NCBI RefSeq assembly: GCF_003867015.1
Contig: NZ_CP032548.1
Location: forward strand, 3,105,001 to 3,169,000
Direction of reading: 5' to 3'
DNA length: 64,000 nucleotides
From: Tenacibaculum singaporense
GTDB taxonomy: Bacteria; Bacteroidota; Bacteroidia; Flavobacteriales; Flavobacteriaceae
The notes under the pieces were generated by a model. That model was not told the origin of the DNA, did no database searches, and saw only the letters and a program-made list of their open reading frames with translations. The first letter of the stretch is position 1. The number at the start of each line of letters is the position of its first letter. Below are positions 1 through 64,000 of this stretch, in pieces. The position numbers and the translations under genes were made by a program.

Positions 1-2
1 AT

Positions 3-266
3 ATTAGAAAAGGAGAAATTGTAGCCTTAGCTAATCTGCATAATGTTGATGCTGAAGTTTTTGAATTTGAAGTACATCCAGGTGCTAAAGTAACTCAAAA
101 AATAATTAGAGAATTACGCTTTCCTAGAGAAGCCATTATTGGAGGTGTAATTAGAAATGGAGAAGCATTAATGTCTTTTGGTGATTTTCAAATGCAAAGC
201 GGTGATAAAGCCATTGTTTTTTGTTTACCCGAGGCCATAAATATTGTAGAAGACCTATTCAAGTAA
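3..266 (+). CDS. trkA: Trk potassium uptake regulator TrkA, C-terminal fragment
   Basis: The window opens inside this gene; only the last 87 codons are present, in frame from base 3. The visible part reads as a TrkA-C (RCK_C) domain: a beta-rich stretch around VHPGAKVTQKIIRELRFPRE, then IIGGVIRNGEALMSFGD and a closing SGDKAIVFCLPEA. TrkA is the cytoplasmic NAD(H)/ATP-binding gating subunit of the Trk potassium uptake system. Its TAA stop shares its last base with the ATG of the following trkH (TAATG), so the two subunits are translationally coupled. The call rests on the domain pattern and the trkH neighbour. Confidence 0.85.
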   Translation: MRKGEIVALANLHNVDAEVFEFEVHPGAKVTQKIIRELRFPREAIIGGVIRNGEALMSFGDFQMQSGDKAIVFCLPEAINIVEDLFK

Positions 267-1765
267 TGGAGAGCCTTAATCTTAAATTAGTCTATCGTTT
301 TTTAGGAGTTACAGCAATCCTTAATGGATTGTTTATGTGGCTTGCTCTTCCTCTAAGTTTTTACTATGATGAATCCGCTAAATTAGGGATTTTAAACGCA
401 GGAATTATTACTATAGCCATTGGCTCTTTATTGTTTTTTTTCAATAAACCCGATAATAAAAACATTCATAAAAAAGAAGGATACCTTATCGTTACTTTAG
501 GATGGCTTACCTTATCGTTCACAGGAATGCTTCCTTACTTACTCACAGAAAGTATACCGAACGTAACTAATGCTTTTTTTGAAACAATTTCTGGTTACTC
601 AACCACAGGTTCATCTATTTTAACCGATATAGAATCTATGCCTAAGGGTATTTTATTTTGGCGAAGTTGTACACACTGGATTGGAGGCATGGGAATTATT
701 GTACTTACTATTGCTATTCTACCTTTATTAGGTATTGGAGGTATGCAACTTTTTATGGCAGAAGCTCCTGGACCTTCTGCTGATAAATTACATCCAAGAA
801 TTACTGATACAGCAAAACGTTTATGGCTAATTTATGTATTACTAACTGCTATTGAGTTTATATTATTAAAAGCAGCTGGAATGACTTGGTTTGATGCTAT
901 TAATCACGCTATGGCAACCGTAAGTACTGGTGGTTTTTCTACTAAAAATGCTAGTGTAGCTCATTGGAATGGTGCTCCATTAATTCAGTACATTATCATC
1001 TTTTTCATGTTTATTGCTGGTACTAATTTTGTACTCACCTATTTTGCCTTAAAAGGAAAAGTTAGAAAAGTTATACAAAGTGAAGAATTTAAATACTACT
1101 TTTTTGGTATTCTTGGAATAGCTACCATTGTAACTTTAATGATTATCTTTTTTCAAGATCCTAATCTACAAACTAGTATAGAACACCCTAGGGTATGGGG
1201 GAAAGTAGAAAGTGCTATAAGACATTCTTTATTCTCTGTTATATCTGTAGTAACTACAACTGGTTTTGTTACTGCCGATTTTACAATGTGGAGCTTTTTT
1301 GTTACCGCAATATTTTTCTCTTTATTTTTCTTAGGAGGATCTGCAGGGTCAACATCTGGAGGAGTGAAAATTGTTCGTCACATTATTATGTTGAAGAATA
1401 GCTTTCTTGAATTTAAAAAATCATTACACCCAAATGCCATAATACCTGTTCGCTATGATGGCAAAGCAGTTAATCAAACAATTATATTCAACATACTTTC
1501 ATTTTTTGTACTCTACATGTTGATTTTCATAATCGGTACTGTTGTTCTAGCCCTTTTAGGTTTAGATATAAAGTCTGCTTTAGGAGCATGCGCTTCTTCA
1601 TTAGGTAATATCGGACCTGCAATAGGTAGTGTTAGTCCTGTAGACAGTTTTAATCATTTATCAGCAGGTGCTAAATGGTTTTGCTCTTTTCTAATGTTAA
1701 TTGGCCGTCTGGAGCTATTTACTGTGTTAATTTTATTAACTCCATTTTTCTGGAGAAAAAACTAA
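266..1765 (+). CDS. trkH: Trk potassium transporter membrane subunit TrkH
   Basis: This 499-residue polytopic membrane protein is the pore subunit of a Trk/Ktr potassium uptake system in the inner membrane. Four selectivity-filter-like loops of the family are visible: SGYSTTGSS, MATVSTGGFST, SVVTTTGFVT and SSLGNIGPA. The GSAGSTSGGVK stretch is also typical of TrkH. An in-frame upstream start at 221 would add 15 residues that overlap the coding end of trkA. The ATG at 266 was chosen because it gives the usual TrkH N-terminus and a stop-start overlap (TAATG). The gene forms a two-gene operon with trkA. Confidence 0.92.
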   Translation: MESLNLKLVYRFLGVTAILNGLFMWLALPLSFYYDESAKLGILNAGIITIAIGSLLFFFNKPDNKNIHKKEGYLIVTLGWLTLSFTGMLPYLLTESIPNVTNAFFETISGYSTTGSSILTDIESMPKGILFWRSCTHWIGGMGIIVLTIAILPLLGIGGMQLFMAEAPGPSADKLHPRITDTAKRLWLIYVLLTAIEFILLKAAGMTWFDAINHAMATVSTGGFSTKNASVAHWNGAPLIQYIIIFFMFIAGTNFVLTYFALKGKVRKVIQSEEFKYYFFGILGIATIVTLMIIFFQDPNLQTSIEHPRVWGKVESAIRHSLFSVISVVTTTGFVTADFTMWSFFVTAIFFSLFFLGGSAGSTSGGVKIVRHIIMLKNSFLEFKKSLHPNAIIPVRYDGKAVNQTIIFNILSFFVLYMLIFIIGTVVLALLGLDIKSALGACASSLGNIGPAIGSVSPVDSFNHLSAGAKWFCSFLMLIGRLELFTVLILLTPFFWRKN

Positions 1766-1804
1766 CTTAGACAATACACTTACCAATAAATAACACTTCT
1801 GCTT

Positions 1805-1833
1805 AAACGTATATACCTTAAAAATATACGTTT
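1805..1833 (+). terminator. Inverted repeat after trkH, possible weak terminator
   Basis: AAACGTATA at 1805-1813 is repeated in inverse orientation as TATACGTTT at 1825-1833, with an 11-base loop. There is no long T-run after it, so termination is uncertain. The right arm overlaps a TACGTTTG string that fits the Bacteroidota -7 motif, so it may instead be a promoter or operator. Confidence 0.3.
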
Positions 1834-1864
1834 GCATATTAATCGAGTACGCTTAAACAATAGA

Positions 1865-1897
1865 ATTGAAGTTTAGTTCAGTTTGTTTTTAAATTTG
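1865..1897 (+). promoter_or_regulatory. Candidate Bacteroidota sigma-A promoter for the tail-collar gene
   Basis: A TTG at 1866-1868 lies 21 bases before TAAATTTG (1890-1897), matching the Bacteroidota pattern TTG-N(17-23)-TAnnTTTG. Transcription would start near 1904, leaving a leader of about 140 bases before the gene at 2045. The motif match is seen; promoter activity is inferred. Confidence 0.4.
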
Positions 1898-2044
1898 GTT
1901 ATAGAAAACAAATATTCAACATTTAGCAATTTTACACACTTGTAACAAAAACTGTAACCAACAAATAATTAATAAGTTACACAAAGCATATTGTTTTTTT
2001 TACTAAATTGTTGTTCTAAACATTAACTACTAAACTTTTTATTT

Positions 2045-2635
2045 ATGGAACCATTTATCGGAGAAATCGTCATGTTTGGAGGAAATTTTGCTCCAAGAGG
2101 TTGGGCGTTTTGCGATGGTCAATTATTGGCAATCTCTCAAAACACAGCTTTATTTTCAATTTTAGGCACCACTTACGGTGGTGACGGAAGAACTACTTTT
2201 GCTTTACCTGATTTAAGAGGTAGAGCACCAATAGGACCTAGAAATGGACCTGGCTTAAGTGATTATAGATTAGGTCAAAGAGGAGGGGTAGAAACGGTTA
2301 CCTTAAACATTACTCAAATGCCAAGTCATAATCATGCAACTCAAAACAATACAGCTGCTGACCAACATATTCAATTAAGTACTGATGCTGGTATTCGTAG
2401 TACTCCTCAGGCAGGAGATGTTCCTGCTGGAGCAAGTTTTGGATCTGGTATTAGTGCCACACCTGTAAATGCTTATGGACCAGCTAGCAATACTGTTAAT
2501 GGACAAACTATTAGTGCTAATGCTGGTTTGAATATACTTAATACAGGTGGAAACCTACCACATACTAATATACAACCTTATTTAGCTATTAATTATATTA
2601 TTGCTTTGGTAGGTGTTTTTCCTTCTAGAAATTAA
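2045..2635 (+). CDS. Phage tail collar domain protein (microcystin-dependent protein MdpB type)
   Basis: This 196-residue protein starts MEPFIGEIVMFGGNFAPRGW, the hallmark of the bacterial tail-collar family related to phage T4 gp12 and often labelled MdpB. The collar motif follows: GQLLAISQNTALFSILGTTYGGDGRTTFALPDLRGR cut by typical G/D turns. The second half is Gly/Ala/Asn/Thr-rich and ends in the conserved PYLAINYIIALVGVFPSRN block. No signal peptide is visible. There are no other phage structural genes nearby, so this is not a prophage. The next gene is a huge T9SS-sorted surface protein, and both may serve the cell surface. The function of stand-alone collar proteins is not established. 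Confidence 0.85.
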   Translation: MEPFIGEIVMFGGNFAPRGWAFCDGQLLAISQNTALFSILGTTYGGDGRTTFALPDLRGRAPIGPRNGPGLSDYRLGQRGGVETVTLNITQMPSHNHATQNNTAADQHIQLSTDAGIRSTPQAGDVPAGASFGSGISATPVNAYGPASNTVNGQTISANAGLNILNTGGNLPHTNIQPYLAINYIIALVGVFPSRN

Positions 2636-2664
2636 CTTATTTGCTATAATTCATTTGATAAAAT

Positions 2665-2693
2665 AAAACTCTAGTGAAAATCATTAGAGTTTT
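2665..2693 (+). terminator. Rho-independent terminator after the tail-collar gene
   Basis: AAAACTCTA (2665-2673) pairs with TAGAGTTTT (2685-2693) around an 11-base loop, just downstream of the stop codon of the tail-collar gene. The T-run is short but the placement is right. Confidence 0.6.
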
Positions 2694-2741
2694 ATCTATA
2701 AAATAGCTTTAATTATTTAACCAATCATATACTAAATAAAA

Positions 2742-5700
2742 ATGAAACATTATTACTTCAAACTCTTATTGAATATACTTGTTTATTCTGTGCTTATTTT
2801 TTCTAATAAGCAATTGAACGCTCAGACCCCTAGTACTATGGAATTTGGTTCATCAACTGTGGTTTTAGCAACTGGTACAAATCCTAGTGCAGATCAATCT
2901 GTTAATTCTCTTTTGAATAATTTTGATATGTCTAGTACTTCAGGTGCTTCATCTAGTGGGAATATCATTCTTGCTTTTGCTACAAGTGGAAACGGAGTGG
3001 GTACTGATGCTATTGGCGGAGCCTCTGATGCAGTATTAGCATGGGCTGGGAATGGTACTGCCTCTGTTGGTTCTGGAGCGCTATCAACAGATAGTGGAGG
3101 AGAAATTGGTATAACATCTATGCAATTTGCTTACCAGCAAGCTGTAGGTGCCAGTACTCTTAACTTTACATTCACTGGAAAAAAAGATGGTGCAACAGTA
3201 GGTACACTTGTCTTAGTAGCCCCTACTCATAATTCAGCTATTAGTATAGACCTCACCTCCCCAACAACTGGTTCCTTTTCAGATATTGATGAAATAGTTA
3301 TCACACCTGCTACTGAGATTTTTGGAGGATTCTCTATAGATGAAATGATAGTTACATCTGCTGTTTCAAACACAGCTCCAGTAATTGGAGGAACAACCGC
3401 TGGTCAAAGTGTGAATGATAATAGTACAATTTCTCCTTTTTCTAGTATTACAACCACAGATACTGATGGAGATAACTTATCAGCAACCATCACATTAGAT
3501 AATAATGCAAAAGGAATATTAACAGGTACGGGACTTTCTGGTACTGGTCCTTATACAATTGCAAGTACTACTCCCGCAGACTTACAAACAAAACTAAGAG
3601 CTTTATCGTTTAACCCAACAGACAATAGAACATCAACAACAGAAACCACCACTTTTACAGTAGTTGTTAATGATGGTACTGTTGATGATACGGACAACAC
3701 AACAACTGTAATTTCAAGCGCCGTTGCACCTGCTGTTTCAAGTGTGAGTGTACCTACCAATGCTACTTACGTAACAGGACAAAATTTAGATTTTACCATA
3801 AGCTTTGACGAGGAAGTAACTGTAAATACTACTGGTGGTATACCTCAAATAGCTATTACCATTGGAGCTACCATACGCCAAGCAACCTACATTAGCGGTA
3901 GTGGAACAAATGCTTTAGTTTTTAGACATACGGTTCTTTCAGGCGATCTAGATACTGACGGTATTGCTGTTGGTTCTTTAGCTACTAATGGTAGTACTTT
4001 AAAAGATTCTGGAGGAAAAGATGCAAATCTAACTTTAAACAACATTGGATCTACTACGGGAGTTTTAGTAGATGCTGTTGCTCCAACCGTAACAAGTGTA
4101 GCGACCCCTTCAGGTGGAACTTATGTTGCTGGACAAGATTTAAACTTTTTTGTTTTTTATAGTGAAAATATAACTGTAAATACTACTGGTGGTATACCTC
4201 AAATAGCTATCTCTATAGGTAGTGATACTCGTCAAGCTGCCTATGTTAGTGGTAGTGGAACAAATACTTTATTTTTTAGATACACAATACAGACTGGTGA
4301 TTTGGACACAGATGGAATAGCTGTCACAACTCTAACTGCTAATGGTGGTACACTAAAAGATGCTGCCAATAATGATGCTAACACTACCCTAAATAACATA
4401 GCAGATACTTCATCTGTTTTAGTAGATGCAGCTGCCCCAACTGTAACAAGTGTAGCAACCCCTTCAGGTGGAACTTATATTGCTGGGCAAGATTTAAACT
4501 TTTTTGTTTTTTATAATGAAAATATAACTGTAAATACTACTGGTGGTACACCTCAAATAGCTATCTCTATAGGTAGTGACACTCGTCAAGCTGTCTATGT
4601 TAGTGGTAGTGGAACAAGTACTTTACTTTTTAAATACACAGTACAAACTGGTGATTTGGACACAGACGGAATAGCTGTTACAACTCTAACTGCTAATGGT
4701 GGTACACTAAAAGATGCTGTTAATAATGATGCTAACACTACTCTAAATAATATAGCAAATACTTCAGCTGTTTTAGTAGATGCTGTTGCCCCTACCATAT
4801 CCAGTGTTTCAATACCTAACAATGCTGCCAAAGTAGGTGATGCTATTACCGTAACTATTACTGCTAATGAAGCTGGACTCCTTTTAAACACTGGACTTAT
4901 TAACGGAACAACAGTATCTGGACTTACCGATAACGGTGGCGGAAACTATACCGCTACTTATACCGTAGTAGAAGGAAATACTGATAGAGCTGCTGGAGAC
5001 GATATTCCTGTAAATTTTATTTTAACAGACGCTGCTGGTAATAACTCTTCTGCTTTTACTACTGCTATTAGTCAAAATGCAGACGCTATCGATGCGAATT
5101 CTCCTTCAATCACTAATGTTTCAATACCTAACAATGCTACCAAAGTAGGTGATGCTATTACCGTTACTATTACTGCTAATGAAGCCGGACTCCTTTTAAA
5201 CACTGGACTTATTAACGGAACAACTGTATCTGGACTTACCGATAACGGTGGCGGAAACTATACCGCTACTTATACCGTAGTAGAAGGAAATACTGATAGA
5301 GCTGCTGGAGACGATATTCCTGTAAATTTTATTTTAACAGACGCTGCTGGTAATAACTCTTCTGCTTTTACTACTGCTATTAGTCAAAATGCAGACGCTA
5401 TCGATGCGAATTCTCCTTCAGTTTCCAATGTTTCTGTTCCTTCTGATGCTACTTATACTACTGGTCAAAATTTAGATTTTACTGTTAATTTTAATGAAAA
5501 TACAAACGTAAATACTACCGGTGGAACTCCACAAATAGCTATAACCATTGGGACTACTACACGTCAAGCAGTTTATTTAAGTGGAAGCGGCACGAGTGCC
5601 TTAGTTTTTAGATATACAGTGCAATCAGGAGACTTAGATACTGATGGTATCGTAGTTGGTACATTAGCCCTAAATGGTGGTACGTTAAAAGACACTGCTA

Positions 5701-7217
5701 CTAACGATGCTAACCTCACATTAAATAGCGTTGGTTCTACTACTGCTGTTTTAGTAGGTTCACAAAACTTTACTTGGACTGGAGCTACCAATAATGATTG
5801 GCATACAGCTTCAAACTGGGATCTTAATAGTGTTCCGTCTACAAGCGCAGATATTGTTATTCCTTCTGGATTAACAAACTACCCAACGGCTTCATCAGCT
5901 GTTACTTTTAACTCTTTAACAATTAATAATGGAGCCTCTTTTATACCACAAAGTACTGTTACTGGTACTATAACTTATAAAAGAAATTTACCAACTACAA
6001 ACTGGTACTTAGTATCACCTCCTGTTGCTGGTGAAACTTTAGAAGATATTATTGCTAACCATACCTTGGCTTCTGGAACTGGTGGTAATTTAGGACTTGC
6101 TCCTTATAGCAATATTACTGGGCCTGCATGGTTATATGTTCAAAGTGGCAATACAGGAACAGTAACTAATGGAACAGGTGTTTCTATTAAGTTAGCTACT
6201 CCCGGAGAAGTTTCAATCAGTGGAACAGCTAATACTTCTAATATTGCTAAAGCTATTTCTACAGGTAGTAGAACTAACTACAACCTTGTAGGGAATCCGT
6301 ATACATCATACATTAATTCTGCTAGTTTTACAGCTGCAAACTCATCTATACTTACTAGTGAAACCATTTGGTTATGGAACGGTACACAATATACTACCCG
6401 AAATGCAGTTAATCCAATTGAAATTGCTCCTGGTCAAGGATTCTTTGTAGAAGCTGCAGCAAGCAACAATATTATCTTTGCTTTTTCAAACCAAAGTCAT
6501 CAAAATTCAGATACATTCATGAGGCAGGAACCTATTCCTTTAATTGAATTATTTGTTAACAATAACGATATCAAGAGGTCTACACAAGTCTTTTATGTTT
6601 CAGGAAAAACTACGGGATATGATAGAAGTTATGATTCAAAAATGTTTGGAGAAGACACTTCTGGCTTAGCTATTTTTACAGAACTACTCACTAATAATCA
6701 AGGGAAAAAATTAGCTATTCAAACGTTACCTGATAATGATTATGAAAATATGGTAGTTCCTGTTGGTTTAAGAGCATTGAGTGGTGAAGAGGTAACTTTT
6801 TCAATCAATACTAAAAATATACCAACAAGTATTAAAGTATATTTAGAAGATAGAATAAATAATGTTTTTACTAATTTATCTGAAGAAAACTACACTATTA
6901 CTCTTAACAAAGATTCAAACAGTATTGGACAGTTCTATTTACATACTAGTTCTAAGAACCTAGAAGCTCCTACTATAATTCCTTCTTTAGACAACGTTAG
7001 TATTTACAACTCTTCTAACAACGAAATTACAATTGTAGGACTTCAAGCTAAAGCCAATGTATCAGTTTATTCTGTTTTAGGTAAAGAGGTTTTAAATAAA
7101 AACATTACCTCTAATGGAGTTAGTAATATAACTCTTCCTAAAATATCTACTGGAATATACATTGTTAAGTTAAACTCTGATTTAGGAGAAATTTCTAAAA
7201 AAATAATTTTGAAATAA
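2742..7217 (+). CDS. Giant T9SS-sorted surface/secreted repeat protein
   Basis: This 1491-residue protein has an N-terminal signal peptide (about 1-27, hydrophobic LLLNILVYSVLIF, cleavage near NAQT). It has no recognised N-terminal domain. A block of Ig-like/cadherin-like surface repeats spans about residues 330-1005. Type A repeats (about 118 residues, motif VNTTGG.PQIAI.IG..TRQA.Y.SGSGT) occur four times. Between the third and fourth lie two nearly identical 104-residue type B repeats (IPNNA.KVGDAITVTITANEAGL). The C-terminus (VSVYSVLGKEVLNK ... ISTGIYIVKLN ... KKIILK) is a type A T9SS sorting domain, so the protein should cross the outer membrane and be anchored or released. An adhesin or matrix role is inferred. 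It lies between the tail-collar gene and the 59-residue peptide gene. Confidence 0.88.
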   Translation: MKHYYFKLLLNILVYSVLIFSNKQLNAQTPSTMEFGSSTVVLATGTNPSADQSVNSLLNNFDMSSTSGASSSGNIILAFATSGNGVGTDAIGGASDAVLAWAGNGTASVGSGALSTDSGGEIGITSMQFAYQQAVGASTLNFTFTGKKDGATVGTLVLVAPTHNSAISIDLTSPTTGSFSDIDEIVITPATEIFGGFSIDEMIVTSAVSNTAPVIGGTTAGQSVNDNSTISPFSSITTTDTDGDNLSATITLDNNAKGILTGTGLSGTGPYTIASTTPADLQTKLRALSFNPTDNRTSTTETTTFTVVVNDGTVDDTDNTTTVISSAVAPAVSSVSVPTNATYVTGQNLDFTISFDEEVTVNTTGGIPQIAITIGATIRQATYISGSGTNALVFRHTVLSGDLDTDGIAVGSLATNGSTLKDSGGKDANLTLNNIGSTTGVLVDAVAPTVTSVATPSGGTYVAGQDLNFFVFYSENITVNTTGGIPQIAISIGSDTRQAAYVSGSGTNTLFFRYTIQTGDLDTDGIAVTTLTANGGTLKDAANNDANTTLNNIADTSSVLVDAAAPTVTSVATPSGGTYIAGQDLNFFVFYNENITVNTTGGTPQIAISIGSDTRQAVYVSGSGTSTLLFKYTVQTGDLDTDGIAVTTLTANGGTLKDAVNNDANTTLNNIANTSAVLVDAVAPTISSVSIPNNAAKVGDAITVTITANEAGLLLNTGLINGTTVSGLTDNGGGNYTATYTVVEGNTDRAAGDDIPVNFILTDAAGNNSSAFTTAISQNADAIDANSPSITNVSIPNNATKVGDAITVTITANEAGLLLNTGLINGTTVSGLTDNGGGNYTATYTVVEGNTDRAAGDDIPVNFILTDAAGNNSSAFTTAISQNADAIDANSPSVSNVSVPSDATYTTGQNLDFTVNFNENTNVNTTGGTPQIAITIGTTTRQAVYLSGSGTSALVFRYTVQSGDLDTDGIVVGTLALNGGTLKDTATNDANLTLNSVGSTTAVLVGSQNFTWTGATNNDWHTASNWDLNSVPSTSADIVIPSGLTNYPTASSAVTFNSLTINNGASFIPQSTVTGTITYKRNLPTTNWYLVSPPVAGETLEDIIANHTLASGTGGNLGLAPYSNITGPAWLYVQSGNTGTVTNGTGVSIKLATPGEVSISGTANTSNIAKAISTGSRTNYNLVGNPYTSYINSASFTAANSSILTSETIWLWNGTQYTTRNAVNPIEIAPGQGFFVEAAASNNIIFAFSNQSHQNSDTFMRQEPIPLIELFVNNNDIKRSTQVFYVSGKTTGYDRSYDSKMFGEDTSGLAIFTELLTNNQGKKLAIQTLPDNDYENMVVPVGLRALSGEEVTFSINTKNIPTSIKVYLEDRINNVFTNLSEENYTITLNKDSNSIGQFYLHTSSKNLEAPTIIPSLDNVSIYNSSNNEITIVGLQAKANVSVYSVLGKEVLNKNITSNGVSNITLPKISTGIYIVKLNSDLGEISKKIILK
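4797..5420 (+). repeat. Two near-identical 312-bp tandem repeats inside the T9SS protein gene
   Basis: Two 312-bp (104-codon) units follow each other, 4797-5108 and 5109-5420. From about 4808 onward they differ at only a handful of bases. The flanking 354-bp type A repeats are clearly more diverged. This indicates recent duplication or gene conversion, and copy number may vary between strains. Confidence 0.9.
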
Positions 7218-7241
7218 TCGAACTATTAAAGTCTGATAATC

Positions 7242-7421
7242 ATGAAAAAAAACATAAAAAATACAAATCAAAATTCTAAAGATATTACTCGTAAAGAAGC
7301 CCTAAAAAAAATAGGAAGTTATGGTAAGTATGCCGCCTTAACTGCTTTAGGGACTTATATGATCTTAAATCCGCAAAAAGCGCAAGCTGCAAGCCCTGAG
7401 AGACCAGGAGATGGGTTTTAA
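7242..7421 (+). CDS. Short leader-like peptide, possible secreted or modified peptide precursor
   Basis: A 59-codon gene (ATG 7242, TAA 7419-7421) starts 24 bases after the T9SS protein and ends in a strong terminator. It has a basic, polar N-terminus (MKKNIKNTNQNSKDITRKEA), then a hydrophobic segment (KYAALTALGTYMIL), then NPQKAQAASPERPGDGF. The AQA|A string looks like a signal peptidase I site, which would leave a tail of only about 10 residues rich in Pro and Gly. It is followed by genes for a PqqD-HprK-like fusion and a nucleotidyltransferase, a setting seen around some ribosomal peptide loci. I recognise the general shape (TRKEALKK plus SP..PG tail) as recurring in Bacteroidota, but no function is known to me. 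Precursor status is inferred. Confidence 0.65.
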   Translation: MKKNIKNTNQNSKDITRKEALKKIGSYGKYAALTALGTYMILNPQKAQAASPERPGDGF

Positions 7422-7441
7422 AAAACATTTTCATTCAAAAG

Positions 7442-7467
7442 AACCCCGAAGAGTTTTCGGGGTTTTT
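7442..7467 (+). terminator. Rho-independent terminator after the short peptide gene
   Basis: The stem AACCCCGAA (7442-7450) pairs with TTCGGGGTT (7456-7464) around GAGTT, followed by a T-run to 7467. It separates the peptide gene from the downstream PqqD-HprK-like gene and would let the short transcript accumulate independently. Confidence 0.85.
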
Positions 7468-7483
7468 GTATTTTGACAAGTAT

Positions 7484-8590
7484 ATGACCACAAAGAAACT
7501 CGAAAATAAACAGGTTGTTTGGTTTCAAGATAATAATGAATATCTTGTTGTAGAACCTCTAATTGCAGAAACGTTGTCTCTTCTAGACAAAAAAATCAGC
7601 AAAAAAGAAATTGTTTCTCAAATAACTAAGCAAGTCAACATTCCTTCTCAACAAGCAATTGACCTTGTTGCAGATATCGAGACTTTACTTATTTCTTCAG
7701 AAGAAAAAAACAATAAAAAGTTACCACCAGTAACTAGGCCTAAAACTTTTGAGGTTATAAAATACTACAGTGTAAATAGTTTGCTATTTAAAGTAAGTTA
7801 TGCTTCTGATACCGAAGCTTTCTTAATACATCCAAAATTTGCTCATTTAGAAATTGACAAAATAGCTCAAACAGATCATCATTTTGAGGTATACAATGAC
7901 ACCAAATCTATTTCTTTTTCTGTTGACGATGCCCTTATTGGTACTTGGAGCTTAAAAGAAGTGCATTACTTTCAAGGGAAATTTTCAATGGAACTAGTGC
8001 AAAAAATCCATAAAAAAAAAGAAGATGAATGGATAGGTGTTTTTCATGCTTCAGCAGTTAGCAATCACAACAATTCTATTTTATTTTTAGGAGACTCTGG
8101 AAATGGAAAAAGCACGTCATTGGCATTATTACAAGCCAGTGGATTCACTTGTTTAGCTGATGATTTTGTGCCTGTTGACAACTCTTTAAATGTACATAGT
8201 TTTCCTTCTGCTATATCTATCAAAAAAAACAGTTTAGAAACACTACTTCCAATCTACCCTGAATTAAAAACATCTGCTCAATTTCATTTTAAAAAATTAA
8301 ATAAAATTGTTCGCTACCTACCTACAAACAATCACGATTACTCACTAAAACTTCCTTGTAAAGCTTTAATTTTTATTAAATATAAAAAAGATAGTGATTT
8401 GATTTTTAACAAAATTTCGAACATTACAGCTTTTGAACAATTAGTTCCAGATTCGTGGTTATCTCCAATTCCTCAGAATGCTAAACTTTTTTTAGATTGG
8501 TTTGAAAAATTACCTTGCTATCAATTAACCTATTCTGATAATGAAAAAATGATTGAAACTGTAAAAAAAGTATTTGCTAATGAATTATAA
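7484..8590 (+). CDS. PqqD-like domain fused to an HPr-kinase-like P-loop protein
   Basis: This protein has 368 residues from the ATG at 7484. A TTG at 7466 lies in the preceding terminator and is rejected as start. Residues about 1-75 resemble PqqD: a beta strand (VVWFQDNNEYLVVEP), then helices (IAETLSLLDKKISKKEIVSQI). PqqD-type domains are RiPP recognition elements that bind leader peptides. From about residue 185 the protein resembles HPr serine kinase: Walker A GDSGNGKST (about 203-211) and the acidic CLADDFVPV strand. HprK homologues in some lasso-peptide clusters phosphorylate the peptide. The gene overlaps the downstream nucleotidyltransferase by 11 bases. Recognising and phosphorylating a peptide is a plausible but inferred role. 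A polysaccharide-related function cannot be excluded. Confidence 0.75.
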   Translation: MTTKKLENKQVVWFQDNNEYLVVEPLIAETLSLLDKKISKKEIVSQITKQVNIPSQQAIDLVADIETLLISSEEKNNKKLPPVTRPKTFEVIKYYSVNSLLFKVSYASDTEAFLIHPKFAHLEIDKIAQTDHHFEVYNDTKSISFSVDDALIGTWSLKEVHYFQGKFSMELVQKIHKKKEDEWIGVFHASAVSNHNNSILFLGDSGNGKSTSLALLQASGFTCLADDFVPVDNSLNVHSFPSAISIKKNSLETLLPIYPELKTSAQFHFKKLNKIVRYLPTNNHDYSLKLPCKALIFIKYKKDSDLIFNKISNITAFEQLVPDSWLSPIPQNAKLFLDWFEKLPCYQLTYSDNEKMIETVKKVFANEL

Positions 8591-9665
8591 AGACACCTTG
8601 TTATTTATTGGAAAATGTTTAACAATCACCCACGATAAGCATAATTATAAGTTAGTTGGAGAAAAAATTAAATCAGGATTGGTTGACTGGGACGCTGTAG
8701 TTAAAGTAAGTACAACCCACTATGTTTTCCCAGCATTATATTGTAATTTAAAACGAGCTGACTTCTTACACTATTTACCAACTGTTTTAGTAGAGTACAT
8801 GCAACACATTACTGACCTAAACAGAGAGCGAAATAAACATATTATAACTGAAGCTAAAGAAATCAACCAGATTTTGCTCTCAAATAACATCACTCCTATT
8901 TTTTTAAAAGGAACTGGTAATTTGCTTGAAGGTTTATATGAAGATATTGCTGAACGTATGGTGGGAGATATTGATTTTTTAGTAGAGAAAAAACATATCC
9001 AAACGACCTATAAGCTTCTACAAACTAACGGGTATACCAATAAAATTTCTGAGCTTTTTGAGGATCATAGACATCTACCTAGAATTACACATCCAAATAA
9101 GACTGCCGCTGTAGAAATTCATAAAGATATATTAAGAAAAGACAAGACAACATTTTTTAATTACAATAGTATCAAAGATTCTCTATTGAATGTAAATGAT
9201 GTCACTGTACTGTCTCTCAAAAACCAAATCAAATTAACCGTTTTTTCTAAACTAGTAAATGACTACAATTACTTTTTAAAGAACATTAATCTTCGAGGTG
9301 CCTATGACGTTTTTTTACTAGGAAATAAGTTAAAAGTACAAACCAAAATATATGATAATAACCTATCTAAACAATTAAATGCTGGTTTAGAATTATATAG
9401 TAAACTTCTGTCAAAGCCTAAAAACCTTCAATATACTTCTGATAAAAAAAGTCAACAATATGTATCTGGTTGTTTACAGAGTTTGTCTCCAAATCGATAT
9501 TACAAAATAAAGAAACTGGTATTAAAATACTACTTAAAAACATCAACAAGGCTTCATATTTTATGTAAAGCCTTATTTAAAAAATCATACTTTAAGTTTG
9601 TCTTTTCTAAAATAACTGATATTAGCTGGTTAAAAAGGAAATTAGGCTTTACACCAGACCTTTAA
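8580..9665 (+). CDS. Nucleotidyltransferase family protein (NTP_transf_5 type)
   Basis: This 361-residue protein starts at the ATG at 8580, overlapping the stop of the upstream PqqD-HprK-like gene. The core FLKGTGNLLEGLYED...RMVGDIDFLV (about residues 108-135) is the signature of the uncharacterised nucleotidyltransferase family PF14907. Its D-x-D (DID) is the likely metal-binding pair, and a matching acidic VEIHKDI follows. Members recur with PqqD and HprK-like proteins in peptide and capsule loci, but the substrate is unknown. Its end overlaps the convergent mpl gene by 17 bases. The family call is firm; NMP transfer to a peptide or carrier is speculative. Confidence 0.8.
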   Translation: MNYKDTLLFIGKCLTITHDKHNYKLVGEKIKSGLVDWDAVVKVSTTHYVFPALYCNLKRADFLHYLPTVLVEYMQHITDLNRERNKHIITEAKEINQILLSNNITPIFLKGTGNLLEGLYEDIAERMVGDIDFLVEKKHIQTTYKLLQTNGYTNKISELFEDHRHLPRITHPNKTAAVEIHKDILRKDKTTFFNYNSIKDSLLNVNDVTVLSLKNQIKLTVFSKLVNDYNYFLKNINLRGAYDVFLLGNKLKVQTKIYDNNLSKQLNAGLELYSKLLSKPKNLQYTSDKKSQQYVSGCLQSLSPNRYYKIKKLVLKYYLKTSTRLHILCKALFKKSYFKFVFSKITDISWLKRKLGFTPDL

Positions 9666-11001
9666 CCTCATCAAAGTCTAAACCTCCATAATTACCTGAG
9701 CTCATCAACAACAAAGCAGCATTTTCAAGGTTTTTACTAAATAGGAATTCTTTAAATTCTTCCGGATTCGTATATATAATCAAATCATCTCGTTCAAAAG
9801 CCTTCGCTATTTGTTCTTCAGAAACTTCTTCCAGCTGTTTAATTTTTACTGCGTGGGGAGAATAAAACACTACTGCTTTATCAGCCTTATCTAGAGCTCC
9901 TTTGTACTCTGATAAAAACTCAGCGTTTAGGCTTGAATAAGTATGAAGCTCTAAACATGCTAACAAAGTTCTATTCGAATATTGATCTTTAACCGCTGCT
10001 GTCGTAGCTGCTACTTTAGATGGTGAATGTGCAAAATCTTTAAACACAACTGTTGATGAATTTTCAGCAATCTTTTCTAAACGTTTACTTGCACCTTTAA
10101 AACTTGCTATCGCTTCGTAAAACTCATCTTCATCAATTCCCATGTGCTGACATATCCACTTCGCTCCTGCCAAGTTTTGTAAGTTATGTTCTCCAAAAAT
10201 TTCCAATGGTAAATCTCCTTCTTCCGTTTCCAAATAGGTAATTCCGTTATCAATAAAATAATCTGGGGTTTTATAAGGATACTTTTTTATCGGGTGATTA
10301 GAATTTTCAATAACCTCCTTTAAAATGGCATCTTCCTCATTATACACCATAATTCCTCCATTCGTCAAAGAATCTGTAAAAATTGAAAACTGTTCAACAT
10401 AGTTTTCAAAAGTTGGGAATACATTAATATGATCCCAAGCAATTCCACTTAACAATGCAATGTTCGGTTTGTACAAATGAAACTTCGGTCGCATATCTAT
10501 AGGAGAACTTAAATACTCATCACCTTCCAAAACAATAAATTCATTTTCTTCGGTTAAATGTACCATTGTATCAAAACCATCTAGCTGAGCTCCTACCATG
10601 TAATCCACTTCTTTATCATGATAATTCAACACATGTAAAACCATAGAAGTAATTGTTGTTTTTCCATGAGAACCACCTATAACCACACGAGTTTTATCTT
10701 TAGATTGCTCATATAAAAACTCTGGATATGAATAAATTTTCACTCCAAGTTCTTGCGCCTTTAACAACTCTGGGTTATCCTTTTTTGCATGCATTCCTAA
10801 AATTACTGCATCTAAATCGGTAGTTATTTTTTCTGGAAACCAACCAAACTCATTCGGTAATAAACCTTTATTTGCTAAACGAGTTTTTGAAGGATCATGA
10901 ATCGTATCATCACTACCTGTTATTTGGTATCCTTTTTGTTGTAATGCGATTGCTAGGTTATGCATTGCGCTACCTCCGATAGCTATAAAGTGAATTTTCA
11001 T
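9649..11001 (-). CDS. mpl: UDP-N-acetylmuramate:L-Ala-gamma-D-Glu-meso-DAP ligase (Mpl)
   Basis: This 450-residue cytoplasmic Mur ligase-family enzyme reattaches recycled murein tripeptide to UDP-MurNAc using ATP. The start ATG at 11001 gives the canonical N-terminus MKIHFIAIGGSAMHNLAIAL. Longer in-frame starts add an atypical 33-residue extension. Visible motifs are the Gly-rich UDP-binding loop IGGSAMHN, the P-loop GGSHGKTTI, the central-domain LLSGIAWDHINVFPTFENY, and the C-terminal KDFAHSPSKVAAT block. The length matches the family. It is transcribed convergently with the nucleotidyltransferase gene and stands alone. Confidence 0.9.
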   Translation of the reverse strand: MKIHFIAIGGSAMHNLAIALQQKGYQITGSDDTIHDPSKTRLANKGLLPNEFGWFPEKITTDLDAVILGMHAKKDNPELLKAQELGVKIYSYPEFLYEQSKDKTRVVIGGSHGKTTITSMVLHVLNYHDKEVDYMVGAQLDGFDTMVHLTEENEFIVLEGDEYLSSPIDMRPKFHLYKPNIALLSGIAWDHINVFPTFENYVEQFSIFTDSLTNGGIMVYNEEDAILKEVIENSNHPIKKYPYKTPDYFIDNGITYLETEEGDLPLEIFGEHNLQNLAGAKWICQHMGIDEDEFYEAIASFKGASKRLEKIAENSSTVVFKDFAHSPSKVAATTAAVKDQYSNRTLLACLELHTYSSLNAEFLSEYKGALDKADKAVVFYSPHAVKIKQLEEVSEEQIAKAFERDDLIIYTNPEEFKEFLFSKNLENAALLLMSSGNYGGLDFDEVKGLV

Positions 11002-11199
11002 AGTGTTGTTATCTGTGATATAGGCATCAAAAATACAAAACCAAGCGAGAATTTTAAGTATCTTTAAATCGAAACTCTTTAAATAGCTATGTTCACTCAC
11101 TCAAATAGTATCTTTACAAACTTCAACTTGTAAAAAACTGCTATTTTTAAGTGTTTTTGTTCATATAAATTTACGATTAGCATCAAAAAATATAGATAA

Positions 11200-14100
11200 A
11201 TGAAAAGAATAATCCCTATTTTACTAATGATTTTATTTTCAACCTTAGCACACGCCCAAGAAAACTATACCAACCTTTGGGAAAAGGTGCACAAGTTTGA
11301 AGCTGAAAACCTACCTAAATCTGCTTTAAAAATAGTAAACACTATTTACGATAAGGCTGAAAAAAGCAACAATGCTCCTCAAATTATAAAATCGTTGTTT
11401 TATAAAAGTAAATACGCTCTAACTTTAGAAGAAAATGCACAATTAAAAATTATTGATGAGTTTAAAAAACAAATTAATCAACATAATTTTCCGACAAAAA
11501 ATGTGCTAGAAAATGTATTGGCTAACTTATACTGGCAATATTTTAATCAAAATAAATGGAAATTTTACAATCGTCCCCAAACACAAGAAAAAGTAGATGG
11601 AAATGATTTTAGAACATGGGACTTAAATACGCTGTTTGCAGAAATTCATTGTCACTATCAAAATTCTTTAGAGAATGAATCTGCATTACAAAAAACAGAC
11701 ATTTATACTTTTAAAGATATTATTCAAGCGGAAAAAGACTCTAAAAAATACCGCCCTACTCTATTTGATTTTTTAGCGCACAATGCCTTAGAGTTTTATA
11801 AAACCACAGAAACTAATATTACAAAACCTACTTATCAATTTAAAATTGATAACACTTTATACTTAAGTGAAGCTAATAAGTTTTCTGCATTAAACCTCAC
11901 TACAAAAGATGATTTATCATTGCAGTTTAATGCCTTAAAAATCTATCAAAAACTCATTAACTTTCATTTAAAAAACAAGAATCTTAATGCCCTTGTGGAT
12001 GCTGACATTCAACGATTACAGTTTGTTAAGCAGCATATAACTTTAAATAACAAACAAGAGTTATTGTTACAAACACTAAAAACATCAGTTAATAATTACA
12101 AGAACAATGAAGTTTCTGGATTATATAGTTATGAAATAGCTAGAATTTATAATCAGCAAGCTGGATCTTATAAAACTAAAAAAAACGAAGACTTTCGTTT
12201 TAAAAACAAAGAAGCACTTGCTATCTGTAAAAAGGTTATTAAACAATTTTCTAAGAGTTTAGCTGCTGAAAAATGTGAAGCTTTACAACAACAAATCACA
12301 GCTACATCACTCAGTATTCTTTCTGAAAAATTTGTACCAATCCTATCTCACTCTAGGTTACTAGTTACTTACAATAATATTGACAAGCTGTACTTCTCTG
12401 CTTATAAAATTGATCATAAACAATTAGAAGAGCTTCAAAAAATTCACAAAGAAGAAGAACGCTTTAACTTTATAAAAAAGCTTACAAAAGCTACTTCATG
12501 GAATAGTAACTTACGAAATGAAAAAGATTATTTATCACATACAACTGAGGTTGTAGTTCCCGAATTAACTCAAGGAAACTATTTAATCATAGCACACCAG
12601 AATGATACTTTTAACTCTGAAGACTTATATGCTACTGCTCATTTAGAAGCAACCAATTTAGTTTTGGTTGAAAACAATAATGATGGTGTAAAAACCTACC
12701 AAGTTGTTGATAGAAATACTGGAAAGCCTGTTAAAGACGCTGAATTATTATTACAAAACAAGCAACATAGGTATGGAAAATCGATTCACAAAAAAATAAC
12801 AACTGATAAAAACGGATTTGCTTCTTTTAAAAGTGATGCTAGTTATGGTAATGTGTATGTTACTGTAACTCACAAAAACGATTCAGCAGTTTTTGGTAAC
12901 TATTACCTGAATAAACATCAAAAACAAGCCTCTCCAACTACAAATGATAATCATATAAATATTAAGCCTTTTATTTTTACTGATAGAAGCATTTATCGAC
13001 CAGGACAAACTGTATACTTCAAAACTATTTTCATTCAAGAAACAGAAGACAAATCAACGCCTTTCACCAATGAGTTTGTACAAGTAACATTAAATAATGT
13101 TAACGGTGAAGCAGTAAAAATACTAGACCTAAAGCTAAACGAATATGGGTCAGCTTCTGGTGAAATTATACTACCAAATACAGGGTTAACTGGTGAATAT
13201 TGGTTTTCTATTGATAAAAGTGAAAAACAAGAAAGCAGGTTTTATAAGACTATAGATTTTGATTTTGAGAGAGAAGATTATATCACTCATATTTCAGTTG
13301 AAGAATATAAACGTCCTAAGTTTAAAACAGAATTTAAACCTGTAACAAAAACTTATAAGTTACATGACAGCATTACAGTAAACGGATTTGCAAAAGCTTT
13401 TGCTGGTTCAACTATCACAGATGCTAAAGTAGTATATCGTGTGCATCGTAAAGTACAATATCCTGTTTGGTGGTACTGGCGTAAACCTCAGTTTACTTCA
13501 GAAGCACAAGAAATTACACACGGTGAATTAACAACTGATGCACAAGGTAACTTTTCAATTACTTTCAAAGCTTTACCCGATGAAAGTGTGAACAAAGAAA
13601 ACTTACCTGTTTTTGAATATGAAGTTACTGCAGATGTAACTGATGTTAATGGAGAAACTCGCTCAGCAACCTCTATTGTAAAAGTTGGGTATCATGCATT
13701 ACTTGCTACTTTACAAATTCCTTCTACAATACATAAATCGGACAAGGAAACAACAATTGAAATATCAAGTAAAAATTTAAACGGGGAATTTGCACCTGCT
13801 AAAGGAAGCATTAAAATATACAAATTACAAGCTCCTAAAAATCCGTTACGTAAAAGACCTTGGGATACTCCAGATTATCAAGATATTTCAGAAAGTGAGT
13901 TTAGAAACTTATTTCCTCATGAAGCTTACACTTCGGAAGAACAAAACCCTCAAAATTGGAAAAAAGAAAAATTAGTATTTGAGCAAAATTTCAATACAGA
14001 AGAATCTAAAGAAATTACACTTAATAACTATAAAAAATGGGCTTCTGGTAAATACATAACCGTATTAAGTTCTAAAGATAAGTTTGGACAAGATGTTACA

Positions 14101-17100
14101 GACAAAGTTCTCTTTACAATAATTGATAACAAAGAAAAAAGTGTAACCGACAATCAGTTGTTCACGTATAACACAAATAAAACGACTTACAAACCAAATG
14201 ACATTGCTGAGTTACAAATTGGTTCTGCTTCAAAAGATGTTACGGTTATAGTTCAAATAGAAAAGAATCATACCATCGTAAACACAGAGCTTATTCATTT
14301 AAATAACAAAATCAAAACAATTGAAGTTCCTGTTACTAGACAAGATGTTGGCGGGTTTGTTATCAAATATTACTTTGTGAATTACAATAGTTTTGTAAGT
14401 GGAATAATTCCTATTTCTGTTCCAAATGAACAAGATAACATTACTATAGAAACCAATACGTTTAGAGATAAATTACAACCTGGAACTCAAGAAACGTGGA
14501 GTTTTACCATTAAAAACGATAAAAACAACAAAGTAGCAGCAGAGATGCTTGCAAGTATGTACGATGCTTCTTTAGATGAATTTAAACCTCATAACTGGGA
14601 GTTTTCACCTATCTCTACTTCTACATATTACTCTTATAGCGGTAACGCTAATGCATATCAAAGTTTTGGTAATGAACGTTTCAGAGTTTTTAACAATACT
14701 TATCCATCATCTTTTAAAATTCAACGATATGACCAATTGAATTGGTTTGGGTTTTACTTCGGAAGGAATAAAGATATTCTTTTAAGAGGGGCTTCTAGGA
14801 GGTTAAAAAATGAAATTTCGAAACCAGAAGCTATTATGGAGGAAGCTGAAATGGAAGATAGTAGTGTTCCTTTTTCTTCTAAAGATGCTTCTTATAGTCC
14901 ACCTCCTAAAAAAGAATCTAAACAAGAAAAAGTTTCTTTAAATGGAGTTCAAATTCGTAAAAACCTTCAAGAAACTGCCTTTTTCTATCCTCATTTACAA
15001 ACCGATAAAGAAGGGAATATCACGTTTAGCTTCACCACTCCAGAAGCTTTAACACGATGGAAATTGCAGCTACTAGCACATACAAAAGAATTGCAATCTG
15101 CTACCAAGACATTAACTACTGTTACTCAAAAAGAGTTAATGGTAATGCCTAATGCTCCTAGATTCTTAAGAGAGGGAGATCAAATTATATTCAGCTCTAA
15201 AATTGCTAATATTTCTGATAAAAACTTAGAAGGTACAGCACAACTTATATTAACCGATGCTATTACCGGAAAAGAAATCAACCTGTTAAACAATTCTTCT
15301 AAAAATCAGTCTTTCAGTGTTGATTCTAACGGAAACACGAATGTATTTTGGAACTTATCAATTCCTGATACTTATCAAGCAATTCAATATAAAGTAATTG
15401 CCAAGGCAGGAGATTTTTCTGATGGAGAACAAAATGTATTGCCTGTTTTATCAAACAGAATGTTAGTTACAGAAACGCTACCTATGTGGGTTCGTTCAAA
15501 TCAAACCAAAACATTCACATTAGATAAGCTTAAAAATCAAACTTCGACTACGCTAAGTCACCATAAATTAACGTTAGAAGTTACCTCAAACCCTGCATGG
15601 TATGCTGTACAGGCTTTACCCTATTTAATGGAATATCCGTACGAGTGTAGTGAACAAACCTTTGCTCGTTATTATGCGAACACACTCGCTAGTCATATTG
15701 CAAATTCAAATCCAAGAATACAAGAGGTGTTCAATACTTGGAAATCTTCAGATGCTTTATTGAGTAACTTAGAAAAGAATCAAGAGTTAAAATCGTTAAT
15801 TATACAGGAAACTCCTTGGTTACGTGATGCTCAATCAGAGACAGAACAAAAGAAGCGTATTGCTTTGTTATTTGATTTAAACAAAATGAAAAACGAACAA
15901 CAAAACGCTATTAATAAACTACTGCAAATGCAGTTAAGCAATGGAGGATTCACTTGGTTTAAAGGGAATGATAAACCTAATGTTTATATAACGAATCATA
16001 TTGCTACTGGTTTTGGACATTTACAAAAATTAGGTATTGATAATAAAGATAATTCTTTACAGAAAATGCTTGTGGACGCTATCCACTTTTTAGATGCTGA
16101 AATTGAACATACCTACAAGAAGTTATTAGAAAATGCTGAACGCATTAAAGCTGAAAAAGGTCAAAAAAAATATACCGAGTACTTAAAGAAAAACCATCTA
16201 AACTATTTCATTATTCAATATTTATACATGCGTTCTTTTTATACCAATATTGAAATTAACGATACGACAAAAACCGCTTTTGAATATTATAAAAATCAAA
16301 CAGCAACTTACTGGAAAGAGTTTAGTTTATACGGAAAAGGACAAATTGCCCTAATACAGTTTAGAAATGGTAATACATCAATTACTAATAAAATTTTAAA
16401 ATCTTTAAGAGAGAACAGTATTACTTCTGATAAAGTAGGAATGTATTGGAAAGAAAACCAACCGAGTTGGTACTGGCACCAAGCCCCTATTGAAACCCAA
16501 TCATTGTTAATTGAAGCCTTTTCAGAAATTGAAAATGATACTGAGACTATTGATAACCTAAAAATATGGTTACTAAAAAATAAGCAAACCAATCGTTGGA
16601 AAACTACCAAAGCAACTACTGAAGCTGTATATGCATTATTATTACGAGGTAGTGATTGGATTTCGGTAACTGATATGGTGGATGTAAAAGTTGGAGAGAA
16701 AACAATCAATCCTTCTAAATTAGAAGACACAAAAGTTGAGGCGGGTACCGGTTATTTTAAAACCTCTTGGAATGGTTCTGAAATCACTCCTAATATGAGT
16801 ACCGTTAGTATTTCTAAAAAAGGAAAAGGTATTGCTTGGGGTGGATTGTATTGGCAGTATTTTGAAGACCTAGATAAAATTACTTCTGCTAAAACTCCTT
16901 TACAATTAAATAAAAAACTATTTAAAAAAGTAAATACTAATACAGGTAAACAACTTCAAGAAATTACAGAAAATACGCAATTAAATGTAGGAGATTTAAT
17001 GACTGTTAGAATTGAACTTCGCTCTGATAGAGATATAGAATTTGTGCACATGAAAGACATGAGAGCAAGTGGAGTTGAACCTATTAACGTATTATCACAA

Positions 17101-17316
17101 TACAAATGGCAAGATGGTTTAGGGTATTATGAAAGTACAAAAGATGCTGCAACAAATTTCTTTTTCGATCGTTTACCTAAAGGAGTATATGTATTTGAGT
17201 ATGATGTACGTGTAAATAATGCAGGTAACTTTAGTAACGGAATCACAACTATTCAAAGTATGTATGCCCCTGAGTTTACTAGCCATTCAAAAGGAAAAAG
17301 ATTACTAATTAAATAA
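11200..17316 (+). CDS. Alpha-2-macroglobulin family protein
   Basis: This very large secreted or periplasmic protein (2038 residues) has a signal peptide (MKRIIPILLMILFSTLAHAQ). Bacterial alpha-2-macroglobulins trap proteases through a thioester. The MG2-type block DRSIYRPGQTVYFKTIF is clear at about residue 595. The A2M domain opening (ETAFFYPHLQTDKEGNITFSF, TPEALTRWKLQLLAHT) lies near 1265. The thioester site YPYECSEQT keeps the C-x-E-Q core, with Cys at about residue 1483. An acidic, low-complexity segment before the A2M domain (EEAEMEDSSVP, YSPPPKKE) lies where a bait region would be. No lipobox is visible, unlike E. coli YfhM. The gene stands alone before a small outer-membrane protein. 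Confidence 0.92.
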   Translation: MKRIIPILLMILFSTLAHAQENYTNLWEKVHKFEAENLPKSALKIVNTIYDKAEKSNNAPQIIKSLFYKSKYALTLEENAQLKIIDEFKKQINQHNFPTKNVLENVLANLYWQYFNQNKWKFYNRPQTQEKVDGNDFRTWDLNTLFAEIHCHYQNSLENESALQKTDIYTFKDIIQAEKDSKKYRPTLFDFLAHNALEFYKTTETNITKPTYQFKIDNTLYLSEANKFSALNLTTKDDLSLQFNALKIYQKLINFHLKNKNLNALVDADIQRLQFVKQHITLNNKQELLLQTLKTSVNNYKNNEVSGLYSYEIARIYNQQAGSYKTKKNEDFRFKNKEALAICKKVIKQFSKSLAAEKCEALQQQITATSLSILSEKFVPILSHSRLLVTYNNIDKLYFSAYKIDHKQLEELQKIHKEEERFNFIKKLTKATSWNSNLRNEKDYLSHTTEVVVPELTQGNYLIIAHQNDTFNSEDLYATAHLEATNLVLVENNNDGVKTYQVVDRNTGKPVKDAELLLQNKQHRYGKSIHKKITTDKNGFASFKSDASYGNVYVTVTHKNDSAVFGNYYLNKHQKQASPTTNDNHINIKPFIFTDRSIYRPGQTVYFKTIFIQETEDKSTPFTNEFVQVTLNNVNGEAVKILDLKLNEYGSASGEIILPNTGLTGEYWFSIDKSEKQESRFYKTIDFDFEREDYITHISVEEYKRPKFKTEFKPVTKTYKLHDSITVNGFAKAFAGSTITDAKVVYRVHRKVQYPVWWYWRKPQFTSEAQEITHGELTTDAQGNFSITFKALPDESVNKENLPVFEYEVTADVTDVNGETRSATSIVKVGYHALLATLQIPSTIHKSDKETTIEISSKNLNGEFAPAKGSIKIYKLQAPKNPLRKRPWDTPDYQDISESEFRNLFPHEAYTSEEQNPQNWKKEKLVFEQNFNTEESKEITLNNYKKWASGKYITVLSSKDKFGQDVTDKVLFTIIDNKEKSVTDNQLFTYNTNKTTYKPNDIAELQIGSASKDVTVIVQIEKNHTIVNTELIHLNNKIKTIEVPVTRQDVGGFVIKYYFVNYNSFVSGIIPISVPNEQDNITIETNTFRDKLQPGTQETWSFTIKNDKNNKVAAEMLASMYDASLDEFKPHNWEFSPISTSTYYSYSGNANAYQSFGNERFRVFNNTYPSSFKIQRYDQLNWFGFYFGRNKDILLRGASRRLKNEISKPEAIMEEAEMEDSSVPFSSKDASYSPPPKKESKQEKVSLNGVQIRKNLQETAFFYPHLQTDKEGNITFSFTTPEALTRWKLQLLAHTKELQSATKTLTTVTQKELMVMPNAPRFLREGDQIIFSSKIANISDKNLEGTAQLILTDAITGKEINLLNNSSKNQSFSVDSNGNTNVFWNLSIPDTYQAIQYKVIAKAGDFSDGEQNVLPVLSNRMLVTETLPMWVRSNQTKTFTLDKLKNQTSTTLSHHKLTLEVTSNPAWYAVQALPYLMEYPYECSEQTFARYYANTLASHIANSNPRIQEVFNTWKSSDALLSNLEKNQELKSLIIQETPWLRDAQSETEQKKRIALLFDLNKMKNEQQNAINKLLQMQLSNGGFTWFKGNDKPNVYITNHIATGFGHLQKLGIDNKDNSLQKMLVDAIHFLDAEIEHTYKKLLENAERIKAEKGQKKYTEYLKKNHLNYFIIQYLYMRSFYTNIEINDTTKTAFEYYKNQTATYWKEFSLYGKGQIALIQFRNGNTSITNKILKSLRENSITSDKVGMYWKENQPSWYWHQAPIETQSLLIEAFSEIENDTETIDNLKIWLLKNKQTNRWKTTKATTEAVYALLLRGSDWISVTDMVDVKVGEKTINPSKLEDTKVEAGTGYFKTSWNGSEITPNMSTVSISKKGKGIAWGGLYWQYFEDLDKITSAKTPLQLNKKLFKKVNTNTGKQLQEITENTQLNVGDLMTVRIELRSDRDIEFVHMKDMRASGVEPINVLSQYKWQDGLGYYESTKDAATNFFFDRLPKGVYVFEYDVRVNNAGNFSNGITTIQSMYAPEFTSHSKGKRLLIK

Positions 17317-17356
17317 AATAACTATCTTAGCAATACATAACATTAAATTAAAAATT

Positions 17357-17827
17357 ATGAAAAAAATCTTTTTATTTATCGGATTTTTAACCCTTTCGTT
17401 TTTTACAGCAAATGCCCAAGAAATTTCTGACAACGCTATTGGTCTTCGTTTAGGAGACAATGATGGTTTTGGTGGTGAAATTTCTTACCAACGCAGGTTA
17501 AGTGACAACAACCGTTTAGAAATTGACTTAGGTTTAAGAAATGGTAAAAATTATGATGGATTTAAGGCTACTGCTTTATACCAATGGGTATGGCAATTAG
17601 AAAACCGCTTTAACTGGTATGCAGGTGCTGGTGGAGGTTTAGGTCACTGGAACATCGATAATGCAGGTTCTGATACTTTTATCTTTGCTGCTGGTGTTGT
17701 TGGTATTGAATATAACTTTGATATCCCTTTAATCTTATCTTTAGATTATAGACCAGAAATTGGCTTCGGCGACACATACGATGGATTTAACTCTGACTTT
17801 GGTTTAGGTATCCGTTACCAATTCTAA
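17357..17827 (+). CDS. Small outer-membrane beta-barrel protein
   Basis: This 156-residue protein has a signal peptide (MKKIFLFIGFLTLSFFTANAQ). The rest is a run of amphipathic strands with alternating aromatic residues (IGLRLGDNDGFGGEISYQRRL, TALYQWVWQ, NWYAGAGGGLGHWN, LGIRYQF). The C-terminal Phe fits BAM-dependent outer-membrane insertion. It looks like an 8-stranded OmpW/OmpX-size barrel, as in other small flavobacterial porin-like proteins. The gene lies 40 bases after the alpha-2-macroglobulin gene and is followed by a strong terminator, so it may be co-transcribed. The specific function is unknown. Confidence 0.75.
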   Translation: MKKIFLFIGFLTLSFFTANAQEISDNAIGLRLGDNDGFGGEISYQRRLSDNNRLEIDLGLRNGKNYDGFKATALYQWVWQLENRFNWYAGAGGGLGHWNIDNAGSDTFIFAAGVVGIEYNFDIPLILSLDYRPEIGFGDTYDGFNSDFGLGIRYQF

Positions 17828-17852
17828 AAAACGTTAGACTACATATTATAAC

Positions 17853-17884
17853 AAAAGCCTCCAAATTAATTTGGAGGCTTTTTT
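17853..17884. terminator. Strong terminator after the small barrel gene
   Basis: AAAAGCCTCCAAATT (17853-17867) is followed at once by its perfect reverse complement AATTTGGAGGCTTTT and further Ts. The hairpin is symmetrical and would work in both directions. The + strand gene just upstream is the obvious client. Confidence 0.9.
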
Positions 17885-18096
17885 GTTTGAAAACTTCTAA
17901 AGTTAAATATCAAATGTTTTTATAAAGTAACTTTTGTATTAAATAAAGAATACTTAAACATTATAAAAACCTCAACTAATTAACATATAATCAACCTTAT
18001 GTATAAGTTTTAATAATTTTTTACTAACAAAATTGAAATCTGGTTGCTAGTTATCATAAATAATTTCGCCGTGGATAATTCACTAAAGATTTCAAA

Positions 18097-20844
18097 ATGA
18101 AAAAATTAATTTTAATTACCTTATGCTTGGTAAGTGTTTTAGGATACTCACAAAGCAAATCTGGTTTAAAAGGGAGGGTTTTAGACGAAACTAATCAACC
18201 TTTACCTGGAGCTACGATTAGCATTCCTTCTTTACAAGTTGGATTTTCTACCGACTTTAATGGAAACTACGAACTTTTAAACATTCCTGTAGGAAATTAC
18301 GAGGTTCAAATATCATTCTTAGGTTATCAAACCTTAACAGAAACCATTACGCTAACAAACAACATTAAATCTAAAAACTTTTCTCTAACACCTAAAATAG
18401 ATAGATTAGACGAAGTTGTTATTAAAGGAAGTATTGGAAAAGGGCAAGCTAAAGCCTTAAATCAACAAAAAAACAAAGAGAATATAACTAATATTATTTC
18501 TGCTGATCAAGTAGGAAAGTTTCCTGATGCCAATATTGGTGATGCTTTAAAACGTGTTCCTGGTATTTCTATGCAAAACGACCAAGGAGAAGCTAGAGAT
18601 ATTGTTATCCGTGGGTTAGCCCCTCAATTAAACTCTGTAACCTTAAACGGTGACAGAATTCCATCTGCTGAAGGAGATAACCGTAGAGTTCAAATGGACT
18701 TAATTCCTTCAGACATGATTCAAACCATTGAGGTTAACAAAGCAGTAACTCCTGATATGGAAGGAGACGCTATTGGTGGCTCTGTTAATTTAGTTACACG
18801 CTCTGCTCCTACTACTTTTAGAGCTTTTGTTGCTGGTTCTTACGGACAAAATCCTGTAAGAAATACGCCTAACTATAATGTTTCTGCATTAGTTGCTAAC
18901 AGAGCTTTTAAAGACAAACTAGGCTATGTAATCAATGCTTCATATAACTCTAACGATTATGGTTCAGATAATGTTGAGTTTGAATGGGAAAAAGAAAATA
19001 ACAAAACATACATTGGTGAACACGATATTAGACGTTACGATGTAAAAAGAAATAGAATGAGTGTTTCCGCCAACTTAGACTGGACACCTGACAACAACAA
19101 TACGCTTTTCTTTAAGTCAATGTACAATCAGAGAAACGACTATGAAAACCGTTATAGAGTGCGTTTTAGAAAAATAGACGAACCAGATGCTACAGGATTA
19201 TCAAAAGCTGAAGTACGTCGTCAAACTAAAGGAGGTATCAACAATGATACGAATGACAACACACGTTTAGAGCGCCAAAGCACTTATAATATATCTGTAG
19301 GTGGAGAACACATTATTTTCGGAAACATTAAACTAAACTGGAAAACAGGAACTGCCAAAGCCAAAGAAGAACGTCCAGACGAACGTTATATTAGTTTTGA
19401 GAATGATGACATTGAAGTTATGCAAGACTTCTCGCGAACAAACTTCCCTGTATTACGACCAACAAACAATGACTTTAATGATCCTTCAACTTTTGATTAC
19501 AAAGAAGTAACCCAACAACAAGGATTTACACAAGAACGTAAAATCAGTTCTAATTTTGATGTTTTGGCTCCTATCAATGCTACAGGAGCTTACAAAAACT
19601 CTTTAAAATTTGGTTTTAAGTACAAGTACAAAGAAAAAGTAAGAGACAATAGCTTTTATGAGTATGATTTAGAAGATCAATTTCCAACCATGAACACTAC
19701 CACTACTAATGACTATACTATTAATGGTTATTTAGCAGGTAACGATTATAAATCAGGGCTTTTCGTTTCAAAAGAATTTTTAGGAAATTTAAACCTAACA
19801 GGTGGTGAACTTGTGCTTGATGAGTTTGTTCCTGAAAACTACGATGCTAATGAAAACATTTATGCAGCATACGGAATGTTACAACAAAACTTAGGTAACA
19901 ACTTTTCTTTTATTGCTGGGGTAAGAGTTGAAAAAACAACAATAGATTATAATGGTTTTGCTATTGATGTTGAAACAGCTGATGATTTAAGTGATGTAAC
20001 TAAAACATCAGGAACTCGAAACTATACCAACTGGTTACCTAATTTACAAGCAAAATACAATATTGATAAAAATACTATTGTTAGAGCTGCTTGGACAAAT
20101 ACAATTGCTAGACCTAACTATTACGATTTAGTACCTTATAGAAACATTAATAGTGATGATATTGAAGCTGAGTATGGAAACCCTAATTTAGATCCTACTG
20201 AAGCGATGAACTTTGATTTAATGTTTGAACACTATTTTAGCAATGTCGGAATTATATCTGCCGGAGTTTTTTACAAAGATTTAGATAAATTTATTTACAA
20301 TTCAGTTACTGAAGAACCAATTACCGTTGGGGGGGTTACAGAAACCTATGATGTTACACGACCTTTTAACGGAGGTACTGCTGAAATTTATGGTTTTGAA
20401 GTGGCTTTACAACGTAAGTTAAACTTCTTACCCGGTTTCTTAAGAAACTTAACAGTGTATGGTAACTATACCTATACAGACTCTAAAACAGATGGTATTG
20501 CTGACAGAGAAGATGGGTTACCTTTGGCTGGTGCTGTTAAAAACATGTTTAACGGATCGTTGGCCTATGAAAGTTCTAAACTATCAATTAGAGCCTCTTT
20601 AAACTTTGCTGATGATTATATTTTTGAATACGGAGATGATGCTTTTACAGATGTATTTTATGACGAACAATTGTTTGTAGACCTAAATGCTTCTTACCGT
20701 ATTACTAAAAACTTACAAATCTTTGCTGAAGCAAAAAACTTAACCAATCAAGAATTACGCTTTTATCAAGGAGCAAAGCATCAAACAATGCAAGCTGAGT
20801 TTTATAACTATAACTGGAATGCTGGTTTAAAATACAATTTTTAA
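18097..20844 (+). CDS. TonB-dependent receptor with CarboxypepD_reg domain, likely phytate-linked
   Basis: This 915-residue outer-membrane active transporter has a signal peptide (about 1-19, ending GYSQ). A carboxypeptidase-regulatory-like domain follows (GLKGRVLDETNQPLPGATISIP, about 22-105). The plug domain (about 125-235) contains FPDANIGDALKRVPGI, VIRGLAPQLNSVTLNGDRIPS and GDAIGGSVNLVTR. The 22-strand barrel ends YNWNAGLKYNF with a terminal Phe. The gene is separated by only 2 bases from a beta-propeller phytase gene, which suggests coupled import of phytate or its dephosphorylated inositol products. The substrate is inferred from that neighbour only. No anti-sigma or extracytoplasmic sigma factor gene is adjacent. 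Confidence 0.9.
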   Translation: MKKLILITLCLVSVLGYSQSKSGLKGRVLDETNQPLPGATISIPSLQVGFSTDFNGNYELLNIPVGNYEVQISFLGYQTLTETITLTNNIKSKNFSLTPKIDRLDEVVIKGSIGKGQAKALNQQKNKENITNIISADQVGKFPDANIGDALKRVPGISMQNDQGEARDIVIRGLAPQLNSVTLNGDRIPSAEGDNRRVQMDLIPSDMIQTIEVNKAVTPDMEGDAIGGSVNLVTRSAPTTFRAFVAGSYGQNPVRNTPNYNVSALVANRAFKDKLGYVINASYNSNDYGSDNVEFEWEKENNKTYIGEHDIRRYDVKRNRMSVSANLDWTPDNNNTLFFKSMYNQRNDYENRYRVRFRKIDEPDATGLSKAEVRRQTKGGINNDTNDNTRLERQSTYNISVGGEHIIFGNIKLNWKTGTAKAKEERPDERYISFENDDIEVMQDFSRTNFPVLRPTNNDFNDPSTFDYKEVTQQQGFTQERKISSNFDVLAPINATGAYKNSLKFGFKYKYKEKVRDNSFYEYDLEDQFPTMNTTTTNDYTINGYLAGNDYKSGLFVSKEFLGNLNLTGGELVLDEFVPENYDANENIYAAYGMLQQNLGNNFSFIAGVRVEKTTIDYNGFAIDVETADDLSDVTKTSGTRNYTNWLPNLQAKYNIDKNTIVRAAWTNTIARPNYYDLVPYRNINSDDIEAEYGNPNLDPTEAMNFDLMFEHYFSNVGIISAGVFYKDLDKFIYNSVTEEPITVGGVTETYDVTRPFNGGTAEIYGFEVALQRKLNFLPGFLRNLTVYGNYTYTDSKTDGIADREDGLPLAGAVKNMFNGSLAYESSKLSIRASLNFADDYIFEYGDDAFTDVFYDEQLFVDLNASYRITKNLQIFAEAKNLTNQELRFYQGAKHQTMQAEFYNYNWNAGLKYNF

Positions 20845-20846
20845 GA

Positions 20847-21911
20847 ATGAATAATGTATACAAAATAACACTTACTTGCCTTATTTTAAGCGCTTGTAAA
20901 GTTGAAAAAATAGTCCATCAAAACCCGCAAGCAAAACCAGTAGTAGCTTTAGTTGCTGATGCTGAAACAGACCCCGTAACTTCTTTTGACGATGCTGCTG
21001 ATGACCCGTGTGTGTGGATAAATCCCGCTGATGTAACAAAATCAACCATAATTGGTACAAACAAAAAAGAAGGTTTAGAAGTTTATAATTTAGAAGGTAA
21101 ACGCTTGTATTCTTATAAAATAGGACGTGTAAACAATGTTGATATTCGCGATGGGTTTTCACTAAACGGAAAAGAAGTTTCAGTAGTTACCGCTAGTAAT
21201 AGAACCTACAATACTATTTCTATACTAACTGTAAAACCTACAGGTGAACTAGAAGATGCTGCTGCAAGAAAAATAACTTCTAACTTAAAAGAAGTATACG
21301 GTTTAGGGATGTACAAGAGCCCTAAAACTAACAAATTTTATGTTTTTATGGTTGGTAAAAAAGGCGGTGTTGAACAATGGGAATTGTTTGAAAACAACAC
21401 TCAAATTGATGCCGAGTTAGTCCGTGAATTTTCATTAGGAAGTCAAGGAGAAGGTATTGTTGCCGATGATGTACATGCCAAAGTATATATTGGAGAAGAG
21501 AACAAAGCCTTATGGAAATATGATGCAGAACCCAATGCTGAAAACAACCGTGTAAAGGTTATCAGTACCAAAGACTTGAATATGAAAGATGATTTTGAAG
21601 GTGTTACCTTATACGATGCTGGAAACGGAAAAGGATACATTATTTTATCCTCACAAGGAAATAACAGTTATGCTGTTTTCGATAGAGTTAGCAATCAATA
21701 CCTAGGAAGTTTTTCATTAAAAGACGGTGCTATTGACGGTACCTACGATACGGACGGAATTGATGTAACCTCTGTTAATTTTGGCGCGAAATATCCTAAA
21801 GGATTCTTTATTGCGCAAGATGGTGCTAATACCCAAGATAAAGACAGTTTACATCAAAATTTTAAAATCATTGATTGGCAAAAAATTTCTAAAAGTCTAC
21901 ATTTAGATTAG
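20847..21911 (+). CDS. Beta-propeller phytase (3-phytase), lipoprotein
   Basis: This 354-residue protein belongs to the Ca-dependent beta-propeller phytase family, which releases phosphate from inositol hexakisphosphate. The start is the ATG at 20847; the leader MNNVYKITLTCLILSAC has a lipobox with Cys at residue 17, so the enzyme should be membrane-anchored. Family motifs are TDPVTSFDDAADDPCVWINP, GTNKKEGLEVYNLEGK, NNVDIRDGF, EGIVADDVHAKVYIGEE, DDFEGVTLYD and FFIAQDG. The acidic clusters fit the Ca2+ sites. It is transcribed with the upstream TonB receptor (2-base gap), forming a probable phosphate-scavenging pair. Confidence 0.9.
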   Translation: MNNVYKITLTCLILSACKVEKIVHQNPQAKPVVALVADAETDPVTSFDDAADDPCVWINPADVTKSTIIGTNKKEGLEVYNLEGKRLYSYKIGRVNNVDIRDGFSLNGKEVSVVTASNRTYNTISILTVKPTGELEDAAARKITSNLKEVYGLGMYKSPKTNKFYVFMVGKKGGVEQWELFENNTQIDAELVREFSLGSQGEGIVADDVHAKVYIGEENKALWKYDAEPNAENNRVKVISTKDLNMKDDFEGVTLYDAGNGKGYIILSSQGNNSYAVFDRVSNQYLGSFSLKDGAIDGTYDTDGIDVTSVNFGAKYPKGFFIAQDGANTQDKDSLHQNFKIIDWQKISKSLHLD

Positions 21912-21939
21912 TCAAATTAGTGTGTTTGTTATGTAATTT

Positions 21940-21972
21940 AAAAGCCTTTTGGTAAAACCAAGAGGCTTTTTT
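21940..21972. terminator. Bidirectional terminator between the phytase and DUF4136 genes
   Basis: AAAAGCCTTTTGGT (21940-21953) pairs with ACCAAGAGGCTTTT (21957-21970) with one G-U pair and a 3-base loop. A-run and T-run flank the stem, so it suits both the + strand phytase gene and the convergent - strand gene. Confidence 0.85.
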
Positions 21973-21979
21973 AAATATC

Positions 21980-22495
21980 TTATTTCGGCGGATAATTATT
22001 AATCACTTTACCAATTACTTTTTGAAAATGTAATTTCTTTTGTTCTGGAGTAGCTTTTTCTCTTATTTCACTAGTAGCAATTCCTTGCCATATTAACTGG
22101 TTGTCTTTACTTTCAACAAAATCAATGGTTAACTGCTGGTTTATTTTTCTACTTTCAATAGGAATACCTCCTGAAATTCCAAATCCAACATTTCTTCCAC
22201 CACTTCCTAAGCCAACACCTATCGTATTTCTGTTAAGAGATTCTCTTTCCTCAGCTAAAATATTAATATACATATCTGGGTTTTCAGTTAACTGCATCCC
22301 TTTGGCTTCCAAAGCAGTCGTTATTTCATAAGTGACTCTTTTTACATCCAACTCATTTAAACCTTTACCTGCATCTTCAAAAAAATTAAAAGTCTTATAC
22401 TGACTGAAATCTGTTTGACTATCGTAATCATATACTACTTTAGAAGAGGCACAACCAATAATAACTAACAGAAAAAAATATTTGTAATACTTCAT
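21980..22495 (-). CDS. DUF4136 family lipoprotein
   Basis: This 171-residue protein starts at the ATG at 22495, giving a clean lipoprotein leader MKYYKYFFLLVIIGCASS with lipobox IIGC. An upstream ATG at 22525 would add MINYMVKNLY and weaken the signal, so it was rejected. The mature part begins VVYDYDSQTDFSQYKTFNFF, the standard opening of DUF4136. It continues with the Gly-rich GVGLGSGGRNVGFGISGG and QLTIDFVESKDNQLIWQGIA. It is a periplasmic-facing lipoprotein of unknown function, common in Bacteroidota and Gammaproteobacteria. Confidence 0.85.
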   Translation of the reverse strand: MKYYKYFFLLVIIGCASSKVVYDYDSQTDFSQYKTFNFFEDAGKGLNELDVKRVTYEITTALEAKGMQLTENPDMYINILAEERESLNRNTIGVGLGSGGRNVGFGISGGIPIESRKINQQLTIDFVESKDNQLIWQGIATSEIREKATPEQKKLHFQKVIGKVINNYPPK

Positions 22496-22547
22496 ATATA
22501 AATTCTTTACCATATAATTAATCAAAAACTATACCTTATAAAAATAC

Positions 22548-22576
22548 AAAAAGCCTCGTTTACACGAGACTTTTTT
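22548..22576 (-). terminator. Terminator after the S8 peptidase gene
   Basis: AAAAAGCCTCGT and ACGAGACTTTTTT form a stem with one C-A mismatch and a 4-base loop. It lies about 20 bases past the stop of the - strand S8 peptidase gene and ahead of the DUF4136 gene. Confidence 0.7.
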
Positions 22577-22597
22577 CTAAGGTTAATTAGTTGATTT

Positions 22598-24082
22598 TTA
22601 TTGAACTGCTTTTAACGCATCAATATTTCCATACCCAAACTCTGAATGTTTGTTTGGATAAAAATCAGCAGACTCTTTCATTTTTTGTAAAACTTGTTCT
22701 CTTGACCAAGTCGGGTGCTTAGCCCATACTAGAGCAGCAATACCTGCTGTGGTAGCTGTAGCTACAGACGATCCTCCAACATAATTTGTTTGACCATCGT
22801 AATAACTCAACACAGGAATTTTATTATCCGTTCCGTTAGTACGTTGCATTTGTACCGTAAAATCAATTTGCGATCCTGTATGACATACATCACACTTACT
22901 ATATTGTCCTTCTTTAACACCTGTTACCGCAACAGTTTCAGACATACTTGCTGGAAAAATTACTCCATACCAAGTAGTAAACGAAGTAGACGTTCCTCCG
23001 GCAGCTAAGATCATTTTTCCTTTGCTATGTGCATATTTTATTGCATCTGAAACATTCCCTATACTAAACGGATATCCTAACGACATTGATATTACTTTCA
23101 CGTCACTTCTGTTTGCCAAAGCTGTTAACGCCTCAACAATTCCTCTTTTTTCATGATAATCGTCAATAACTACATTCTCAACGGCTCTGTAAGTTACCAA
23201 ATTAGCATTGTAAGCAACCCCTACAGGTAAGTTATCATTATTTCTTGGTGCTGTAGCTATAGCAGCCATCTTAGTCCCATGACCACACTTATCATTAACT
23301 CCGTCATAATTGTTTGACCATGCCCACCAAGAATCTACAAAAGTCCCATACTTTTGAACTGTTCTTCCTGATGAATATCCATCGTTAAAATATTGGTTCA
23401 TCCATCGTTGTTCTGGTGATAATCCTGAGTCTACTATCGCTACAGTTACTCCTGCTCCAGTACTGTAATTCCATGCTTGTGGAATTTGATGAGCATCAAA
23501 AGACCAAGGTACTTTCGCCCCAGGTACCACAGTACGATAATCGTTTGTATTTAAAGTAGCGGTTCCGTAACCACACCCTGAAGAACCAGATGAATCTGAT
23601 TTAGCTTGTGCAGTTGACTCTAAAAAACTATATCCTCCTGGTTCTATATAACGAACTCTGCTATCTTTTAATAAGACATTTATTGTTTCCTTGTTGGTAA
23701 CTTTAATGTCTAATACATTAATATTTTCGTTTACATATAGTTCCGTTTCTCCTTTTGCTGAAGTAGGTTCAAAGCTCCTTACTAAGGCTAGTAACTCATT
23801 TTTAATATTAGTACTTTCTTCACTCCTAGCATAATTGTTTTTTGAAGTACCATAACCAATTGTTAAGATATTTTCTCCATGATTTACTGCACTCCATATA
23901 GTATGAGCATCTTGTGACATCCATTTGAAATCTCCAGTTTTTTGTAAAGATTCCTTAATTTTTGAATTGATTTCTTTTTTGGTAAGTAAATCTTGATCTT
24001 GTTTTATGTCTAATGCTTCATCATTATTAGAACATGAGATCATAGTTAAAACAACTGTTAGGCTTAAAAGTATTTTTTTCAT
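22598..24082 (-). CDS. Subtilisin-like S8 serine peptidase, lipoprotein
   Basis: This 494-residue exported endopeptidase has the leader MKKILLSLTVVLTMISCSNN, whose lipobox (MISC, Cys17) indicates lipid anchoring. An inhibitor-like propeptide spans about 20-150. The catalytic triad is clear: Asp218 (VAIVDSG), His268 (CGHGTKMAAI) and Ser439 (GGSSVATATTAGIAALVWA). Where most subtilisins have the oxyanion-hole Asn (AAGN), this protein has Gly363 (LAAGGTSTS), so activity may be altered. There is no T9SS C-terminal domain. It is monocistronic, with a terminator downstream and the M28 peptidase gene upstream on the same strand. Protein scavenging is the likely role. Confidence 0.88.
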   Translation of the reverse strand: MKKILLSLTVVLTMISCSNNDEALDIKQDQDLLTKKEINSKIKESLQKTGDFKWMSQDAHTIWSAVNHGENILTIGYGTSKNNYARSEESTNIKNELLALVRSFEPTSAKGETELYVNENINVLDIKVTNKETINVLLKDSRVRYIEPGGYSFLESTAQAKSDSSGSSGCGYGTATLNTNDYRTVVPGAKVPWSFDAHQIPQAWNYSTGAGVTVAIVDSGLSPEQRWMNQYFNDGYSSGRTVQKYGTFVDSWWAWSNNYDGVNDKCGHGTKMAAIATAPRNNDNLPVGVAYNANLVTYRAVENVVIDDYHEKRGIVEALTALANRSDVKVISMSLGYPFSIGNVSDAIKYAHSKGKMILAAGGTSTSFTTWYGVIFPASMSETVAVTGVKEGQYSKCDVCHTGSQIDFTVQMQRTNGTDNKIPVLSYYDGQTNYVGGSSVATATTAGIAALVWAKHPTWSREQVLQKMKESADFYPNKHSEFGYGNIDALKAVQ

Positions 24083-24206
24083 TTTCGAAGGGGTTTAAAT
24101 TAAAACTTTTCGAATATAGTAAAATTTTAATATAACTTTAACACTTTAAACAATTTAAAATATATATAATTAACGTTTTATTAAAAACACAACACCCAAT
24201 CCCAAT

Positions 24207-24233
24207 AAAAAAGGAGCTCATGGCTCCTTCTTT
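24207..24233 (-). terminator. Terminator after the M28 peptidase gene
   Basis: AAGGAGC (24211-24217) pairs with GCTCCTT (24223-24229) around TCATG. Read on the - strand it is followed by a run of six Ts, right after the M28 gene. Confidence 0.85.
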
Positions 24234-24253
24234 ACTTTAAGTTTTCAATATGT

Positions 24254-25252
24254 TTACTCCATCTTTACTCTAGTAGGTGTGTCTTTTCCTTCAATAATAC
24301 TTTGAGTTCCTCTAGCAACTGCTTTAACAGTTTCTGTTAATACAGTCATATTTAAGGTTTCAGCTTCATCTGTTACTTTATGATAATCCGCATCGATATC
24401 AATCGGAGTGGTTGAAAATGTATGGGACGGTACCCCTAAACGAGCTAATGAAGCATTGTCTGATCGTAAGAACAATTGAAATTTAGGGTACGGATCTGGA
24501 AACAACTTATATCCTGAACCTTCCAAATTCTTCTGAATTATTTTACCAAAATCTGATTTATCAAAACCAGTTAACCATGCCGTTTTTGGTCCTGTTTTAG
24601 GTTGCTTTCCAATTAACTCTAAATTAATTCCTGCTACAAATTTACTAGCATCAATTCCTTTTCCAAAGTATTCAGAACCTACTAATCCCATTTCTTCAGC
24701 AGTAAAACATACAAACAAAATACTACGCTCATTGTTTCCTTTTTTAGCATAATATTCAGCTAATGATAATACACCAGTAACACCAGAAGCATCATCATTC
24801 GCTCCATTAAAAATTCTATCACCTTCTCCATCTTTCTTTACACCTAAATGATCATGATGTGCAGATACAATAACAAACTCATCTTTTTTAGACTTTCCTT
24901 CTAACAAGCCTATAATATTGCTCATTTTAATACCCTTGTATTCAAAATTTTGACGATACGTAGTTAATGTGTCAAAAGTTTTTAACCCAATTCTTTTGTA
25001 TTCATTTTCTATATACTGAGTTGCTTTTTTCATTCCCTCAGTTCCTGGTTTTCTACCTTCCATTTCATCTGAAGCAAGTGTATATAAGTGTTTTCTTACT
25101 AAAGTAGAATCAATTAATACTTCTTTACTTTCTTCTTTCTGAGTTACCTCAACAGTATTCACAGCAACTTCGTTACTAGTCTTTTTAGTTTGCTTGCACG
25201 ACAGTAAAACTGATATACTTACAAGTGCTAATGGATATAAAACTTTTTTCAT
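24254..25252 (-). CDS. M28 family zinc aminopeptidase, lipoprotein
   Basis: This 332-residue exported metallopeptidase has the leader MKKVLYPLALVSISVLLSCKQ with lipobox LLSC. The two-zinc M28 site is visible: His and Asp in VSAHHDHLG, the bridging Asp in GANDDASG, the Glu pair in FTAEEMGLVGSEYF, a further Asp ligand near FLRSDNASLA, and the late His in DADYHKVTDE. It removes N-terminal residues from peptides and likely works with the neighbouring S8 peptidase. It is divergent from kdsA. The length is usual for single-domain M28 proteins. Confidence 0.9.
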   Translation of the reverse strand: MKKVLYPLALVSISVLLSCKQTKKTSNEVAVNTVEVTQKEESKEVLIDSTLVRKHLYTLASDEMEGRKPGTEGMKKATQYIENEYKRIGLKTFDTLTTYRQNFEYKGIKMSNIIGLLEGKSKKDEFVIVSAHHDHLGVKKDGEGDRIFNGANDDASGVTGVLSLAEYYAKKGNNERSILFVCFTAEEMGLVGSEYFGKGIDASKFVAGINLELIGKQPKTGPKTAWLTGFDKSDFGKIIQKNLEGSGYKLFPDPYPKFQLFLRSDNASLARLGVPSHTFSTTPIDIDADYHKVTDEAETLNMTVLTETVKAVARGTQSIIEGKDTPTRVKME

Positions 25253-25295
25253 TCTTTATTTATTTAAAAGCCTAAATATAGCCAATTTAATTTCT

Positions 25296-25303
25296 TAATT
25301 TTG
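25296..25303 (+). promoter_or_regulatory. Candidate -7 promoter element for kdsA
   Basis: TAATTTTG matches the Bacteroidota TAnnTTTG element and lies 16 bases before the kdsA ATG, which would leave a very short leader. No clear -33 TTG is seen at the right distance, so this is tentative. Confidence 0.35.
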
Positions 25304-25319
25304 TTGAAAATTTTTAAGG

Positions 25320-26138
25320 ATGACTTTAACTGATATTCCAAACATAAAACATACTGATTCAAACAACTTTTTCTTACTAGCTGGTCCTTGTGCTATTGAA
25401 GGAGAAGATATGGCAATGCGAATTGCTGAAAAGGCAATTACCATTACTGATAAATTAGAAATTCCTTATGTATTTAAAGGGAGTTTTAAAAAAGCGAATC
25501 GTAGTAGAATTGATAGTTTTACAGGAATTGGAGATGAAAAAGCCCTTAAAATTTTACGTAAAGTTTCTGAAACTTTTAATGTTCCTACTGTAACAGATAT
25601 TCATGAAGTTTCTGATGCTAAAAAGGCAGCTCAATATGTAGATGTATTACAAATTCCTGCTTTCTTAGTTCGTCAAACCGATTTAGTAGTTGCTGCTGCA
25701 AAAACTGGTAAAGTTGTGAATTTGAAAAAAGGACAATTTATGAGTCCTGAAGCTATGCAGCATGCTGTAAAAAAAGTTCATGATGCGGGAAACCCAAAAG
25801 CGTGGATAACTGATAGGGGTACTATGTTCGGATACCAAGATATGATTGTTGATTTCCGTGGAATTCCTACTATGCGTGAATATGCTCCTACGGTATTGGA
25901 TGTTACCCACTCCTTGCAACAACCAAACCAATCAAGCGGTGTTACCGGTGGGCGTCCTGATATGATTGAAACTATTGCTCGTGCTGGTGTAGTAAATAAT
26001 GTTGATGGTTTATTTATCGAAACACATTTTGATCCTGCTAATGCTAAAAGTGATGGTGCTAATATGTTACATCTTGATTATTTAGAAGGTTTGTTAACCA
26101 ACTTGGTTAGCATTAGAAAAACCATTAATAATTTATAG
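25320..26138 (+). CDS. kdsA: 3-deoxy-8-phosphooctulonate synthase (KdsA)
   Basis: This 272-residue cytoplasmic enzyme condenses phosphoenolpyruvate with arabinose 5-phosphate to form KDO-8-phosphate for lipopolysaccharide. Motifs are LAGPCAIEGEDMAMRIAE, YVFKGSFKKANRSRIDSFTG, VTDIHE, FLVRQTDLVVAAAKTG, VNLKKGQFMSP and DVTHSLQQPN. The start at 25320 gives the normal length. At the metal-site position that distinguishes metal-dependent from metal-independent enzymes it has Asn (KKANRSR after GSFK), and the LAGPC Cys is also present; I do not assign a class. The downstream transglutaminase-like gene is on the same strand with a 39-base gap. Confidence 0.93.
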   Translation: MTLTDIPNIKHTDSNNFFLLAGPCAIEGEDMAMRIAEKAITITDKLEIPYVFKGSFKKANRSRIDSFTGIGDEKALKILRKVSETFNVPTVTDIHEVSDAKKAAQYVDVLQIPAFLVRQTDLVVAAAKTGKVVNLKKGQFMSPEAMQHAVKKVHDAGNPKAWITDRGTMFGYQDMIVDFRGIPTMREYAPTVLDVTHSLQQPNQSSGVTGGRPDMIETIARAGVVNNVDGLFIETHFDPANAKSDGANMLHLDYLEGLLTNLVSIRKTINNL

Positions 26139-26177
26139 GCACAATTTTTGTTTCATACAATTGTTTTTAATTCATAT

Positions 26178-27128
26178 ATGAAACAACTTCTTTTTTTATT
26201 CTTTCTAGCTACTACTATCGTAAGTGCACAAGACTTTTCTTTAATTGAAGAGAAAGTAAATAGTTACCCTAAATTTAGTAAAGTAGAACGTCTAGCTCAG
26301 CAGATAGCAAGCGACTTTAAAACTAACGAACAACAAGTACAAGCTGCTTTTTATTGGCTTAGTAATAATATACGATATGATTTGGATGCATATTATCGTC
26401 CAAAAAACAAACGAATTTCTTTTAGATACAGGAATGAGCAAGAAAAGTTAGAGAAATTACAAGCTATAAAGGATAAAATTGTAAATGAAACCTTATTAAC
26501 TCAAAAAGCTATTTGTGAGGGGTATGCGCAAACTTTTTCGAAAATATGCTCTATACTCCAAATTGAAAATGAAGTTATAAAAGGATATATCAGAAATTCA
26601 TCAAATGATATAGCAAATCCTAAAATCAATTCCAATCATGCTTGGAACGCTGTTAAACTGAATGGTAAATGGATTTATATTGATGTCACCTGGGCAGCTG
26701 GAGTTGTAAATAATAACAGATGGCAACCTTTATTTAATTCTTATTATTATAACATTCCTAAAGAAAAGTACTTTAGAACACATTTTCCAGAAAAAACACT
26801 TTGGCAGTTAAGAGTTGGTAGAATAGATAAAAAAGACTTTTACAATCAGCCAATTTACGATGCTTCTTTTTTAAAATCTGACCTAGAACTAATTTCACCT
26901 TTAAAAGGGATATTAGACAAAAACGCTACTATTGAACTAAAAATTAAAAACATACACCCTAATCAATCAATTTTCCTAGGCTATAGTGGATATCGATATG
27001 CTGTAAAACCAGATAAAATATCTACTAAAAATAATATTACTACAGTTACAACAACTCCACTTGACAATAGCAAACAGTTATTTTTAATTATAGATAAAGA
27101 GGTTATGCTTGAATTTTTGATTCAATAA
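26178..27128 (+). CDS. Transglutaminase-like exported protein (copy 1)
   Basis: This 316-residue protein starts at the ATG at 26178, giving the signal peptide MKQLLFLFFLATTIVSAQ. A TTG 30 bases upstream was rejected. The transglutaminase/cysteine protease core is complete: Cys113 (AICEGYAQTF), His154 (NSNHAWNAVKLNGKW) and Asp169 (IDVTWA). An N-terminal motif (QVQAAFYWLSNNIRYD) is typical of the family. The C-terminal 90 residues look like a beta-sandwich. The next gene is a paralogue with the same layout. Its substrate is unknown; such proteins act on peptide bonds or crosslinks in the periplasm or outside. Confidence 0.85.
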   Translation: MKQLLFLFFLATTIVSAQDFSLIEEKVNSYPKFSKVERLAQQIASDFKTNEQQVQAAFYWLSNNIRYDLDAYYRPKNKRISFRYRNEQEKLEKLQAIKDKIVNETLLTQKAICEGYAQTFSKICSILQIENEVIKGYIRNSSNDIANPKINSNHAWNAVKLNGKWIYIDVTWAAGVVNNNRWQPLFNSYYYNIPKEKYFRTHFPEKTLWQLRVGRIDKKDFYNQPIYDASFLKSDLELISPLKGILDKNATIELKIKNIHPNQSIFLGYSGYRYAVKPDKISTKNNITTVTTTPLDNSKQLFLIIDKEVMLEFLIQ

Positions 27129-27170
27129 TTATTTTTCACCTTTATTGTTTATATTGCAATAAATTGATTC

Positions 27171-28136
27171 ATGAAAAAAACTTTATCTTTTCTTCTTTTA
27201 CTTCTTTTCTTTAGTAATATTTCATTTTCTCAAGACTTAACTAAGGTTGATAAAATCATGTATTCTTATAATGGGATAACTTCTATCAAGGAACTATCTG
27301 AAAGAATAGATTATGATTTTAAAACTGATATAGAAAAAGTAAGGGCTATTTATACATGGATTGCTCTAAATATTGAGTATGATTATTTTCCTTCTAAACT
27401 ATTAAAATCTCCTGAACTTTTTGTTTTTAACAATGATGGTGATTTAAAAAGAATAAAACAAAGAAAAATAAGGCAGGCGGCACAAAAAACATTTAAGACA
27501 AAAAAAGGGGTTTGCATAGGTTTTGCCTATCTCTTCCATAATATTTGTAACCTAATTAATATTAAAAGTGAATTAATTTATGGTTATACAAGAACTTCTG
27601 CTGATAGAATTGGGATAATTCCTGAGGAAAAAAATCATGTATGGAATGCCGTCAAAATAAATAATGAATGGATTCTAATGGATGTTACTTTTGGTTCTGG
27701 GTACTTATATAAAAATGTATGGCAAAGACATCTTAACTTAGAGTATTTTAATGTAAAAAGAAGTAAACTTAGGCTAACTCATTTTCCGGCTGATATTAAA
27801 TGGCATACATTTTTAAACCAAAAACCTTTAAAAGAATTCTGTTATGCTCCTCTATACAAAAAAGGCTTTCAAAAAAACAAACTAGAAGTTTTAGCTCCTA
27901 AATCAGGTAAGATTGTTACAAGTAATAATAACAGAATTCATATAAAACTAAAAAAGACAGATAAAATAAAAGATGTAAAATATTTATTTTCTAGCAACTA
28001 CAAAATACATAATGCACAGATTATTAACAAAGAAGCTTTCTCTTCAATTTATCTTAAACCTCCTAAAAAAAATACAACCTTACATATATATGTAAATAAT
28101 GAACTATCATTAGAATATAAAGTTAAAGTTAATTAG
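27171..28136 (+). CDS. Transglutaminase-like exported protein (copy 2)
   Basis: This 321-residue paralogue of the preceding gene begins 42 bases after it. It has the signal peptide MKKTLSFLLLLLFFSNISFSQ, then KVRAIYTWIALNIEYDY. The catalytic triad is Cys115 (KGVCIGFAYLF), His156 (KNHVWNAVKINNEW) and Asp171 (LMDVTFGSG). The C-terminal domain is more basic than in copy 1 (KKTDKIKDVKYLF). The last 8 bases overlap the convergent DUF1801 gene. The pair looks like a tandem duplication that has diverged strongly. Confidence 0.85.
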   Translation: MKKTLSFLLLLLFFSNISFSQDLTKVDKIMYSYNGITSIKELSERIDYDFKTDIEKVRAIYTWIALNIEYDYFPSKLLKSPELFVFNNDGDLKRIKQRKIRQAAQKTFKTKKGVCIGFAYLFHNICNLINIKSELIYGYTRTSADRIGIIPEEKNHVWNAVKINNEWILMDVTFGSGYLYKNVWQRHLNLEYFNVKRSKLRLTHFPADIKWHTFLNQKPLKEFCYAPLYKKGFQKNKLEVLAPKSGKIVTSNNNRIHIKLKKTDKIKDVKYLFSSNYKIHNAQIINKEAFSSIYLKPPKKNTTLHIYVNNELSLEYKVKVN

Positions 28137-28503
28137 CTTTCCTCCAAAAACTTTTATGATTGTGTTTTGAAACTTCCTCAATCACTTGTAGTAGTATTTC
28201 TTCATTAATTTCTTCTACTGAAGTATAACGAAGTGATTTTACCACCGTTCTCCCTTCTGAAACTAAAAAAGCATCAAAATCCTGTAAAATACCTTTTGCC
28301 CAAAAACCAACATCTACAAATCCTTTTTTATGGGATGCATTAATGTAGCACAACTGCTTACCATTCATATAATATACTGGTATTTTCCACTTATACTTTA
28401 GCTCTAAATTCTGAAAATTACTTTCTATTAATACTTGTAGATGCAGTAAAATAGACTTGAATGGTTCGGGTTGTTTGAGTATGTATTCTTCGGCTGGTTT
28501 CAT
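28129..28503 (-). CDS. DUF1801 (YdhG-like) small protein
   Basis: This 124-residue cytoplasmic protein starts at the ATG at 28503 (a TTG two codons upstream is less likely). The pattern MKPAEEYILKQPEPFKSILLHLQVLIES, then LKYKWKIPVYYMNGKQLCYINASHKKGFVDVGFW, fits DUF1801, a small alpha/beta fold related to YdhG and of unknown function. It is the second gene of a likely two-gene operon after the DUF3820 gene (8-base gap). It has no transmembrane segment or signal. Confidence 0.75.
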   Translation of the reverse strand: MKPAEEYILKQPEPFKSILLHLQVLIESNFQNLELKYKWKIPVYYMNGKQLCYINASHKKGFVDVGFWAKGILQDFDAFLVSEGRTVVKSLRYTSVEEINEEILLQVIEEVSKHNHKSFWRKAN

Positions 28504-28511
28504 CCCCAAAT

Positions 28512-28733
28512 TTAAGAAACTTGGCGAATTTTCCTCAAAATATCTTCTAGTCCATTTAACTTTAACTCGTAAACTAGTTCTAACATGGTGCCCAACTTAC
28601 CTTTAGGGAAGCCTTTATTTTTATACCAAACAATATAATATTCAGGAATTTCAATTAAATACGTTCCTTTATATTTACCAAAAGGCATTTTCATGTTTGC
28701 TGTGTCGATTAAAAACTGTTTGTCTGGTATCAT
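28512..28733 (-). CDS. DUF3820 small protein
   Basis: This 73-residue protein has the core MPFGKYKGTYLIEIPEYYIVWY followed by FPKGKLGTMLELVYELKLNGL, the usual pattern of DUF3820 (PF12843, named from a putative quorum-sensing-regulated virulence factor). The same fold motif (PFGKYKG...L) also occurs in exonuclease-associated domains. It starts just after the terminator of the dehydrogenase gene upstream, so it has its own promoter. The function is unknown. Confidence 0.8.
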   Translation of the reverse strand: MIPDKQFLIDTANMKMPFGKYKGTYLIEIPEYYIVWYKNKGFPKGKLGTMLELVYELKLNGLEDILRKIRQVS

Positions 28734-28740
28734 CTTAAAT

Positions 28741-28762
28741 AAAAAATCCCGCCGAAGCGGGA
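28741..28762 (-). terminator. Terminator after the AlaDH/LYS1-type dehydrogenase gene
   Basis: TCCCGC (28747-28752) pairs with GCGGGA (28757-28762) around CGAA. On the - strand it is followed by six Ts, immediately past the dehydrogenase gene. Confidence 0.85.
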
Positions 28763-28773
28763 GTTATTAAATG

Positions 28774-29982
28774 TTATTCTTTTCCGTCTACGTAATCCTG
28801 CAAATATGCATAACGTTCGGTTAATTTACCAGTATTTGTTGTCATTTTTGCACGAGCTAAAATTCCGTCTTTATCATCATTATAAAATGCCGGAATTACA
28901 TGCTCTAAAAACATTTCTCCAAAACCTTCACTAGCATCTTTTGGTAACTCACAAGGTAAATTGTCTACTGCCATTACCGTGATGGCTTTTTCGTCTTTAA
29001 AATCAATTTCTGATTCTGTTTCTGGGTTGTAGCCGTAAATAGGATCTGCAATTGTTGACGCACGAAGTGTTGTCGCTACTGGTCCATCAATATCACATGA
29101 AATATCTGCTACATACTTTATTCTAAACTCAGGGTGTTTTACATCTTCACGTGTAAATAAATACGGAGCTCCATCTCCATAAAAATGACCCGCTATAAAG
29201 AAATCAGTTTGTTTCGCATACGCCATAAAATTACTTTCGTAACCTGTTGGATCTTTATAAAATTCAAACTTATCACCTACTTTACCATCTTTTCGTTTTG
29301 CATACTCCATAACATCGGCTATACAATATACAGGTTCAGTAAACTCACTTGTTAAATATAAAGCATCGCTTACTTGCTTAATTTGTAAATGTTCTAAAAT
29401 TTCTTGGGCTCCTTTAGCTACTTTTCCTGTTCCTGTTAGTAAAATTTTGATATTTGGTAAAGTAATTTTATCCAATTCAGCTTTTACAGCATCTAGATCG
29501 GGTAACGTTTCTACTTTGGGTAAATTGAACAATCCTTCACGTATGCCTAAGGCTCTAAAGCCATTGTAAGCTCCAACCAAACCAGCATAACGACCAAAAC
29601 CAATTAAACGGGCTCCATTTTCTTTTACGATAGTTTCATGATCGAACATTTCAATGTTTTTCTCTAACATCGCTTTTAACAACTTTCGATTGTACGGTTG
29701 CTTCTTAATAGTATGACTGAAGAAAAAGTATTTTTTATTTGGAATTAAATTGTCAATAGGAACTTCTTTTACTCCTAATAACACATCACAATCAGAAACA
29801 TCATTGGTTACTTCAAAACCTGCTTTTGTGTAAGCCTCATCAGAAAAAACTCGGATATCAGAACTTTCCACTACTATTTCTGCTTGAGGAAACTGTTCTT
29901 TAAACTCTTGCAATTTTTCTGGAGAAAACACAACTCTTCTATCAGGTGGATTTTTACGTTCTTTAATAATTCCGAATTTCAT
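28774..29982 (-). CDS. NAD(P)-dependent dehydrogenase of the alanine/saccharopine dehydrogenase family
   Basis: This 402-residue cytoplasmic protein opens MKFGIIKERKNPPDRRVVFSPEKL, the AlaDh/PNT N-terminal domain with its R-R-V substrate loop. The NAD-binding Rossmann loop is KILLTGTGKVAKGAQEIL (about residue 182). Later DGPVATTLRASTIADPIYGYNPE resembles the LYS1-type saccharopine dehydrogenase branch rather than classical alanine dehydrogenase. The usual flavobacterial annotation is NAD(P)-dependent oxidoreductase. Whether it makes lysine, alanine or another amino acid cannot be told here. It is monocistronic, upstream of its own terminator. Confidence 0.8.
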   Translation of the reverse strand: MKFGIIKERKNPPDRRVVFSPEKLQEFKEQFPQAEIVVESSDIRVFSDEAYTKAGFEVTNDVSDCDVLLGVKEVPIDNLIPNKKYFFFSHTIKKQPYNRKLLKAMLEKNIEMFDHETIVKENGARLIGFGRYAGLVGAYNGFRALGIREGLFNLPKVETLPDLDAVKAELDKITLPNIKILLTGTGKVAKGAQEILEHLQIKQVSDALYLTSEFTEPVYCIADVMEYAKRKDGKVGDKFEFYKDPTGYESNFMAYAKQTDFFIAGHFYGDGAPYLFTREDVKHPEFRIKYVADISCDIDGPVATTLRASTIADPIYGYNPETESEIDFKDEKAITVMAVDNLPCELPKDASEGFGEMFLEHVIPAFYNDDKDGILARAKMTTNTGKLTERYAYLQDYVDGKE

Positions 29983-30069
29983 AATTGATCTTTGTATTAA
30001 AATTAAACAATTTTACATATAATGTTATAGTTTATAACAATTGCAGCGAAAATACTTGTTTTAAAATGA

Positions 30070-30097
30070 TTGTACAAGTAGTATTTTTTTATATTTG
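30070..30097 (+). promoter_or_regulatory. Candidate promoter for ssrA (tmRNA)
   Basis: TTG at 30070-30072 and TATATTTG at 30090-30097 are separated by 17 bases, a good match to the Bacteroidota promoter. It would give a precursor starting near 30104 with about 110 bases to be removed from the 5' end of tmRNA, normally by RNase P. Confidence 0.5.
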
Positions 30098-30212
30098 CAT
30101 CCTCTTGTTTCAGCAGTATTGTTTTATATTGCTGCCAAACGAAATTGCATAGAATTACAAAGATTATCTGGTATATTTTTTGCAAGGATACTTCTAGCAT
30201 CTTTGACATATT

Positions 30213-30605
30213 GGGGACGACTGGTTTTGACAGCAAGATTAGTGAAAATGTAAGCATACCGAGGAGTGAAATGACAACTCGTTAAACTTATTTCAAACAT
30301 TTAAACGGCGAAGATAACTACGCTTTAGCTGCTTAATCTGAATTAATAGTAAGATAGAGCCTCGGCACACAAGGTGCGCAAGCTAAATGTCCACGAAAAG
30401 CCTTGGTTTACGGCGTTTCACTTTTGGGCATCGTAAAAGTAAACATAGAGAACTTAGAACTTCGATAGGTTTTCGAAACTAAAGAAGATAAGTTAAGATT
30501 GGACAGTTTTTGGTCAGGTCTTAATCGAAAATTAAACAAAAACTAAGTATGTAGAAAGCCTTTGAGCTACTTGTTTGGACCCGAGTTCGATTCTCGGCGT
30601 CTCCA
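30213..30605 (+). ncRNA. ssrA: Transfer-messenger RNA (tmRNA), 3' end regenerated by an inserted element
   Basis: tmRNA rescues stalled ribosomes and tags the nascent protein for proteolysis. The 5' end GGGGACGACTGG pairs with the 3' CGTCTCC to form the acceptor stem. The T-arm GGACCCGAGTTCGATTCTCGG precedes it, and the discriminator A is 30605. CCA is not encoded. The tag frame begins at GGC 30307 and reads GEDNYALAA then TAA (30334-30336), giving (A)GEDNYALAA, close to other flavobacterial tags. The last 12 bases coincide with the left copy of the 13-bp repeat bounding the inserted element, so the functional 3' end is carried by the element. Confidence 0.95.
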
Positions 30606-30606
30606 C
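30594..30606 (+). repeat. attL core of the ssrA element
   Basis: TCGGCGTCTCCAC, identical to 54584-54596. It begins in the 3' strand of the tmRNA T-arm and ends one base past the discriminator. Confidence 0.88.
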
Positions 30607-30610
30607 TATT

Positions 30611-30645
30611 AACCCTTACAAACCCAGTGTTTGTAAGGGTTTTTA
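30611..30645 (+). terminator. tmRNA terminator at the left end of the element
   Basis: AACCCTTACAAAC (30611-30623) pairs with GTTTGTAAGGGTT (30629-30641) around CCAGT, followed by a T-run. It lies 4 bases after the repeat core, exactly where a diverged twin lies after the right repeat at 54601. Confidence 0.9.
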
Positions 30646-30649
30646 TTTT

Positions 30650-30672
30650 GAGTTGATAATCGCGTTGATAAT
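30650..30672 (+). repeat. Two direct GNGTTGATAAT repeats near attL, candidate integrase arm sites
   Basis: GAGTTGATAAT (30650-30660) and GCGTTGATAAT (30662-30672) have the same orientation. The same two 11-mers appear in the opposite order near attR (54443-54465). Short repeats just inside both ends are typical of arm-type recombinase binding sites. Confidence 0.55.
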
Positions 30673-30763
30673 TCAAACTTCCTTATTGTCAAAACTTTAA
30701 TTTGCTGTTCCTTACCAAAGTTAATATTTTTATACTTATTAAGCACTTATAAGACATAAAATT

Positions 30764-31720
30764 ATGACAAATTATTACGTACCTCTTTTTTTGTTATTCA
30801 TAGGAGTATATTTAATTCAAATAGGTATCTTTTCAAAACGGTACACAGAAAAACTTGCACCATATTTTTGGAATGGAAAAATTAACTGGGATCCTAATGT
30901 AGATAGATTAAAACTATTATTATCTCTTGCTTTTTTAATTACTCCAGGCACTTTAATGAAATCTTTCATTAAGTTCAACTCTAATAATGCTATTTTTAAT
31001 TATTCTGTCTTCCTAATAATTATATCATTAATATTGTTTCTTATCTGGTTTGATATTAAAAAGATTGCTCCTTTTACCCTGGCAAAAAAGATTATTAAAG
31101 GTAAAACAGAAGATCTAAATATTAAATTAAATGAGTTATTTAAAAAGTTTGAAGGGTTAAGTTCTGAAGTAAGTCATATAGAAAAAACTACAATTAACAT
31201 TCAAAAAAAAGCATTTCTAACGAAATCAGATATTGAAGATTTAAAGAACAGTTTTGATTCTTTCAAAAAGAGCTCCGAACAATTTGATAACGACATCAAG
31301 AAAGAGATTTCAATAATTAAGAAAAATTTGGAACCTAAGAAAAGGAACTCAATAACGATAGAGAGAAGAAAGGAAGCTATTAAAAAAAAGTTTGAAATTT
31401 TCAAAAAAGAACTTGAAGTTTTTTCAAATTTTGACAGCGAAAATAATTTAATTCTTTTTAACAGTTATGACATTTATGAAGTAACATCATATCAAATTTT
31501 ATTAGTATTTTTTCAAGATTATTATAACATTCCTAAAAAAAATACTAGAGAAATTATATATCGTTTATTTAATGATTACTTTTCTATATCGGCTAAAAAT
31601 GGCTTGAACTCAGGAAATTGGGATTATTTTAAAAACAATCATCTTAGTGATGTACAAAACTTCACACTTTATAGCGATTTAATCCTAAATCATAATAAAT
31701 TTCACTCAGATTCTGAGTAA
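30764..31720 (+). CDS. Hypothetical membrane protein with coiled coil
   Basis: This 318-residue protein is the first gene of the element. Three hydrophobic segments are visible: about 5-23 (VPLFLLFIGVYLIQIGIF), 48-64 (LLLSLAFLITPGTLM) and 78-97 (YSVFLIIISLILFLIWF). A Lys/Glu-rich stretch follows (about 110-220) with heptad-like spacing, likely a coiled coil, and then a cytoplasmic tail. I recognise no family. It precedes the HTH gene on the same strand with a 62-base gap. A role in the element's maintenance or in defence cannot be told from sequence. Confidence 0.6.
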   Translation: MTNYYVPLFLLFIGVYLIQIGIFSKRYTEKLAPYFWNGKINWDPNVDRLKLLLSLAFLITPGTLMKSFIKFNSNNAIFNYSVFLIIISLILFLIWFDIKKIAPFTLAKKIIKGKTEDLNIKLNELFKKFEGLSSEVSHIEKTTINIQKKAFLTKSDIEDLKNSFDSFKKSSEQFDNDIKKEISIIKKNLEPKKRNSITIERRKEAIKKKFEIFKKELEVFSNFDSENNLILFNSYDIYEVTSYQILLVFFQDYYNIPKKNTREIIYRLFNDYFSISAKNGLNSGNWDYFKNNHLSDVQNFTLYSDLILNHNKFHSDSE

Positions 31721-31782
31721 TCGGAGTTTAAATCATATTCAACAATCTAATTTTGAAGTATTAAACATTAAAATTCAATTTT

Positions 31783-32091
31783 ATGTATACTTCAAATTCT
31801 AAATACAAAAGCCATCCTTATGAGGATGTTTTAGTTTCTTTAAATGAGTTAAAAAAAACAGTTAATTCTTTAGTATCATCTATTAAAAAAGAAGATCACA
31901 TTAATAAGTACTACACCAGAAAGGAAGTTTCAATCCTAACAAAATCTTCTATACAAACAATAGATAATTATATTGATAAAGGCTGGATTAAAGTAGAGCA
32001 ATTTGGCCCTAAGAAAAAACTAATCCACCACTACCAAATTTTCAATGAAGATCAAACATTGAAAAACTTCAAATACAAAAGAAAAGCGTAA
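31783..32091 (+). CDS. Small helix-turn-helix DNA-binding protein (excisionase/regulator type)
   Basis: This 102-residue protein has a C-terminal winged HTH: YYTRKEVSILTKSSIQTIDNY, then a basic wing (GWIKVEQFGPKKKLIHHYQIF). This layout is standard for the small HTH proteins that open mobilizable elements in Bacteroidota, which act as excisionase-like or regulatory factors. It sits directly upstream of the replication helicase gene. A hairpin overlapping its stop codon probably limits read-through. The DNA target is unknown. Confidence 0.75.
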   Translation: MYTSNSKYKSHPYEDVLVSLNELKKTVNSLVSSIKKEDHINKYYTRKEVSILTKSSIQTIDNYIDKGWIKVEQFGPKKKLIHHYQIFNEDQTLKNFKYKRKA

Positions 32092-32111
32092 TGGCTCTCA
32101 TCCATTACGCT
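32085..32111 (+). terminator. Hairpin overlapping the stop of the HTH gene
   Basis: AGCGTAATGG (32085-32094) pairs with CCATTACGCT (32102-32111), loop CTCTCAT, followed by TTAAATATTTT. It is a probable terminator or attenuator before the helicase gene. Confidence 0.6.
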
Positions 32112-32179
32112 TTAAATATTTTCTAAAACAGTATTAACTACCGTATAGGACAAATATACGGTTAATTCTTAAACAAATT

Positions 32180-33385
32180 ATGGAAGAAATACCATACTTA
32201 AGAATTGGTACGTCTTATTTTAAAATTGTTCAAGTACCAACGATTAATAATCAATTCAATGAGATCCTCATTAAATGGGATAGAAATACCATTATTCAAG
32301 ATCACAACAGAAATTATTTAACCAAAATCCCCAAATACGATGGAAGCATATGCTTTCCTAATCACATTAATTTCTCAAAGACAATACATGGTTTTTACAA
32401 TACATACTCCCCTCTTAAACATCTTCCAAAAACAGGAAGTTTTAATAATACAATAACTTTTTTCAAACACATATTTGGTAAACAGTTAGATCTTGGGCTT
32501 GACTATTTTAAGCTATTATATGAAAACCCAACACAAACACTTCCTGTATTATGCCTTGTAAGCAAAGAGCGTTCAACAGGTAAAAGCTCATTCTTAAAAT
32601 ACTTAAAAGAAGTCTTTGGTCATAATATGAGTTATCTCGATAGTCATTCTTTAAACAGTAACTTTAATTTAGATTGGGGCAATAAACTAATATTAGGTTT
32701 AGACGAAGCCTTTTTTCAAAAAGAAGAAATCACTGAAAAAATTAAGTACCTCTCAACTTCAAATAAAAACAAAATAGAAGCTAAAGGAAAAGAGAGATTT
32801 GAAGTAGACTTTTTTGGAAAGTTTATTATGTGTAGTAATAAAGAAGATTCCTTCATTAAAATTGATGCAGACGAAATCCGATTTTGGATAATTAAGGTTC
32901 CAAAAATAAAAACTGAAGACGTTAATTTTTTAGACAAATTAATAGATGAAATTCCCGCTTTTCTAGATTTCACTTTAAAAAGAAAGTTTGCCAGTGAAAG
33001 AAAAACTAGAATGTGGTTTACTGCTAAACAAATATACACTCCTGCTCTAAAAAAACTTGTGAATAATAATAGAAACAGAGTTGAAAAAGAGTTGGCTCAA
33101 CTACTAATCAGTGTAATCGAAAAACACGACTTAGATTCTGTTGAATTTGTTCCAATGGATTTATTAAATGGATTAAATAAAACGAGAGTAAAAACTGATC
33201 AAACTCAATTAAGATCCTTACTAAAAAAAGACTGGAAATTAACCAATCAAAAAAACTCACTTCAATATCGAAGATTTACAATTTTAAGTGACGGTGAAAT
33301 TGTTTTAACAGAATCGAAAGGAAGGTACTTTTCTGTAAAAAAAGATTTTTTACAGAAAAATTTTGATGAAACGATGACAGACTAA
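32180..33385 (+). CDS. SF3-type replication helicase (DUF5906/primase-helicase family)
   Basis: This 401-residue AAA+ ATPase resembles the DUF5906 helicases of plasmids and mobilizable elements. Walker A is SKERSTGKSS (about 130-139). Walker B is LILGLDEAFF (about 172-181). A sensor-like FIMCSNKED and the arginine-bearing DADEIRFWIIKVP follow. The C-terminal part is a winged-helix-like region (about 300-380). The iteron-like repeats begin in its last codons and continue downstream. With the CHC2/TOPRIM primase that follows, it forms a self-contained replication initiation module. Confidence 0.82.
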   Translation: MEEIPYLRIGTSYFKIVQVPTINNQFNEILIKWDRNTIIQDHNRNYLTKIPKYDGSICFPNHINFSKTIHGFYNTYSPLKHLPKTGSFNNTITFFKHIFGKQLDLGLDYFKLLYENPTQTLPVLCLVSKERSTGKSSFLKYLKEVFGHNMSYLDSHSLNSNFNLDWGNKLILGLDEAFFQKEEITEKIKYLSTSNKNKIEAKGKERFEVDFFGKFIMCSNKEDSFIKIDADEIRFWIIKVPKIKTEDVNFLDKLIDEIPAFLDFTLKRKFASERKTRMWFTAKQIYTPALKKLVNNNRNRVEKELAQLLISVIEKHDLDSVEFVPMDLLNGLNKTRVKTDQTQLRSLLKKDWKLTNQKNSLQYRRFTILSDGEIVLTESKGRYFSVKKDFLQKNFDETMTD

Positions 33386-33412
33386 CTTTTATTCATCTAT
33401 AAGTCAGTAAAG

Positions 33413-33550
33413 ACAAAGGATACAGGCTGTCATCATTTTGTCATCACTTTGTCATCATTTTCAAAAGTGATGACAAAATAAAATCAAAAGTGATGAAACG
33501 ATGACAAAATGATGACAAGCTACAGAACCTATAAACAAAGGGATACAGAA
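33413..33550. repeat. Iteron-like repeat cluster, candidate replication origin
   Basis: Three TGTCATCAYTTT units start at 33428, 33439 and 33450, exactly 11 bases apart. Inverted units follow at 33463-33475 (AAAAGTGATGACA), 33486-33496, 33496-33506 (AAACGATGACA) and 33506-33517 (AAAATGATGACA). Single outliers lie at 33364-33378, inside the helicase gene end, and near 33566. ACAAAGGATACAG (33413-33425) and ACAAAGGGATACAG (33535-33548) flank the cluster. The region is AT-rich and lies between helicase and primase genes, as expected for an oriV. It could instead be an operator array for the primase. Confidence 0.65.
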
Positions 33551-33609
33551 CGTTCACGCATCGTTTCATCATTTTATAAAATAAAATATAGTGTATAAAA
33601 AACTTAATC

Positions 33610-34461
33610 ATGAACTGTAAAAAAGCAAAAGAAATAGACCTTGTTTCCTATCTAAAAAACAATGGCTTCTTTCCCAAGAAAACAAACATTAATGAAGTTT
33701 GGTTTTGCTCTCCATTTAGGAGTGAGAATTCACCCTCATTTAAAGTAGATACAGCTAAAAATATTTGGTACGATTTCGGGGAAGGGTTCGGAGGAACAAT
33801 AATTGATTTTATAATGAAGTATCATAATTGTTCCCTAAAAGATTCTTTAAATCTGTTAAGCAATAATACTTTTTCTTTTCATCAGCATAAAAATCTAAAA
33901 GAGGCTGAAGGCAAACCAAAATACTCTATCAAAAAAGTAGGAGAGCTAACTAACTCTTTTTTGATAGAATATTTGAAGTCTAGGAAAATAAATATTGAAT
34001 ATGCTAAGCGTTTTTTATTTCAAGTCCACTACTCTTTTGATTCTGAAAAAGAATATTATGGAATTGGATTTATGAATGATTTTGGAGGACTAGAAATTAG
34101 AAACAAATTCTTTAAAGGATGCTTAGGTAAAAAAAGTATTACAACTATAAATAATAATTCTGATGTTATATCCTTGTTTGAATCTTGGTCTGATTTTCTT
34201 TCTTATTTGACTTTAAAAAAAATAATTCCAAATGAAAATTTTATCATTTTGAATTCTACCTCTCTTATTCAAAAGGTTCCCAACCTAATTAAAGATTATT
34301 CTAAAACCAAATGTTTTTTTGATAATGATGAAGCTGGAAACAAAGCTATAAAACACCTCCAAGAAAAAGTATCTAAAGAGTTAATTGACTGTAGAATTCA
34401 CTATAAAAACCACAACGATTTAAACGATTATTTAATTAATTACAAAAAGGAGATTAATTAG
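33610..34461 (+). CDS. CHC2-type/TOPRIM DNA primase of the element
   Basis: This 283-residue protein has an N-terminal CHC2-like domain (WFCSPFRSENSPSFKVD, IWYDFGEGFGGTIIDFIM). Only one of the zinc-binding residues is evident, as in many element primases. The C-terminal TOPRIM domain has the acidic Glu in VISLFESWSDFLSYL and the D-x-D motif in CFFDNDEAGNKAIKHL. It should synthesise primers for autonomous or transfer replication of the element, with the upstream helicase. It starts right after the iteron-like cluster. Confidence 0.82.
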   Translation: MNCKKAKEIDLVSYLKNNGFFPKKTNINEVWFCSPFRSENSPSFKVDTAKNIWYDFGEGFGGTIIDFIMKYHNCSLKDSLNLLSNNTFSFHQHKNLKEAEGKPKYSIKKVGELTNSFLIEYLKSRKINIEYAKRFLFQVHYSFDSEKEYYGIGFMNDFGGLEIRNKFFKGCLGKKSITTINNNSDVISLFESWSDFLSYLTLKKIIPNENFIILNSTSLIQKVPNLIKDYSKTKCFFDNDEAGNKAIKHLQEKVSKELIDCRIHYKNHNDLNDYLINYKKEIN

Positions 34462-34466
34462 TATTT

Positions 34467-34496
34467 CGAGATGTGTCCTTGTCAGGACAAATCTCG
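34467..34496 (+). other. Inverted repeat upstream of mob genes, candidate oriT
   Basis: CGAGATGTGTCCT (34467-34479) and AGGACAAATCTCG (34484-34496) are inverted with one mismatch and a 4-base loop. It lies between the primase stop and the MobC-like start, the standard position of oriT in mobilizable elements, with a possible nick region in the following 30 bases. A short T-run follows the stem, so a primase terminator is the main alternative. Confidence 0.5.
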
Positions 34497-34533
34497 CTTT
34501 TTCTCCCTATGGTCGCAAAAGTTGAACAGCATT

Positions 34534-34830
34534 ATGAAAAATCACAAAATTGAATTTAGATGCACTCTTTATGAGAAAAAGCTTTTAAAAGTAAAAGCTA
34601 AAAAAGCTGGCTTATCATTAAGCGAATTTTGTAGAAAATCGGCTAATGAAAAAGTAATTTCTGAACGATTATCAGAAGAACAAATTTCTCTTTACAAAAT
34701 GCTAGTTCAGTATCATAATAACTTTAAATCTATTGGGAATTTAATCAAAAAGAGACATCCCGATTTATACAAAAATGTGTATCAAACTGCTGATGAAATA
34801 AAAAATCATCTTCAAAATTTTAAAAAATGA
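34534..34830 (+). CDS. MobC-like relaxosome accessory protein
   Basis: This 98-residue protein starts at the ATG at 34534 (MKNHKIEFRCTLYEKKLLKVK). A longer frame from 34471 runs through the inverted repeat and was rejected. The N-terminal half is ribbon-helix-helix-like (EFRCTLYEKKLLKVKAKKAGLS, then LSEFCRKSANEK). The C-terminal helices (QYHNNFKSIGNLIKK) match MobC-type plasmid mobilization proteins, which bind oriT and assist the relaxase. Its stop overlaps the relaxase start (ATGA), so the two are translationally coupled. Confidence 0.75.
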   Translation: MKNHKIEFRCTLYEKKLLKVKAKKAGLSLSEFCRKSANEKVISERLSEEQISLYKMLVQYHNNFKSIGNLIKKRHPDLYKNVYQTADEIKNHLQNFKK

Positions 34831-35585
34831 TTGGTAAAGGAAAAGCAATATCACATACAAAAGCTTCCATCGAATATGGTTGGAATCAAGAAAAAGATGC
34901 TGAGATAGTTTATAAGAAAAATCTAGCTGGAGAAACTCCTAAAGAAATTACTGAAGAGTTTAAAATCATTCAATCGATGAATGATAAATGCGAACGTAAT
35001 ACTTTCAGTTTTGTTATTAGTCCAACTATTGAAGATGGTAAAAAACTAGACTTAAAAGATCTTAATAAAATAACATCTGAATTTGTTAAGGACTTAAAGT
35101 TAGAAAATCATCAAGCAATCGCATTTGTTCACAACGACAAAAACCATAAACATATTCATTTATATGTGAATCGAATCGATTTTAATGGAACTGCTTACAA
35201 AGACAATTTTATTGGAAAACGTTCACAAAAAACAGCAGAAAAAGTCGCAGAAAAGCTAGAATTACAAACTGTTAAGCAGATCAAAGAACAGAAATTAGAG
35301 AACTTAAAGGAGATTAGAAAATATATCAAAGAAAAGCATGAGCTTTCATTTAAGCTTTTTCATCCTGAGAATTATCAGCAGTATATCAATCAAATGAGAC
35401 AATTTAACATCCAGGTTAAACCTGTAATAAATAAATCTAATCAACTTCAAGGATTCCGATATCAACTTAACAACATCAATCTAAAAGGTAGCGAGGTACA
35501 TAGAAGTTTATCTATAAACAAACTCAAAAGTAAATTCTTTGAAATTGCAAAAGCTACTCTTAAACAAATCTCTATAACTAAATAA
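34827..35585 (+). CDS. Relaxase, MobA/VirD2 (MOBP-like) family
   Basis: This 252-residue protein nicks DNA at oriT and pilots it during conjugative mobilization. Family features are the opening MIGKGKAISHTKASIEYGW with a candidate catalytic Tyr17, the central NTFSFVISPTIEDGKKLD, and the metal-binding histidines in AFVHNDKNHKHIHLYVNRID (HUH-type site). The C-terminus (about 185-252) is a short accessory region. It lacks a primase or helicase domain, so it is a minimal mobilization relaxase that would need a helper conjugation system. It is coupled to the MobC-like gene by a 4-base overlap. Confidence 0.85.
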   Translation: MIGKGKAISHTKASIEYGWNQEKDAEIVYKKNLAGETPKEITEEFKIIQSMNDKCERNTFSFVISPTIEDGKKLDLKDLNKITSEFVKDLKLENHQAIAFVHNDKNHKHIHLYVNRIDFNGTAYKDNFIGKRSQKTAEKVAEKLELQTVKQIKEQKLENLKEIRKYIKEKHELSFKLFHPENYQQYINQMRQFNIQVKPVINKSNQLQGFRYQLNNINLKGSEVHRSLSINKLKSKFFEIAKATLKQISITK

Positions 35586-35587
35586 TC

Positions 35588-36034
35588 ATGGCTAAAATCG
35601 AAGAAATAACTGCTTTACTCATCGAGGAAATTGAAACTTTTCAAAAAGCAGTAAATCAATTAAGTAAAGACACTGATAAAATTAAAAATCACAAGATTAC
35701 TGTTGACACTTCTCAAATTCAATCAGTTTTTAAAGAGTTTAACAGTGAACTAACTTCTAACTTAAAAGAACAACAAAATCAAATTCGTACACTTCAAAAC
35801 AAACTGAATAAAACCATCATTGTTCCAAAGTGGATGATAGTTTTATTCAGCTCGTTTTTCATTATCTGTCTTTTGAGTATTTCAATAAATTTTTATCAAT
35901 ATCAAAAATTTAAAAATGTAGAGGAAACTAACTATATAAAAGGGCGTGAAGAAATAACGAATCATATCCAAGAGTTTTTCAAAAAGAATCCTGAAGCACT
36001 CAAACAATATCAACAATGGAAAAATAACGACTAA
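35588..36034 (+). CDS. Mob-operon membrane protein with coiled coil
   Basis: This 148-residue protein starts 3 bases after the relaxase gene. Residues about 1-75 form an amphipathic, coiled-coil-like helix (KEQQNQIRTLQNKLNK). One transmembrane segment follows (MIVLFSSFFIICLLSISINFY, about 80-100, written here in part), then a charged tail (KGREEITNHIQEFFKKN). Position suggests a MobB-like mobilization factor that might link relaxosome and membrane. I recognise no named family. Confidence 0.6.
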   Translation: MAKIEEITALLIEEIETFQKAVNQLSKDTDKIKNHKITVDTSQIQSVFKEFNSELTSNLKEQQNQIRTLQNKLNKTIIVPKWMIVLFSSFFIICLLSISINFYQYQKFKNVEETNYIKGREEITNHIQEFFKKNPEALKQYQQWKNND

Positions 36035-36035
36035 C

Positions 36036-36626
36036 ATGGGAAAAATTATTTTAATCACACATCAAAAAGGTGGTGTAGGTAAATCGACACTTACTTTTAA
36101 CCTAGCTCAAAACATATCTGAAAACGCTTCAGTAGCTATTCTTGATTTAGATTTACAAGGTAGTTTATCTCAAGTTAAGGAATTAGCTTCTGGTTTTGAT
36201 ATTATTCCTTACAAAGGGAAGATTAATGAAATTCAGAACCTGGAGTATGATTTTATTTTTATTGACACTCCACCTTACCTATCTAATCAATTACCTGAGC
36301 TTATTCAACTATCTAATTTAATCATCATACCTACAAAAGCTGGCGTGTTAGATCTGTTAGCCATTAAAAGTACTATTGAGCTCATTGAAAACGAAAATAA
36401 AGCTGATAAAACGTTAATTGTTTTCAACATGATAAAAGCTAACACCACTTTAACCTTGGATATTTTGATTGGATTAGAAGAATACAATATTCCTATTGCC
36501 AAAACTCATATATCAGACTTAGTTGCTTTTACTCGTTCGGTTTTAGTAGGTGGTATTCAGAATGATAAAAATGCTCAAAAGCAATTAGACAACCTAACAA
36601 AAGAAGTGCTAACAAAACTCATATAA
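36036..36626 (+). CDS. ParA family partition ATPase
   Basis: This 196-residue P-loop ATPase has the deviant Walker A KGGVGKST (about residues 10-17), the Walker A-prime DLDLQGSLS, and Walker B FIFIDTPPYLS. Such small ParA proteins segregate plasmids or position complexes with a small DNA-binding partner. The partner is probably the 76-residue RHH protein encoded 42 bases downstream. Carriage of a partition ATPase on an integrated element suggests a stable extrachromosomal phase. Confidence 0.88.
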   Translation: MGKIILITHQKGGVGKSTLTFNLAQNISENASVAILDLDLQGSLSQVKELASGFDIIPYKGKINEIQNLEYDFIFIDTPPYLSNQLPELIQLSNLIIIPTKAGVLDLLAIKSTIELIENENKADKTLIVFNMIKANTTLTLDILIGLEEYNIPIAKTHISDLVAFTRSVLVGGIQNDKNAQKQLDNLTKEVLTKLI

Positions 36627-36668
36627 TTCTATACATCTACATTTATATAAAACTACAATTCTAGCATT

Positions 36669-36899
36669 ATGGAAAAACAAAATTTTAACGATTTAATCAA
36701 TAAAGCTAAGACTAATAATCAAGCGAAAACAATTCAAAAGGTAGTTCCTATTCCTACTAAAGAAAATGAAGAAGTTCAGTTTTCTTTTTACTTAGATAAA
36801 AACTTGCTTAAAAAGATTAAACAACACGCTTTGAACGAAGATGAAAGTATTAAAAGTATTATCAATAAAGCCTTAGAAAACTATATTAAAACAACGTAA
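36669..36899 (+). CDS. Ribbon-helix-helix protein, probable ParA partner
   Basis: This 76-residue protein has a disordered N-terminus (about 1-30), then a C-terminal RHH fold: strand VQFSFYLDKNLLKKIKQHA, then DESIKSIINKALENYI. This ParG/Omega-like design binds centromere repeats and stimulates ParA. It follows parA on the same strand. The partner role is inferred from position and fold. Confidence 0.7.
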   Translation: MEKQNFNDLINKAKTNNQAKTIQKVVPIPTKENEEVQFSFYLDKNLLKKIKQHALNEDESIKSIINKALENYIKTT

Positions 36900-36993
36900 C
36901 ATTTAAAATATCTGTAGTATCTTGCAAGAGATTTACGGATGTAAAAAACACATTAATTTATAAAGCGTTTAGCTTTTGATTTGGTTTTAGAAA

Positions 36994-37084
36994 CTCGCCA
37001 GGTTATTAATTCCTCCAATATCAAAGTTAAGACGCCCACGTTCTGCGTGGGCTGTTCTTATTTGGAGGAAAGGTTTCTGGCGAG
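36994..37084. other. Three-tier nested inverted repeat, candidate structured RNA or replication/centromere site
   Basis: The outer arms CTCGCCAG (36994-37001) and CTGGCGAG (37077-37084) enclose TCCTCCAA (37011-37018) and TTGGAGGA (37062-37069). Inside these lie TAAGA (37028-37032) with TCTTA (37056-37060), and the apical stem GCCCACG (37034-37040) with CGTGGGC (37046-37052) around TTCTG. All arms are perfect and centred on one point, giving a 91-base rod-like hairpin. It sits between the partition genes and a CxxC protein gene, with no convincing gene over it. Candidates are a regulatory RNA, a single-strand origin, a parS-like site or an oriT. Confidence 0.7.
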
Positions 37085-37137
37085 ACCTCTAAGACCGATA
37101 AGTTTCAGTTCCACGCTTTTTTTATTCATTTTATATC

Positions 37138-38127
37138 ATGGAAAATCAAAACAAACAAATCGCCAACATTCAATTACACTTATCAGAAAACTGTTCTGAC
37201 TTAGAAAAAGAAATTCTTCAACAATATTGGAAACTTAACGAAACTGAGTTTGTAAATGCTCCAAAAGCAATTAAAAGAAAGTATACTATTTCTCAATCCG
37301 AATTAACTAAAACAACAGCTACTTACAGTACTTTAACTTTTTATCTATATTGTGATCATTGCCATTCATTTGAAAAACATGAAGCAAAAAGTCAATCTAG
37401 TTTTAATCAAACTATAAGAGAATTCCATAGTCGCTATTATCAGTCTTTTAAATGCAATCATTGTAAGGAAGTTCAAAAACAACAATTTCATTTAGAACAA
37501 GAAAGAAAGCGCAACGAATTAATAAAGAAGTTAGATAAAGCTATTGAGAATAAAAACTGGAAAAACCTATCAAATTTTGAAAAGGGTGTTTTAAAGAATT
37601 GCTTAGAAATGAATTTTGACCCCCTTAAAAATCATTATGGGAAAATTTTAGGATCAACAAACTTCAAACAACTAATTAAAGCTTTATATAACATTGAGAA
37701 CCAAGAATTAATTATACTCGAAAGAGATAGAGGGGATTATATAATTAATTATCAGTACTTAAACAAACTAAAAGACTTCAAAAATGAAATTACTACTCAT
37801 AAAAACAACTCCGAATCTAAAGCTAGTTTTAACTCTGAAACCAACGAATTAAAGCTTAAGCTTACTATTAATAAAGAAAAATTTCATCCTGACAGTCCGT
37901 TATATGCAGGAACAATAACCTTTAAAAAACAAATTGTTATTAATCCTGGTATTGAATATGTTTTTGCGCAATGGGAAAGAGCAAATGACAACTTATATTT
38001 CACGTTGGTTCCAATCTCTGAATTTGAAAAATTCCCAGAACAAAAGCCAATTTCAAATGTCCCTAAAATTTTAAGACAAGGAATTCAAGAATTTTTAAAA
38101 AATTTAGGGAGTAATTTAGACTTCTAA
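37138..38127 (+). CDS. Element protein with paired CxxC motifs, unknown function
   Basis: This 329-residue protein follows the nested inverted repeat. A zinc-ribbon-like pair of CxxC motifs is visible at about residues 79-82 (YCDHCHSFEKH) and 107-110 (FKCNHCKEVQKQQ). A basic helical stretch (EQERKRNELIKKLDKAI) follows, then a mixed alpha/beta C-terminal half. This suggests nucleic-acid binding. I recognise no named family. Its own terminator follows at 38136, so it may form a unit with the structured region upstream. Confidence 0.6.
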   Translation: MENQNKQIANIQLHLSENCSDLEKEILQQYWKLNETEFVNAPKAIKRKYTISQSELTKTTATYSTLTFYLYCDHCHSFEKHEAKSQSSFNQTIREFHSRYYQSFKCNHCKEVQKQQFHLEQERKRNELIKKLDKAIENKNWKNLSNFEKGVLKNCLEMNFDPLKNHYGKILGSTNFKQLIKALYNIENQELIILERDRGDYIINYQYLNKLKDFKNEITTHKNNSESKASFNSETNELKLKLTINKEKFHPDSPLYAGTITFKKQIVINPGIEYVFAQWERANDNLYFTLVPISEFEKFPEQKPISNVPKILRQGIQEFLKNLGSNLDF

Positions 38128-38135
38128 AAACATCT

Positions 38136-38168
38136 AGCTCTTCTTATCTTCAAAAGAAGAGCTTTTTT
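38136..38168 (+). terminator. Terminator after the CxxC protein gene
   Basis: AGCTCTTCTT (38136-38145) pairs with AAGAAGAGCT (38154-38163), 8-base loop, followed by TTTTT. It separates the plasmid-like half of the element from the defence cargo. Confidence 0.85.
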
Positions 38169-38464
38169 ATTCTATATTTATATAAAAATAGAATTATATT
38201 TTTATATTTATGCCAGTTAACTTGCTATGTTTAACTTCTTTTATTAACAAAAAATTGCTAGACTCTAAAAACTTATATTAAATCAAGTATTGATGAAGTA
38301 GTAGTATTGTTCATTTTATTTTTTATAAGAATATACTAAGCAAAGAATAACTAAAAAGGATAAGTCAAGATATAAACTTCTCTTATCCTGAAACATAAAC
38401 TATATAAACAAACTATTTGTTTATATATAACACGTTGACGGTAATTAAAACAAACACCTAGTTA
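38169..38464. other. AT-rich intergenic boundary between mobility and defence modules
   Basis: This stretch of nearly 300 bases has no credible gene. It holds weak AT inverted repeats near 38171-38206 and must contain the promoter of the nuclease/ATPase pair, but no clear TAnnTTTG element is seen close to 38465. Confidence 0.5.
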
Positions 38465-39487
38465 ATGAACTACACCTTCAAGAATACAGAAATAAATAAC
38501 AAGAAGGCTACTGACTTTGAAACAAAATCATTATTATATCTAATAGGAAGACGGAAAGATAGTAAAGAAGTTGAATATATTGCATTTGACTGTTTTAATG
38601 ACGTTAGTGGAATTAATAAAAATTCAGATAAAATTTGGGATATTCAATCAAAAAATGAAAAAAGTCTAAGCCCTAAAAAAATTGGAAAATACTTTTTCAC
38701 TCTTTTTGATAATCATACTTCACCATTCTATTTTACAGAGTTTATTTTCTTTTGTCCAGTATTAAAACCAAAATACAAAGTTGATGAAAAATTAAATATT
38801 TATGGAATTGAAAACATAGTAGATGATACTCTAATCAGAATAAAAAATGGTCTTAAAGAAGAAGTAATTAGAGTAAAAGGTAAAGCAATAGATTATAGTA
38901 TTGAGCAAGAAAACTTTTTAAAGAAAGTGACTATTGTCGAAGATACAGAGCTAGATAACGAATACATTAAAACCGTTACAAAATTTAAAAAATCAGAAAT
39001 AAAATCAGACGCCTTTTATCAAAGTGTATTTCAAGATTTAAGAAATATTCAATCTGCAAAAAAGAATTCTTACATTGAAAATTCAATAATAAGCCAAATA
39101 AAAGATGTCTTAAAATTTAATAGGCACTTATATACTAAAGACATAGAAATTTTAATTATCAGTCGAATAATTGGATGTGAGGTGTTTGATTATAAAGGTA
39201 TTCCATTACACTTCTTACCTATTATAGATGTTTTGGATTTTGAAGATAAAAAAGATACAATTCAAGAATGCAATTCAAACCTATCAAGGGCTTTTTTTAA
39301 TAAAAACAGCAATCGTGAATTTTGGAAAATTTGCGAAATAATAATTGAATATTTAGAATCTAACGGTTTAACAGACGTGGAAATGATATTCAATAATTTA
39401 TTCACTAAATATAAGTTTAGAATATCTTATTTAACCCCAATAACTATTAAATATTTAATTGCTATTACAATTGACGGAAAACAATGA
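38465..39487 (+). CDS. Predicted PD-(D/E)xK nuclease, effector of a Lamassu/ABC-three-component-like pair
   Basis: In this 340-residue protein the N-terminal 100 residues read as a PD-(D/E)xK nuclease with a Q-x-K variant: FDCFNDVSGI then KIWDIQSKNEKSL, with candidate residues Asp46, Asp59, Gln61 and Lys63. This layout resembles the Cap4/DUF4297 effectors at the N-terminus of LmuA in Lamassu and of ABC-three-component systems. The rest is helical and has no clear match. The stop overlaps the start of the downstream SMC-like ATPase by 4 bases (ATGA), indicating a strict two-gene unit. The effector role is inferred from motif and partner. Confidence 0.6.
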   Translation: MNYTFKNTEINNKKATDFETKSLLYLIGRRKDSKEVEYIAFDCFNDVSGINKNSDKIWDIQSKNEKSLSPKKIGKYFFTLFDNHTSPFYFTEFIFFCPVLKPKYKVDEKLNIYGIENIVDDTLIRIKNGLKEEVIRVKGKAIDYSIEQENFLKKVTIVEDTELDNEYIKTVTKFKKSEIKSDAFYQSVFQDLRNIQSAKKNSYIENSIISQIKDVLKFNRHLYTKDIEILIISRIIGCEVFDYKGIPLHFLPIIDVLDFEDKKDTIQECNSNLSRAFFNKNSNREFWKICEIIIEYLESNGLTDVEMIFNNLFTKYKFRISYLTPITIKYLIAITIDGKQ

Positions 39488-41088
39488 TTATAAAAAAAAC
39501 AGCTTTTGGAAATAGTCAAGAAGCATTTATAGAAAATAGATTTAAAGATGCCACTAATATTATTTTCAGTAATGATAATAACAGAGGGAAAACTTTAGTA
39601 ATTCAAGGGTTAATGTACTCAATAGGTTATGATTCCATTTTTCCAAGTGGTTTTAACTATAAAAATTATTTTTTCTATTCAAACATTATAATAAAAGAAA
39701 AAAATTACGAATTTCTTAGAAAAGGGAATTCTATTATCTTATTCGAAAATGGGAATATTAATGTATTTAACAGTATAAGTGAGTTTAAATATTATTTCGA
39801 TAAACACATATATGAGTTACCAAGAATTGAAAAAGAAGGAGAATTAAAACCCGTAGATTTAACTTTATTCTATGAATTATTTTTCCTAGGGCAAGACAAA
39901 AGAAATTCTTCCAACTTAATAGTAAAAGGGCGAAATAATAAGCAGGATTTTAAGAACATGATTTTTGCAATGCAAGATGTTCTAATATCTAGTACAAATA
40001 AATATGATATTGAAGAACTTAAAGAGCAGAAAAAATCATTAGATTTAAAAATTAAAACTGAAAAAAGAAAAATTTCAGTTTTAAAAAAGAATCCTGAAAT
40101 AGCTACATTTATTAGTTCTTCCGCAAACAATATTGATTTTAAAAATACTTCAAAACAGCTTAATGAATTACATAAAAGAATTGCAGATTTGCGAAAACAG
40201 AGAAATAGAGAAGAAAATAGAAAAATTAAACTAGAAAATTTAATAATTGAATTAAACTCTCTAAATAGAAATTTAAATGAGGGGAAAGTTAAATGTTCTG
40301 ATTGCGGTAGTAATAAAATTATTTTTGCAAACCAAGAGTTTGAATTTGAAGTTAGTAATAGCTATGTCCGTAAAAACATATTAAAATCAATTCAAGAAAG
40401 TATTTCCATCAAAAAAGAAATTGTTACTGAATTCAATAGCGAAATCCATAAAGAGCAAACTCAAATTCAAAAATTATTAGAGACTTCAACACCAGACGCT
40501 AAAAATTACATTCTATTTGAAGATGAAATAATAGGCTCCAAAGATATAGACAAAATTATACTTGAGCTTCAAAAACAGCTTGATGAAGTTCAACAAAAAA
40601 TCAACAACAACGAAAGTAAAATCCTGATTAATAAAGATTTACAAAAGATAGTTATAGAAAACATTATTTCTGAAATGAAGCGTTATTACAGAATAATTGA
40701 CAAAGAGGGGTTACTAGAATTTGAAGATTTATTCACAAAATCAGGTCAAACATATTCAGGTAGTGAAGAACAGGAATACTATTTCTGTAAGCTTTTGGCT
40801 CTAAACAAAATTTTAAAAACTAAACTCCCTATAATAATAGATTCTTTTAGAGAGGGCGAATTGTCTTCTAACAAAGAAAATATTATGATTGAAGAATATG
40901 TGAAATTAAACAACCAAGTTATATTAACATCTACTTTAAAAGATGAAGAATATGATTCTGATAAGTACTTAAAATTAGAAAATGTAAATGTTATTGATTA
41001 TTCCAGTTTTGCTGACAGTCAAATTCTTCAAAGTAGTTATGTAAATTCATTTTCAGAGATACTTGAAAAATTTGGAGTAAAAGAATAA
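39484..41088 (+). CDS. SMC/Rad50-like ATPase with zinc hook, Lamassu LmuB-like
   Basis: This 534-residue ABC/SMC-type ATPase has Walker A NDNNRGKT with Lys36. Long coiled-coil arms (about 175-265 and 295-400) flank a hinge with a Rad50-like CxxC (KCSDCGSNK, Cys271 and Cys274). An ABC signature SGSEEQ lies at about 425-430, and Walker B is LPIIIDSF with Asp453. The residue after Asp453 is Ser rather than the usual catalytic Glu. The zinc hook implies dimerisation through Zn. In Lamassu-type defence an SMC ATPase senses foreign DNA and releases a nuclease; the gene just upstream supplies a nuclease-like partner. No third LmuC-like gene is seen. Confidence 0.7.
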   Translation: MIIKKTAFGNSQEAFIENRFKDATNIIFSNDNNRGKTLVIQGLMYSIGYDSIFPSGFNYKNYFFYSNIIIKEKNYEFLRKGNSIILFENGNINVFNSISEFKYYFDKHIYELPRIEKEGELKPVDLTLFYELFFLGQDKRNSSNLIVKGRNNKQDFKNMIFAMQDVLISSTNKYDIEELKEQKKSLDLKIKTEKRKISVLKKNPEIATFISSSANNIDFKNTSKQLNELHKRIADLRKQRNREENRKIKLENLIIELNSLNRNLNEGKVKCSDCGSNKIIFANQEFEFEVSNSYVRKNILKSIQESISIKKEIVTEFNSEIHKEQTQIQKLLETSTPDAKNYILFEDEIIGSKDIDKIILELQKQLDEVQQKINNNESKILINKDLQKIVIENIISEMKRYYRIIDKEGLLEFEDLFTKSGQTYSGSEEQEYYFCKLLALNKILKTKLPIIIDSFREGELSSNKENIMIEEYVKLNNQVILTSTLKDEEYDSDKYLKLENVNVIDYSSFADSQILQSSYVNSFSEILEKFGVKE

Positions 41089-41162
41089 CTATTACCAACA
41101 CCCGTAACCTATGGAAAGTACTAGTCCATTTGTTCAAAGTTATTTTTTATAAACTTACATTT

Positions 41163-41190
41163 ATATAATTATGGAAATCCATAATTATAT
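41163..41190. promoter_or_regulatory. Perfect 13-bp inverted repeat upstream of hsdM, candidate operator
   Basis: ATATAATTATGGA (41163-41175) and TCCATAATTATAT (41178-41190) are perfect inverted arms around AA. The repeat is 75 bases before the hsdM start and just upstream of a TAAATTTG motif. It could bind a dimeric regulator or end the transcript of the upstream ATPase gene, though no T-run follows. Confidence 0.5.
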
Positions 41191-41220
41191 TTCAACGGGT
41201 TTTAGTATTTTAGAGCTTCT

Positions 41221-41228
41221 TAAATTTG
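41221..41228 (+). promoter_or_regulatory. Candidate -7 promoter element of the hsd operon
   Basis: TAAATTTG matches TAnnTTTG, 37 bases before the hsdM ATG. A TTG at the -33 position is not obvious. Confidence 0.4.
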
Positions 41229-41265
41229 TTTTCTATAAACCAATATTTATTACTACTCTTGCTTC

Positions 41266-42849
41266 ATGGCAAAAAAAACAACAAAACAAAAGTCTATAGA
41301 AGAAACCCTATGGGCATCTGCAAATAAACTAAGAGGAACCGTTGAAAGTTCAGAATACAAACACGTTGTATTAGGTTTAATCTTCTTAAAATTCACCTCT
41401 GATAAATTCGAAGAACGTAAACAAGAATTAATAAGCGAAGGAAAAGAAAAATATAGTAACATGGTAGAATTCTATACCATGAAAAATGTATTTTATCTCC
41501 CTGAAGAAAGTCGTTGGAGCTATATTATGGAAAATGCTAAGCAAACTGATATAGCATTAAAAATAGATACTGCTTTATTTACTATTGAAAAGAACAACCC
41601 TAGTTTAAAAGGAGCTTTACCTGATAATTATTTTTCTCGTTTAAATATGGATGTTAGTAAGCTCTCTGCCTTACTAGACACTATTAACAATATTGATACG
41701 CTAAAAGATAAAGAAAATGATATTATTGGACGTATTTACGAATACTTTTTAAGCAAGTTTGCAATTGCTGAAGGAAAAGGAAAAGGAGAGTTCTATACAC
41801 CTAAAAGTATTGTAAACCTTATAGCCGAAATGATAGAGCCTTACAAAGGTAAAATCTACGACCCTGCTTGTGGTTCTGGTGGTATGTTTGTTCAATCTAT
41901 AAAGTTTATTGAAAACCACCAGGGAAACAAAAAAGACATTTCTGTCTACGGTCAAGAGTACACCGCTACAACTTATAAACTAGCAAAAATGAATTTGGCT
42001 ATCCGAGGTATTTCTGCCAATTTAGGAGCTGTACCTGCTGATACGTTTGCCAAAGACCAACACCCCGATTTAAAAGCAGACTTTATAATGGCTAACCCTC
42101 CATTTAACCAAAAAGATTGGAGAGGTGAAAATGAACTTATAGATGACCCTCGTTGGAAAGGTTACGACATACCACCAAAAAGTAACGCCAATTATGGTTG
42201 GATTTTAAACATGGCATCAAAACTTTCTGAAAATGGAGTAGCTGGTTTTATCTTGGCAAATGGTGCTCTCTCCGGTGGTGGAGATGAGTATAAGATTCGA
42301 AGAAAATTGGTGGAAAATGGTTTGATTGAAGCTATTGTGATTTTACCACGAAGTATGTTTTATACCACAGATATTAGTGTGACGTTATGGATTTTAAACA
42401 AAAATAAAACCGAACACACAGTTGAATTACCAGATGTCACACGAAACTACCGTAACCGAGAAGATGAAATCTTGTTTATGGATTTACGCCAAATAGGCGA
42501 ACCATTTGAGAAAAAATACACCCAATTTTCAGAACAACACATTCAAGATATTGCTAAAACTTACCACAATTGGCAAACACAGGTCATTGCGAACGGAGAG
42601 AAGCAATCTCTTTATAAAAATGTTCCTGAATATTGTTATAGTGCCAATTTAGATGAAGTTGCTAAAAAGGATTTTTCCTTAGTGCCTAGTAAATATATTG
42701 AGTTTGTTAACCGTGATGAAAACATCAATTTTGATGATAAAATGACAAGCTTACAAAAGGAGTTAGGCGACTTATTAGAACAAGAAGCCGAGAGCAAAAC
42801 CGAATTGTTAAATGTGTTTAAAAAATTAGGTTATGAGCTCAAATTATAA
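41266..42849 (+). CDS. hsdM: Type I restriction-modification DNA methyltransferase, M subunit
   Basis: This 527-residue N6-adenine methyltransferase forms the M2S core that methylates host DNA. The N-terminal HsdM domain starts MAKKTTKQKSIEETLWASANKLRG. The SAM-binding motif I is IYDPACGSGGMFVQS (about 197-211) and the catalytic motif IV is NPPFNQKDW (about 281-289). EGKGKGEFYTPKSIVNLI is a further family landmark. The length is usual. It overlaps hsdS by 17 bases. It opens an operon of eight or nine genes reaching hsdR and possibly the AbiV-like gene. Confidence 0.95.
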   Translation: MAKKTTKQKSIEETLWASANKLRGTVESSEYKHVVLGLIFLKFTSDKFEERKQELISEGKEKYSNMVEFYTMKNVFYLPEESRWSYIMENAKQTDIALKIDTALFTIEKNNPSLKGALPDNYFSRLNMDVSKLSALLDTINNIDTLKDKENDIIGRIYEYFLSKFAIAEGKGKGEFYTPKSIVNLIAEMIEPYKGKIYDPACGSGGMFVQSIKFIENHQGNKKDISVYGQEYTATTYKLAKMNLAIRGISANLGAVPADTFAKDQHPDLKADFIMANPPFNQKDWRGENELIDDPRWKGYDIPPKSNANYGWILNMASKLSENGVAGFILANGALSGGGDEYKIRRKLVENGLIEAIVILPRSMFYTTDISVTLWILNKNKTEHTVELPDVTRNYRNREDEILFMDLRQIGEPFEKKYTQFSEQHIQDIAKTYHNWQTQVIANGEKQSLYKNVPEYCYSANLDEVAKKDFSLVPSKYIEFVNRDENINFDDKMTSLQKELGDLLEQEAESKTELLNVFKKLGYELKL

Positions 42850-43990
42850 AAAACTTGGTGATTACATACAACCTATAAATGAACGAAACAAAGAATTAAA
42901 AGTAGAAACTCTTTTAGGGGTTAGTGTTCAAAAAGTATTCATTCCTTCCATTGCTAATACAGTAGGAACAAATTTTAAGAATTATAAAATTGTTTGTAAA
43001 AATCAATTTGTATACATTGCTGATACTTCAAGACGTGGAGATAAAATTGGATTGGCTATGCTTGAAGAATATGAAGAAGCTCTAGTTTCTCAAGCATACA
43101 CAGTCTTTGAAATTATAGATGAAAATAAATTACATCCTGAATATTTAATGATGTGGTTTCGCAGACCAGAGTTCGACCGTTATGCGAGGTTTAAATCACA
43201 CGGGAGTGTACGTGAAGTTTTTGATTGGGAAGAAATGTGCGAAGTAGAACTTCCCATCCCTTCCATAGAAAAACAGCAAGAAATTGTTGATGAATACAAC
43301 ACCGTTACCAACCGCATTAAACTCAACGAACAACTCAACCTAAAATTAGAAGAAACCGCACAAGCGCTATATAAACATTGGTTTGTAGATTTTGAATTCC
43401 CTAACGAAGAAGGTAAGCCTTATAAATCCTCTGGTGGTGAAATGGTTTATAATGAGGAATTGGATAAGGAGATTCCTGTGGGGTGGAGTGTGGATAGGTT
43501 GGATATATTATTGAATTTTAAAAATGGAAAGAAAAAGCCTTCTTCTAAGGGCAAGTATCCTGTTTATGGAGGAAATGGTATTATAGATTTTGTAAATGAT
43601 TCAAATTTTGAGAATTGTATCATTGTTGGAAGAGTTGGTGCTTATTGTGGTAGTCTTTATTTAGAAAGAAAGAAATGTTGGGTAAGTGATAATGCAATAA
43701 TGGGGAAATCATTATCCAATGAGTTATATTACTGTTTTTATCTCTTAAAGTATTTAAATCTAGCCGATAAAAGAGAAGGTACTGGTCAACCTTTGATTAC
43801 TCAAGGCACATTAAATGAGTTAAAAATTAAGATCCCTGAAAAAAATATTAGAATAGACTTCAATATCAAAACAGAAAAAATTATTTCCAATATTCAATCC
43901 AATAATGAACAATCCCAAAAACTTAAAGAACTCCAAAGTTTATTATTGGCAAAAATGACAAAAGTAGAGGTTGAAAAAGAACTTGTTTGA
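42833..43990 (+). CDS. hsdS: Type I restriction-modification specificity subunit S
   Basis: This 385-residue protein determines the bipartite DNA target. Two target-recognition domains (about 1-150 and 200-345) are each followed by a long helix: QKEIVDEYNTVTNRIKLNEQ-type at about 155-180 and NIQSNNEQSQKLKELQSLLLAKM at the end. The conserved linker ALYKHWFVDFEFPNEEGKPYKSSGG (split here by families as the central conserved region) lies between them. It overlaps hsdM. TRD2 (NGKKKPSSKGKYPVYGGNGI) is of the common DUF-like S type. The recognition sequence cannot be predicted here. Confidence 0.92.
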   Translation: MSSNYKKLGDYIQPINERNKELKVETLLGVSVQKVFIPSIANTVGTNFKNYKIVCKNQFVYIADTSRRGDKIGLAMLEEYEEALVSQAYTVFEIIDENKLHPEYLMMWFRRPEFDRYARFKSHGSVREVFDWEEMCEVELPIPSIEKQQEIVDEYNTVTNRIKLNEQLNLKLEETAQALYKHWFVDFEFPNEEGKPYKSSGGEMVYNEELDKEIPVGWSVDRLDILLNFKNGKKKPSSKGKYPVYGGNGIIDFVNDSNFENCIIVGRVGAYCGSLYLERKKCWVSDNAIMGKSLSNELYYCFYLLKYLNLADKREGTGQPLITQGTLNELKIKIPEKNIRIDFNIKTEKIISNIQSNNEQSQKLKELQSLLLAKMTKVEVEKELV

Positions 43991-44002
43991 TATAAAAAGC
44001 AT

Positions 44003-46072
44003 ATGACAAAAGAATACAATAAGAATGAACTATTTAGACTTGCAGCAGTATTATATGCAGATAATAACTACGAAGTTTCAACAAAAGTTATTCATAGAAA
44101 AATATTAGATTCTGCTTTACTAGATTGTGATAACACAGATTTAACCATACACTCTTTAATAGATTACATAGATGATAAGTATTCTATCCTATTAGGTGAG
44201 GATGAAATTTTTAATATTGTAAAAAAGTATCCTGAATCTTTTTTAACAAATAACTTAGATGGTAAGAAAACAATCTGTCTTTCACCAAAAAGAAAAACTA
44301 ATTTAGAATCAAAAATTGAGAAGAAAAACATAGAGTTTTTTATTAATCAATATAGTTTGGAATTTAAAACCAAAATAGGCTTTAAAAATACTATTTATGA
44401 TTTCCTATATCACCTTTTTAGTATTAATACAGCAAGTTTTCAAAGGTTAATTGATAAACAAAAAGATATTTCTTCAGTAATTTCTTTGCAAGATTCAAAA
44501 TATAATGAAGAACAAATTGAGTACATAAATAGCTTTTTAAATTGGGAGAACACAGAAAAAAACAAAGCTATTTTTGACATTTCAAGTTATGCTTTAGAGT
44601 TTTGTTTATTAACCAATAAGAAAGGATCCTCTAACTTTAAGCTTAACAATTTAAAAAATAAAATTTTTTACCTTGATACTAATGTTATCTATAGAGCCAT
44701 AGGCATTAATGGTGAAGATAGAAGAAAAAGAACTATTACATTTCTTAACAAGTTTAAGGATGCTGGAGAGCAATTAAAAATAACTCGAATTTCAGATGAA
44801 GAGTTTAAAAATAGTATTAAGTTTTATATAGATAAGCTTCGAAAAATACATAATCCGAAGGTAAACTCTAATCTATTTTTAGAGTACAAATCGTTAAAAG
44901 ACATTAATTCATATTATCATAATTGGAGAAAAGACAAAATCAATAGTAATTTAGAACTATTTGAAGCATACGTTATTAGTGAATACCGAACACTACTAGA
45001 TAGGCTAGGAATAGAAATAGACTATAATGTACCTTACAAAAAGGATGATAAAGAAGTACAAGAAAGTATTAACGACTTATATGCTAGTATTAATAAATCT
45101 AAGCCTGAAGAAAAGCAAGCTTACTTTCAAAGTGTTTTAAATGATGCAGAAAATATTTATTGGATAGAGCAGAAAAGAAAAGGTAAAGTTGAAAATATTT
45201 TCGATACCTCATTTTTCTTTATATCGACAGATAATTTTTTAAGAAAATGGGATTATTATAGAGGTTTTACAACTCCTGTAGTGCTTCTTCCTAGTCAATG
45301 GATGAGCATTTTACTTCGTTACTTTGATAGAACAAAAGACGATTATAAAAGCTTTGTCAGTTTTCTAAACTTAAAGAACAATGAAAAAATAATTGATGGA
45401 GAAAAGTTAAATTTAATCTTATCAGGCATTAGTGAAATGACTTCTAGTGTAGAGCAACAACGGTACTTAGTCACTAACCTTATTGAAAAAGACTTTAGTA
45501 GTATCATAAAAACTCATTATACTGATAAAGAAATAATTGAACATTCAAAACTCTACGCTAAAACTGAATTAGAAAAACAAGTCTCAGATTTATCGGAAAA
45601 AGTTTCGGTATTAGAAAAAGACCAGGTTCGGAAAGGTCAAGTTATTAACTCTACAATTAAAACAGCAAAAAACAAAAAAGATGAAAATAAAGAGTTAGAG
45701 AGTGAAATATTTCTAAAAAACAAGAAAAATAAAGAATTAAAGGATGAATTAATTAATTTAAAAGTAAGTAAAGGTATCAGAAGATGGAGAAATTGGCTTT
45801 GGCTTTATTTACCTACATCTTTATTTATATTATTATTTTATGTTTTTGCGATTTTTTTTAATGAAAACCGTCTAAACTTTGGTAAAAATATATTAAATTT
45901 TATTGACACTAGGCAAAGTGAAGCTTTAAAAAATTTTTTAAGCACTGTCTTTTACCTCCCTTTAGCTGCATGTGGTTGGTTGATTTGGAGAAGCATTCTA
46001 AGATATAAGAGCGACAATGTTGAATACAAAAGAAAAGAATTGAAGACTAAAATTGAAGAAACCATAGCCTAA
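44003..46072 (+). CDS. PIN-like nuclease domain protein with coiled coil and two membrane segments
   Basis: This 689-residue protein is encoded 12 bases after hsdS. A PIN-like signature is visible: FYLDTNVIYRAIGING with Asp225 and Asn227. Late acidic residues follow in DTSFFFISTDNFLRKWD. PIN domains are usually metal-dependent RNases. The N-terminal 110 residues look like a small helical or wHTH region. A coiled coil (about 525-590, KQVSDLSEKVSVLEKD) precedes two C-terminal membrane segments (LWLYLPTSLFILLFYVFAIF and FLSTVFYLPLAACGWLIW). A membrane-tethered RNase inside a restriction operon suggests a back-up abortive response. That role is inference; the family is not one I can name. Confidence 0.6.
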   Translation: MTKEYNKNELFRLAAVLYADNNYEVSTKVIHRKILDSALLDCDNTDLTIHSLIDYIDDKYSILLGEDEIFNIVKKYPESFLTNNLDGKKTICLSPKRKTNLESKIEKKNIEFFINQYSLEFKTKIGFKNTIYDFLYHLFSINTASFQRLIDKQKDISSVISLQDSKYNEEQIEYINSFLNWENTEKNKAIFDISSYALEFCLLTNKKGSSNFKLNNLKNKIFYLDTNVIYRAIGINGEDRRKRTITFLNKFKDAGEQLKITRISDEEFKNSIKFYIDKLRKIHNPKVNSNLFLEYKSLKDINSYYHNWRKDKINSNLELFEAYVISEYRTLLDRLGIEIDYNVPYKKDDKEVQESINDLYASINKSKPEEKQAYFQSVLNDAENIYWIEQKRKGKVENIFDTSFFFISTDNFLRKWDYYRGFTTPVVLLPSQWMSILLRYFDRTKDDYKSFVSFLNLKNNEKIIDGEKLNLILSGISEMTSSVEQQRYLVTNLIEKDFSSIIKTHYTDKEIIEHSKLYAKTELEKQVSDLSEKVSVLEKDQVRKGQVINSTIKTAKNKKDENKELESEIFLKNKKNKELKDELINLKVSKGIRRWRNWLWLYLPTSLFILLFYVFAIFFNENRLNFGKNILNFIDTRQSEALKNFLSTVFYLPLAACGWLIWRSILRYKSDNVEYKRKELKTKIEETIA

Positions 46073-46092
46073 TTTAAATAATTTTTAAAATT

Positions 46093-47430
46093 ATGCAGGA
46101 AACCAACCGTACTGAATATAAAGAAAAACTTACCAAAGAGGTAGATATAGAAAAAGAAGTCATTGCATTTTTAAACTATCACTTAGGTGGTGAACTTATT
46201 ATCGGCATTGACAAAAACGGAAAAGTTGTTGGTGTAACAGATACCGATGATGTAATGCTTCGTGTTAAAGATCGCTTGAAAACAAATATTCAACCATCTT
46301 GCTTAGGTTTGTTTGATATTTCAATAATAGAGCAAGAAGAAAAAAAGTTAGTAAAAATTACGATAGCAAGTGGTAGCGAAAAACCATATTTTAAAAAGAA
46401 ATATGGTATGAGTGAAAAGGGTTCTTTTATCCGTATAGGTACAGCATCTGAACCTATGCCACAAAAAACTATAGACACTCTATACGCTTCACGTACACGA
46501 AACACTATTAGTAAAATTGTATCTCCAAAGCAAAACCTACAATTTGAACAATTACATATTTACTATCAAGCAAAAGATAAAAACCTTAATTCTCATTTTG
46601 GTAATACGTTAGAATTAACAACAGAAGATAATAAATGGAACTATGCGGGGTACCTACTATCTGACGTAAATAACATTTCTATTAAGGTAGCTAAGTATTC
46701 AGGAATTGACCGCGTAGAACTTATAGAGACCAATGAATATGGTTATACTTCGCTTATAAAAGCTTGTAAACAAGTATTAGATAAATTAGAGTTAGAAAAT
46801 AAAACTATTGCTAAAATTACAGCTAAAGACAGACAAGAAAAACGTTTATGGGATGCCAGAGCTTTACGCGAAGCAATAATTAATGCTTTTGTACATAACG
46901 ACTTTAGTAGAGAAGTACCTCCTAAATTTGAAATTTTTTCTGATCGTATTGAAATTACATCTACAGGAAGTTTGGTTGATGGACTTAGCGAAAATGAATT
47001 TTTTGAAGGTTTTTCTATTCCAAGAAACAAAGAACTTATAAGAATCTTTAAAGATTTAGACTTAGTAGAACAATTAGGTTCAGGAATCCCAAGAATTTTA
47101 AGTACTTACAGTAGAGATTGTTTTAAATTTACTGATAATTTTTTACGCATTACGCTACCTGCTACTGAGCAAGTTACCGAGCAAGTTACCGAGCAAGTTA
47201 CCGAGCAAGTTACCGAGCAAGTTACTCAATTAATTAAAAACTTAAACAAAGAACTAAACAGAAGTGAATTAATGGAGTTGGTAGGGGTAAAACATAGAGA
47301 ACATTTTAGAACAGCATATTTAAATCCTGCTATAGAATTAGGTTTTGTAGAATTAACTATTCCTGATAAACCAACAAGTTCAAAACAAAAATATAGACTC
47401 ACCGAAAAAGGGAAAAATTATAAAAAATGA
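46093..47430 (+). CDS. AlbA_2 DNA-binding domain protein with C-terminal ATPase-like and wHTH regions
   Basis: This 445-residue protein opens with the AlbA_2 (Schlafen AlbA-like, divergent AAA-4) pattern: RTEYKEKLTK, VIAFLNYHLGGELIIGIDKNGKVVG, KKYGMSEKGSFIRIGT. The middle region LREAIINAFVHNDFS...FEIFSDRIEITSTGSL and LDLVEQLGSGIPRI is the GHKL-like HATPase_c_4 segment usual in this family. A five-fold TEQV repeat (about 358-377) links it to a C-terminal winged helix (LNRSELMELVGVKHREHFRTAYLNPA). Such proteins are often regulators. Here it lies between hsdS and hsdR and overlaps the next gene by 4 bases. Confidence 0.82.
   Translation: MQETNRTEYKEKLTKEVDIEKEVIAFLNYHLGGELIIGIDKNGKVVGVTDTDDVMLRVKDRLKTNIQPSCLGLFDISIIEQEEKKLVKITIASGSEKPYFKKKYGMSEKGSFIRIGTASEPMPQKTIDTLYASRTRNTISKIVSPKQNLQFEQLHIYYQAKDKNLNSHFGNTLELTTEDNKWNYAGYLLSDVNNISIKVAKYSGIDRVELIETNEYGYTSLIKACKQVLDKLELENKTIAKITAKDRQEKRLWDARALREAIINAFVHNDFSREVPPKFEIFSDRIEITSTGSLVDGLSENEFFEGFSIPRNKELIRIFKDLDLVEQLGSGIPRILSTYSRDCFKFTDNFLRITLPATEQVTEQVTEQVTEQVTEQVTQLIKNLNKELNRSELMELVGVKHREHFRTAYLNPAIELGFVELTIPDKPTSSKQKYRLTEKGKNYKK
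47164..47223 (+). repeat. Five 12-bp tandem repeats (TEQV) in the AlbA_2 gene
   Basis: Five copies of ACCGAGCAAGTT (the first is ACTGAGCAAGTT) run head to tail. Changes in copy number keep the reading frame and would lengthen or shorten the linker between ATPase-like and winged-helix parts. Confidence 0.95.
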
Positions 47431-48086
47431 TATCTTATTTTAAAGAAGGAAAAGATAAGCTAAGTATTTGTGAAGATAGTTTAACGGCAAGTGTATTTGA
47501 TGTCTTAAAGTACTTCCCTACTCATTATTTTTGGACCATCCTTAAAGACTCTTTACTTTTAGATACCTTACCGAAATTTTCTGGTGAAATACAAGAAATC
47601 GTTTTTTGGCCTAAATGGTCTGCCGAAAACACCTACAACAGTAAATTTGTAGAACCAGATGTATTTATTCGCTTTTCTGAATTCGATTTAATTGTTGAAG
47701 CTAAACGGTATGATGCTAACCAACAATATAATGGGCAATTAGAAAATGAAGTCATTGGCTATTTTAACGAATACGAAGAAGATGCTAAAGACCTTTATTT
47801 ATTACAGGTCGGTGGTTTACAAGAAAATTGCACTAAAGACAGTATTTATATGCAGAGTAAAAAAATAGCCCAATCTAAAACAAATTGGAGTCGCTTGTTA
47901 TTGGTTATAACAAACTTACATAACAAAATAATAAATCAACAATTACCAGATCAATCACCTTTAATCTTTTTATTTAATGATTTAATTAATGCTTTTGCTA
48001 TGCATGGATTTCATCAAAAAAAATGGTTAATCGATTGTGATACTTATAAAATTAACAGCAATGCTATTCAGCAATTTAACTTTTAA
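47427..48086 (+). CDS. PD-(D/E)xK nuclease-fold protein in the hsd operon
   Basis: This 219-residue protein starts within the stop of the AlbA_2 gene (ATGA overlap). The strand pair EPDVFIRFSEFDLIVEAKRYD gives a PD-(D/E)xK core with Asp78, Glu91 and Lys93. The following helix (NGQLENEVIGYFNEY) is a usual fourth element. It is likely a nuclease or DNA-binding relic. It seems paired with the next, unrecognised gene (4-base gap). The precise family is unknown to me. Confidence 0.65.
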   Translation: MISYFKEGKDKLSICEDSLTASVFDVLKYFPTHYFWTILKDSLLLDTLPKFSGEIQEIVFWPKWSAENTYNSKFVEPDVFIRFSEFDLIVEAKRYDANQQYNGQLENEVIGYFNEYEEDAKDLYLLQVGGLQENCTKDSIYMQSKKIAQSKTNWSRLLLVITNLHNKIINQQLPDQSPLIFLFNDLINAFAMHGFHQKKWLIDCDTYKINSNAIQQFNF

Positions 48087-48090
48087 TTAA

Positions 48091-48660
48091 ATGAAAGAGA
48101 ATTTACCTTTAGAAATCCGAAAAGCATATCGCCTATTGTTTGATTATCAACGTCGAATTTTAAATCTGATACAATTCATAGGTTCAACATATAATATCCC
48201 TTATAAAAAAGGAAAACCTTTATTTAGCTCTAGAGGCACTAACAGATTAGATAATTGGGCTTGGGATTGGATATATATGTATTGTTACGAATTTCATTTT
48301 CAAAGAAATGAAGAAGACGATACTCTTTGGTTTTCTGTTATTTTAAAGAACGACTCTGGATATTTTGAAAGTAATTTGGAAGACTCTAGTATTGATAGAC
48401 TAGATATAGAAAAATTTAAAGATGTAGAAAAATCATCTACTGATTTAATTTTTATGGCAGGAGAACCTAATTGGAATTTTGACATTTTAAAAGAAGCTAC
48501 TATAAACGAAAGTGGGTATATAGAAGAACAAAAAGTATTTTATAAAAAATACGCTTTAGAGAACTTTTTCACAGAAGAAAACACCCTTATTCAACTCAAA
48601 GATTTTGAAAACAATTGTCTTAAACACTCAATACCTCTTAAAATTATTGATAAAATTTAG
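48091..48660 (+). CDS. Hypothetical protein paired with the PD-(D/E)xK protein
   Basis: This 189-residue soluble, acidic protein has no recognised domain. Aromatic-rich WAWDWIYMYCYEFHFQR (about 52-68) and the N-terminal helix FDYQRRILNLIQFIGSTY are distinctive. Codon use and AT content resemble the neighbours. It starts 4 bases after the PD-(D/E)xK gene, so it is probably its partner (inhibitor, chaperone or co-effector). That is inference from spacing only. Confidence 0.55.
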   Translation: MKENLPLEIRKAYRLLFDYQRRILNLIQFIGSTYNIPYKKGKPLFSSRGTNRLDNWAWDWIYMYCYEFHFQRNEEDDTLWFSVILKNDSGYFESNLEDSSIDRLDIEKFKDVEKSSTDLIFMAGEPNWNFDILKEATINESGYIEEQKVFYKKYALENFFTEENTLIQLKDFENNCLKHSIPLKIIDKI

Positions 48661-48719
48661 AGTATATTAGAAAAGTAATATTCTTTTCAGTCTTTAATAT
48701 TATATAATTATATAAAAAT

Positions 48720-49172
48720 ATGAAAGAGATAAAGCAACTTCTGGAGATAACAAATAAACTAAGAGAAAGATACAAAAGAAGTTTTCCTCTAGACGGACGT
48801 TTGGTAGGTGATATAGGTGAAGTCCTATGTGCAGAAAAATATGGAATTGAATTATACTCTGAAAACACTACAATACACGATGGTAAAGAAATTGCTACTG
48901 GAAAACTAATTCAAATCAAGGCAACATTTAAAAATAATAGTTATTTCCCTTATGGAGAAAGTAAAATTCCCGATTATTTTTTAAGTGTTAATATACTCGA
49001 AGATGGTAAAATAGAAGAGCTTTTTAATGGTCCTGGTAAGTTTATACATAATAATTATATTGTAAAGAGAAGGCTTAAATCATATAATAAAACCTATTAT
49101 ACTCTTTCAAAAGGAATTTTAAAACAACTCAACAAGCAAGTTCCACAAGGTCAAAAAATTAAAACTCTATGA
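48720..49172 (+). CDS. DUF6998-like, restriction-endonuclease-fold small protein
   Basis: This 150-residue protein has the block PLDGRLVGDIGEVLCAEKYGIEL (about 23-45, with Glu34) followed by GKLIQIKATF (Gln65 and Lys67). This arrangement resembles the DUF6998 family and a degenerate PD-(D/E)xK fold. It is encoded immediately before hsdR and overlaps it by 4 bases (ATGA), indicating tight co-expression. It could be an accessory nuclease or DNA-end-binding factor for the restriction subunit. The family assignment is from memory of the motif and is moderately sure. Confidence 0.6.
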   Translation: MKEIKQLLEITNKLRERYKRSFPLDGRLVGDIGEVLCAEKYGIELYSENTTIHDGKEIATGKLIQIKATFKNNSYFPYGESKIPDYFLSVNILEDGKIEELFNGPGKFIHNNYIVKRRLKSYNKTYYTLSKGILKQLNKQVPQGQKIKTL

Positions 49173-52100
49173 AATTTACAGAAGCAAAACTAGAACAAGC
49201 AGTAATAGAGTTATTAGAAGCTCAAGAAATCCCTCATCTACTTGGAACTTCTATCAACAGAGATGAAAGTGAAGTACTTATTAAAGAAGACTTAATTGCT
49301 TTTTTAAAAGATAAACATCTAGATATAACCGATAATGAAATAGCAGGAATTATAAGAAAACTAGAAGTATTACCTAGCTCTGACCTGTATACTTCAAATA
49401 AATTGTTTATGCAATGGTTGTCAGATGGTTTTTTATTAAAACGCGAGGATCCACATAAAAAGGATTTATACATTCAGCTTATAGATTACTCTTCAAATGA
49501 CAAAAATACATTTCGTTTTGTAAATCAATTAGCTATAGTTGGTTACGAAAAACGTATTCCTGACGGTATTTTATATATTAATGGGTTACCGTTAGTTGTC
49601 TTTGAATTTAAAACTGCTATACAAGAAAACACTACGATTCATGATGCGTATATACAGTTAACCACTCGTTACCGAAGAGATATACCTGAGTTATTTAAAT
49701 ACAATGCTTTTTGCATTATAAGCGATGGTGTAAATACTAAGGGAGGTTCATTCTTTGCCCCTTATGAATTCTTTTATGCTTGGAGAACGGAATCAGACAG
49801 ACAGTTATTTCAAGAAAATAACGAGGCAGATGGTATAGAAAGCCTTTTTACTCTTGTAAAAGGAATGCTTAACCGTAAAGATATACGTCAATTAATTCAT
49901 CACTTCATTTATTTACCTGACAGCTCGGGAAATAAAGAAATTAAAATTGTTTGTCGTTATCCTCAATTTTATGCTGCTAATAAGCTATTAAATAACATCA
50001 AACTACATCAAAAGCCTTTTGGTGATGGTAAAGGTGGTACTTATTTTGGAGCCACAGGTTGTGGTAAAAGCTTTACAATGCTTTTTCTTTCAAGGCTCTT
50101 AATGAAGAGTAAAGATTTTGCTAGTCCTACTATTATTGTAATAACTGACAGAACTGATTTAGATGATCAACTATCAGCTCAATTTAGCAATGCTAAACAA
50201 TATATTGGTGATGATACCATAGTTTCTGTTGAAAGTAGAGCTGATTTACGTACAAAACTACAAGGAAGACAATCCGGTGGTGTATTTTTAACCACCATAC
50301 ATAAATTTACAGAAGATTTAGATGTATTGACAGAAAGAACTAATGTGATTTGTATATCTGATGAAGCACATCGTAGTCAAGTAAACTTAAACCAAAAAGT
50401 GAAAATTACAGAAAAAGGTGTAGAAAAAACCTATGGTTTTGCAAAATACTTACACGACTCTTTACCCAATGCAACCTATGTTGGTTTTACAGGAACACCT
50501 ATAGACGCTACTCTAGATGTATTTGGAGATATTATAGATTCGTATACAATGACTGAATCAGTAAAAGATGAAATTACTGTTCGTATTGTATATGAAGGAC
50601 GTGCTGCAAAAGTAGTTTTAAACAATCAAAAGCTTCAAGAAATAGAAAGCTACTACGATAATTGTGTAGAAGAAGGTGCCAGTGAATATCAAGTAGAAGA
50701 AAGTAAAAAAAACACCGCCAATATGAATACCATTATTGGTGATCCAGATCGTATTGAAGCTATAGCTAAAGATTTTGTTAATCATTATACTAAACGCATA
50801 AAGGAAGGCTCTACAATTAAAGGAAAAGCTATGTTTGTATGTAGTAGTAGAGAAATAGCTTATGAATTATATCAACAAATCTTAAAAATCAAACCTGAAT
50901 GGGGAAATGCATTGATTTCTGAAGAAGATATTGAATTGACAGAAAAAGAGCAAAAAGAAATAAAACCTATGGAACGTATCAAGATGATAATGACCAGAGG
51001 TAAAGATGATCGTAAAGAGCTTTGGGATTTGTTAGGAAACAAAGACTACAGAAAAGAATTAGATAGACAATTTAAAAATCCTAAGTCTAATTTTAAAATA
51101 GCCATTGTAGTAGATATGTGGCTAACTGGTTTTGATGTTCCTTTTTTAGATACCATTTATATTGACAAACCTTTACAAAAACACAATTTAATTCAAACCA
51201 TATCTAGAGTAAACAGAAAATTTGAAGGCAAAAACAAAGGTTTGGTTGTAGATTACATTGGGATAAAAAAAGCTATGAACATGGCTTTAGCTATGTACAA
51301 CAAAGTAGATGCACAAAATTTTGAAGATATTCAACAATCACTTGTAGTTGTAAAAGATCATTTAGATTTATTAGCTAAAATCTTCCATAAATTCAATAGT
51401 TCTAAATATTTTAACGGTTCAGCCCTTGAACAATTACAAACACTTAACATGGCGGCTGAGTATGTTCAAGTAACTCAAGAGTTAGAAAAGCGTTTTATGT
51501 ATTTGGTTAAACGTTTAAAAGCTGCATACGATATTTGCTCAGGGAGTGAACTCCTATCAGAAAACGAAAGAGATTTAATACATTTCTACTTAGCTATTCG
51601 ATCAATAATATACAAATTAACTAAAGGTAATGCTCCTGACTCTGCTCAAATGAATGCTAAAGTAAAAGAAATGATTAAAGAAGCCTTACAAAGTGAAGGT
51701 GTTGAAGAAATTTTTAAACTTGGAAATGAGGATGAAACCGAAATTGATGTTTTTAACGAAAATTATATAGCTAAAATTCAAAAAATTAAACTCCCTAACA
51801 CAAAAATTAAACTATTGCAACAATTGTTGCTTAAAGCAATTTCAGATTTTAAAAAGGTGAATAAAGCCCAAGGAATAGATTTTTCTAAAAAGTTTCAAAG
51901 TTTAGTAGAACGATATAATGAACGTAAAGAAAATGATGTATTACAATCACAAGTTTTAGAAGATTTTACTGATGAAATTATTGATTTGTATCATGCTCTT
52001 AAAAAAGAAAAAGAATCTTTTGGTGAATTAGGGATTGACTTTGAGGAAAAAGCGTTCTACGATATCTTAAAACAACTTGCTCATAAATATGATTTTGAAT

Positions 52101-52324
52101 ACCCTAATGACAAGTTAATTAATCTTGCTCAACAAGTTAAAAATGTTGTAGATGACAAAGCAAAGTATACTGATTGGAACGATCGAGAAGATATTAAAGC
52201 AGAACTCAAAGCTGATTTAATAATCCTTCTTGCAGAAAATGACTACCCTCCTGTAGACAGAGATGAAGTATATAAAGAGATATTTGAACAAGCTGAGAAT
52301 TTTAAAAAGTATAGGGTTAATTAA
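49169..52324 (+). CDS. hsdR: Type I restriction endonuclease, R subunit
   Basis: This 1051-residue ATP-dependent translocase and nuclease cleaves unmethylated DNA far from the target. The N-terminal PD-(D/E)xK nuclease is visible in PDGILYINGLPLVVFEFKTA. The SF2 motor has Walker A GATGCGKSF (about 294-302), DEAH at about 398-401, motif III VGFTGTPID, and motif V/VI AIVVDMWLTGFDVPFLDTIYIDKP with LIQTISRVNR. The helical C-terminal domain binds the M2S core. The length is normal and no break is seen. It is coupled to the DUF6998-like gene. Confidence 0.95.
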   Translation: MKFTEAKLEQAVIELLEAQEIPHLLGTSINRDESEVLIKEDLIAFLKDKHLDITDNEIAGIIRKLEVLPSSDLYTSNKLFMQWLSDGFLLKREDPHKKDLYIQLIDYSSNDKNTFRFVNQLAIVGYEKRIPDGILYINGLPLVVFEFKTAIQENTTIHDAYIQLTTRYRRDIPELFKYNAFCIISDGVNTKGGSFFAPYEFFYAWRTESDRQLFQENNEADGIESLFTLVKGMLNRKDIRQLIHHFIYLPDSSGNKEIKIVCRYPQFYAANKLLNNIKLHQKPFGDGKGGTYFGATGCGKSFTMLFLSRLLMKSKDFASPTIIVITDRTDLDDQLSAQFSNAKQYIGDDTIVSVESRADLRTKLQGRQSGGVFLTTIHKFTEDLDVLTERTNVICISDEAHRSQVNLNQKVKITEKGVEKTYGFAKYLHDSLPNATYVGFTGTPIDATLDVFGDIIDSYTMTESVKDEITVRIVYEGRAAKVVLNNQKLQEIESYYDNCVEEGASEYQVEESKKNTANMNTIIGDPDRIEAIAKDFVNHYTKRIKEGSTIKGKAMFVCSSREIAYELYQQILKIKPEWGNALISEEDIELTEKEQKEIKPMERIKMIMTRGKDDRKELWDLLGNKDYRKELDRQFKNPKSNFKIAIVVDMWLTGFDVPFLDTIYIDKPLQKHNLIQTISRVNRKFEGKNKGLVVDYIGIKKAMNMALAMYNKVDAQNFEDIQQSLVVVKDHLDLLAKIFHKFNSSKYFNGSALEQLQTLNMAAEYVQVTQELEKRFMYLVKRLKAAYDICSGSELLSENERDLIHFYLAIRSIIYKLTKGNAPDSAQMNAKVKEMIKEALQSEGVEEIFKLGNEDETEIDVFNENYIAKIQKIKLPNTKIKLLQQLLLKAISDFKKVNKAQGIDFSKKFQSLVERYNERKENDVLQSQVLEDFTDEIIDLYHALKKEKESFGELGIDFEEKAFYDILKQLAHKYDFEYPNDKLINLAQQVKNVVDDKAKYTDWNDREDIKAELKADLIILLAENDYPPVDRDEVYKEIFEQAENFKKYRVN

Positions 52325-52356
52325 TTTTTTTTAAACGAACAATTTAAAATACAACT

Positions 52357-53082
52357 ATGAAAAAGTTTAAAGACTTAACCCCTGAAGAAAGTATAGGCTT
52401 AGATTGGGAAATCTATAAAAATGCTTTACAGTTAAAAAAAGACGCTGAACTAATTGCTAAAAGTAGAAAATCATTTTCTAGTGCAACATCATTACTAATA
52501 CTAAGTTCTGAAGAATCTATCAAATCTTCGTTAATCAAACTACATTCAGAAAAATTTAATATATATAAGCTTAATGAATCACATAAGTTTTTCTTTGATC
52601 ATAAAATAAGACATCAAATTGCACAATTGATTGAGGTAGGGACTGGTATCACAGAATCATTGATAAAATATGATGATCAAAAGCCTTCAACTTTTTTAAA
52701 AACTAATATTAACTGGCTTAACAACATTATTAATGGCTTTATAGATATTGTAAAAGCTTCTGAACCATTAATTAAATCTTCTGACAGAATACAAGAACTT
52801 CAATTATTTAATAATTTAAAAAACAAAGGTTTCTATGTAGACTATAAAGACCAAATATTACTCCCTAAAGATGAAATAACAGAATCTACTTATTTAAAAA
52901 CCTTATTAATTACAAACAGAGTCTTTAAATTTAATAAAACTCTACGTATTCTATTTCATGAGAAATTAAGTAATCATATAGACAATGAAACCATACAAAA
53001 AGGCAAAAAATTATTAGAGAATATTATTAATGATGGTATGAAAGAGTTTTCTTTTAAAGAGCTAAGTAATCAATTATCATAA
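52357..53082 (+). CDS. AbiV-family abortive infection protein (HEPN)
   Basis: This 241-residue, helical protein has the AbiV-like core EIYKNALQLKKDAELIAKSRK, then SATSLLILSSEESIKSSLIKLH and HKFFFDHKIRHQIAQ. These match the HEPN_AbiV family, in which the first helices carry conserved Glu residues. Lactococcal AbiV blocks phage translation; whether this homologue does so is unknown. It lies 33 bases after hsdR and is the last cargo gene before the convergent recombinase, so it probably belongs to the hsd transcript. Confidence 0.78.
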   Translation: MKKFKDLTPEESIGLDWEIYKNALQLKKDAELIAKSRKSFSSATSLLILSSEESIKSSLIKLHSEKFNIYKLNESHKFFFDHKIRHQIAQLIEVGTGITESLIKYDDQKPSTFLKTNINWLNNIINGFIDIVKASEPLIKSSDRIQELQLFNNLKNKGFYVDYKDQILLPKDEITESTYLKTLLITNRVFKFNKTLRILFHEKLSNHIDNETIQKGKKLLENIINDGMKEFSFKELSNQLS

Positions 53083-53126
53083 AATGAAGTTACTATTTAT
53101 GTAAATAAAGATGATTTTTTCATAAC

Positions 53127-53142
53127 GTATAATATATTATAC
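53127..53142. promoter_or_regulatory. Perfect 16-bp palindrome between the AbiV-like and recombinase genes
   Basis: GTATAATATATTATAC equals its own reverse complement. It lies in the convergent gap and may be an operator or part of an AT-rich terminator region. Confidence 0.4.
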
Positions 53143-53154
53143 AAACACAACTAA

Positions 53155-53178
53155 TAATGTATATTTTATTATACATTA
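53155..53178. terminator. AT-rich hairpin at the recombinase stop
   Basis: TAATGTATA (53155-53163) and TATACATTA (53170-53178) are perfect inverted arms around TTTTAT. It overlaps the last codons of the recombinase and sits in the convergent gap, a position suiting a two-way terminator. Confidence 0.5.
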
Positions 53179-54422
53179 TCAGTTGTAAAGTTTTCAAAAA
53201 CAGATTTAACAGCATCAATTTTAGCGTTGTTATCAACTTGATGATACATGTTAAAAGTCTTCAAATCTTTGTGACCACTAATGCTCATAATCGTTTTATC
53301 AGCAATACCTTTATTTCGCATAATGGTTATAAAAGTTCTTCTAGCAGTATGCGTAGAAATACGCTTATAGAATGGTTTAATAAAGATTTTCTGTTCTACT
53401 CCTTTGGTTCTTGTATATTCAACCTCATTAGTAAATCCTGCTTCCTTTAAAATATCTTTGATATAATCATTCTGTTTTTGATTAGATATTAAAGGCAACT
53501 CATAATTATACTTTTCTAATATTGATCGTGAAATAGATACTAAAGGAATTTCACGAGTCGGTTTAGAGCTATCCTTCTCTTCCTTTAATATCACACAACC
53601 ATTATTATTAATTGTTCTTTTATTTACTCTTTTTAATTCCCCATAGCGCATTCCTGTTAAACACTGAAAAATAAAAACATCTTTAATTTTATTTAGTCTT
53701 TCATCTTCACAAGTAAAATTATAGAGTGCTTTAATATCCTCAAAAGACAAAGCTTCTTCTCTAGTTAAAACTCTTTTAGGTTTCTTAAAATCAACAAACT
53801 TATTATTGTAGGTATGTTCTTTTTTCAAAGCCCAGAACATAAATGTTTTAAATAGCCCTAAGTTTCTATTAAATGTGTTGGTATAGTGATCTTTATACTC
53901 ATAACAAAAATCAATAAACTCGGTATAGAAGGTATTATTTATTTTACTAAATGTTAGTTTGTACTTCTTAACTTTTTCAAATTCTTGTAATAAGTTCTTA
54001 ATATTTTTATATCGCTTTATTGTCGAATGTTTCCATTCTTTTCTTTTAATTTTCTCCTCCGTAAATTTGTCATAAACTTCAAAGAACGAAGTTTGACTTA
54101 ATGTTAAATTATTAAAAGTTTTATCTAGATGCTCTTTTAATAATTGACTTGTAAATTCTGTTTTACTCATTTCGCAACGAGAATGCATTTCCTCAAAAGC
54201 ATCTGTATATTCATTTATTCTTTTTGTTATTCCTTTTTGGTCTTTAGATATATTTTTTCCTTTATTTTTTGGTTTCTTATTTTCGAAATCCCAATGATCA
54301 GGAAGTATCGATTTTCTAATTGAATATTTGAATTGCTTTTTCTCATTTTTAAAGTAACATGAAAAAACAATTAATGTTTCTTTTACATCTTTTGGCTTTC
54401 TTAAACAAAATGTATGTTTCAT
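53169..54422 (-). CDS. int: Tyrosine recombinase (integrase) of the ssrA element
   Basis: This 417-residue site-specific recombinase has an N-terminal arm-binding domain (about 1-105, typical of Bacteroidota phage-integrase SAM-like proteins), a core-binding domain (about 110-205) and a catalytic domain. Catalytic residues are Arg259 (LTGMRYGEL), His358 and Arg361 (STHTARRTF), His384 (SGHKD) and Tyr393 (FNMYHQVD). All lie in the order and spacing of the family, so it looks active. It is transcribed inward from attR, and its promoter region carries two of the four GNGTTGATAAT repeats, so it may be autoregulated. It should integrate and, with a factor such as the HTH protein at 31783, excise the element at ssrA. 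Confidence 0.93.
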   Translation of the reverse strand: MKHTFCLRKPKDVKETLIVFSCYFKNEKKQFKYSIRKSILPDHWDFENKKPKNKGKNISKDQKGITKRINEYTDAFEEMHSRCEMSKTEFTSQLLKEHLDKTFNNLTLSQTSFFEVYDKFTEEKIKRKEWKHSTIKRYKNIKNLLQEFEKVKKYKLTFSKINNTFYTEFIDFCYEYKDHYTNTFNRNLGLFKTFMFWALKKEHTYNNKFVDFKKPKRVLTREEALSFEDIKALYNFTCEDERLNKIKDVFIFQCLTGMRYGELKRVNKRTINNNGCVILKEEKDSSKPTREIPLVSISRSILEKYNYELPLISNQKQNDYIKDILKEAGFTNEVEYTRTKGVEQKIFIKPFYKRISTHTARRTFITIMRNKGIADKTIMSISGHKDLKTFNMYHQVDNNAKIDAVKSVFENFTTDNV

Positions 54423-54442
54423 AATTTTATTTGATTTTTTAC

Positions 54443-54465
54443 GCGTTGATAATTGAGTTGATAAT
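54443..54465 (+). repeat. Two direct GNGTTGATAAT repeats near attR, candidate integrase arm sites
   Basis: GCGTTGATAAT (54443-54453) and GAGTTGATAAT (54455-54465) repeat the attL-side pair in swapped order and the same orientation. They lie just upstream of the recombinase start. Confidence 0.55.
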
Positions 54466-54583
54466 TTTCTTATATCTTATTAGTATAAAAGTTATTAACA
54501 AGACATAAAAAAAGCCGCCAAACCCCTGTATTTAAACAACATATAAAGATTTACTGACAAATAAAAATTAAGCTAAAGTATAT

Positions 54584-54596
54584 TCGGCGTCTCCAC
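54584..54596 (+). repeat. attR core of the ssrA element
   Basis: TCGGCGTCTCCAC, identical to the tmRNA 3' end at 30594-30606. No tRNA-like structure precedes it, so this is the displaced end of the original ssrA target. Confidence 0.88.
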
Positions 54597-54600
54597 AAAA

Positions 54601-54634
54601 AACCCTTATAAACTCAATGTTTATAAGGGTTTTT
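54601..54634 (+). terminator. Displaced original ssrA terminator
   Basis: AACCCTTATAAAC (54601-54613) pairs with GTTTATAAGGGTT (54619-54631) around TCAAT, followed by a T-run. It matches the left-end terminator except at four bases, two of which compensate each other in the stem. It has lost its tmRNA gene through the insertion. Confidence 0.88.
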
Positions 54635-54674
54635 GTTTCTAGGTGTCAAAAAATATTTGACTTTACAACCTTAA

Positions 54675-55601
54675 TTACTCCTCAAAATAATCTAAATCTA
54701 TCTTTTTAATTTGAATAGTGTCAGCTACTTGTACACCTAAATTGTATTCAATTGCTAAGTCAGTAAGCTCTTTACCATCTATTAGTACTATTTTTTGTTG
54801 TTTACTGTCTTGTGCTGTTTGTATAGCACTTGAAGAAAACCTACTTGTTGTTAGAAATACTCCTTTATTTACACCTTGTAGAGCTAAAGAACCTATAAAA
54901 TTTCTTATTTCTGGTGAACCAACCGAATTATTAGTAAAACGTTTAGCTTGTATGTACACATTTTCTAAACCTAAGCGGTCTTGTGATATAATGCCATCAA
55001 TACCATCATCACCTGTTTTTCCTGTATGCTGTGATGCTTCTTCTCTAAACTCTCCGTACCCCATTTTTTGCAATAATTGGATTACAAAATTTTCAAAGTA
55101 CTGAAAAGAGTTTTCTTTTAACTTATCTAACAACTCTGTTGCTAACTCATTTTTTAACTCGGTTACAGTAGCTGCTAAGACTTCTTCTGGAGTTTGTTCT
55201 TGAGTGTTAGTGATTTCTTTTTGTTTGGTATTAGTACCGTTAAATGTAGTTCGCCACTCCTTATACTTTGGAAACTGCTCTAGTTGTTTCATACGCAATT
55301 TAGACGGATTGGTTGCTAAAAACTTTTTTCCTTCCTCTGTTATTTGATACACACCTCGCTCAGGATATTTAATAAGACCTGCCTTTTTTAGATAACTACG
55401 CGTCCAACCTACACGGTTTCTAAACAAACCCATTTGTCCACTTGGCACTTTAATTTTTAGGTCTTCTGAGGTTAATTTAAAATGTTGAGCTAAAGCTTGC
55501 ATTACCTCGTTTAATGTTTTTGATTTACCATCTGACAATAGTTGTAACATTGGTAACATGATAGTTTGAAAGTCTGGTATTCGATTTTTTAGTTCTTGCA
55601 T
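54675..55601 (-). CDS. mrr: Mrr-type restriction endonuclease
   Basis: This 308-residue modification-dependent type IV restriction enzyme has an N-terminal Mrr_N winged helix (about 1-115: FQTIMLPMLQLLSDGKSKTLNEV, GVYQITEEGKKFL). The C-terminal Mrr_cat domain has FENFVIQLLQKMGYGEFREEA, the catalytic Asp in GDDGIDGII and YIQAKRF (Q-x-K). The length is close to that of E. coli Mrr. It is the second gene after the PLD gene (6-base gap) and lies outside the right attachment site, 40 bases past the displaced ssrA terminator. Confidence 0.92.
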   Translation of the reverse strand: MQELKNRIPDFQTIMLPMLQLLSDGKSKTLNEVMQALAQHFKLTSEDLKIKVPSGQMGLFRNRVGWTRSYLKKAGLIKYPERGVYQITEEGKKFLATNPSKLRMKQLEQFPKYKEWRTTFNGTNTKQKEITNTQEQTPEEVLAATVTELKNELATELLDKLKENSFQYFENFVIQLLQKMGYGEFREEASQHTGKTGDDGIDGIISQDRLGLENVYIQAKRFTNNSVGSPEIRNFIGSLALQGVNKGVFLTTSRFSSSAIQTAQDSKQQKIVLIDGKELTDLAIEYNLGVQVADTIQIKKIDLDYFEE

Positions 55602-55607
55602 TTCTTT

Positions 55608-56567
55608 TTATTTATAAATCCCTTTTAATATTGGACTTGCCATACTAGTTTTACCATACGATTCTTTCCCTGTCTTATGACAATAATTCTCTGGATAATC
55701 ATAATTACCATAAACATCCCACATACGGTAAGCACTTAAAGAAAATGGTTTATCTGGATTAAAAGGTATTTCTCTACCTGTTCTTATACAGTAACCCATT
55801 TCTCTTTCATAATCATTAGTTGCTTTTGAAAATTGTAAATCTTTATCAACTTCAATTGTTTCTTTTAAACTCTCATTAGAATTTATAGTTTCTTCTGAGA
55901 CCTTTTCTTTTTTAACTTCTCTAGTTGGTTTAATGTTAAACTTCTTTTCTATAACAGATTCAACCTCTAAATCAAAACTGTCAAGAATTCTTTTTTCATA
56001 ATTTTCGTTGTTTGCAAAGAAATCTTCTGAAATATCATATATAATTTTAGAATCTTGATACTTTTTACCTAAACCTAAAAGCCCTTTAGAATATTGCGGT
56101 TTTTTCAGATAAATAACATCTGACTTTGCATACATCAATTCATCTGTAAATGCTTCTGTTTCTCGAAAAAGTTTATCTGTACTTATAAGACTATCTGTAA
56201 AATGCACTCCATATTCTACGTTGTTTATCATAGAATAATCATATAAATTTAAAGAGGTTATTAATCCCTCATTTTCATTGCAATAATGTTTTGCGTGTAA
56301 GTCTTTATTATAAAGAATAGTTATATTTTTAAATTCAGTAAAGTACTGAAAGTCTTCTTTACTTATACTACGATTACGACTATTCTCATTTTTACCAAAT
56401 AATAGGTAAAACTTTATATCGTGATGCGTTTTTACTTTTTCTAGTATATTTTTTACATAATCATCTAATTTGATAAATGGCGATACTATGATTATATACT
56501 TTTTTGCGTTCCAGATTATATCTGTTAGTTTGTCTTCTAATTCTTTTCCTGATAAAAATTTACTCAC
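55608..56567 (-). CDS. Phospholipase D-like nuclease domain protein
   Basis: In this 319-residue protein the N-terminal 150 residues form one PLD unit: AKKYIIIVSPFIKLDDYV, then the HxK motif DLHAKHYCNENEGLITSLNLYD with His91 and Lys93. A single HKD motif means it should work as a dimer, like Nuc or BfiI-type nucleases. The C-terminal 60 residues carry two C-x-x-TG motifs (YCIRTGREIPFNPD and YCHKTGKES) that may bind zinc. It is encoded first in a - strand pair with mrr, which suggests a joint restriction function. The combination is inferred, not a family I can name. Confidence 0.78.
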   Translation of the reverse strand: MSKFLSGKELEDKLTDIIWNAKKYIIIVSPFIKLDDYVKNILEKVKTHHDIKFYLLFGKNENSRNRSISKEDFQYFTEFKNITILYNKDLHAKHYCNENEGLITSLNLYDYSMINNVEYGVHFTDSLISTDKLFRETEAFTDELMYAKSDVIYLKKPQYSKGLLGLGKKYQDSKIIYDISEDFFANNENYEKRILDSFDLEVESVIEKKFNIKPTREVKKEKVSEETINSNESLKETIEVDKDLQFSKATNDYEREMGYCIRTGREIPFNPDKPFSLSAYRMWDVYGNYDYPENYCHKTGKESYGKTSMASPILKGIYK

Positions 56568-57214
56568 TTTTCCTTTTCTTTATTTAATTACAAAGTACTC
56601 TACTTTACCCTCCATAATGATATTAATTTTTCTCCTCGATTGTGATTTCTTCTGTTAAGCTGTATATTATTTGGTTATTTTTTTTATAACTATACTATCT
56701 ATTTACACTTTAATGAGAAGCATTGCTTTATAACAATAGATTCAAAAGTATTTTCTTAATCAATAAAAATATAAATTTTTATTTACTATAACTTACGGAT
56801 TTCCTTATTTACTTCTACCTCTACTTTTATATTACTTTATGATCATCAAAAAATTAAATTTCATTAAATTGCTATTCTTTCTTTTATAAGTAAGGTAAGC
56901 ATGTAAACCCTATGATAACAATTATAATATATTGAGTTCATCTCTAATATTTTATAGTATTAACAATTATTTAAACCTTAAATGGCAAGGGATTTTACCT
57001 CTGTTTTTAAAGTTCTCACTTTATTTTAAATAAATAATTAAGACTTTTAATTATCATAAAGTAATTTTAATGCATAAAACACATCTATATCTATAGTTGA
57101 ATTAAAATCTATCATAATAACATTAACTGCTTTTGCTATTGCAATTAGCATAACTAATTTTTTAAAAAGAAAACGAGATAACTATTAACTCTTTTAGCAA
57201 TACTTTTGCAAAAC
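56568..57214. other. 647-base AT-rich stretch without a clear gene
   Basis: No gene of normal quality is visible. A + strand frame open from about 57070 and ending at 57188 encodes SIIITLTAFAIAISI plus a basic KRKR tail, a membrane-anchor-like end. It has no ATG, GTG or TTG start, so it may be a gene remnant or chance. A strong terminator follows at 57215 with no gene to serve. The promoter of the PLD-mrr pair must lie near 56570-56700. Confidence 0.5.
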
Positions 57215-57247
57215 AAAAAACACAACCAAATTGGTTGTGCTTTTTAT
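57215..57247. terminator. Orphan terminator upstream of the hydrolase gene
   Basis: CACAACCAA (57221-57229) pairs with TTGGTTGTG (57231-57239), with A-runs before and T-runs after, so it would work in either direction. No annotated gene ends here. Confidence 0.75.
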
Positions 57248-57284
57248 TTTATGCTAAGGCTAACAATACAAATAAATAATAGAA

Positions 57285-57851
57285 ATGAAAAAACATAATA
57301 TATACTTAATTCACGGATATACGGCTTCTCCTGATTCTAACTGGTTCCAAGATTTCAAAAACAATTTGGAAAATGAGTTTATTAACGTTTCAATCTTAAA
57401 CATGCCTGATTCCCAAAATCCAAAGCTTAGCGACTGGATTACCTATATGGAAAATCATATAAAAGATATTGACGAGCATACTATTTTTATTGGTCATAGC
57501 TTAGGATGTGTGAGCATTTTAAACTTCTTAAACCAATTTAAAGCAACTAAAATTAAAGGATTGTTTCTTATTTCAGGGTTTATTGAATCTTCTCCAATAC
57601 CCGAACTTATAGAATTTGTAAAACCAAAATTAAATTACAACCACTTAAAAGAAATAGCCAAAACTAGAATTGCTATATCTGCTATTGACGACGACATTAT
57701 TCCTTTTGAATATTCTAAAATAATGGCAGAAAAATTAGAGGCTAAGTTTACTCTTCTCGAAGAAGGAAAACACTTTATAGATAGAGATGGTTTTATTAAA
57801 TTTCCTTTCCTTGTAAAAGAAATAAGTATGTTAATGAATCTTAATAAATAG
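57285..57851 (+). CDS. RBBP9/YdeN-family serine hydrolase
   Basis: This 188-residue alpha/beta hydrolase has an oxyanion-loop motif YLIHGYTASPDSNW. The nucleophile is in GHSLGCVSIL (Ser about 70), the Asp in AISAIDDDIIPFEY, and the His in EEGKHFIDR. The size and the N-terminal HGYTASP...W pattern place it in the Ser_hydrolase family of RBBP9 and YdeN. The natural substrate is unknown. It is monocistronic between two very similar hairpins. Confidence 0.85.
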   Translation: MKKHNIYLIHGYTASPDSNWFQDFKNNLENEFINVSILNMPDSQNPKLSDWITYMENHIKDIDEHTIFIGHSLGCVSILNFLNQFKATKIKGLFLISGFIESSPIPELIEFVKPKLNYNHLKEIAKTRIAISAIDDDIIPFEYSKIMAEKLEAKFTLLEEGKHFIDRDGFIKFPFLVKEISMLMNLNK

Positions 57852-57901
57852 TATTGAAAATAAATTCAATCATTTCAATCTACATTAACCTTTTATAAAA
57901 C

Positions 57902-57931
57902 AAAAAGCGCAACCAAATTGGTTGCGCTTTT
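57902..57931. terminator. Bidirectional terminator between hydrolase gene and rpsU
   Basis: AAAAGCGCAACCAA and TTGGTTGCGCTTTT form a near-perfect stem. It suits the + strand hydrolase gene and the convergent rpsU. The core AACCAAATTGGTT is shared with the hairpin at 57215. Confidence 0.85.
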
Positions 57932-57953
57932 GTATTTTTATATAGCTATACCA

Positions 57954-58142
57954 CTATTCTTCTGTAAATAACTGCTCTTTATAAGCCGCTTTTTGAATTT
58001 GTGCTCTTCTTGTTACAGAAGGCTTCGTGTATTGCTTACGCTCTCTTAATTCTTGTAACACTTTTACATTTCTAAACTTACGCTTGTAACGTTTTAAGGC
58101 TCTATCGATATTTTCACCTTCTTTTACAACTATTCTTAACAT
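57954..58142 (-). CDS. rpsU: 30S ribosomal protein bS21
   Basis: This 62-residue, very basic protein of the small ribosomal subunit has the family pattern ENIDRALKRYKRKFRNVKVLQELRERKQYTKPSVTRR split over its helices, and usual length. In Bacteroidota ribosomes bS21 is part of the site that hides the anti-Shine-Dalgarno sequence of 16S rRNA. Upstream of its ATG I see AAACCTTATAGT, with no GGAGG-like element. It is monocistronic, convergent with the hydrolase gene. Confidence 0.93.
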   Translation of the reverse strand: MLRIVVKEGENIDRALKRYKRKFRNVKVLQELRERKQYTKPSVTRRAQIQKAAYKEQLFTEE

Positions 58143-58420
58143 ACTATAAGGTTTTATTATTAGACATACTTTAAGTCATATAAATTACAGCGCAACACTA
58201 CACATAGCACAAACTATGATTTACATGATAATTATTTTAGATTAAAAATTCTATTGAAAACGCTTTGTAAAGCAACTGAAGACTATGGAATCTGATGGTA
58301 ACAGAAGATAGTATAAAGACTTGTAGATTTTCTCCTAAAAGGACAGAACATTAATACTCAGCAAAGGTATGTTTTATTTATCGGCTCTACAAGGATTGTG
58401 GATAGTAATTCTTTTCGGAT
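58143..58420. other. Intergenic region between rpsU and prfA
   Basis: No gene or clear motif is seen here. It must contain the rpsU promoter on the - strand, but no exact TAnnTTTG was found at a suitable distance. Confidence 0.5.
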
Positions 58421-58452
58421 AAAAAGGCGTTACCAATTGGTAACGCCTTTTT
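58421..58452. terminator. Terminator after prfA
   Basis: AAAAAGGCGTTACCAA is followed by its perfect complement TTGGTAACGCCTTTTT, ending 2 bases past the prfA stop. The hairpin is symmetrical; prfA on the - strand is the client. Confidence 0.9.
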
Positions 58453-58453
58453 A

Positions 58454-59530
58454 TTAAATTGTTTCTCCTAATTCTTTTAACTTAGAAGTATTTTCTGCGA
58501 GCATTAACTCGTCTATTATCTTTTGAATATCACCATTTACAATATTCGATAAATCGTATAAGGTTAATCCAATTCTGTGATCTGTTACACGTCCTTGCGG
58601 ATAGTTATACGTTCTAATTTTTGCAGAACGGTCTCCTGAAGTTACCATCGAACCACGTTTTGCAGCATCTTCTTCTTGTTTTTTAGCCAATTCTAAATCG
58701 TATAAACGAGAACGTAATACTTTAAACGCTTTTTCTTTGTTCTTATGCTGTGATTTTTGATCTTGACATTGCGCCACTAATCCTGTAGGGATATGCGTTA
58801 AACGCACCGCTGAATAGGTAGTGTTTACCGACTGTCCTCCTGGTCCTGACGAACAGAAATAATCAATACGTACATCTTTTGGATTGATTTCTACATCAAA
58901 CTCTTCTGCTTCTGGAAACACCATACATGTCGCTGCCGACGTATGTACACGACCTTGAGTTTCTGTTTGTGGCACACGTTGTACACGGTGTACCCCTGCT
59001 TCAAACTTTAAGGTTCCATATACATCTTCTCCAGTAACTTCAAACTGAATTTCTTTAAATCCACCATTGGTTCCTTCAGAAAAATCTACTGTAGATACTT
59101 TCCAACCTTTGCTTTCGCAATATTTAGTGTACATACGGTATAAATCTCCTGCAAAAATACTCGCTTCGTCTCCACCTGTACCTGCACGTAATTCAACTAC
59201 GGCATTTTTAGCATCTTCTGGATCTTTAGGAATTAGTAAAAACTTAATCTCTTCTTCCAATTCTGGAATACGAGTTTTTGCTTCATCCATTTCCATTTTT
59301 GCCATTTCCACCATTTCTGCATCCGATCCGTCAGCAATAATTTCCTTAGCTTCTTCTATATTGTTTAATAAAGTTTCGTACTCGTTTGCCTTTTTAACAA
59401 CCTTTCCTAAATCTTTATATTCTTTATTTAATTGCACATAACGTTTTTGATCAGAGATAACATCTGGTTGGATGATTAAATCTGATACCTCATCATAACG
59501 TTGCTTAACTATCTGTAATTTATCTAGCAT
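58454..59530 (-). CDS. prfA: Peptide chain release factor 1
   Basis: This 358-residue class I release factor recognises UAA and UAG and triggers peptide release. The codon-recognition tripeptide is P-Q-T in [18 protein letters not shown], the PxT type of RF1 rather than the SPF of RF2. The catalytic GGQ is in [20 protein letters not shown]. The C-terminal [23 protein letters not shown] is typical. It has normal length and start. It is divergent from the downstream-coded lipoprotein gene at 59610. Confidence 0.95.
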
Positions 59531-59609
59531 AGTATCTTTTCTTGGGGTGCGAATTTACGATTTTTTATCGAATTTAATTCATTATCTTTAATCCTTTAAG
59601 TGTTTTATC

Positions 59610-60041
59610 ATGCGTTTTTTACTACTATTCATTACCGGATTTTTACTTTTTTCTTGTCAAAATACGGCAGAGATCAAAAAACCTACATGGTTGATTGGAA
59701 AATGGAAACGTACAAACAATCAACCTGATAAACTTACGTATGAGTTTTGGAGTAATGATTTTTCTGGAATTGGTTTCACTTTAAAAGAAAAAGATACTGT
59801 ATTTAAAGAAGTATTACATATTATTACCAAGAATAATTCTTTGTTTTTACAAGTTACAGGAGTGAATGAAGCTCCTACATTATTTGTTTTCACACAACAA
59901 ACTGATACTTCTTTTACCGCAGAAAACAAACTAAACGAGTTTCCTAAAGTGATACAATACTGGAAAGAAAACAATCAATTAAAAGCTAAAGTGGCTAACG
60001 ATGAATTTTCAATTGATTTTGTGTTTGATAAAATAGAATAA
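59610..60041 (+). CDS. DUF6265-like lipoprotein
   Basis: This 143-residue protein has the lipoprotein leader MRFLLLFITGFLLFSCQN (lipobox LFSC). The mature region starts WLIGKWKRTN, then YEFWSNDFSGIGFTL and the closing YWKENNQLKAKV, matching DUF6265 proteins with a lipocalin-like small beta-barrel. The function is unknown. It is monocistronic, with a terminator overlapping its stop. Confidence 0.78.
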   Translation: MRFLLLFITGFLLFSCQNTAEIKKPTWLIGKWKRTNNQPDKLTYEFWSNDFSGIGFTLKEKDTVFKEVLHIITKNNSLFLQVTGVNEAPTLFVFTQQTDTSFTAENKLNEFPKVIQYWKENNQLKAKVANDEFSIDFVFDKIE

Positions 60042-60073
60042 AAAAATCACGAGTTGAACTCGTGATTTTTTTT
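60041..60073. terminator. Bidirectional terminator between DUF6265 and nrdJ genes
   Basis: AAAAAATCACGAGTT pairs with AACTCGTGATTTTTT around one base (effective loop TTGAA). It lies between convergent genes. Confidence 0.9.
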
Positions 60074-60082
60074 ACACATTAT

Positions 60083-62638
60083 CTACCCACATTTTGAAGT
60101 ACCACAATCATTACACGTTAAACACCCTTCTTGATAAATTAAATTATCCGATTTGCAATTTTCGCAAGTCTGCCCTTTAGCTTTTGTACCGTCTTCTACA
60201 TAACGCTTTAACGCTCGAACCACTCCATTTTTCCATGTGTTAATAGATTCGCTATCTAATTGTAAACTCTGAATTAAATCTACTATTTTATCAATTGGCA
60301 TTCCGTGGCGTAATGTACTTGAAAATAGCTTCGCGTAGTTCCAAAACTCTGGATTGAATTTATGTGACAAGCCTTCAATCGTGGTTTTATACCCACGTTT
60401 GTTTTTGTATTGAAAGTCGTAACGTGAGCTTCCATCTTCATTTCTATTTTTAATAATCCATCCTTTTTCTACCCAACGTTGAATTAAAATTCCGTCTTCA
60501 TCATCGGCTAATCCTGTAAAAATCTCATACGGTTTATCATCAACCAAACCAATAAAAGCAATCCATTTTTCCTTTTTATTTTGAAAACGAACCACATCGG
60601 CTTCTAAAATTTGCGGACGCTTGATAGGAAATGACGTAAGTATGTTATTTTGATTTGTTTCTTCCTTTTCATCATTTGAAATTAACACTCCAGAACGCGA
60701 ACCATCTCTGTACACGGTAACTCCTTTACAACCTACCTCCCATGCTTTTAAGTACAATTCGCCTACCAAATCTTCACTAACATCATTTGGCAAATTAATA
60801 GTTACACTTATCGAATGGTCTACCCATTTTTGAACCGCCCCCTGCATGGTTACTTTGCTTAACCAATCTACATCGTTAGAGGTCGCTTTATAATAAGGTG
60901 ATTTTTTTACCAAAGCATCCAATTCTTGCTGTGAAAAGTTTTTAGTAGTATCAATTCCATTCACTTCCATCCATTGTTTAAATCTATGGTGAAACACCAC
61001 ATATTCTTCCCAAGAATCGCCTACTTCATCTACAAAATCTACACGAACATCTTTATCGTTCGGATTTACTTTTTTTCTACGCTTGTATACTGGCATAAAT
61101 ACTGGCTCTATTCCCGAAGAGGTTTGTGTCATTAAACTCGTTGTACCAGTTGGTGCTATGGTAAGTAGCGCTATATTTCTACGTCCGTATTCTAACATTT
61201 CATAATACAACTTGCTATCAGCTTCTTTTAAACGTAAAATAAAAGGATTCTTTTTTTCCCTTGTCGCATCAAATATTGAAAATGCTCCTCTTTCTTTAGC
61301 TAAGTTTACTGATGCTCGATATGTTTCTATCCCTAATGTTTTATGAACTTTTACTGAAAACTTGTTTCCTTCCTCACTCCCGTATCGAATTCCTAATGCT
61401 GCCAACATATCTCCTTCTGCCGTAATTCCGATTCCTGTTCTTCTTCCTTCGTAGGCTTTTTGTCGGATATTTAACCAAAGATTTTTTTCAGTTGCTTTTA
61501 CCTTATCTAACTCTGGGTCGGCATCTATTTTTTCTAGTATTTTATCTATTTTTTCTAACTCTAAATCGATAATATCATCCATCATTCGCTGTGCGATGAC
61601 AATATGCTTTTCAAACAGTTTAAAATTGAAAGTTGCCTTTTGGGTAAACGGATTTTCTACATATGAAAATAGATTGATTGCCAATAAACGGCACGAATCA
61701 TATGGACATAACGGGATTTCTCCACAAGGATTAGTCGATACTGTTTTATAACCTAAGTCAGCATAACAGTCAGGTACCGACTCATTAACTATAGTATCCC
61801 AAAACAAGATTCCAGGTTCCGCAGATTTCCACGCATTATGCACAATCTTTTTCCATAATTTTTGTGCTTCAATAGTTTTTGAATATTTCGGCTTTTTACT
61901 AAGGACAGGATACTTTTGCGTGTACTCTTCTCCATTTTTTACAGCTTGCATAAAAGCATCATCTATTCGCACCGAAACATTAGCACCTGTTACTTTTCCT
62001 TGTTCTAATTTAGCATCAATAAAATCTTCTGAGTCTGGATGATTAATAGACACCGACAACATCAATGCTCCTCTACGACCATCTTGCGCAACCTCTCGTG
62101 TTGAGTTTGAATACCGCTCCATAAACGGGACAATCCCTGTAGATGTTAACGCTGAATTTTTCACGGGTGATCCTTTGGGTCTAATATGCGACAAATCATG
62201 ACCTACACCACCTCTTCTTTTCATGAGCTGTACTTGCTCTTGATCTATTTTCATGATACCTCCGTAAGAATCTGAATCTCCTTCATTACCTATTACAAAA
62301 CAATTAGAAAGTGATGCTATTTGAAACGGATTCCCTATTCCTGCCATCGGACTTCCTTGTGGTATTATATATTTAAAGTTTTTTATCACTTCAAATATTT
62401 CCGATTCTGTTAGAGGATTGGCATACTTTTGTTCTATCCTTGCTATTTCTTTAGCAATCCTTTTATGCATGTCGTTTGGTGTACTTTCATAAATATTTCC
62501 TTCAGAATCTTTTAAGGCATATTTATTTAACCAAACGCTTGCTGCCAAATCATCGTTGTTAAAATAAATAAGTGAAGCTTGTAATGCTTCGTCTCGTGTG
62601 ACTACTTTTTTAGGTGTGCTGTGTGTTGTTGATTTCAT
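60083..62638 (-). CDS. nrdJ: Class II (adenosylcobalamin-dependent) ribonucleotide reductase
   Basis: This 851-residue enzyme makes deoxyribonucleotides without oxygen, using B12. Landmarks are GNEGDSDSYGGIMK, KRRGGVGHDLSHIRPKGSPV and the radical-site pattern NPCGEIPLCPYDSCRL (Asn, Cys, Glu). Others are RRNIALLTIAPTGTTSLM and the C-terminal zinc or thiol region TCENCKSDN...CNDCGTSKCG. It has the usual size for Bacteroidota NrdJ. Upstream (62639-62816) I see no cobalamin riboswitch. It follows purM on the same strand with a 178-base gap that contains a weak AT-rich inverted repeat (62735-62771). Confidence 0.92.
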   Translation of the reverse strand: MKSTTHSTPKKVVTRDEALQASLIYFNNDDLAASVWLNKYALKDSEGNIYESTPNDMHKRIAKEIARIEQKYANPLTESEIFEVIKNFKYIIPQGSPMAGIGNPFQIASLSNCFVIGNEGDSDSYGGIMKIDQEQVQLMKRRGGVGHDLSHIRPKGSPVKNSALTSTGIVPFMERYSNSTREVAQDGRRGALMLSVSINHPDSEDFIDAKLEQGKVTGANVSVRIDDAFMQAVKNGEEYTQKYPVLSKKPKYSKTIEAQKLWKKIVHNAWKSAEPGILFWDTIVNESVPDCYADLGYKTVSTNPCGEIPLCPYDSCRLLAINLFSYVENPFTQKATFNFKLFEKHIVIAQRMMDDIIDLELEKIDKILEKIDADPELDKVKATEKNLWLNIRQKAYEGRRTGIGITAEGDMLAALGIRYGSEEGNKFSVKVHKTLGIETYRASVNLAKERGAFSIFDATREKKNPFILRLKEADSKLYYEMLEYGRRNIALLTIAPTGTTSLMTQTSSGIEPVFMPVYKRRKKVNPNDKDVRVDFVDEVGDSWEEYVVFHHRFKQWMEVNGIDTTKNFSQQELDALVKKSPYYKATSNDVDWLSKVTMQGAVQKWVDHSISVTINLPNDVSEDLVGELYLKAWEVGCKGVTVYRDGSRSGVLISNDEKEETNQNNILTSFPIKRPQILEADVVRFQNKKEKWIAFIGLVDDKPYEIFTGLADDEDGILIQRWVEKGWIIKNRNEDGSSRYDFQYKNKRGYKTTIEGLSHKFNPEFWNYAKLFSSTLRHGMPIDKIVDLIQSLQLDSESINTWKNGVVRALKRYVEDGTKAKGQTCENCKSDNLIYQEGCLTCNDCGTSKCG

Positions 62639-62816
62639 TGTTTTACTGAGAATTTAGCGATTAATAAGACATTTATAAAACAACTCAAAAAAAACAACTT
62701 AAAACATGATTAAAGTCATAAAGTCAACCAAAAAAAAATGTAAAAAACTAAAAATTAGCCTTTTACATTTTCACCAACATAAAAAAGTTGTTATTTTATT
62801 TCTTTTTTAAGAAAAT

Positions 62817-63995
62817 TTAATACTCAAAAGTTCCGTATTCACTTTTGATAGTTAATCTCTTTTTATCAGAAGCTTCAACCCTACCAACTACTTGTGCATT
62901 TACATTAAACGATTTTGAAATTTCGATAATCTCTTCTGCTACTTCAGGAGACACGTATAACTCCATTCTGTGTCCACAGTTAAATACCTGATACATTTCT
63001 TTCCAATCTGTTTTCGATTGTTCTTGTATCAATTTAAACAATGGTGGAATCGGGAACATATTATCTTTTACAATGTGTAAATTATCTACAAAATGTAAAA
63101 TTTTCGTTTGTGCACCTCCTGAACAGTGAATCATTCCGTGTACATCTTCCGAAGAGAATTTCGATAAAATCTCCTTGATAATTGGCGCATAGGTTCTCGT
63201 TGGTGACAACACTAACTTACCAGCGTCAATTGGTGAATCTGCTACTTCATCTGTTAATTTGGTATTTCCTGAATACACTAAATCTGATGGTACAGAAGCA
63301 TCAAAGCTTTCTGGATATTTTTCAGCTAAATATTTATGGAATACATCGTGACGTGCAGAAGTTAATCCGTTACTTCCCATACCTCCGTTATATTCTTTCT
63401 CGTAAGTAGCTTGTCCGAAAGATTCTAAACCAACAATAACATCTCCTTCTTGGATGTTTGCATTATCAATTACATCTGCTCTTTTCATACGAGCCGTTAC
63501 CGTAGAATCTACAATAATGGTACGTACTAAATCACCTACATCGGCAGTTTCTCCTCCAGTTGAATGAATGGTTACTCCAAACTCTTTTAATTCAGCAATC
63601 AACTCTTCTGTTCCATTAATAATTGCCGATAAAACTTCTCCTGGAATATTGCTTTTGTTACGACCAATAGTAGAAGACAACATAATATTATCGGTAGCCC
63701 CTACACACAATAAATCATCAATATTCATGATTAAAGCATCTTGAGCAATACCTTTCCATACAGAAATATCTCCTGTTTCTTTCCAATACATGTAAGCCAA
63801 AGAACTTTTAGTTCCTGCTCCATCAGCATGCATGATTAAACAGTAATCATCATCATTCGTTAAGTAATCTGGAACTATTTTACAGAAAGCCTTTGGAAAT
63901 AATCCTTTATCAATATTCTTGATAGCGTTGTGTACATCTTCTTTAGATGCCGATACTCCGCGTTGTGCGTAGCGTTTAGATACTTCGTTACTCAT
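62817..63995 (-). CDS. purM: Phosphoribosylformylglycinamidine cyclo-ligase (AIR synthase)
   Basis: This 392-residue ATP-dependent enzyme of purine biosynthesis converts FGAM to AIR. The N-terminal half has RYAQRGVSASKEDVH, HADGAGTKSSLAY, and DDLLCVGATDNIMLSSTIGRN (with the family's conserved Asp), then STGGETADVGDLVRT. The second domain has GLTSARHDVFHKYLAEKYP and GMIHCSGGAQTKIL. It is longer than E. coli PurM, as usual in Bacteroidota. The whole gene is inside the window, starting 5 bases from its right edge, so its promoter is not visible. Confidence 0.93.
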   Translation of the reverse strand: MSNEVSKRYAQRGVSASKEDVHNAIKNIDKGLFPKAFCKIVPDYLTNDDDYCLIMHADGAGTKSSLAYMYWKETGDISVWKGIAQDALIMNIDDLLCVGATDNIMLSSTIGRNKSNIPGEVLSAIINGTEELIAELKEFGVTIHSTGGETADVGDLVRTIIVDSTVTARMKRADVIDNANIQEGDVIVGLESFGQATYEKEYNGGMGSNGLTSARHDVFHKYLAEKYPESFDASVPSDLVYSGNTKLTDEVADSPIDAGKLVLSPTRTYAPIIKEILSKFSSEDVHGMIHCSGGAQTKILHFVDNLHIVKDNMFPIPPLFKLIQEQSKTDWKEMYQVFNCGHRMELYVSPEVAEEIIEISKSFNVNAQVVGRVEASDKKRLTIKSEYGTFEY

Positions 63996-64000
63996 GTGTT

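What the first reader, a model, noticed from the sequence alone, without database searches (positions are those of the whole stretch)
36994..37084. Three-tier nested inverted repeat of 91 bases
Four sets of perfect arms (8, 8, 5 and 7 bp) are centred on one point and form an almost continuous rod with bulges. The middle tier pairs TCCTCCAA with TTGGAGGA, strings resembling anti-Shine-Dalgarno and Shine-Dalgarno sequences. No gene explains it. It lies between the partition genes and a CxxC protein gene and may be a non-coding RNA, a copy-control or single-strand origin element, or a centromere.
Basis: seen in the sequence. Interest (0 to 1): 0.75.

Follow-up and report, generated by a model that had tools for sequence, protein, structure and literature searches.

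The report
Two-state leader RNA of Bacteroidota
The "nested inverted repeat" is the core of a 160-base RNA, found in many members of the Bacteroidota phylum directly in front of very different genes, which can fold in two competing ways, one of which looks like a transcription stop signal, so it is probably an unrecognised on/off switch for whatever gene lies behind it.

Summary
The repeat is real and far beyond chance (fold z -8.3). It is the core of a 160-nt element, window 36963-37122 (+). A covariance model finds it in 60 of 392 Bacteroidota genomes, up to 8 copies each, 4 in this genome. It matches no Rfam family, including Flavo-1. All arms are compensated across 45 diverse relatives: matched versus mismatched partner tests give z -16 to -22 for the rod and -13 to -14 for two alternative hairpins, one per half; controls are near 0. 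The 3' hairpin is terminator-like: a GC-rich stem directly followed by a U-tract in 120/135. Its 5' arm is shared with the rod's tip, so the two exclude each other. The next gene lies on the same strand in 129 of 135 cases (upstream genes 68:64), and a TAnnTTTG promoter box precedes 97/135. So it is a cis-acting 5' leader RNA, most likely a transcription attenuator. The signal is unknown, and the genes behind it fall in about 72 unrelated families. In the window it sits in a 24-kb mobilizable defence island at tmRNA, and its cargo gene is exchanged in relatives right after the U-tract. Origin, copy-control and centromere readings are not supported.

The parts
36963..37122 (+). whole element (leader RNA core, 160 nt)
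   Evidence: R1 match 165 bits, E 9e-34; homology boundaries in relatives
36918..36925 (+). imperfect -7 promoter box TATCTTGC (Bacteroidota consensus TAnnTTTG)
   Evidence: sequence; consensus given in PMC7366714; consensus box present within 100 nt upstream in 97 of 135 relatives on + versus 13 on -; here one T short
36981..36991 (+). P1 5' arm (pairs with 37088-37098)
   Evidence: coupling z -22.4
36994..37002 (+). P2 5' arm, also the loop of hairpin A (pairs with 37076-37084)
   Evidence: coupling z -17.6
37010..37018 (+). P3 5' arm (pairs with 37062-37070)
   Evidence: coupling z -16.2
37028..37060 (+). P4, apical hairpin of the rod; occupies GCGTGGG 37045-37051 (antiterminator candidate)
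   Evidence: coupling of the apical stem z -5.9
36965..37035 (+). hairpin A, alternative fold of the 5' half
   Evidence: mean z -2.1 over 135 sequences; lower-stem coupling z -14.2, z -8.9 for the part not paired in the rod
37045..37116 (+). hairpin B, alternative fold of the 3' half; terminator-like GCGTGG/CCACGC stem
   Evidence: mean z -4.5, 98.5% below -2; coupling z -13.1, outer stem z -6.2
37117..37123 (+). T-tract directly after hairpin B
   Evidence: at least 5 T in the 8 nt after the stem in 120 of 135
37138..38127 (+). gene controlled here: CxxC protein, 329 aa, no Pfam, NCBIfam or PADLOC match; exchanged in L023
38136..38163 (+). intrinsic terminator after the cargo gene
30595..54634 (+). 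mobilizable island carrying the element (51-bp direct repeat of the tmRNA 3' end at both ends, integrase 53169-54422)

Best explanation
The element is the 5' leader of the mRNA of the gene behind it and works as a conditional transcription terminator (attenuator). Shown: it is a conserved structured element of the + strand, in sense orientation between a promoter box and a start codon, with two conserved, mutually exclusive folds. Inferred: RNA polymerase first makes the 5' half, which folds as hairpin A. If the 3' half then folds on itself (hairpin B: GCGUGGG...CCACGC plus U-tract), transcription stops before the gene. If the tip hairpin P4 holds GCGUGGG and P3, P2 and P1 zip the two halves into the long rod, hairpin B cannot form and the gene is read. 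The choice is set by whatever speeds, slows or holds one of the folds (protein, ligand, polymerase pausing or temperature); that signal is not identified. Because the switch reads nothing from the gene itself, it can stand in front of any gene.
For: Downstream ORF on the same strand 129:6, upstream 68:64. TAnnTTTG box upstream 97/135 on +, 13/135 on -, at -30 or -50 to -66. GC-rich stem followed directly by a U-tract in 120/135. Three folds with partner coupling and clean controls. The rod segment between P0 and P1 is barely coupled (z -2.3) while the same bases couple within hairpin A (z -8.9), and hairpin B's inner stem couples at z -10.4, so the hairpins are not a by-product of the rod. P4 and the terminator stem use the same GCGUGGG. 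Folding of growing transcripts goes hairpin A, then P4, then rod. In 23 of 135 sequences the two states lie within 3 kcal/mol. About 72 unrelated protein clusters among 119 genes behind it.
Against: No transcript data. The rod is on average 10.5 kcal/mol more stable than the two hairpins, so termination would need kinetic trapping or a factor. In some Bacteroidales copies the U-tract is weak (TTCTGC). No ligand, protein or leader peptide was found. The window's own -7 box is imperfect.
Confidence: 0.6

Rival explanations
1. The leader acts after transcription: it binds a protein or RNase or controls translation or stability of the mRNA, and hairpin B is not used as a terminator.
For: Same leader position and structures. 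Bacteroidota start sites lie close behind the structure. The long rod would suit a double-strand-binding factor.
Against: The U-tract placed directly after the GC stem in 120/135 has no obvious purpose in this model.
Confidence: 0.17
2. A trans-acting small RNA gene with its own promoter and terminator; the gene behind it is a bystander.
For: Promoter box, compact fold and terminator-like 3' end are typical of sRNA genes.
Against: 129:6 sense orientation of the next gene, often 10-60 nt away with no room for another promoter; up to 8 diverged copies per genome; loops are free to change as long as they match each other.
Confidence: 0.1
3. A single-stranded DNA recombination site (attC-like) into which gene cassettes are inserted; covariation would then reflect DNA folding.
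For: In relatives with homologous upstream DNA the similarity stops at the 3' end of the element, mostly within -3 to +12 nt. Window and L023 share 917 nt upstream at 90% identity, then carry different genes, and become similar again at +1016 / +694. L012 and L069 share only the element (96.6% identity, -3 to +3). G-T polarity would favour folded + strand DNA as well as RNA.
Against: No second site on the other side of the cargo; arrays only in L024 and L047; no integrase tied to it; fixed promoter box and U-tract; the cargo returns to backbone inside a terminator, not at a site.
Confidence: 0.1
4. Origin of replication, copy-control element or centromere of the mobile island.
For: Lies behind parA and a small CopG-like gene in the window.
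Against: The same element precedes chromosomal genes in genomes and loci without such genes.
Confidence: 0.03

Closest known systems
Transcription attenuators with terminator/antiterminator pairs (trp-type leaders, riboswitch expression platforms)
   Same: 5' leader; mutually exclusive hairpins, one with a GC stem and U-tract; gene directly behind.
   Different: No leader peptide, aptamer-like conserved core or common metabolic theme found; the halves are inverted copies of one another and their loops are complementary, so rod and twin hairpins exchange along the full length; genes behind are of about 72 unrelated families.
Flavo-1 RNA (RF01705)
   Same: Structured RNA of unknown role in Bacteroidota, several copies per genome, reported in 5' transcribed regions of Flavobacterium psychrophilum (PMC9723704).
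   Different: Different length and model; four true Flavo-1 copies in this genome lie elsewhere; no Rfam match to our element.
Palindromic candidate RNAs of Bacteroidetes in human microbiomes (HMP_4078, HMP2_4205, HMP2_1065, HMP2_1881; PMC8040213)
   Same: Palindromic or terminator-like candidates in Bacteroidetes, one near D5/integrase genes, one near radical SAM genes.
Integron attC sites / REPINs
   Same: Long imperfect palindrome with bulges; in REPINs two inverted hairpins.
   Different: Sense orientation to the next gene, promoter box, U-tract, low copy number, no second site behind the cargo.

Membership tests
Transcription attenuator (conditional intrinsic terminator leader) | lies between promoter and start codon of the gene, sense orientation | tested here: met
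   129:6 sense; -7 box 97/135
Transcription attenuator (conditional intrinsic terminator leader) | terminator stem with U-tract plus exclusive antiterminator, both conserved | tested here: met
   hairpin B and P4 share GCGUGGG, both coupled; U-tract 120/135
Transcription attenuator (conditional intrinsic terminator leader) | read-through changes with a signal | not testable with these tools
   needs transcripts or reporters
Riboswitch | conserved ligand-binding core and genes sharing a pathway | tested here: not met
   most loop and helix positions vary freely with compensation; about 72 gene clusters
Leader-peptide attenuator | short ORF with regulatory codons before the hairpins | tested here: inconclusive
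   only about 15-55 nt between the -7 box and the element; upstream sequences compared by eye show no conserved ORF, and no systematic ORF scan was run
Flavo-1 (RF01705) | match to the Rfam model | tested here: not met
6S, tmRNA, HEARO or any other Rfam 15 family | match at the gathering score | tested here: not met
Integron attC | cassette array with a site at each cassette end and an integrase | tested here: not met
   no second site within the island; arrays only in L024 and L047

The most novel reading that the evidence does not exclude
A portable, gene-agnostic RNA switch that also serves as a docking place: promoter box plus bistable leader form a module spread by horizontal transfer in Bacteroidota, and incoming cargo genes are exchanged precisely behind its U-tract, so that newly acquired genes come under a common, still unknown signal.
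Probability: 0.25. Interest if true: 0.87.

Novelty: new variant of a known kind. Interest (0 to 1): 0.74.

Why it matters
A phylum-wide regulatory RNA with strong covariation, absent from Rfam, that stands in front of TonB receptors, ECF sigma factors, response regulators, secreted proteins and mobile cargo would be a general control layer in Bacteroidota, a phylum with few known cis-acting RNAs. Its two-state design (inverted copies of one hairpin that pair either with themselves or with each other) is directly testable and could be used as a switch. It also offers an explanation of how mobile genes are brought under control on arrival.

Tried and rejected
Rfam at gathering and at E 10: nothing. 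Plasmid and phage collections by blastn and viral contigs by pattern: no match, so it is not a common phage or sequenced-plasmid element. Retron, CRISPR/omega RNA, bridge RNA: considered because of the two-hairpin shape, dropped because no reverse transcriptase, TnpB or IS110 gene accompanies it (inspection of neighbours). MITE: considered because the ends are AAGCG...CGCTT, dropped because of the 129:6 orientation bias and deep covariation. RNAalifold on MAFFT alignments of the separate halves recovered only the outer stem of hairpin B and nothing for hairpin A, probably because gaps misalign the stems; the alignment-free partner test was used instead. P0 (AAGCGU/ACGCUU) shows no covariation (z 0): it is nearly invariant, so its pairing is unproven. 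Literature searches found no description of this element; Weinberg 2017 is not held, so an earlier unnamed listing cannot be excluded.

Full report
Observation. The four arm pairs are present as described, and the + strand folds far better than shuffles (z -8.3, none of 200). The minus strand folds less well in absolute terms (-51.5 against -55.9). The first-stage coordinates cover only the core.

Relatives. A blastn search of 299 family genomes gave four good homologues, one of them a second copy in the same genome (L002-L005). Their outer helices differ in sequence but still pair. A DNA pattern scan gave 60 stretches, nearly all Bacteroidota. The GCGTGGGCTGTTC and CAGTNCCACGC parts of L012-L071 are constant by construction of that pattern; this does not apply to the blastn hits or to the model hits. 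A covariance model built from 16 sequences (R1; 22 of 39 pairs with double-sided changes) found the element in 60 of 392 genomes drawn from the phylum and in 45 of 100 relatives of one positive genome, with up to 8 copies in a 1.7-Mb genome. This genome has four copies. One pattern hit in Methylobacillus (L022) lies in GC-rich, coding-like sequence without the element's other parts and was discarded.

Not a known family. No Rfam 15 family reaches its cut-off over the element on the window or on 20 related loci, and nothing relevant appears at E 10. Flavo-1, the other Bacteroidota motif reported in flavobacterial 5' regions (PMC9723704), has four true copies in this genome, all elsewhere.

Two folds. 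Each half of the element also folds on its own: the 3' half has mean z -4.5 (98.5% of 135 sequences below -2) and the 5' half -2.1, beside -6.2 for the whole. To test this without an alignment, the pairing energy of each sequence's own arms was compared with that of arms swapped between 45 diverse sequences. Own arms pair much better for the rod (whole z -25.6; P1 -22.4, P2 -17.6, P3 -16.2), for the lower stem of hairpin A (-14.2) and for that of hairpin B (-13.1). Two arm combinations that should not pair give -0.7 and -0.5, so relatedness does not produce the signal. The hairpins are not an echo of the rod: the bases of hairpin A's lower stem couple with their hairpin partner (z -8.9) but hardly with their rod partner (z -2.3), and hairpin B's inner stem couples more strongly (-10.4) than the same bases do in the rod extension of P4 (-5.3). 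P4 and the outer stem of hairpin B use the same GCGUGGG and are both coupled (-5.9 and -6.2), so they exclude each other. The + strand folds better than its complement in 43 of 45 sequences. This shows which strand is selected, but G-T pairs in single-stranded DNA would give the same polarity.

Position. The next gene is on the same strand in 129 of 135 cases, while upstream genes are split 68:64. A TAnnTTTG box, the -7 consensus of the phylum (PMC7366714), lies within 100 nt upstream in 97 of 135 on the sense strand and 13 on the other, at about -30 or -50 to -66. After hairpin B at least five of eight bases are T in 120 of 135. In the window the start codon of the CxxC gene follows 15 nt behind the element, too close for another promoter. 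This is the anatomy of a 5' leader with a terminator. I infer attenuation: hairpin B stops transcription; P4 and the rod prevent it. Folding of growing transcripts of the window sequence passes through hairpin A, then P4, then the rod. No transcript was seen, and the signal is unknown.

Genes behind it. 119 proteins fall in 72 clusters: SusC/RagA TonB receptors (14), ECF sigma factors (4), response regulators (3), many lipoproteins and secreted proteins, a BspA repeat protein, a Tae4 amidase, a PD-(D/E)XK transposase. This argues against a metabolite riboswitch for one pathway.

Modularity. Where two loci share upstream DNA, similarity ends at the 3' end of the element, mostly within -3 to +12 nt; where they share downstream DNA, it ends about 30 or 50-70 nt upstream, at the promoter box. 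In distant pairs this simply shows which part is constrained. In close pairs it shows gene exchange: the window and L023 (Tenacibaculum) share 917 nt upstream at 90% identity, then carry different genes, then become similar again from +1016 and +694. L012 and L069 share the element alone at 96.6%. Hence the idea that the leader is a portable module behind which cargo is exchanged; the mechanism of exchange is open. An attC-like recombination site is a rival, disfavoured because no second site lies beyond the cargo.

Setting. The window element sits in an island of about 24 kb flanked by a 51-bp repeat of the tmRNA 3' end (30594-30644 and 54584-54634, 86%), with integrase, primase, NikA-like and relaxase genes, ParA, a type I restriction system, a PADLOC candidate pair PDC-M22, a Schlafen-like gene and AbiV.

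Limits. Prior description in a source not held here cannot be excluded.

Noticed in passing
window 30594-30644 and 54584-54634: Direct repeat of the tmRNA 3' end marks a 24-kb mobilizable island with a type I restriction system, PDC-M22, Schlafen-like and AbiV defence genes.
   Followed up: partly
L079-L093, L110-L115, L122-L137, L147, L160 and similar: In about half of the loci with a divergent upstream neighbour that neighbour is a small XRE/Cro-type HTH regulator about 120 nt away (HTH_3 or related, 19 of 44), although these regulators are not close relatives of one another; they often face a SusC gene behind the leader.
   Followed up: partly
window 38138-38437: 300-nt non-coding stretch with palindromes behind the cargo gene, 83% conserved in L023; could be an origin, oriT or partition site of the island.
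   Followed up: no
L014, L042, L055, just behind the element: In Pedobacter a second small hairpin with compensating arms and a GGGACT/GGAACT loop follows the element directly.
   Followed up: no
L024 (434-591, 2354-2514) and L047 (1-79, 905-1063): Two copies in the same orientation with one or more genes between them, like a small array.
   Followed up: no
L012, L021: Near-identical copies in rumen Bacteroidales stand before a radical SAM gene that looks like a His-Xaa-Ser maturase (name from sequence inspection, not tested); PMC8040213 reports an expressed Bacteroidetes candidate RNA (HMP2_1881) near radical SAM genes that may be the same.
   Followed up: no
L148, L149, L150, L075: Long variants (193-221 nt) with a large extra hairpin in the P4 loop.
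   Followed up: no
G748 and G736 (L175/L183): Same upstream gene (pyrH-like) and nearly the same leader in two genomes, but different genes behind it.
   Followed up: partly
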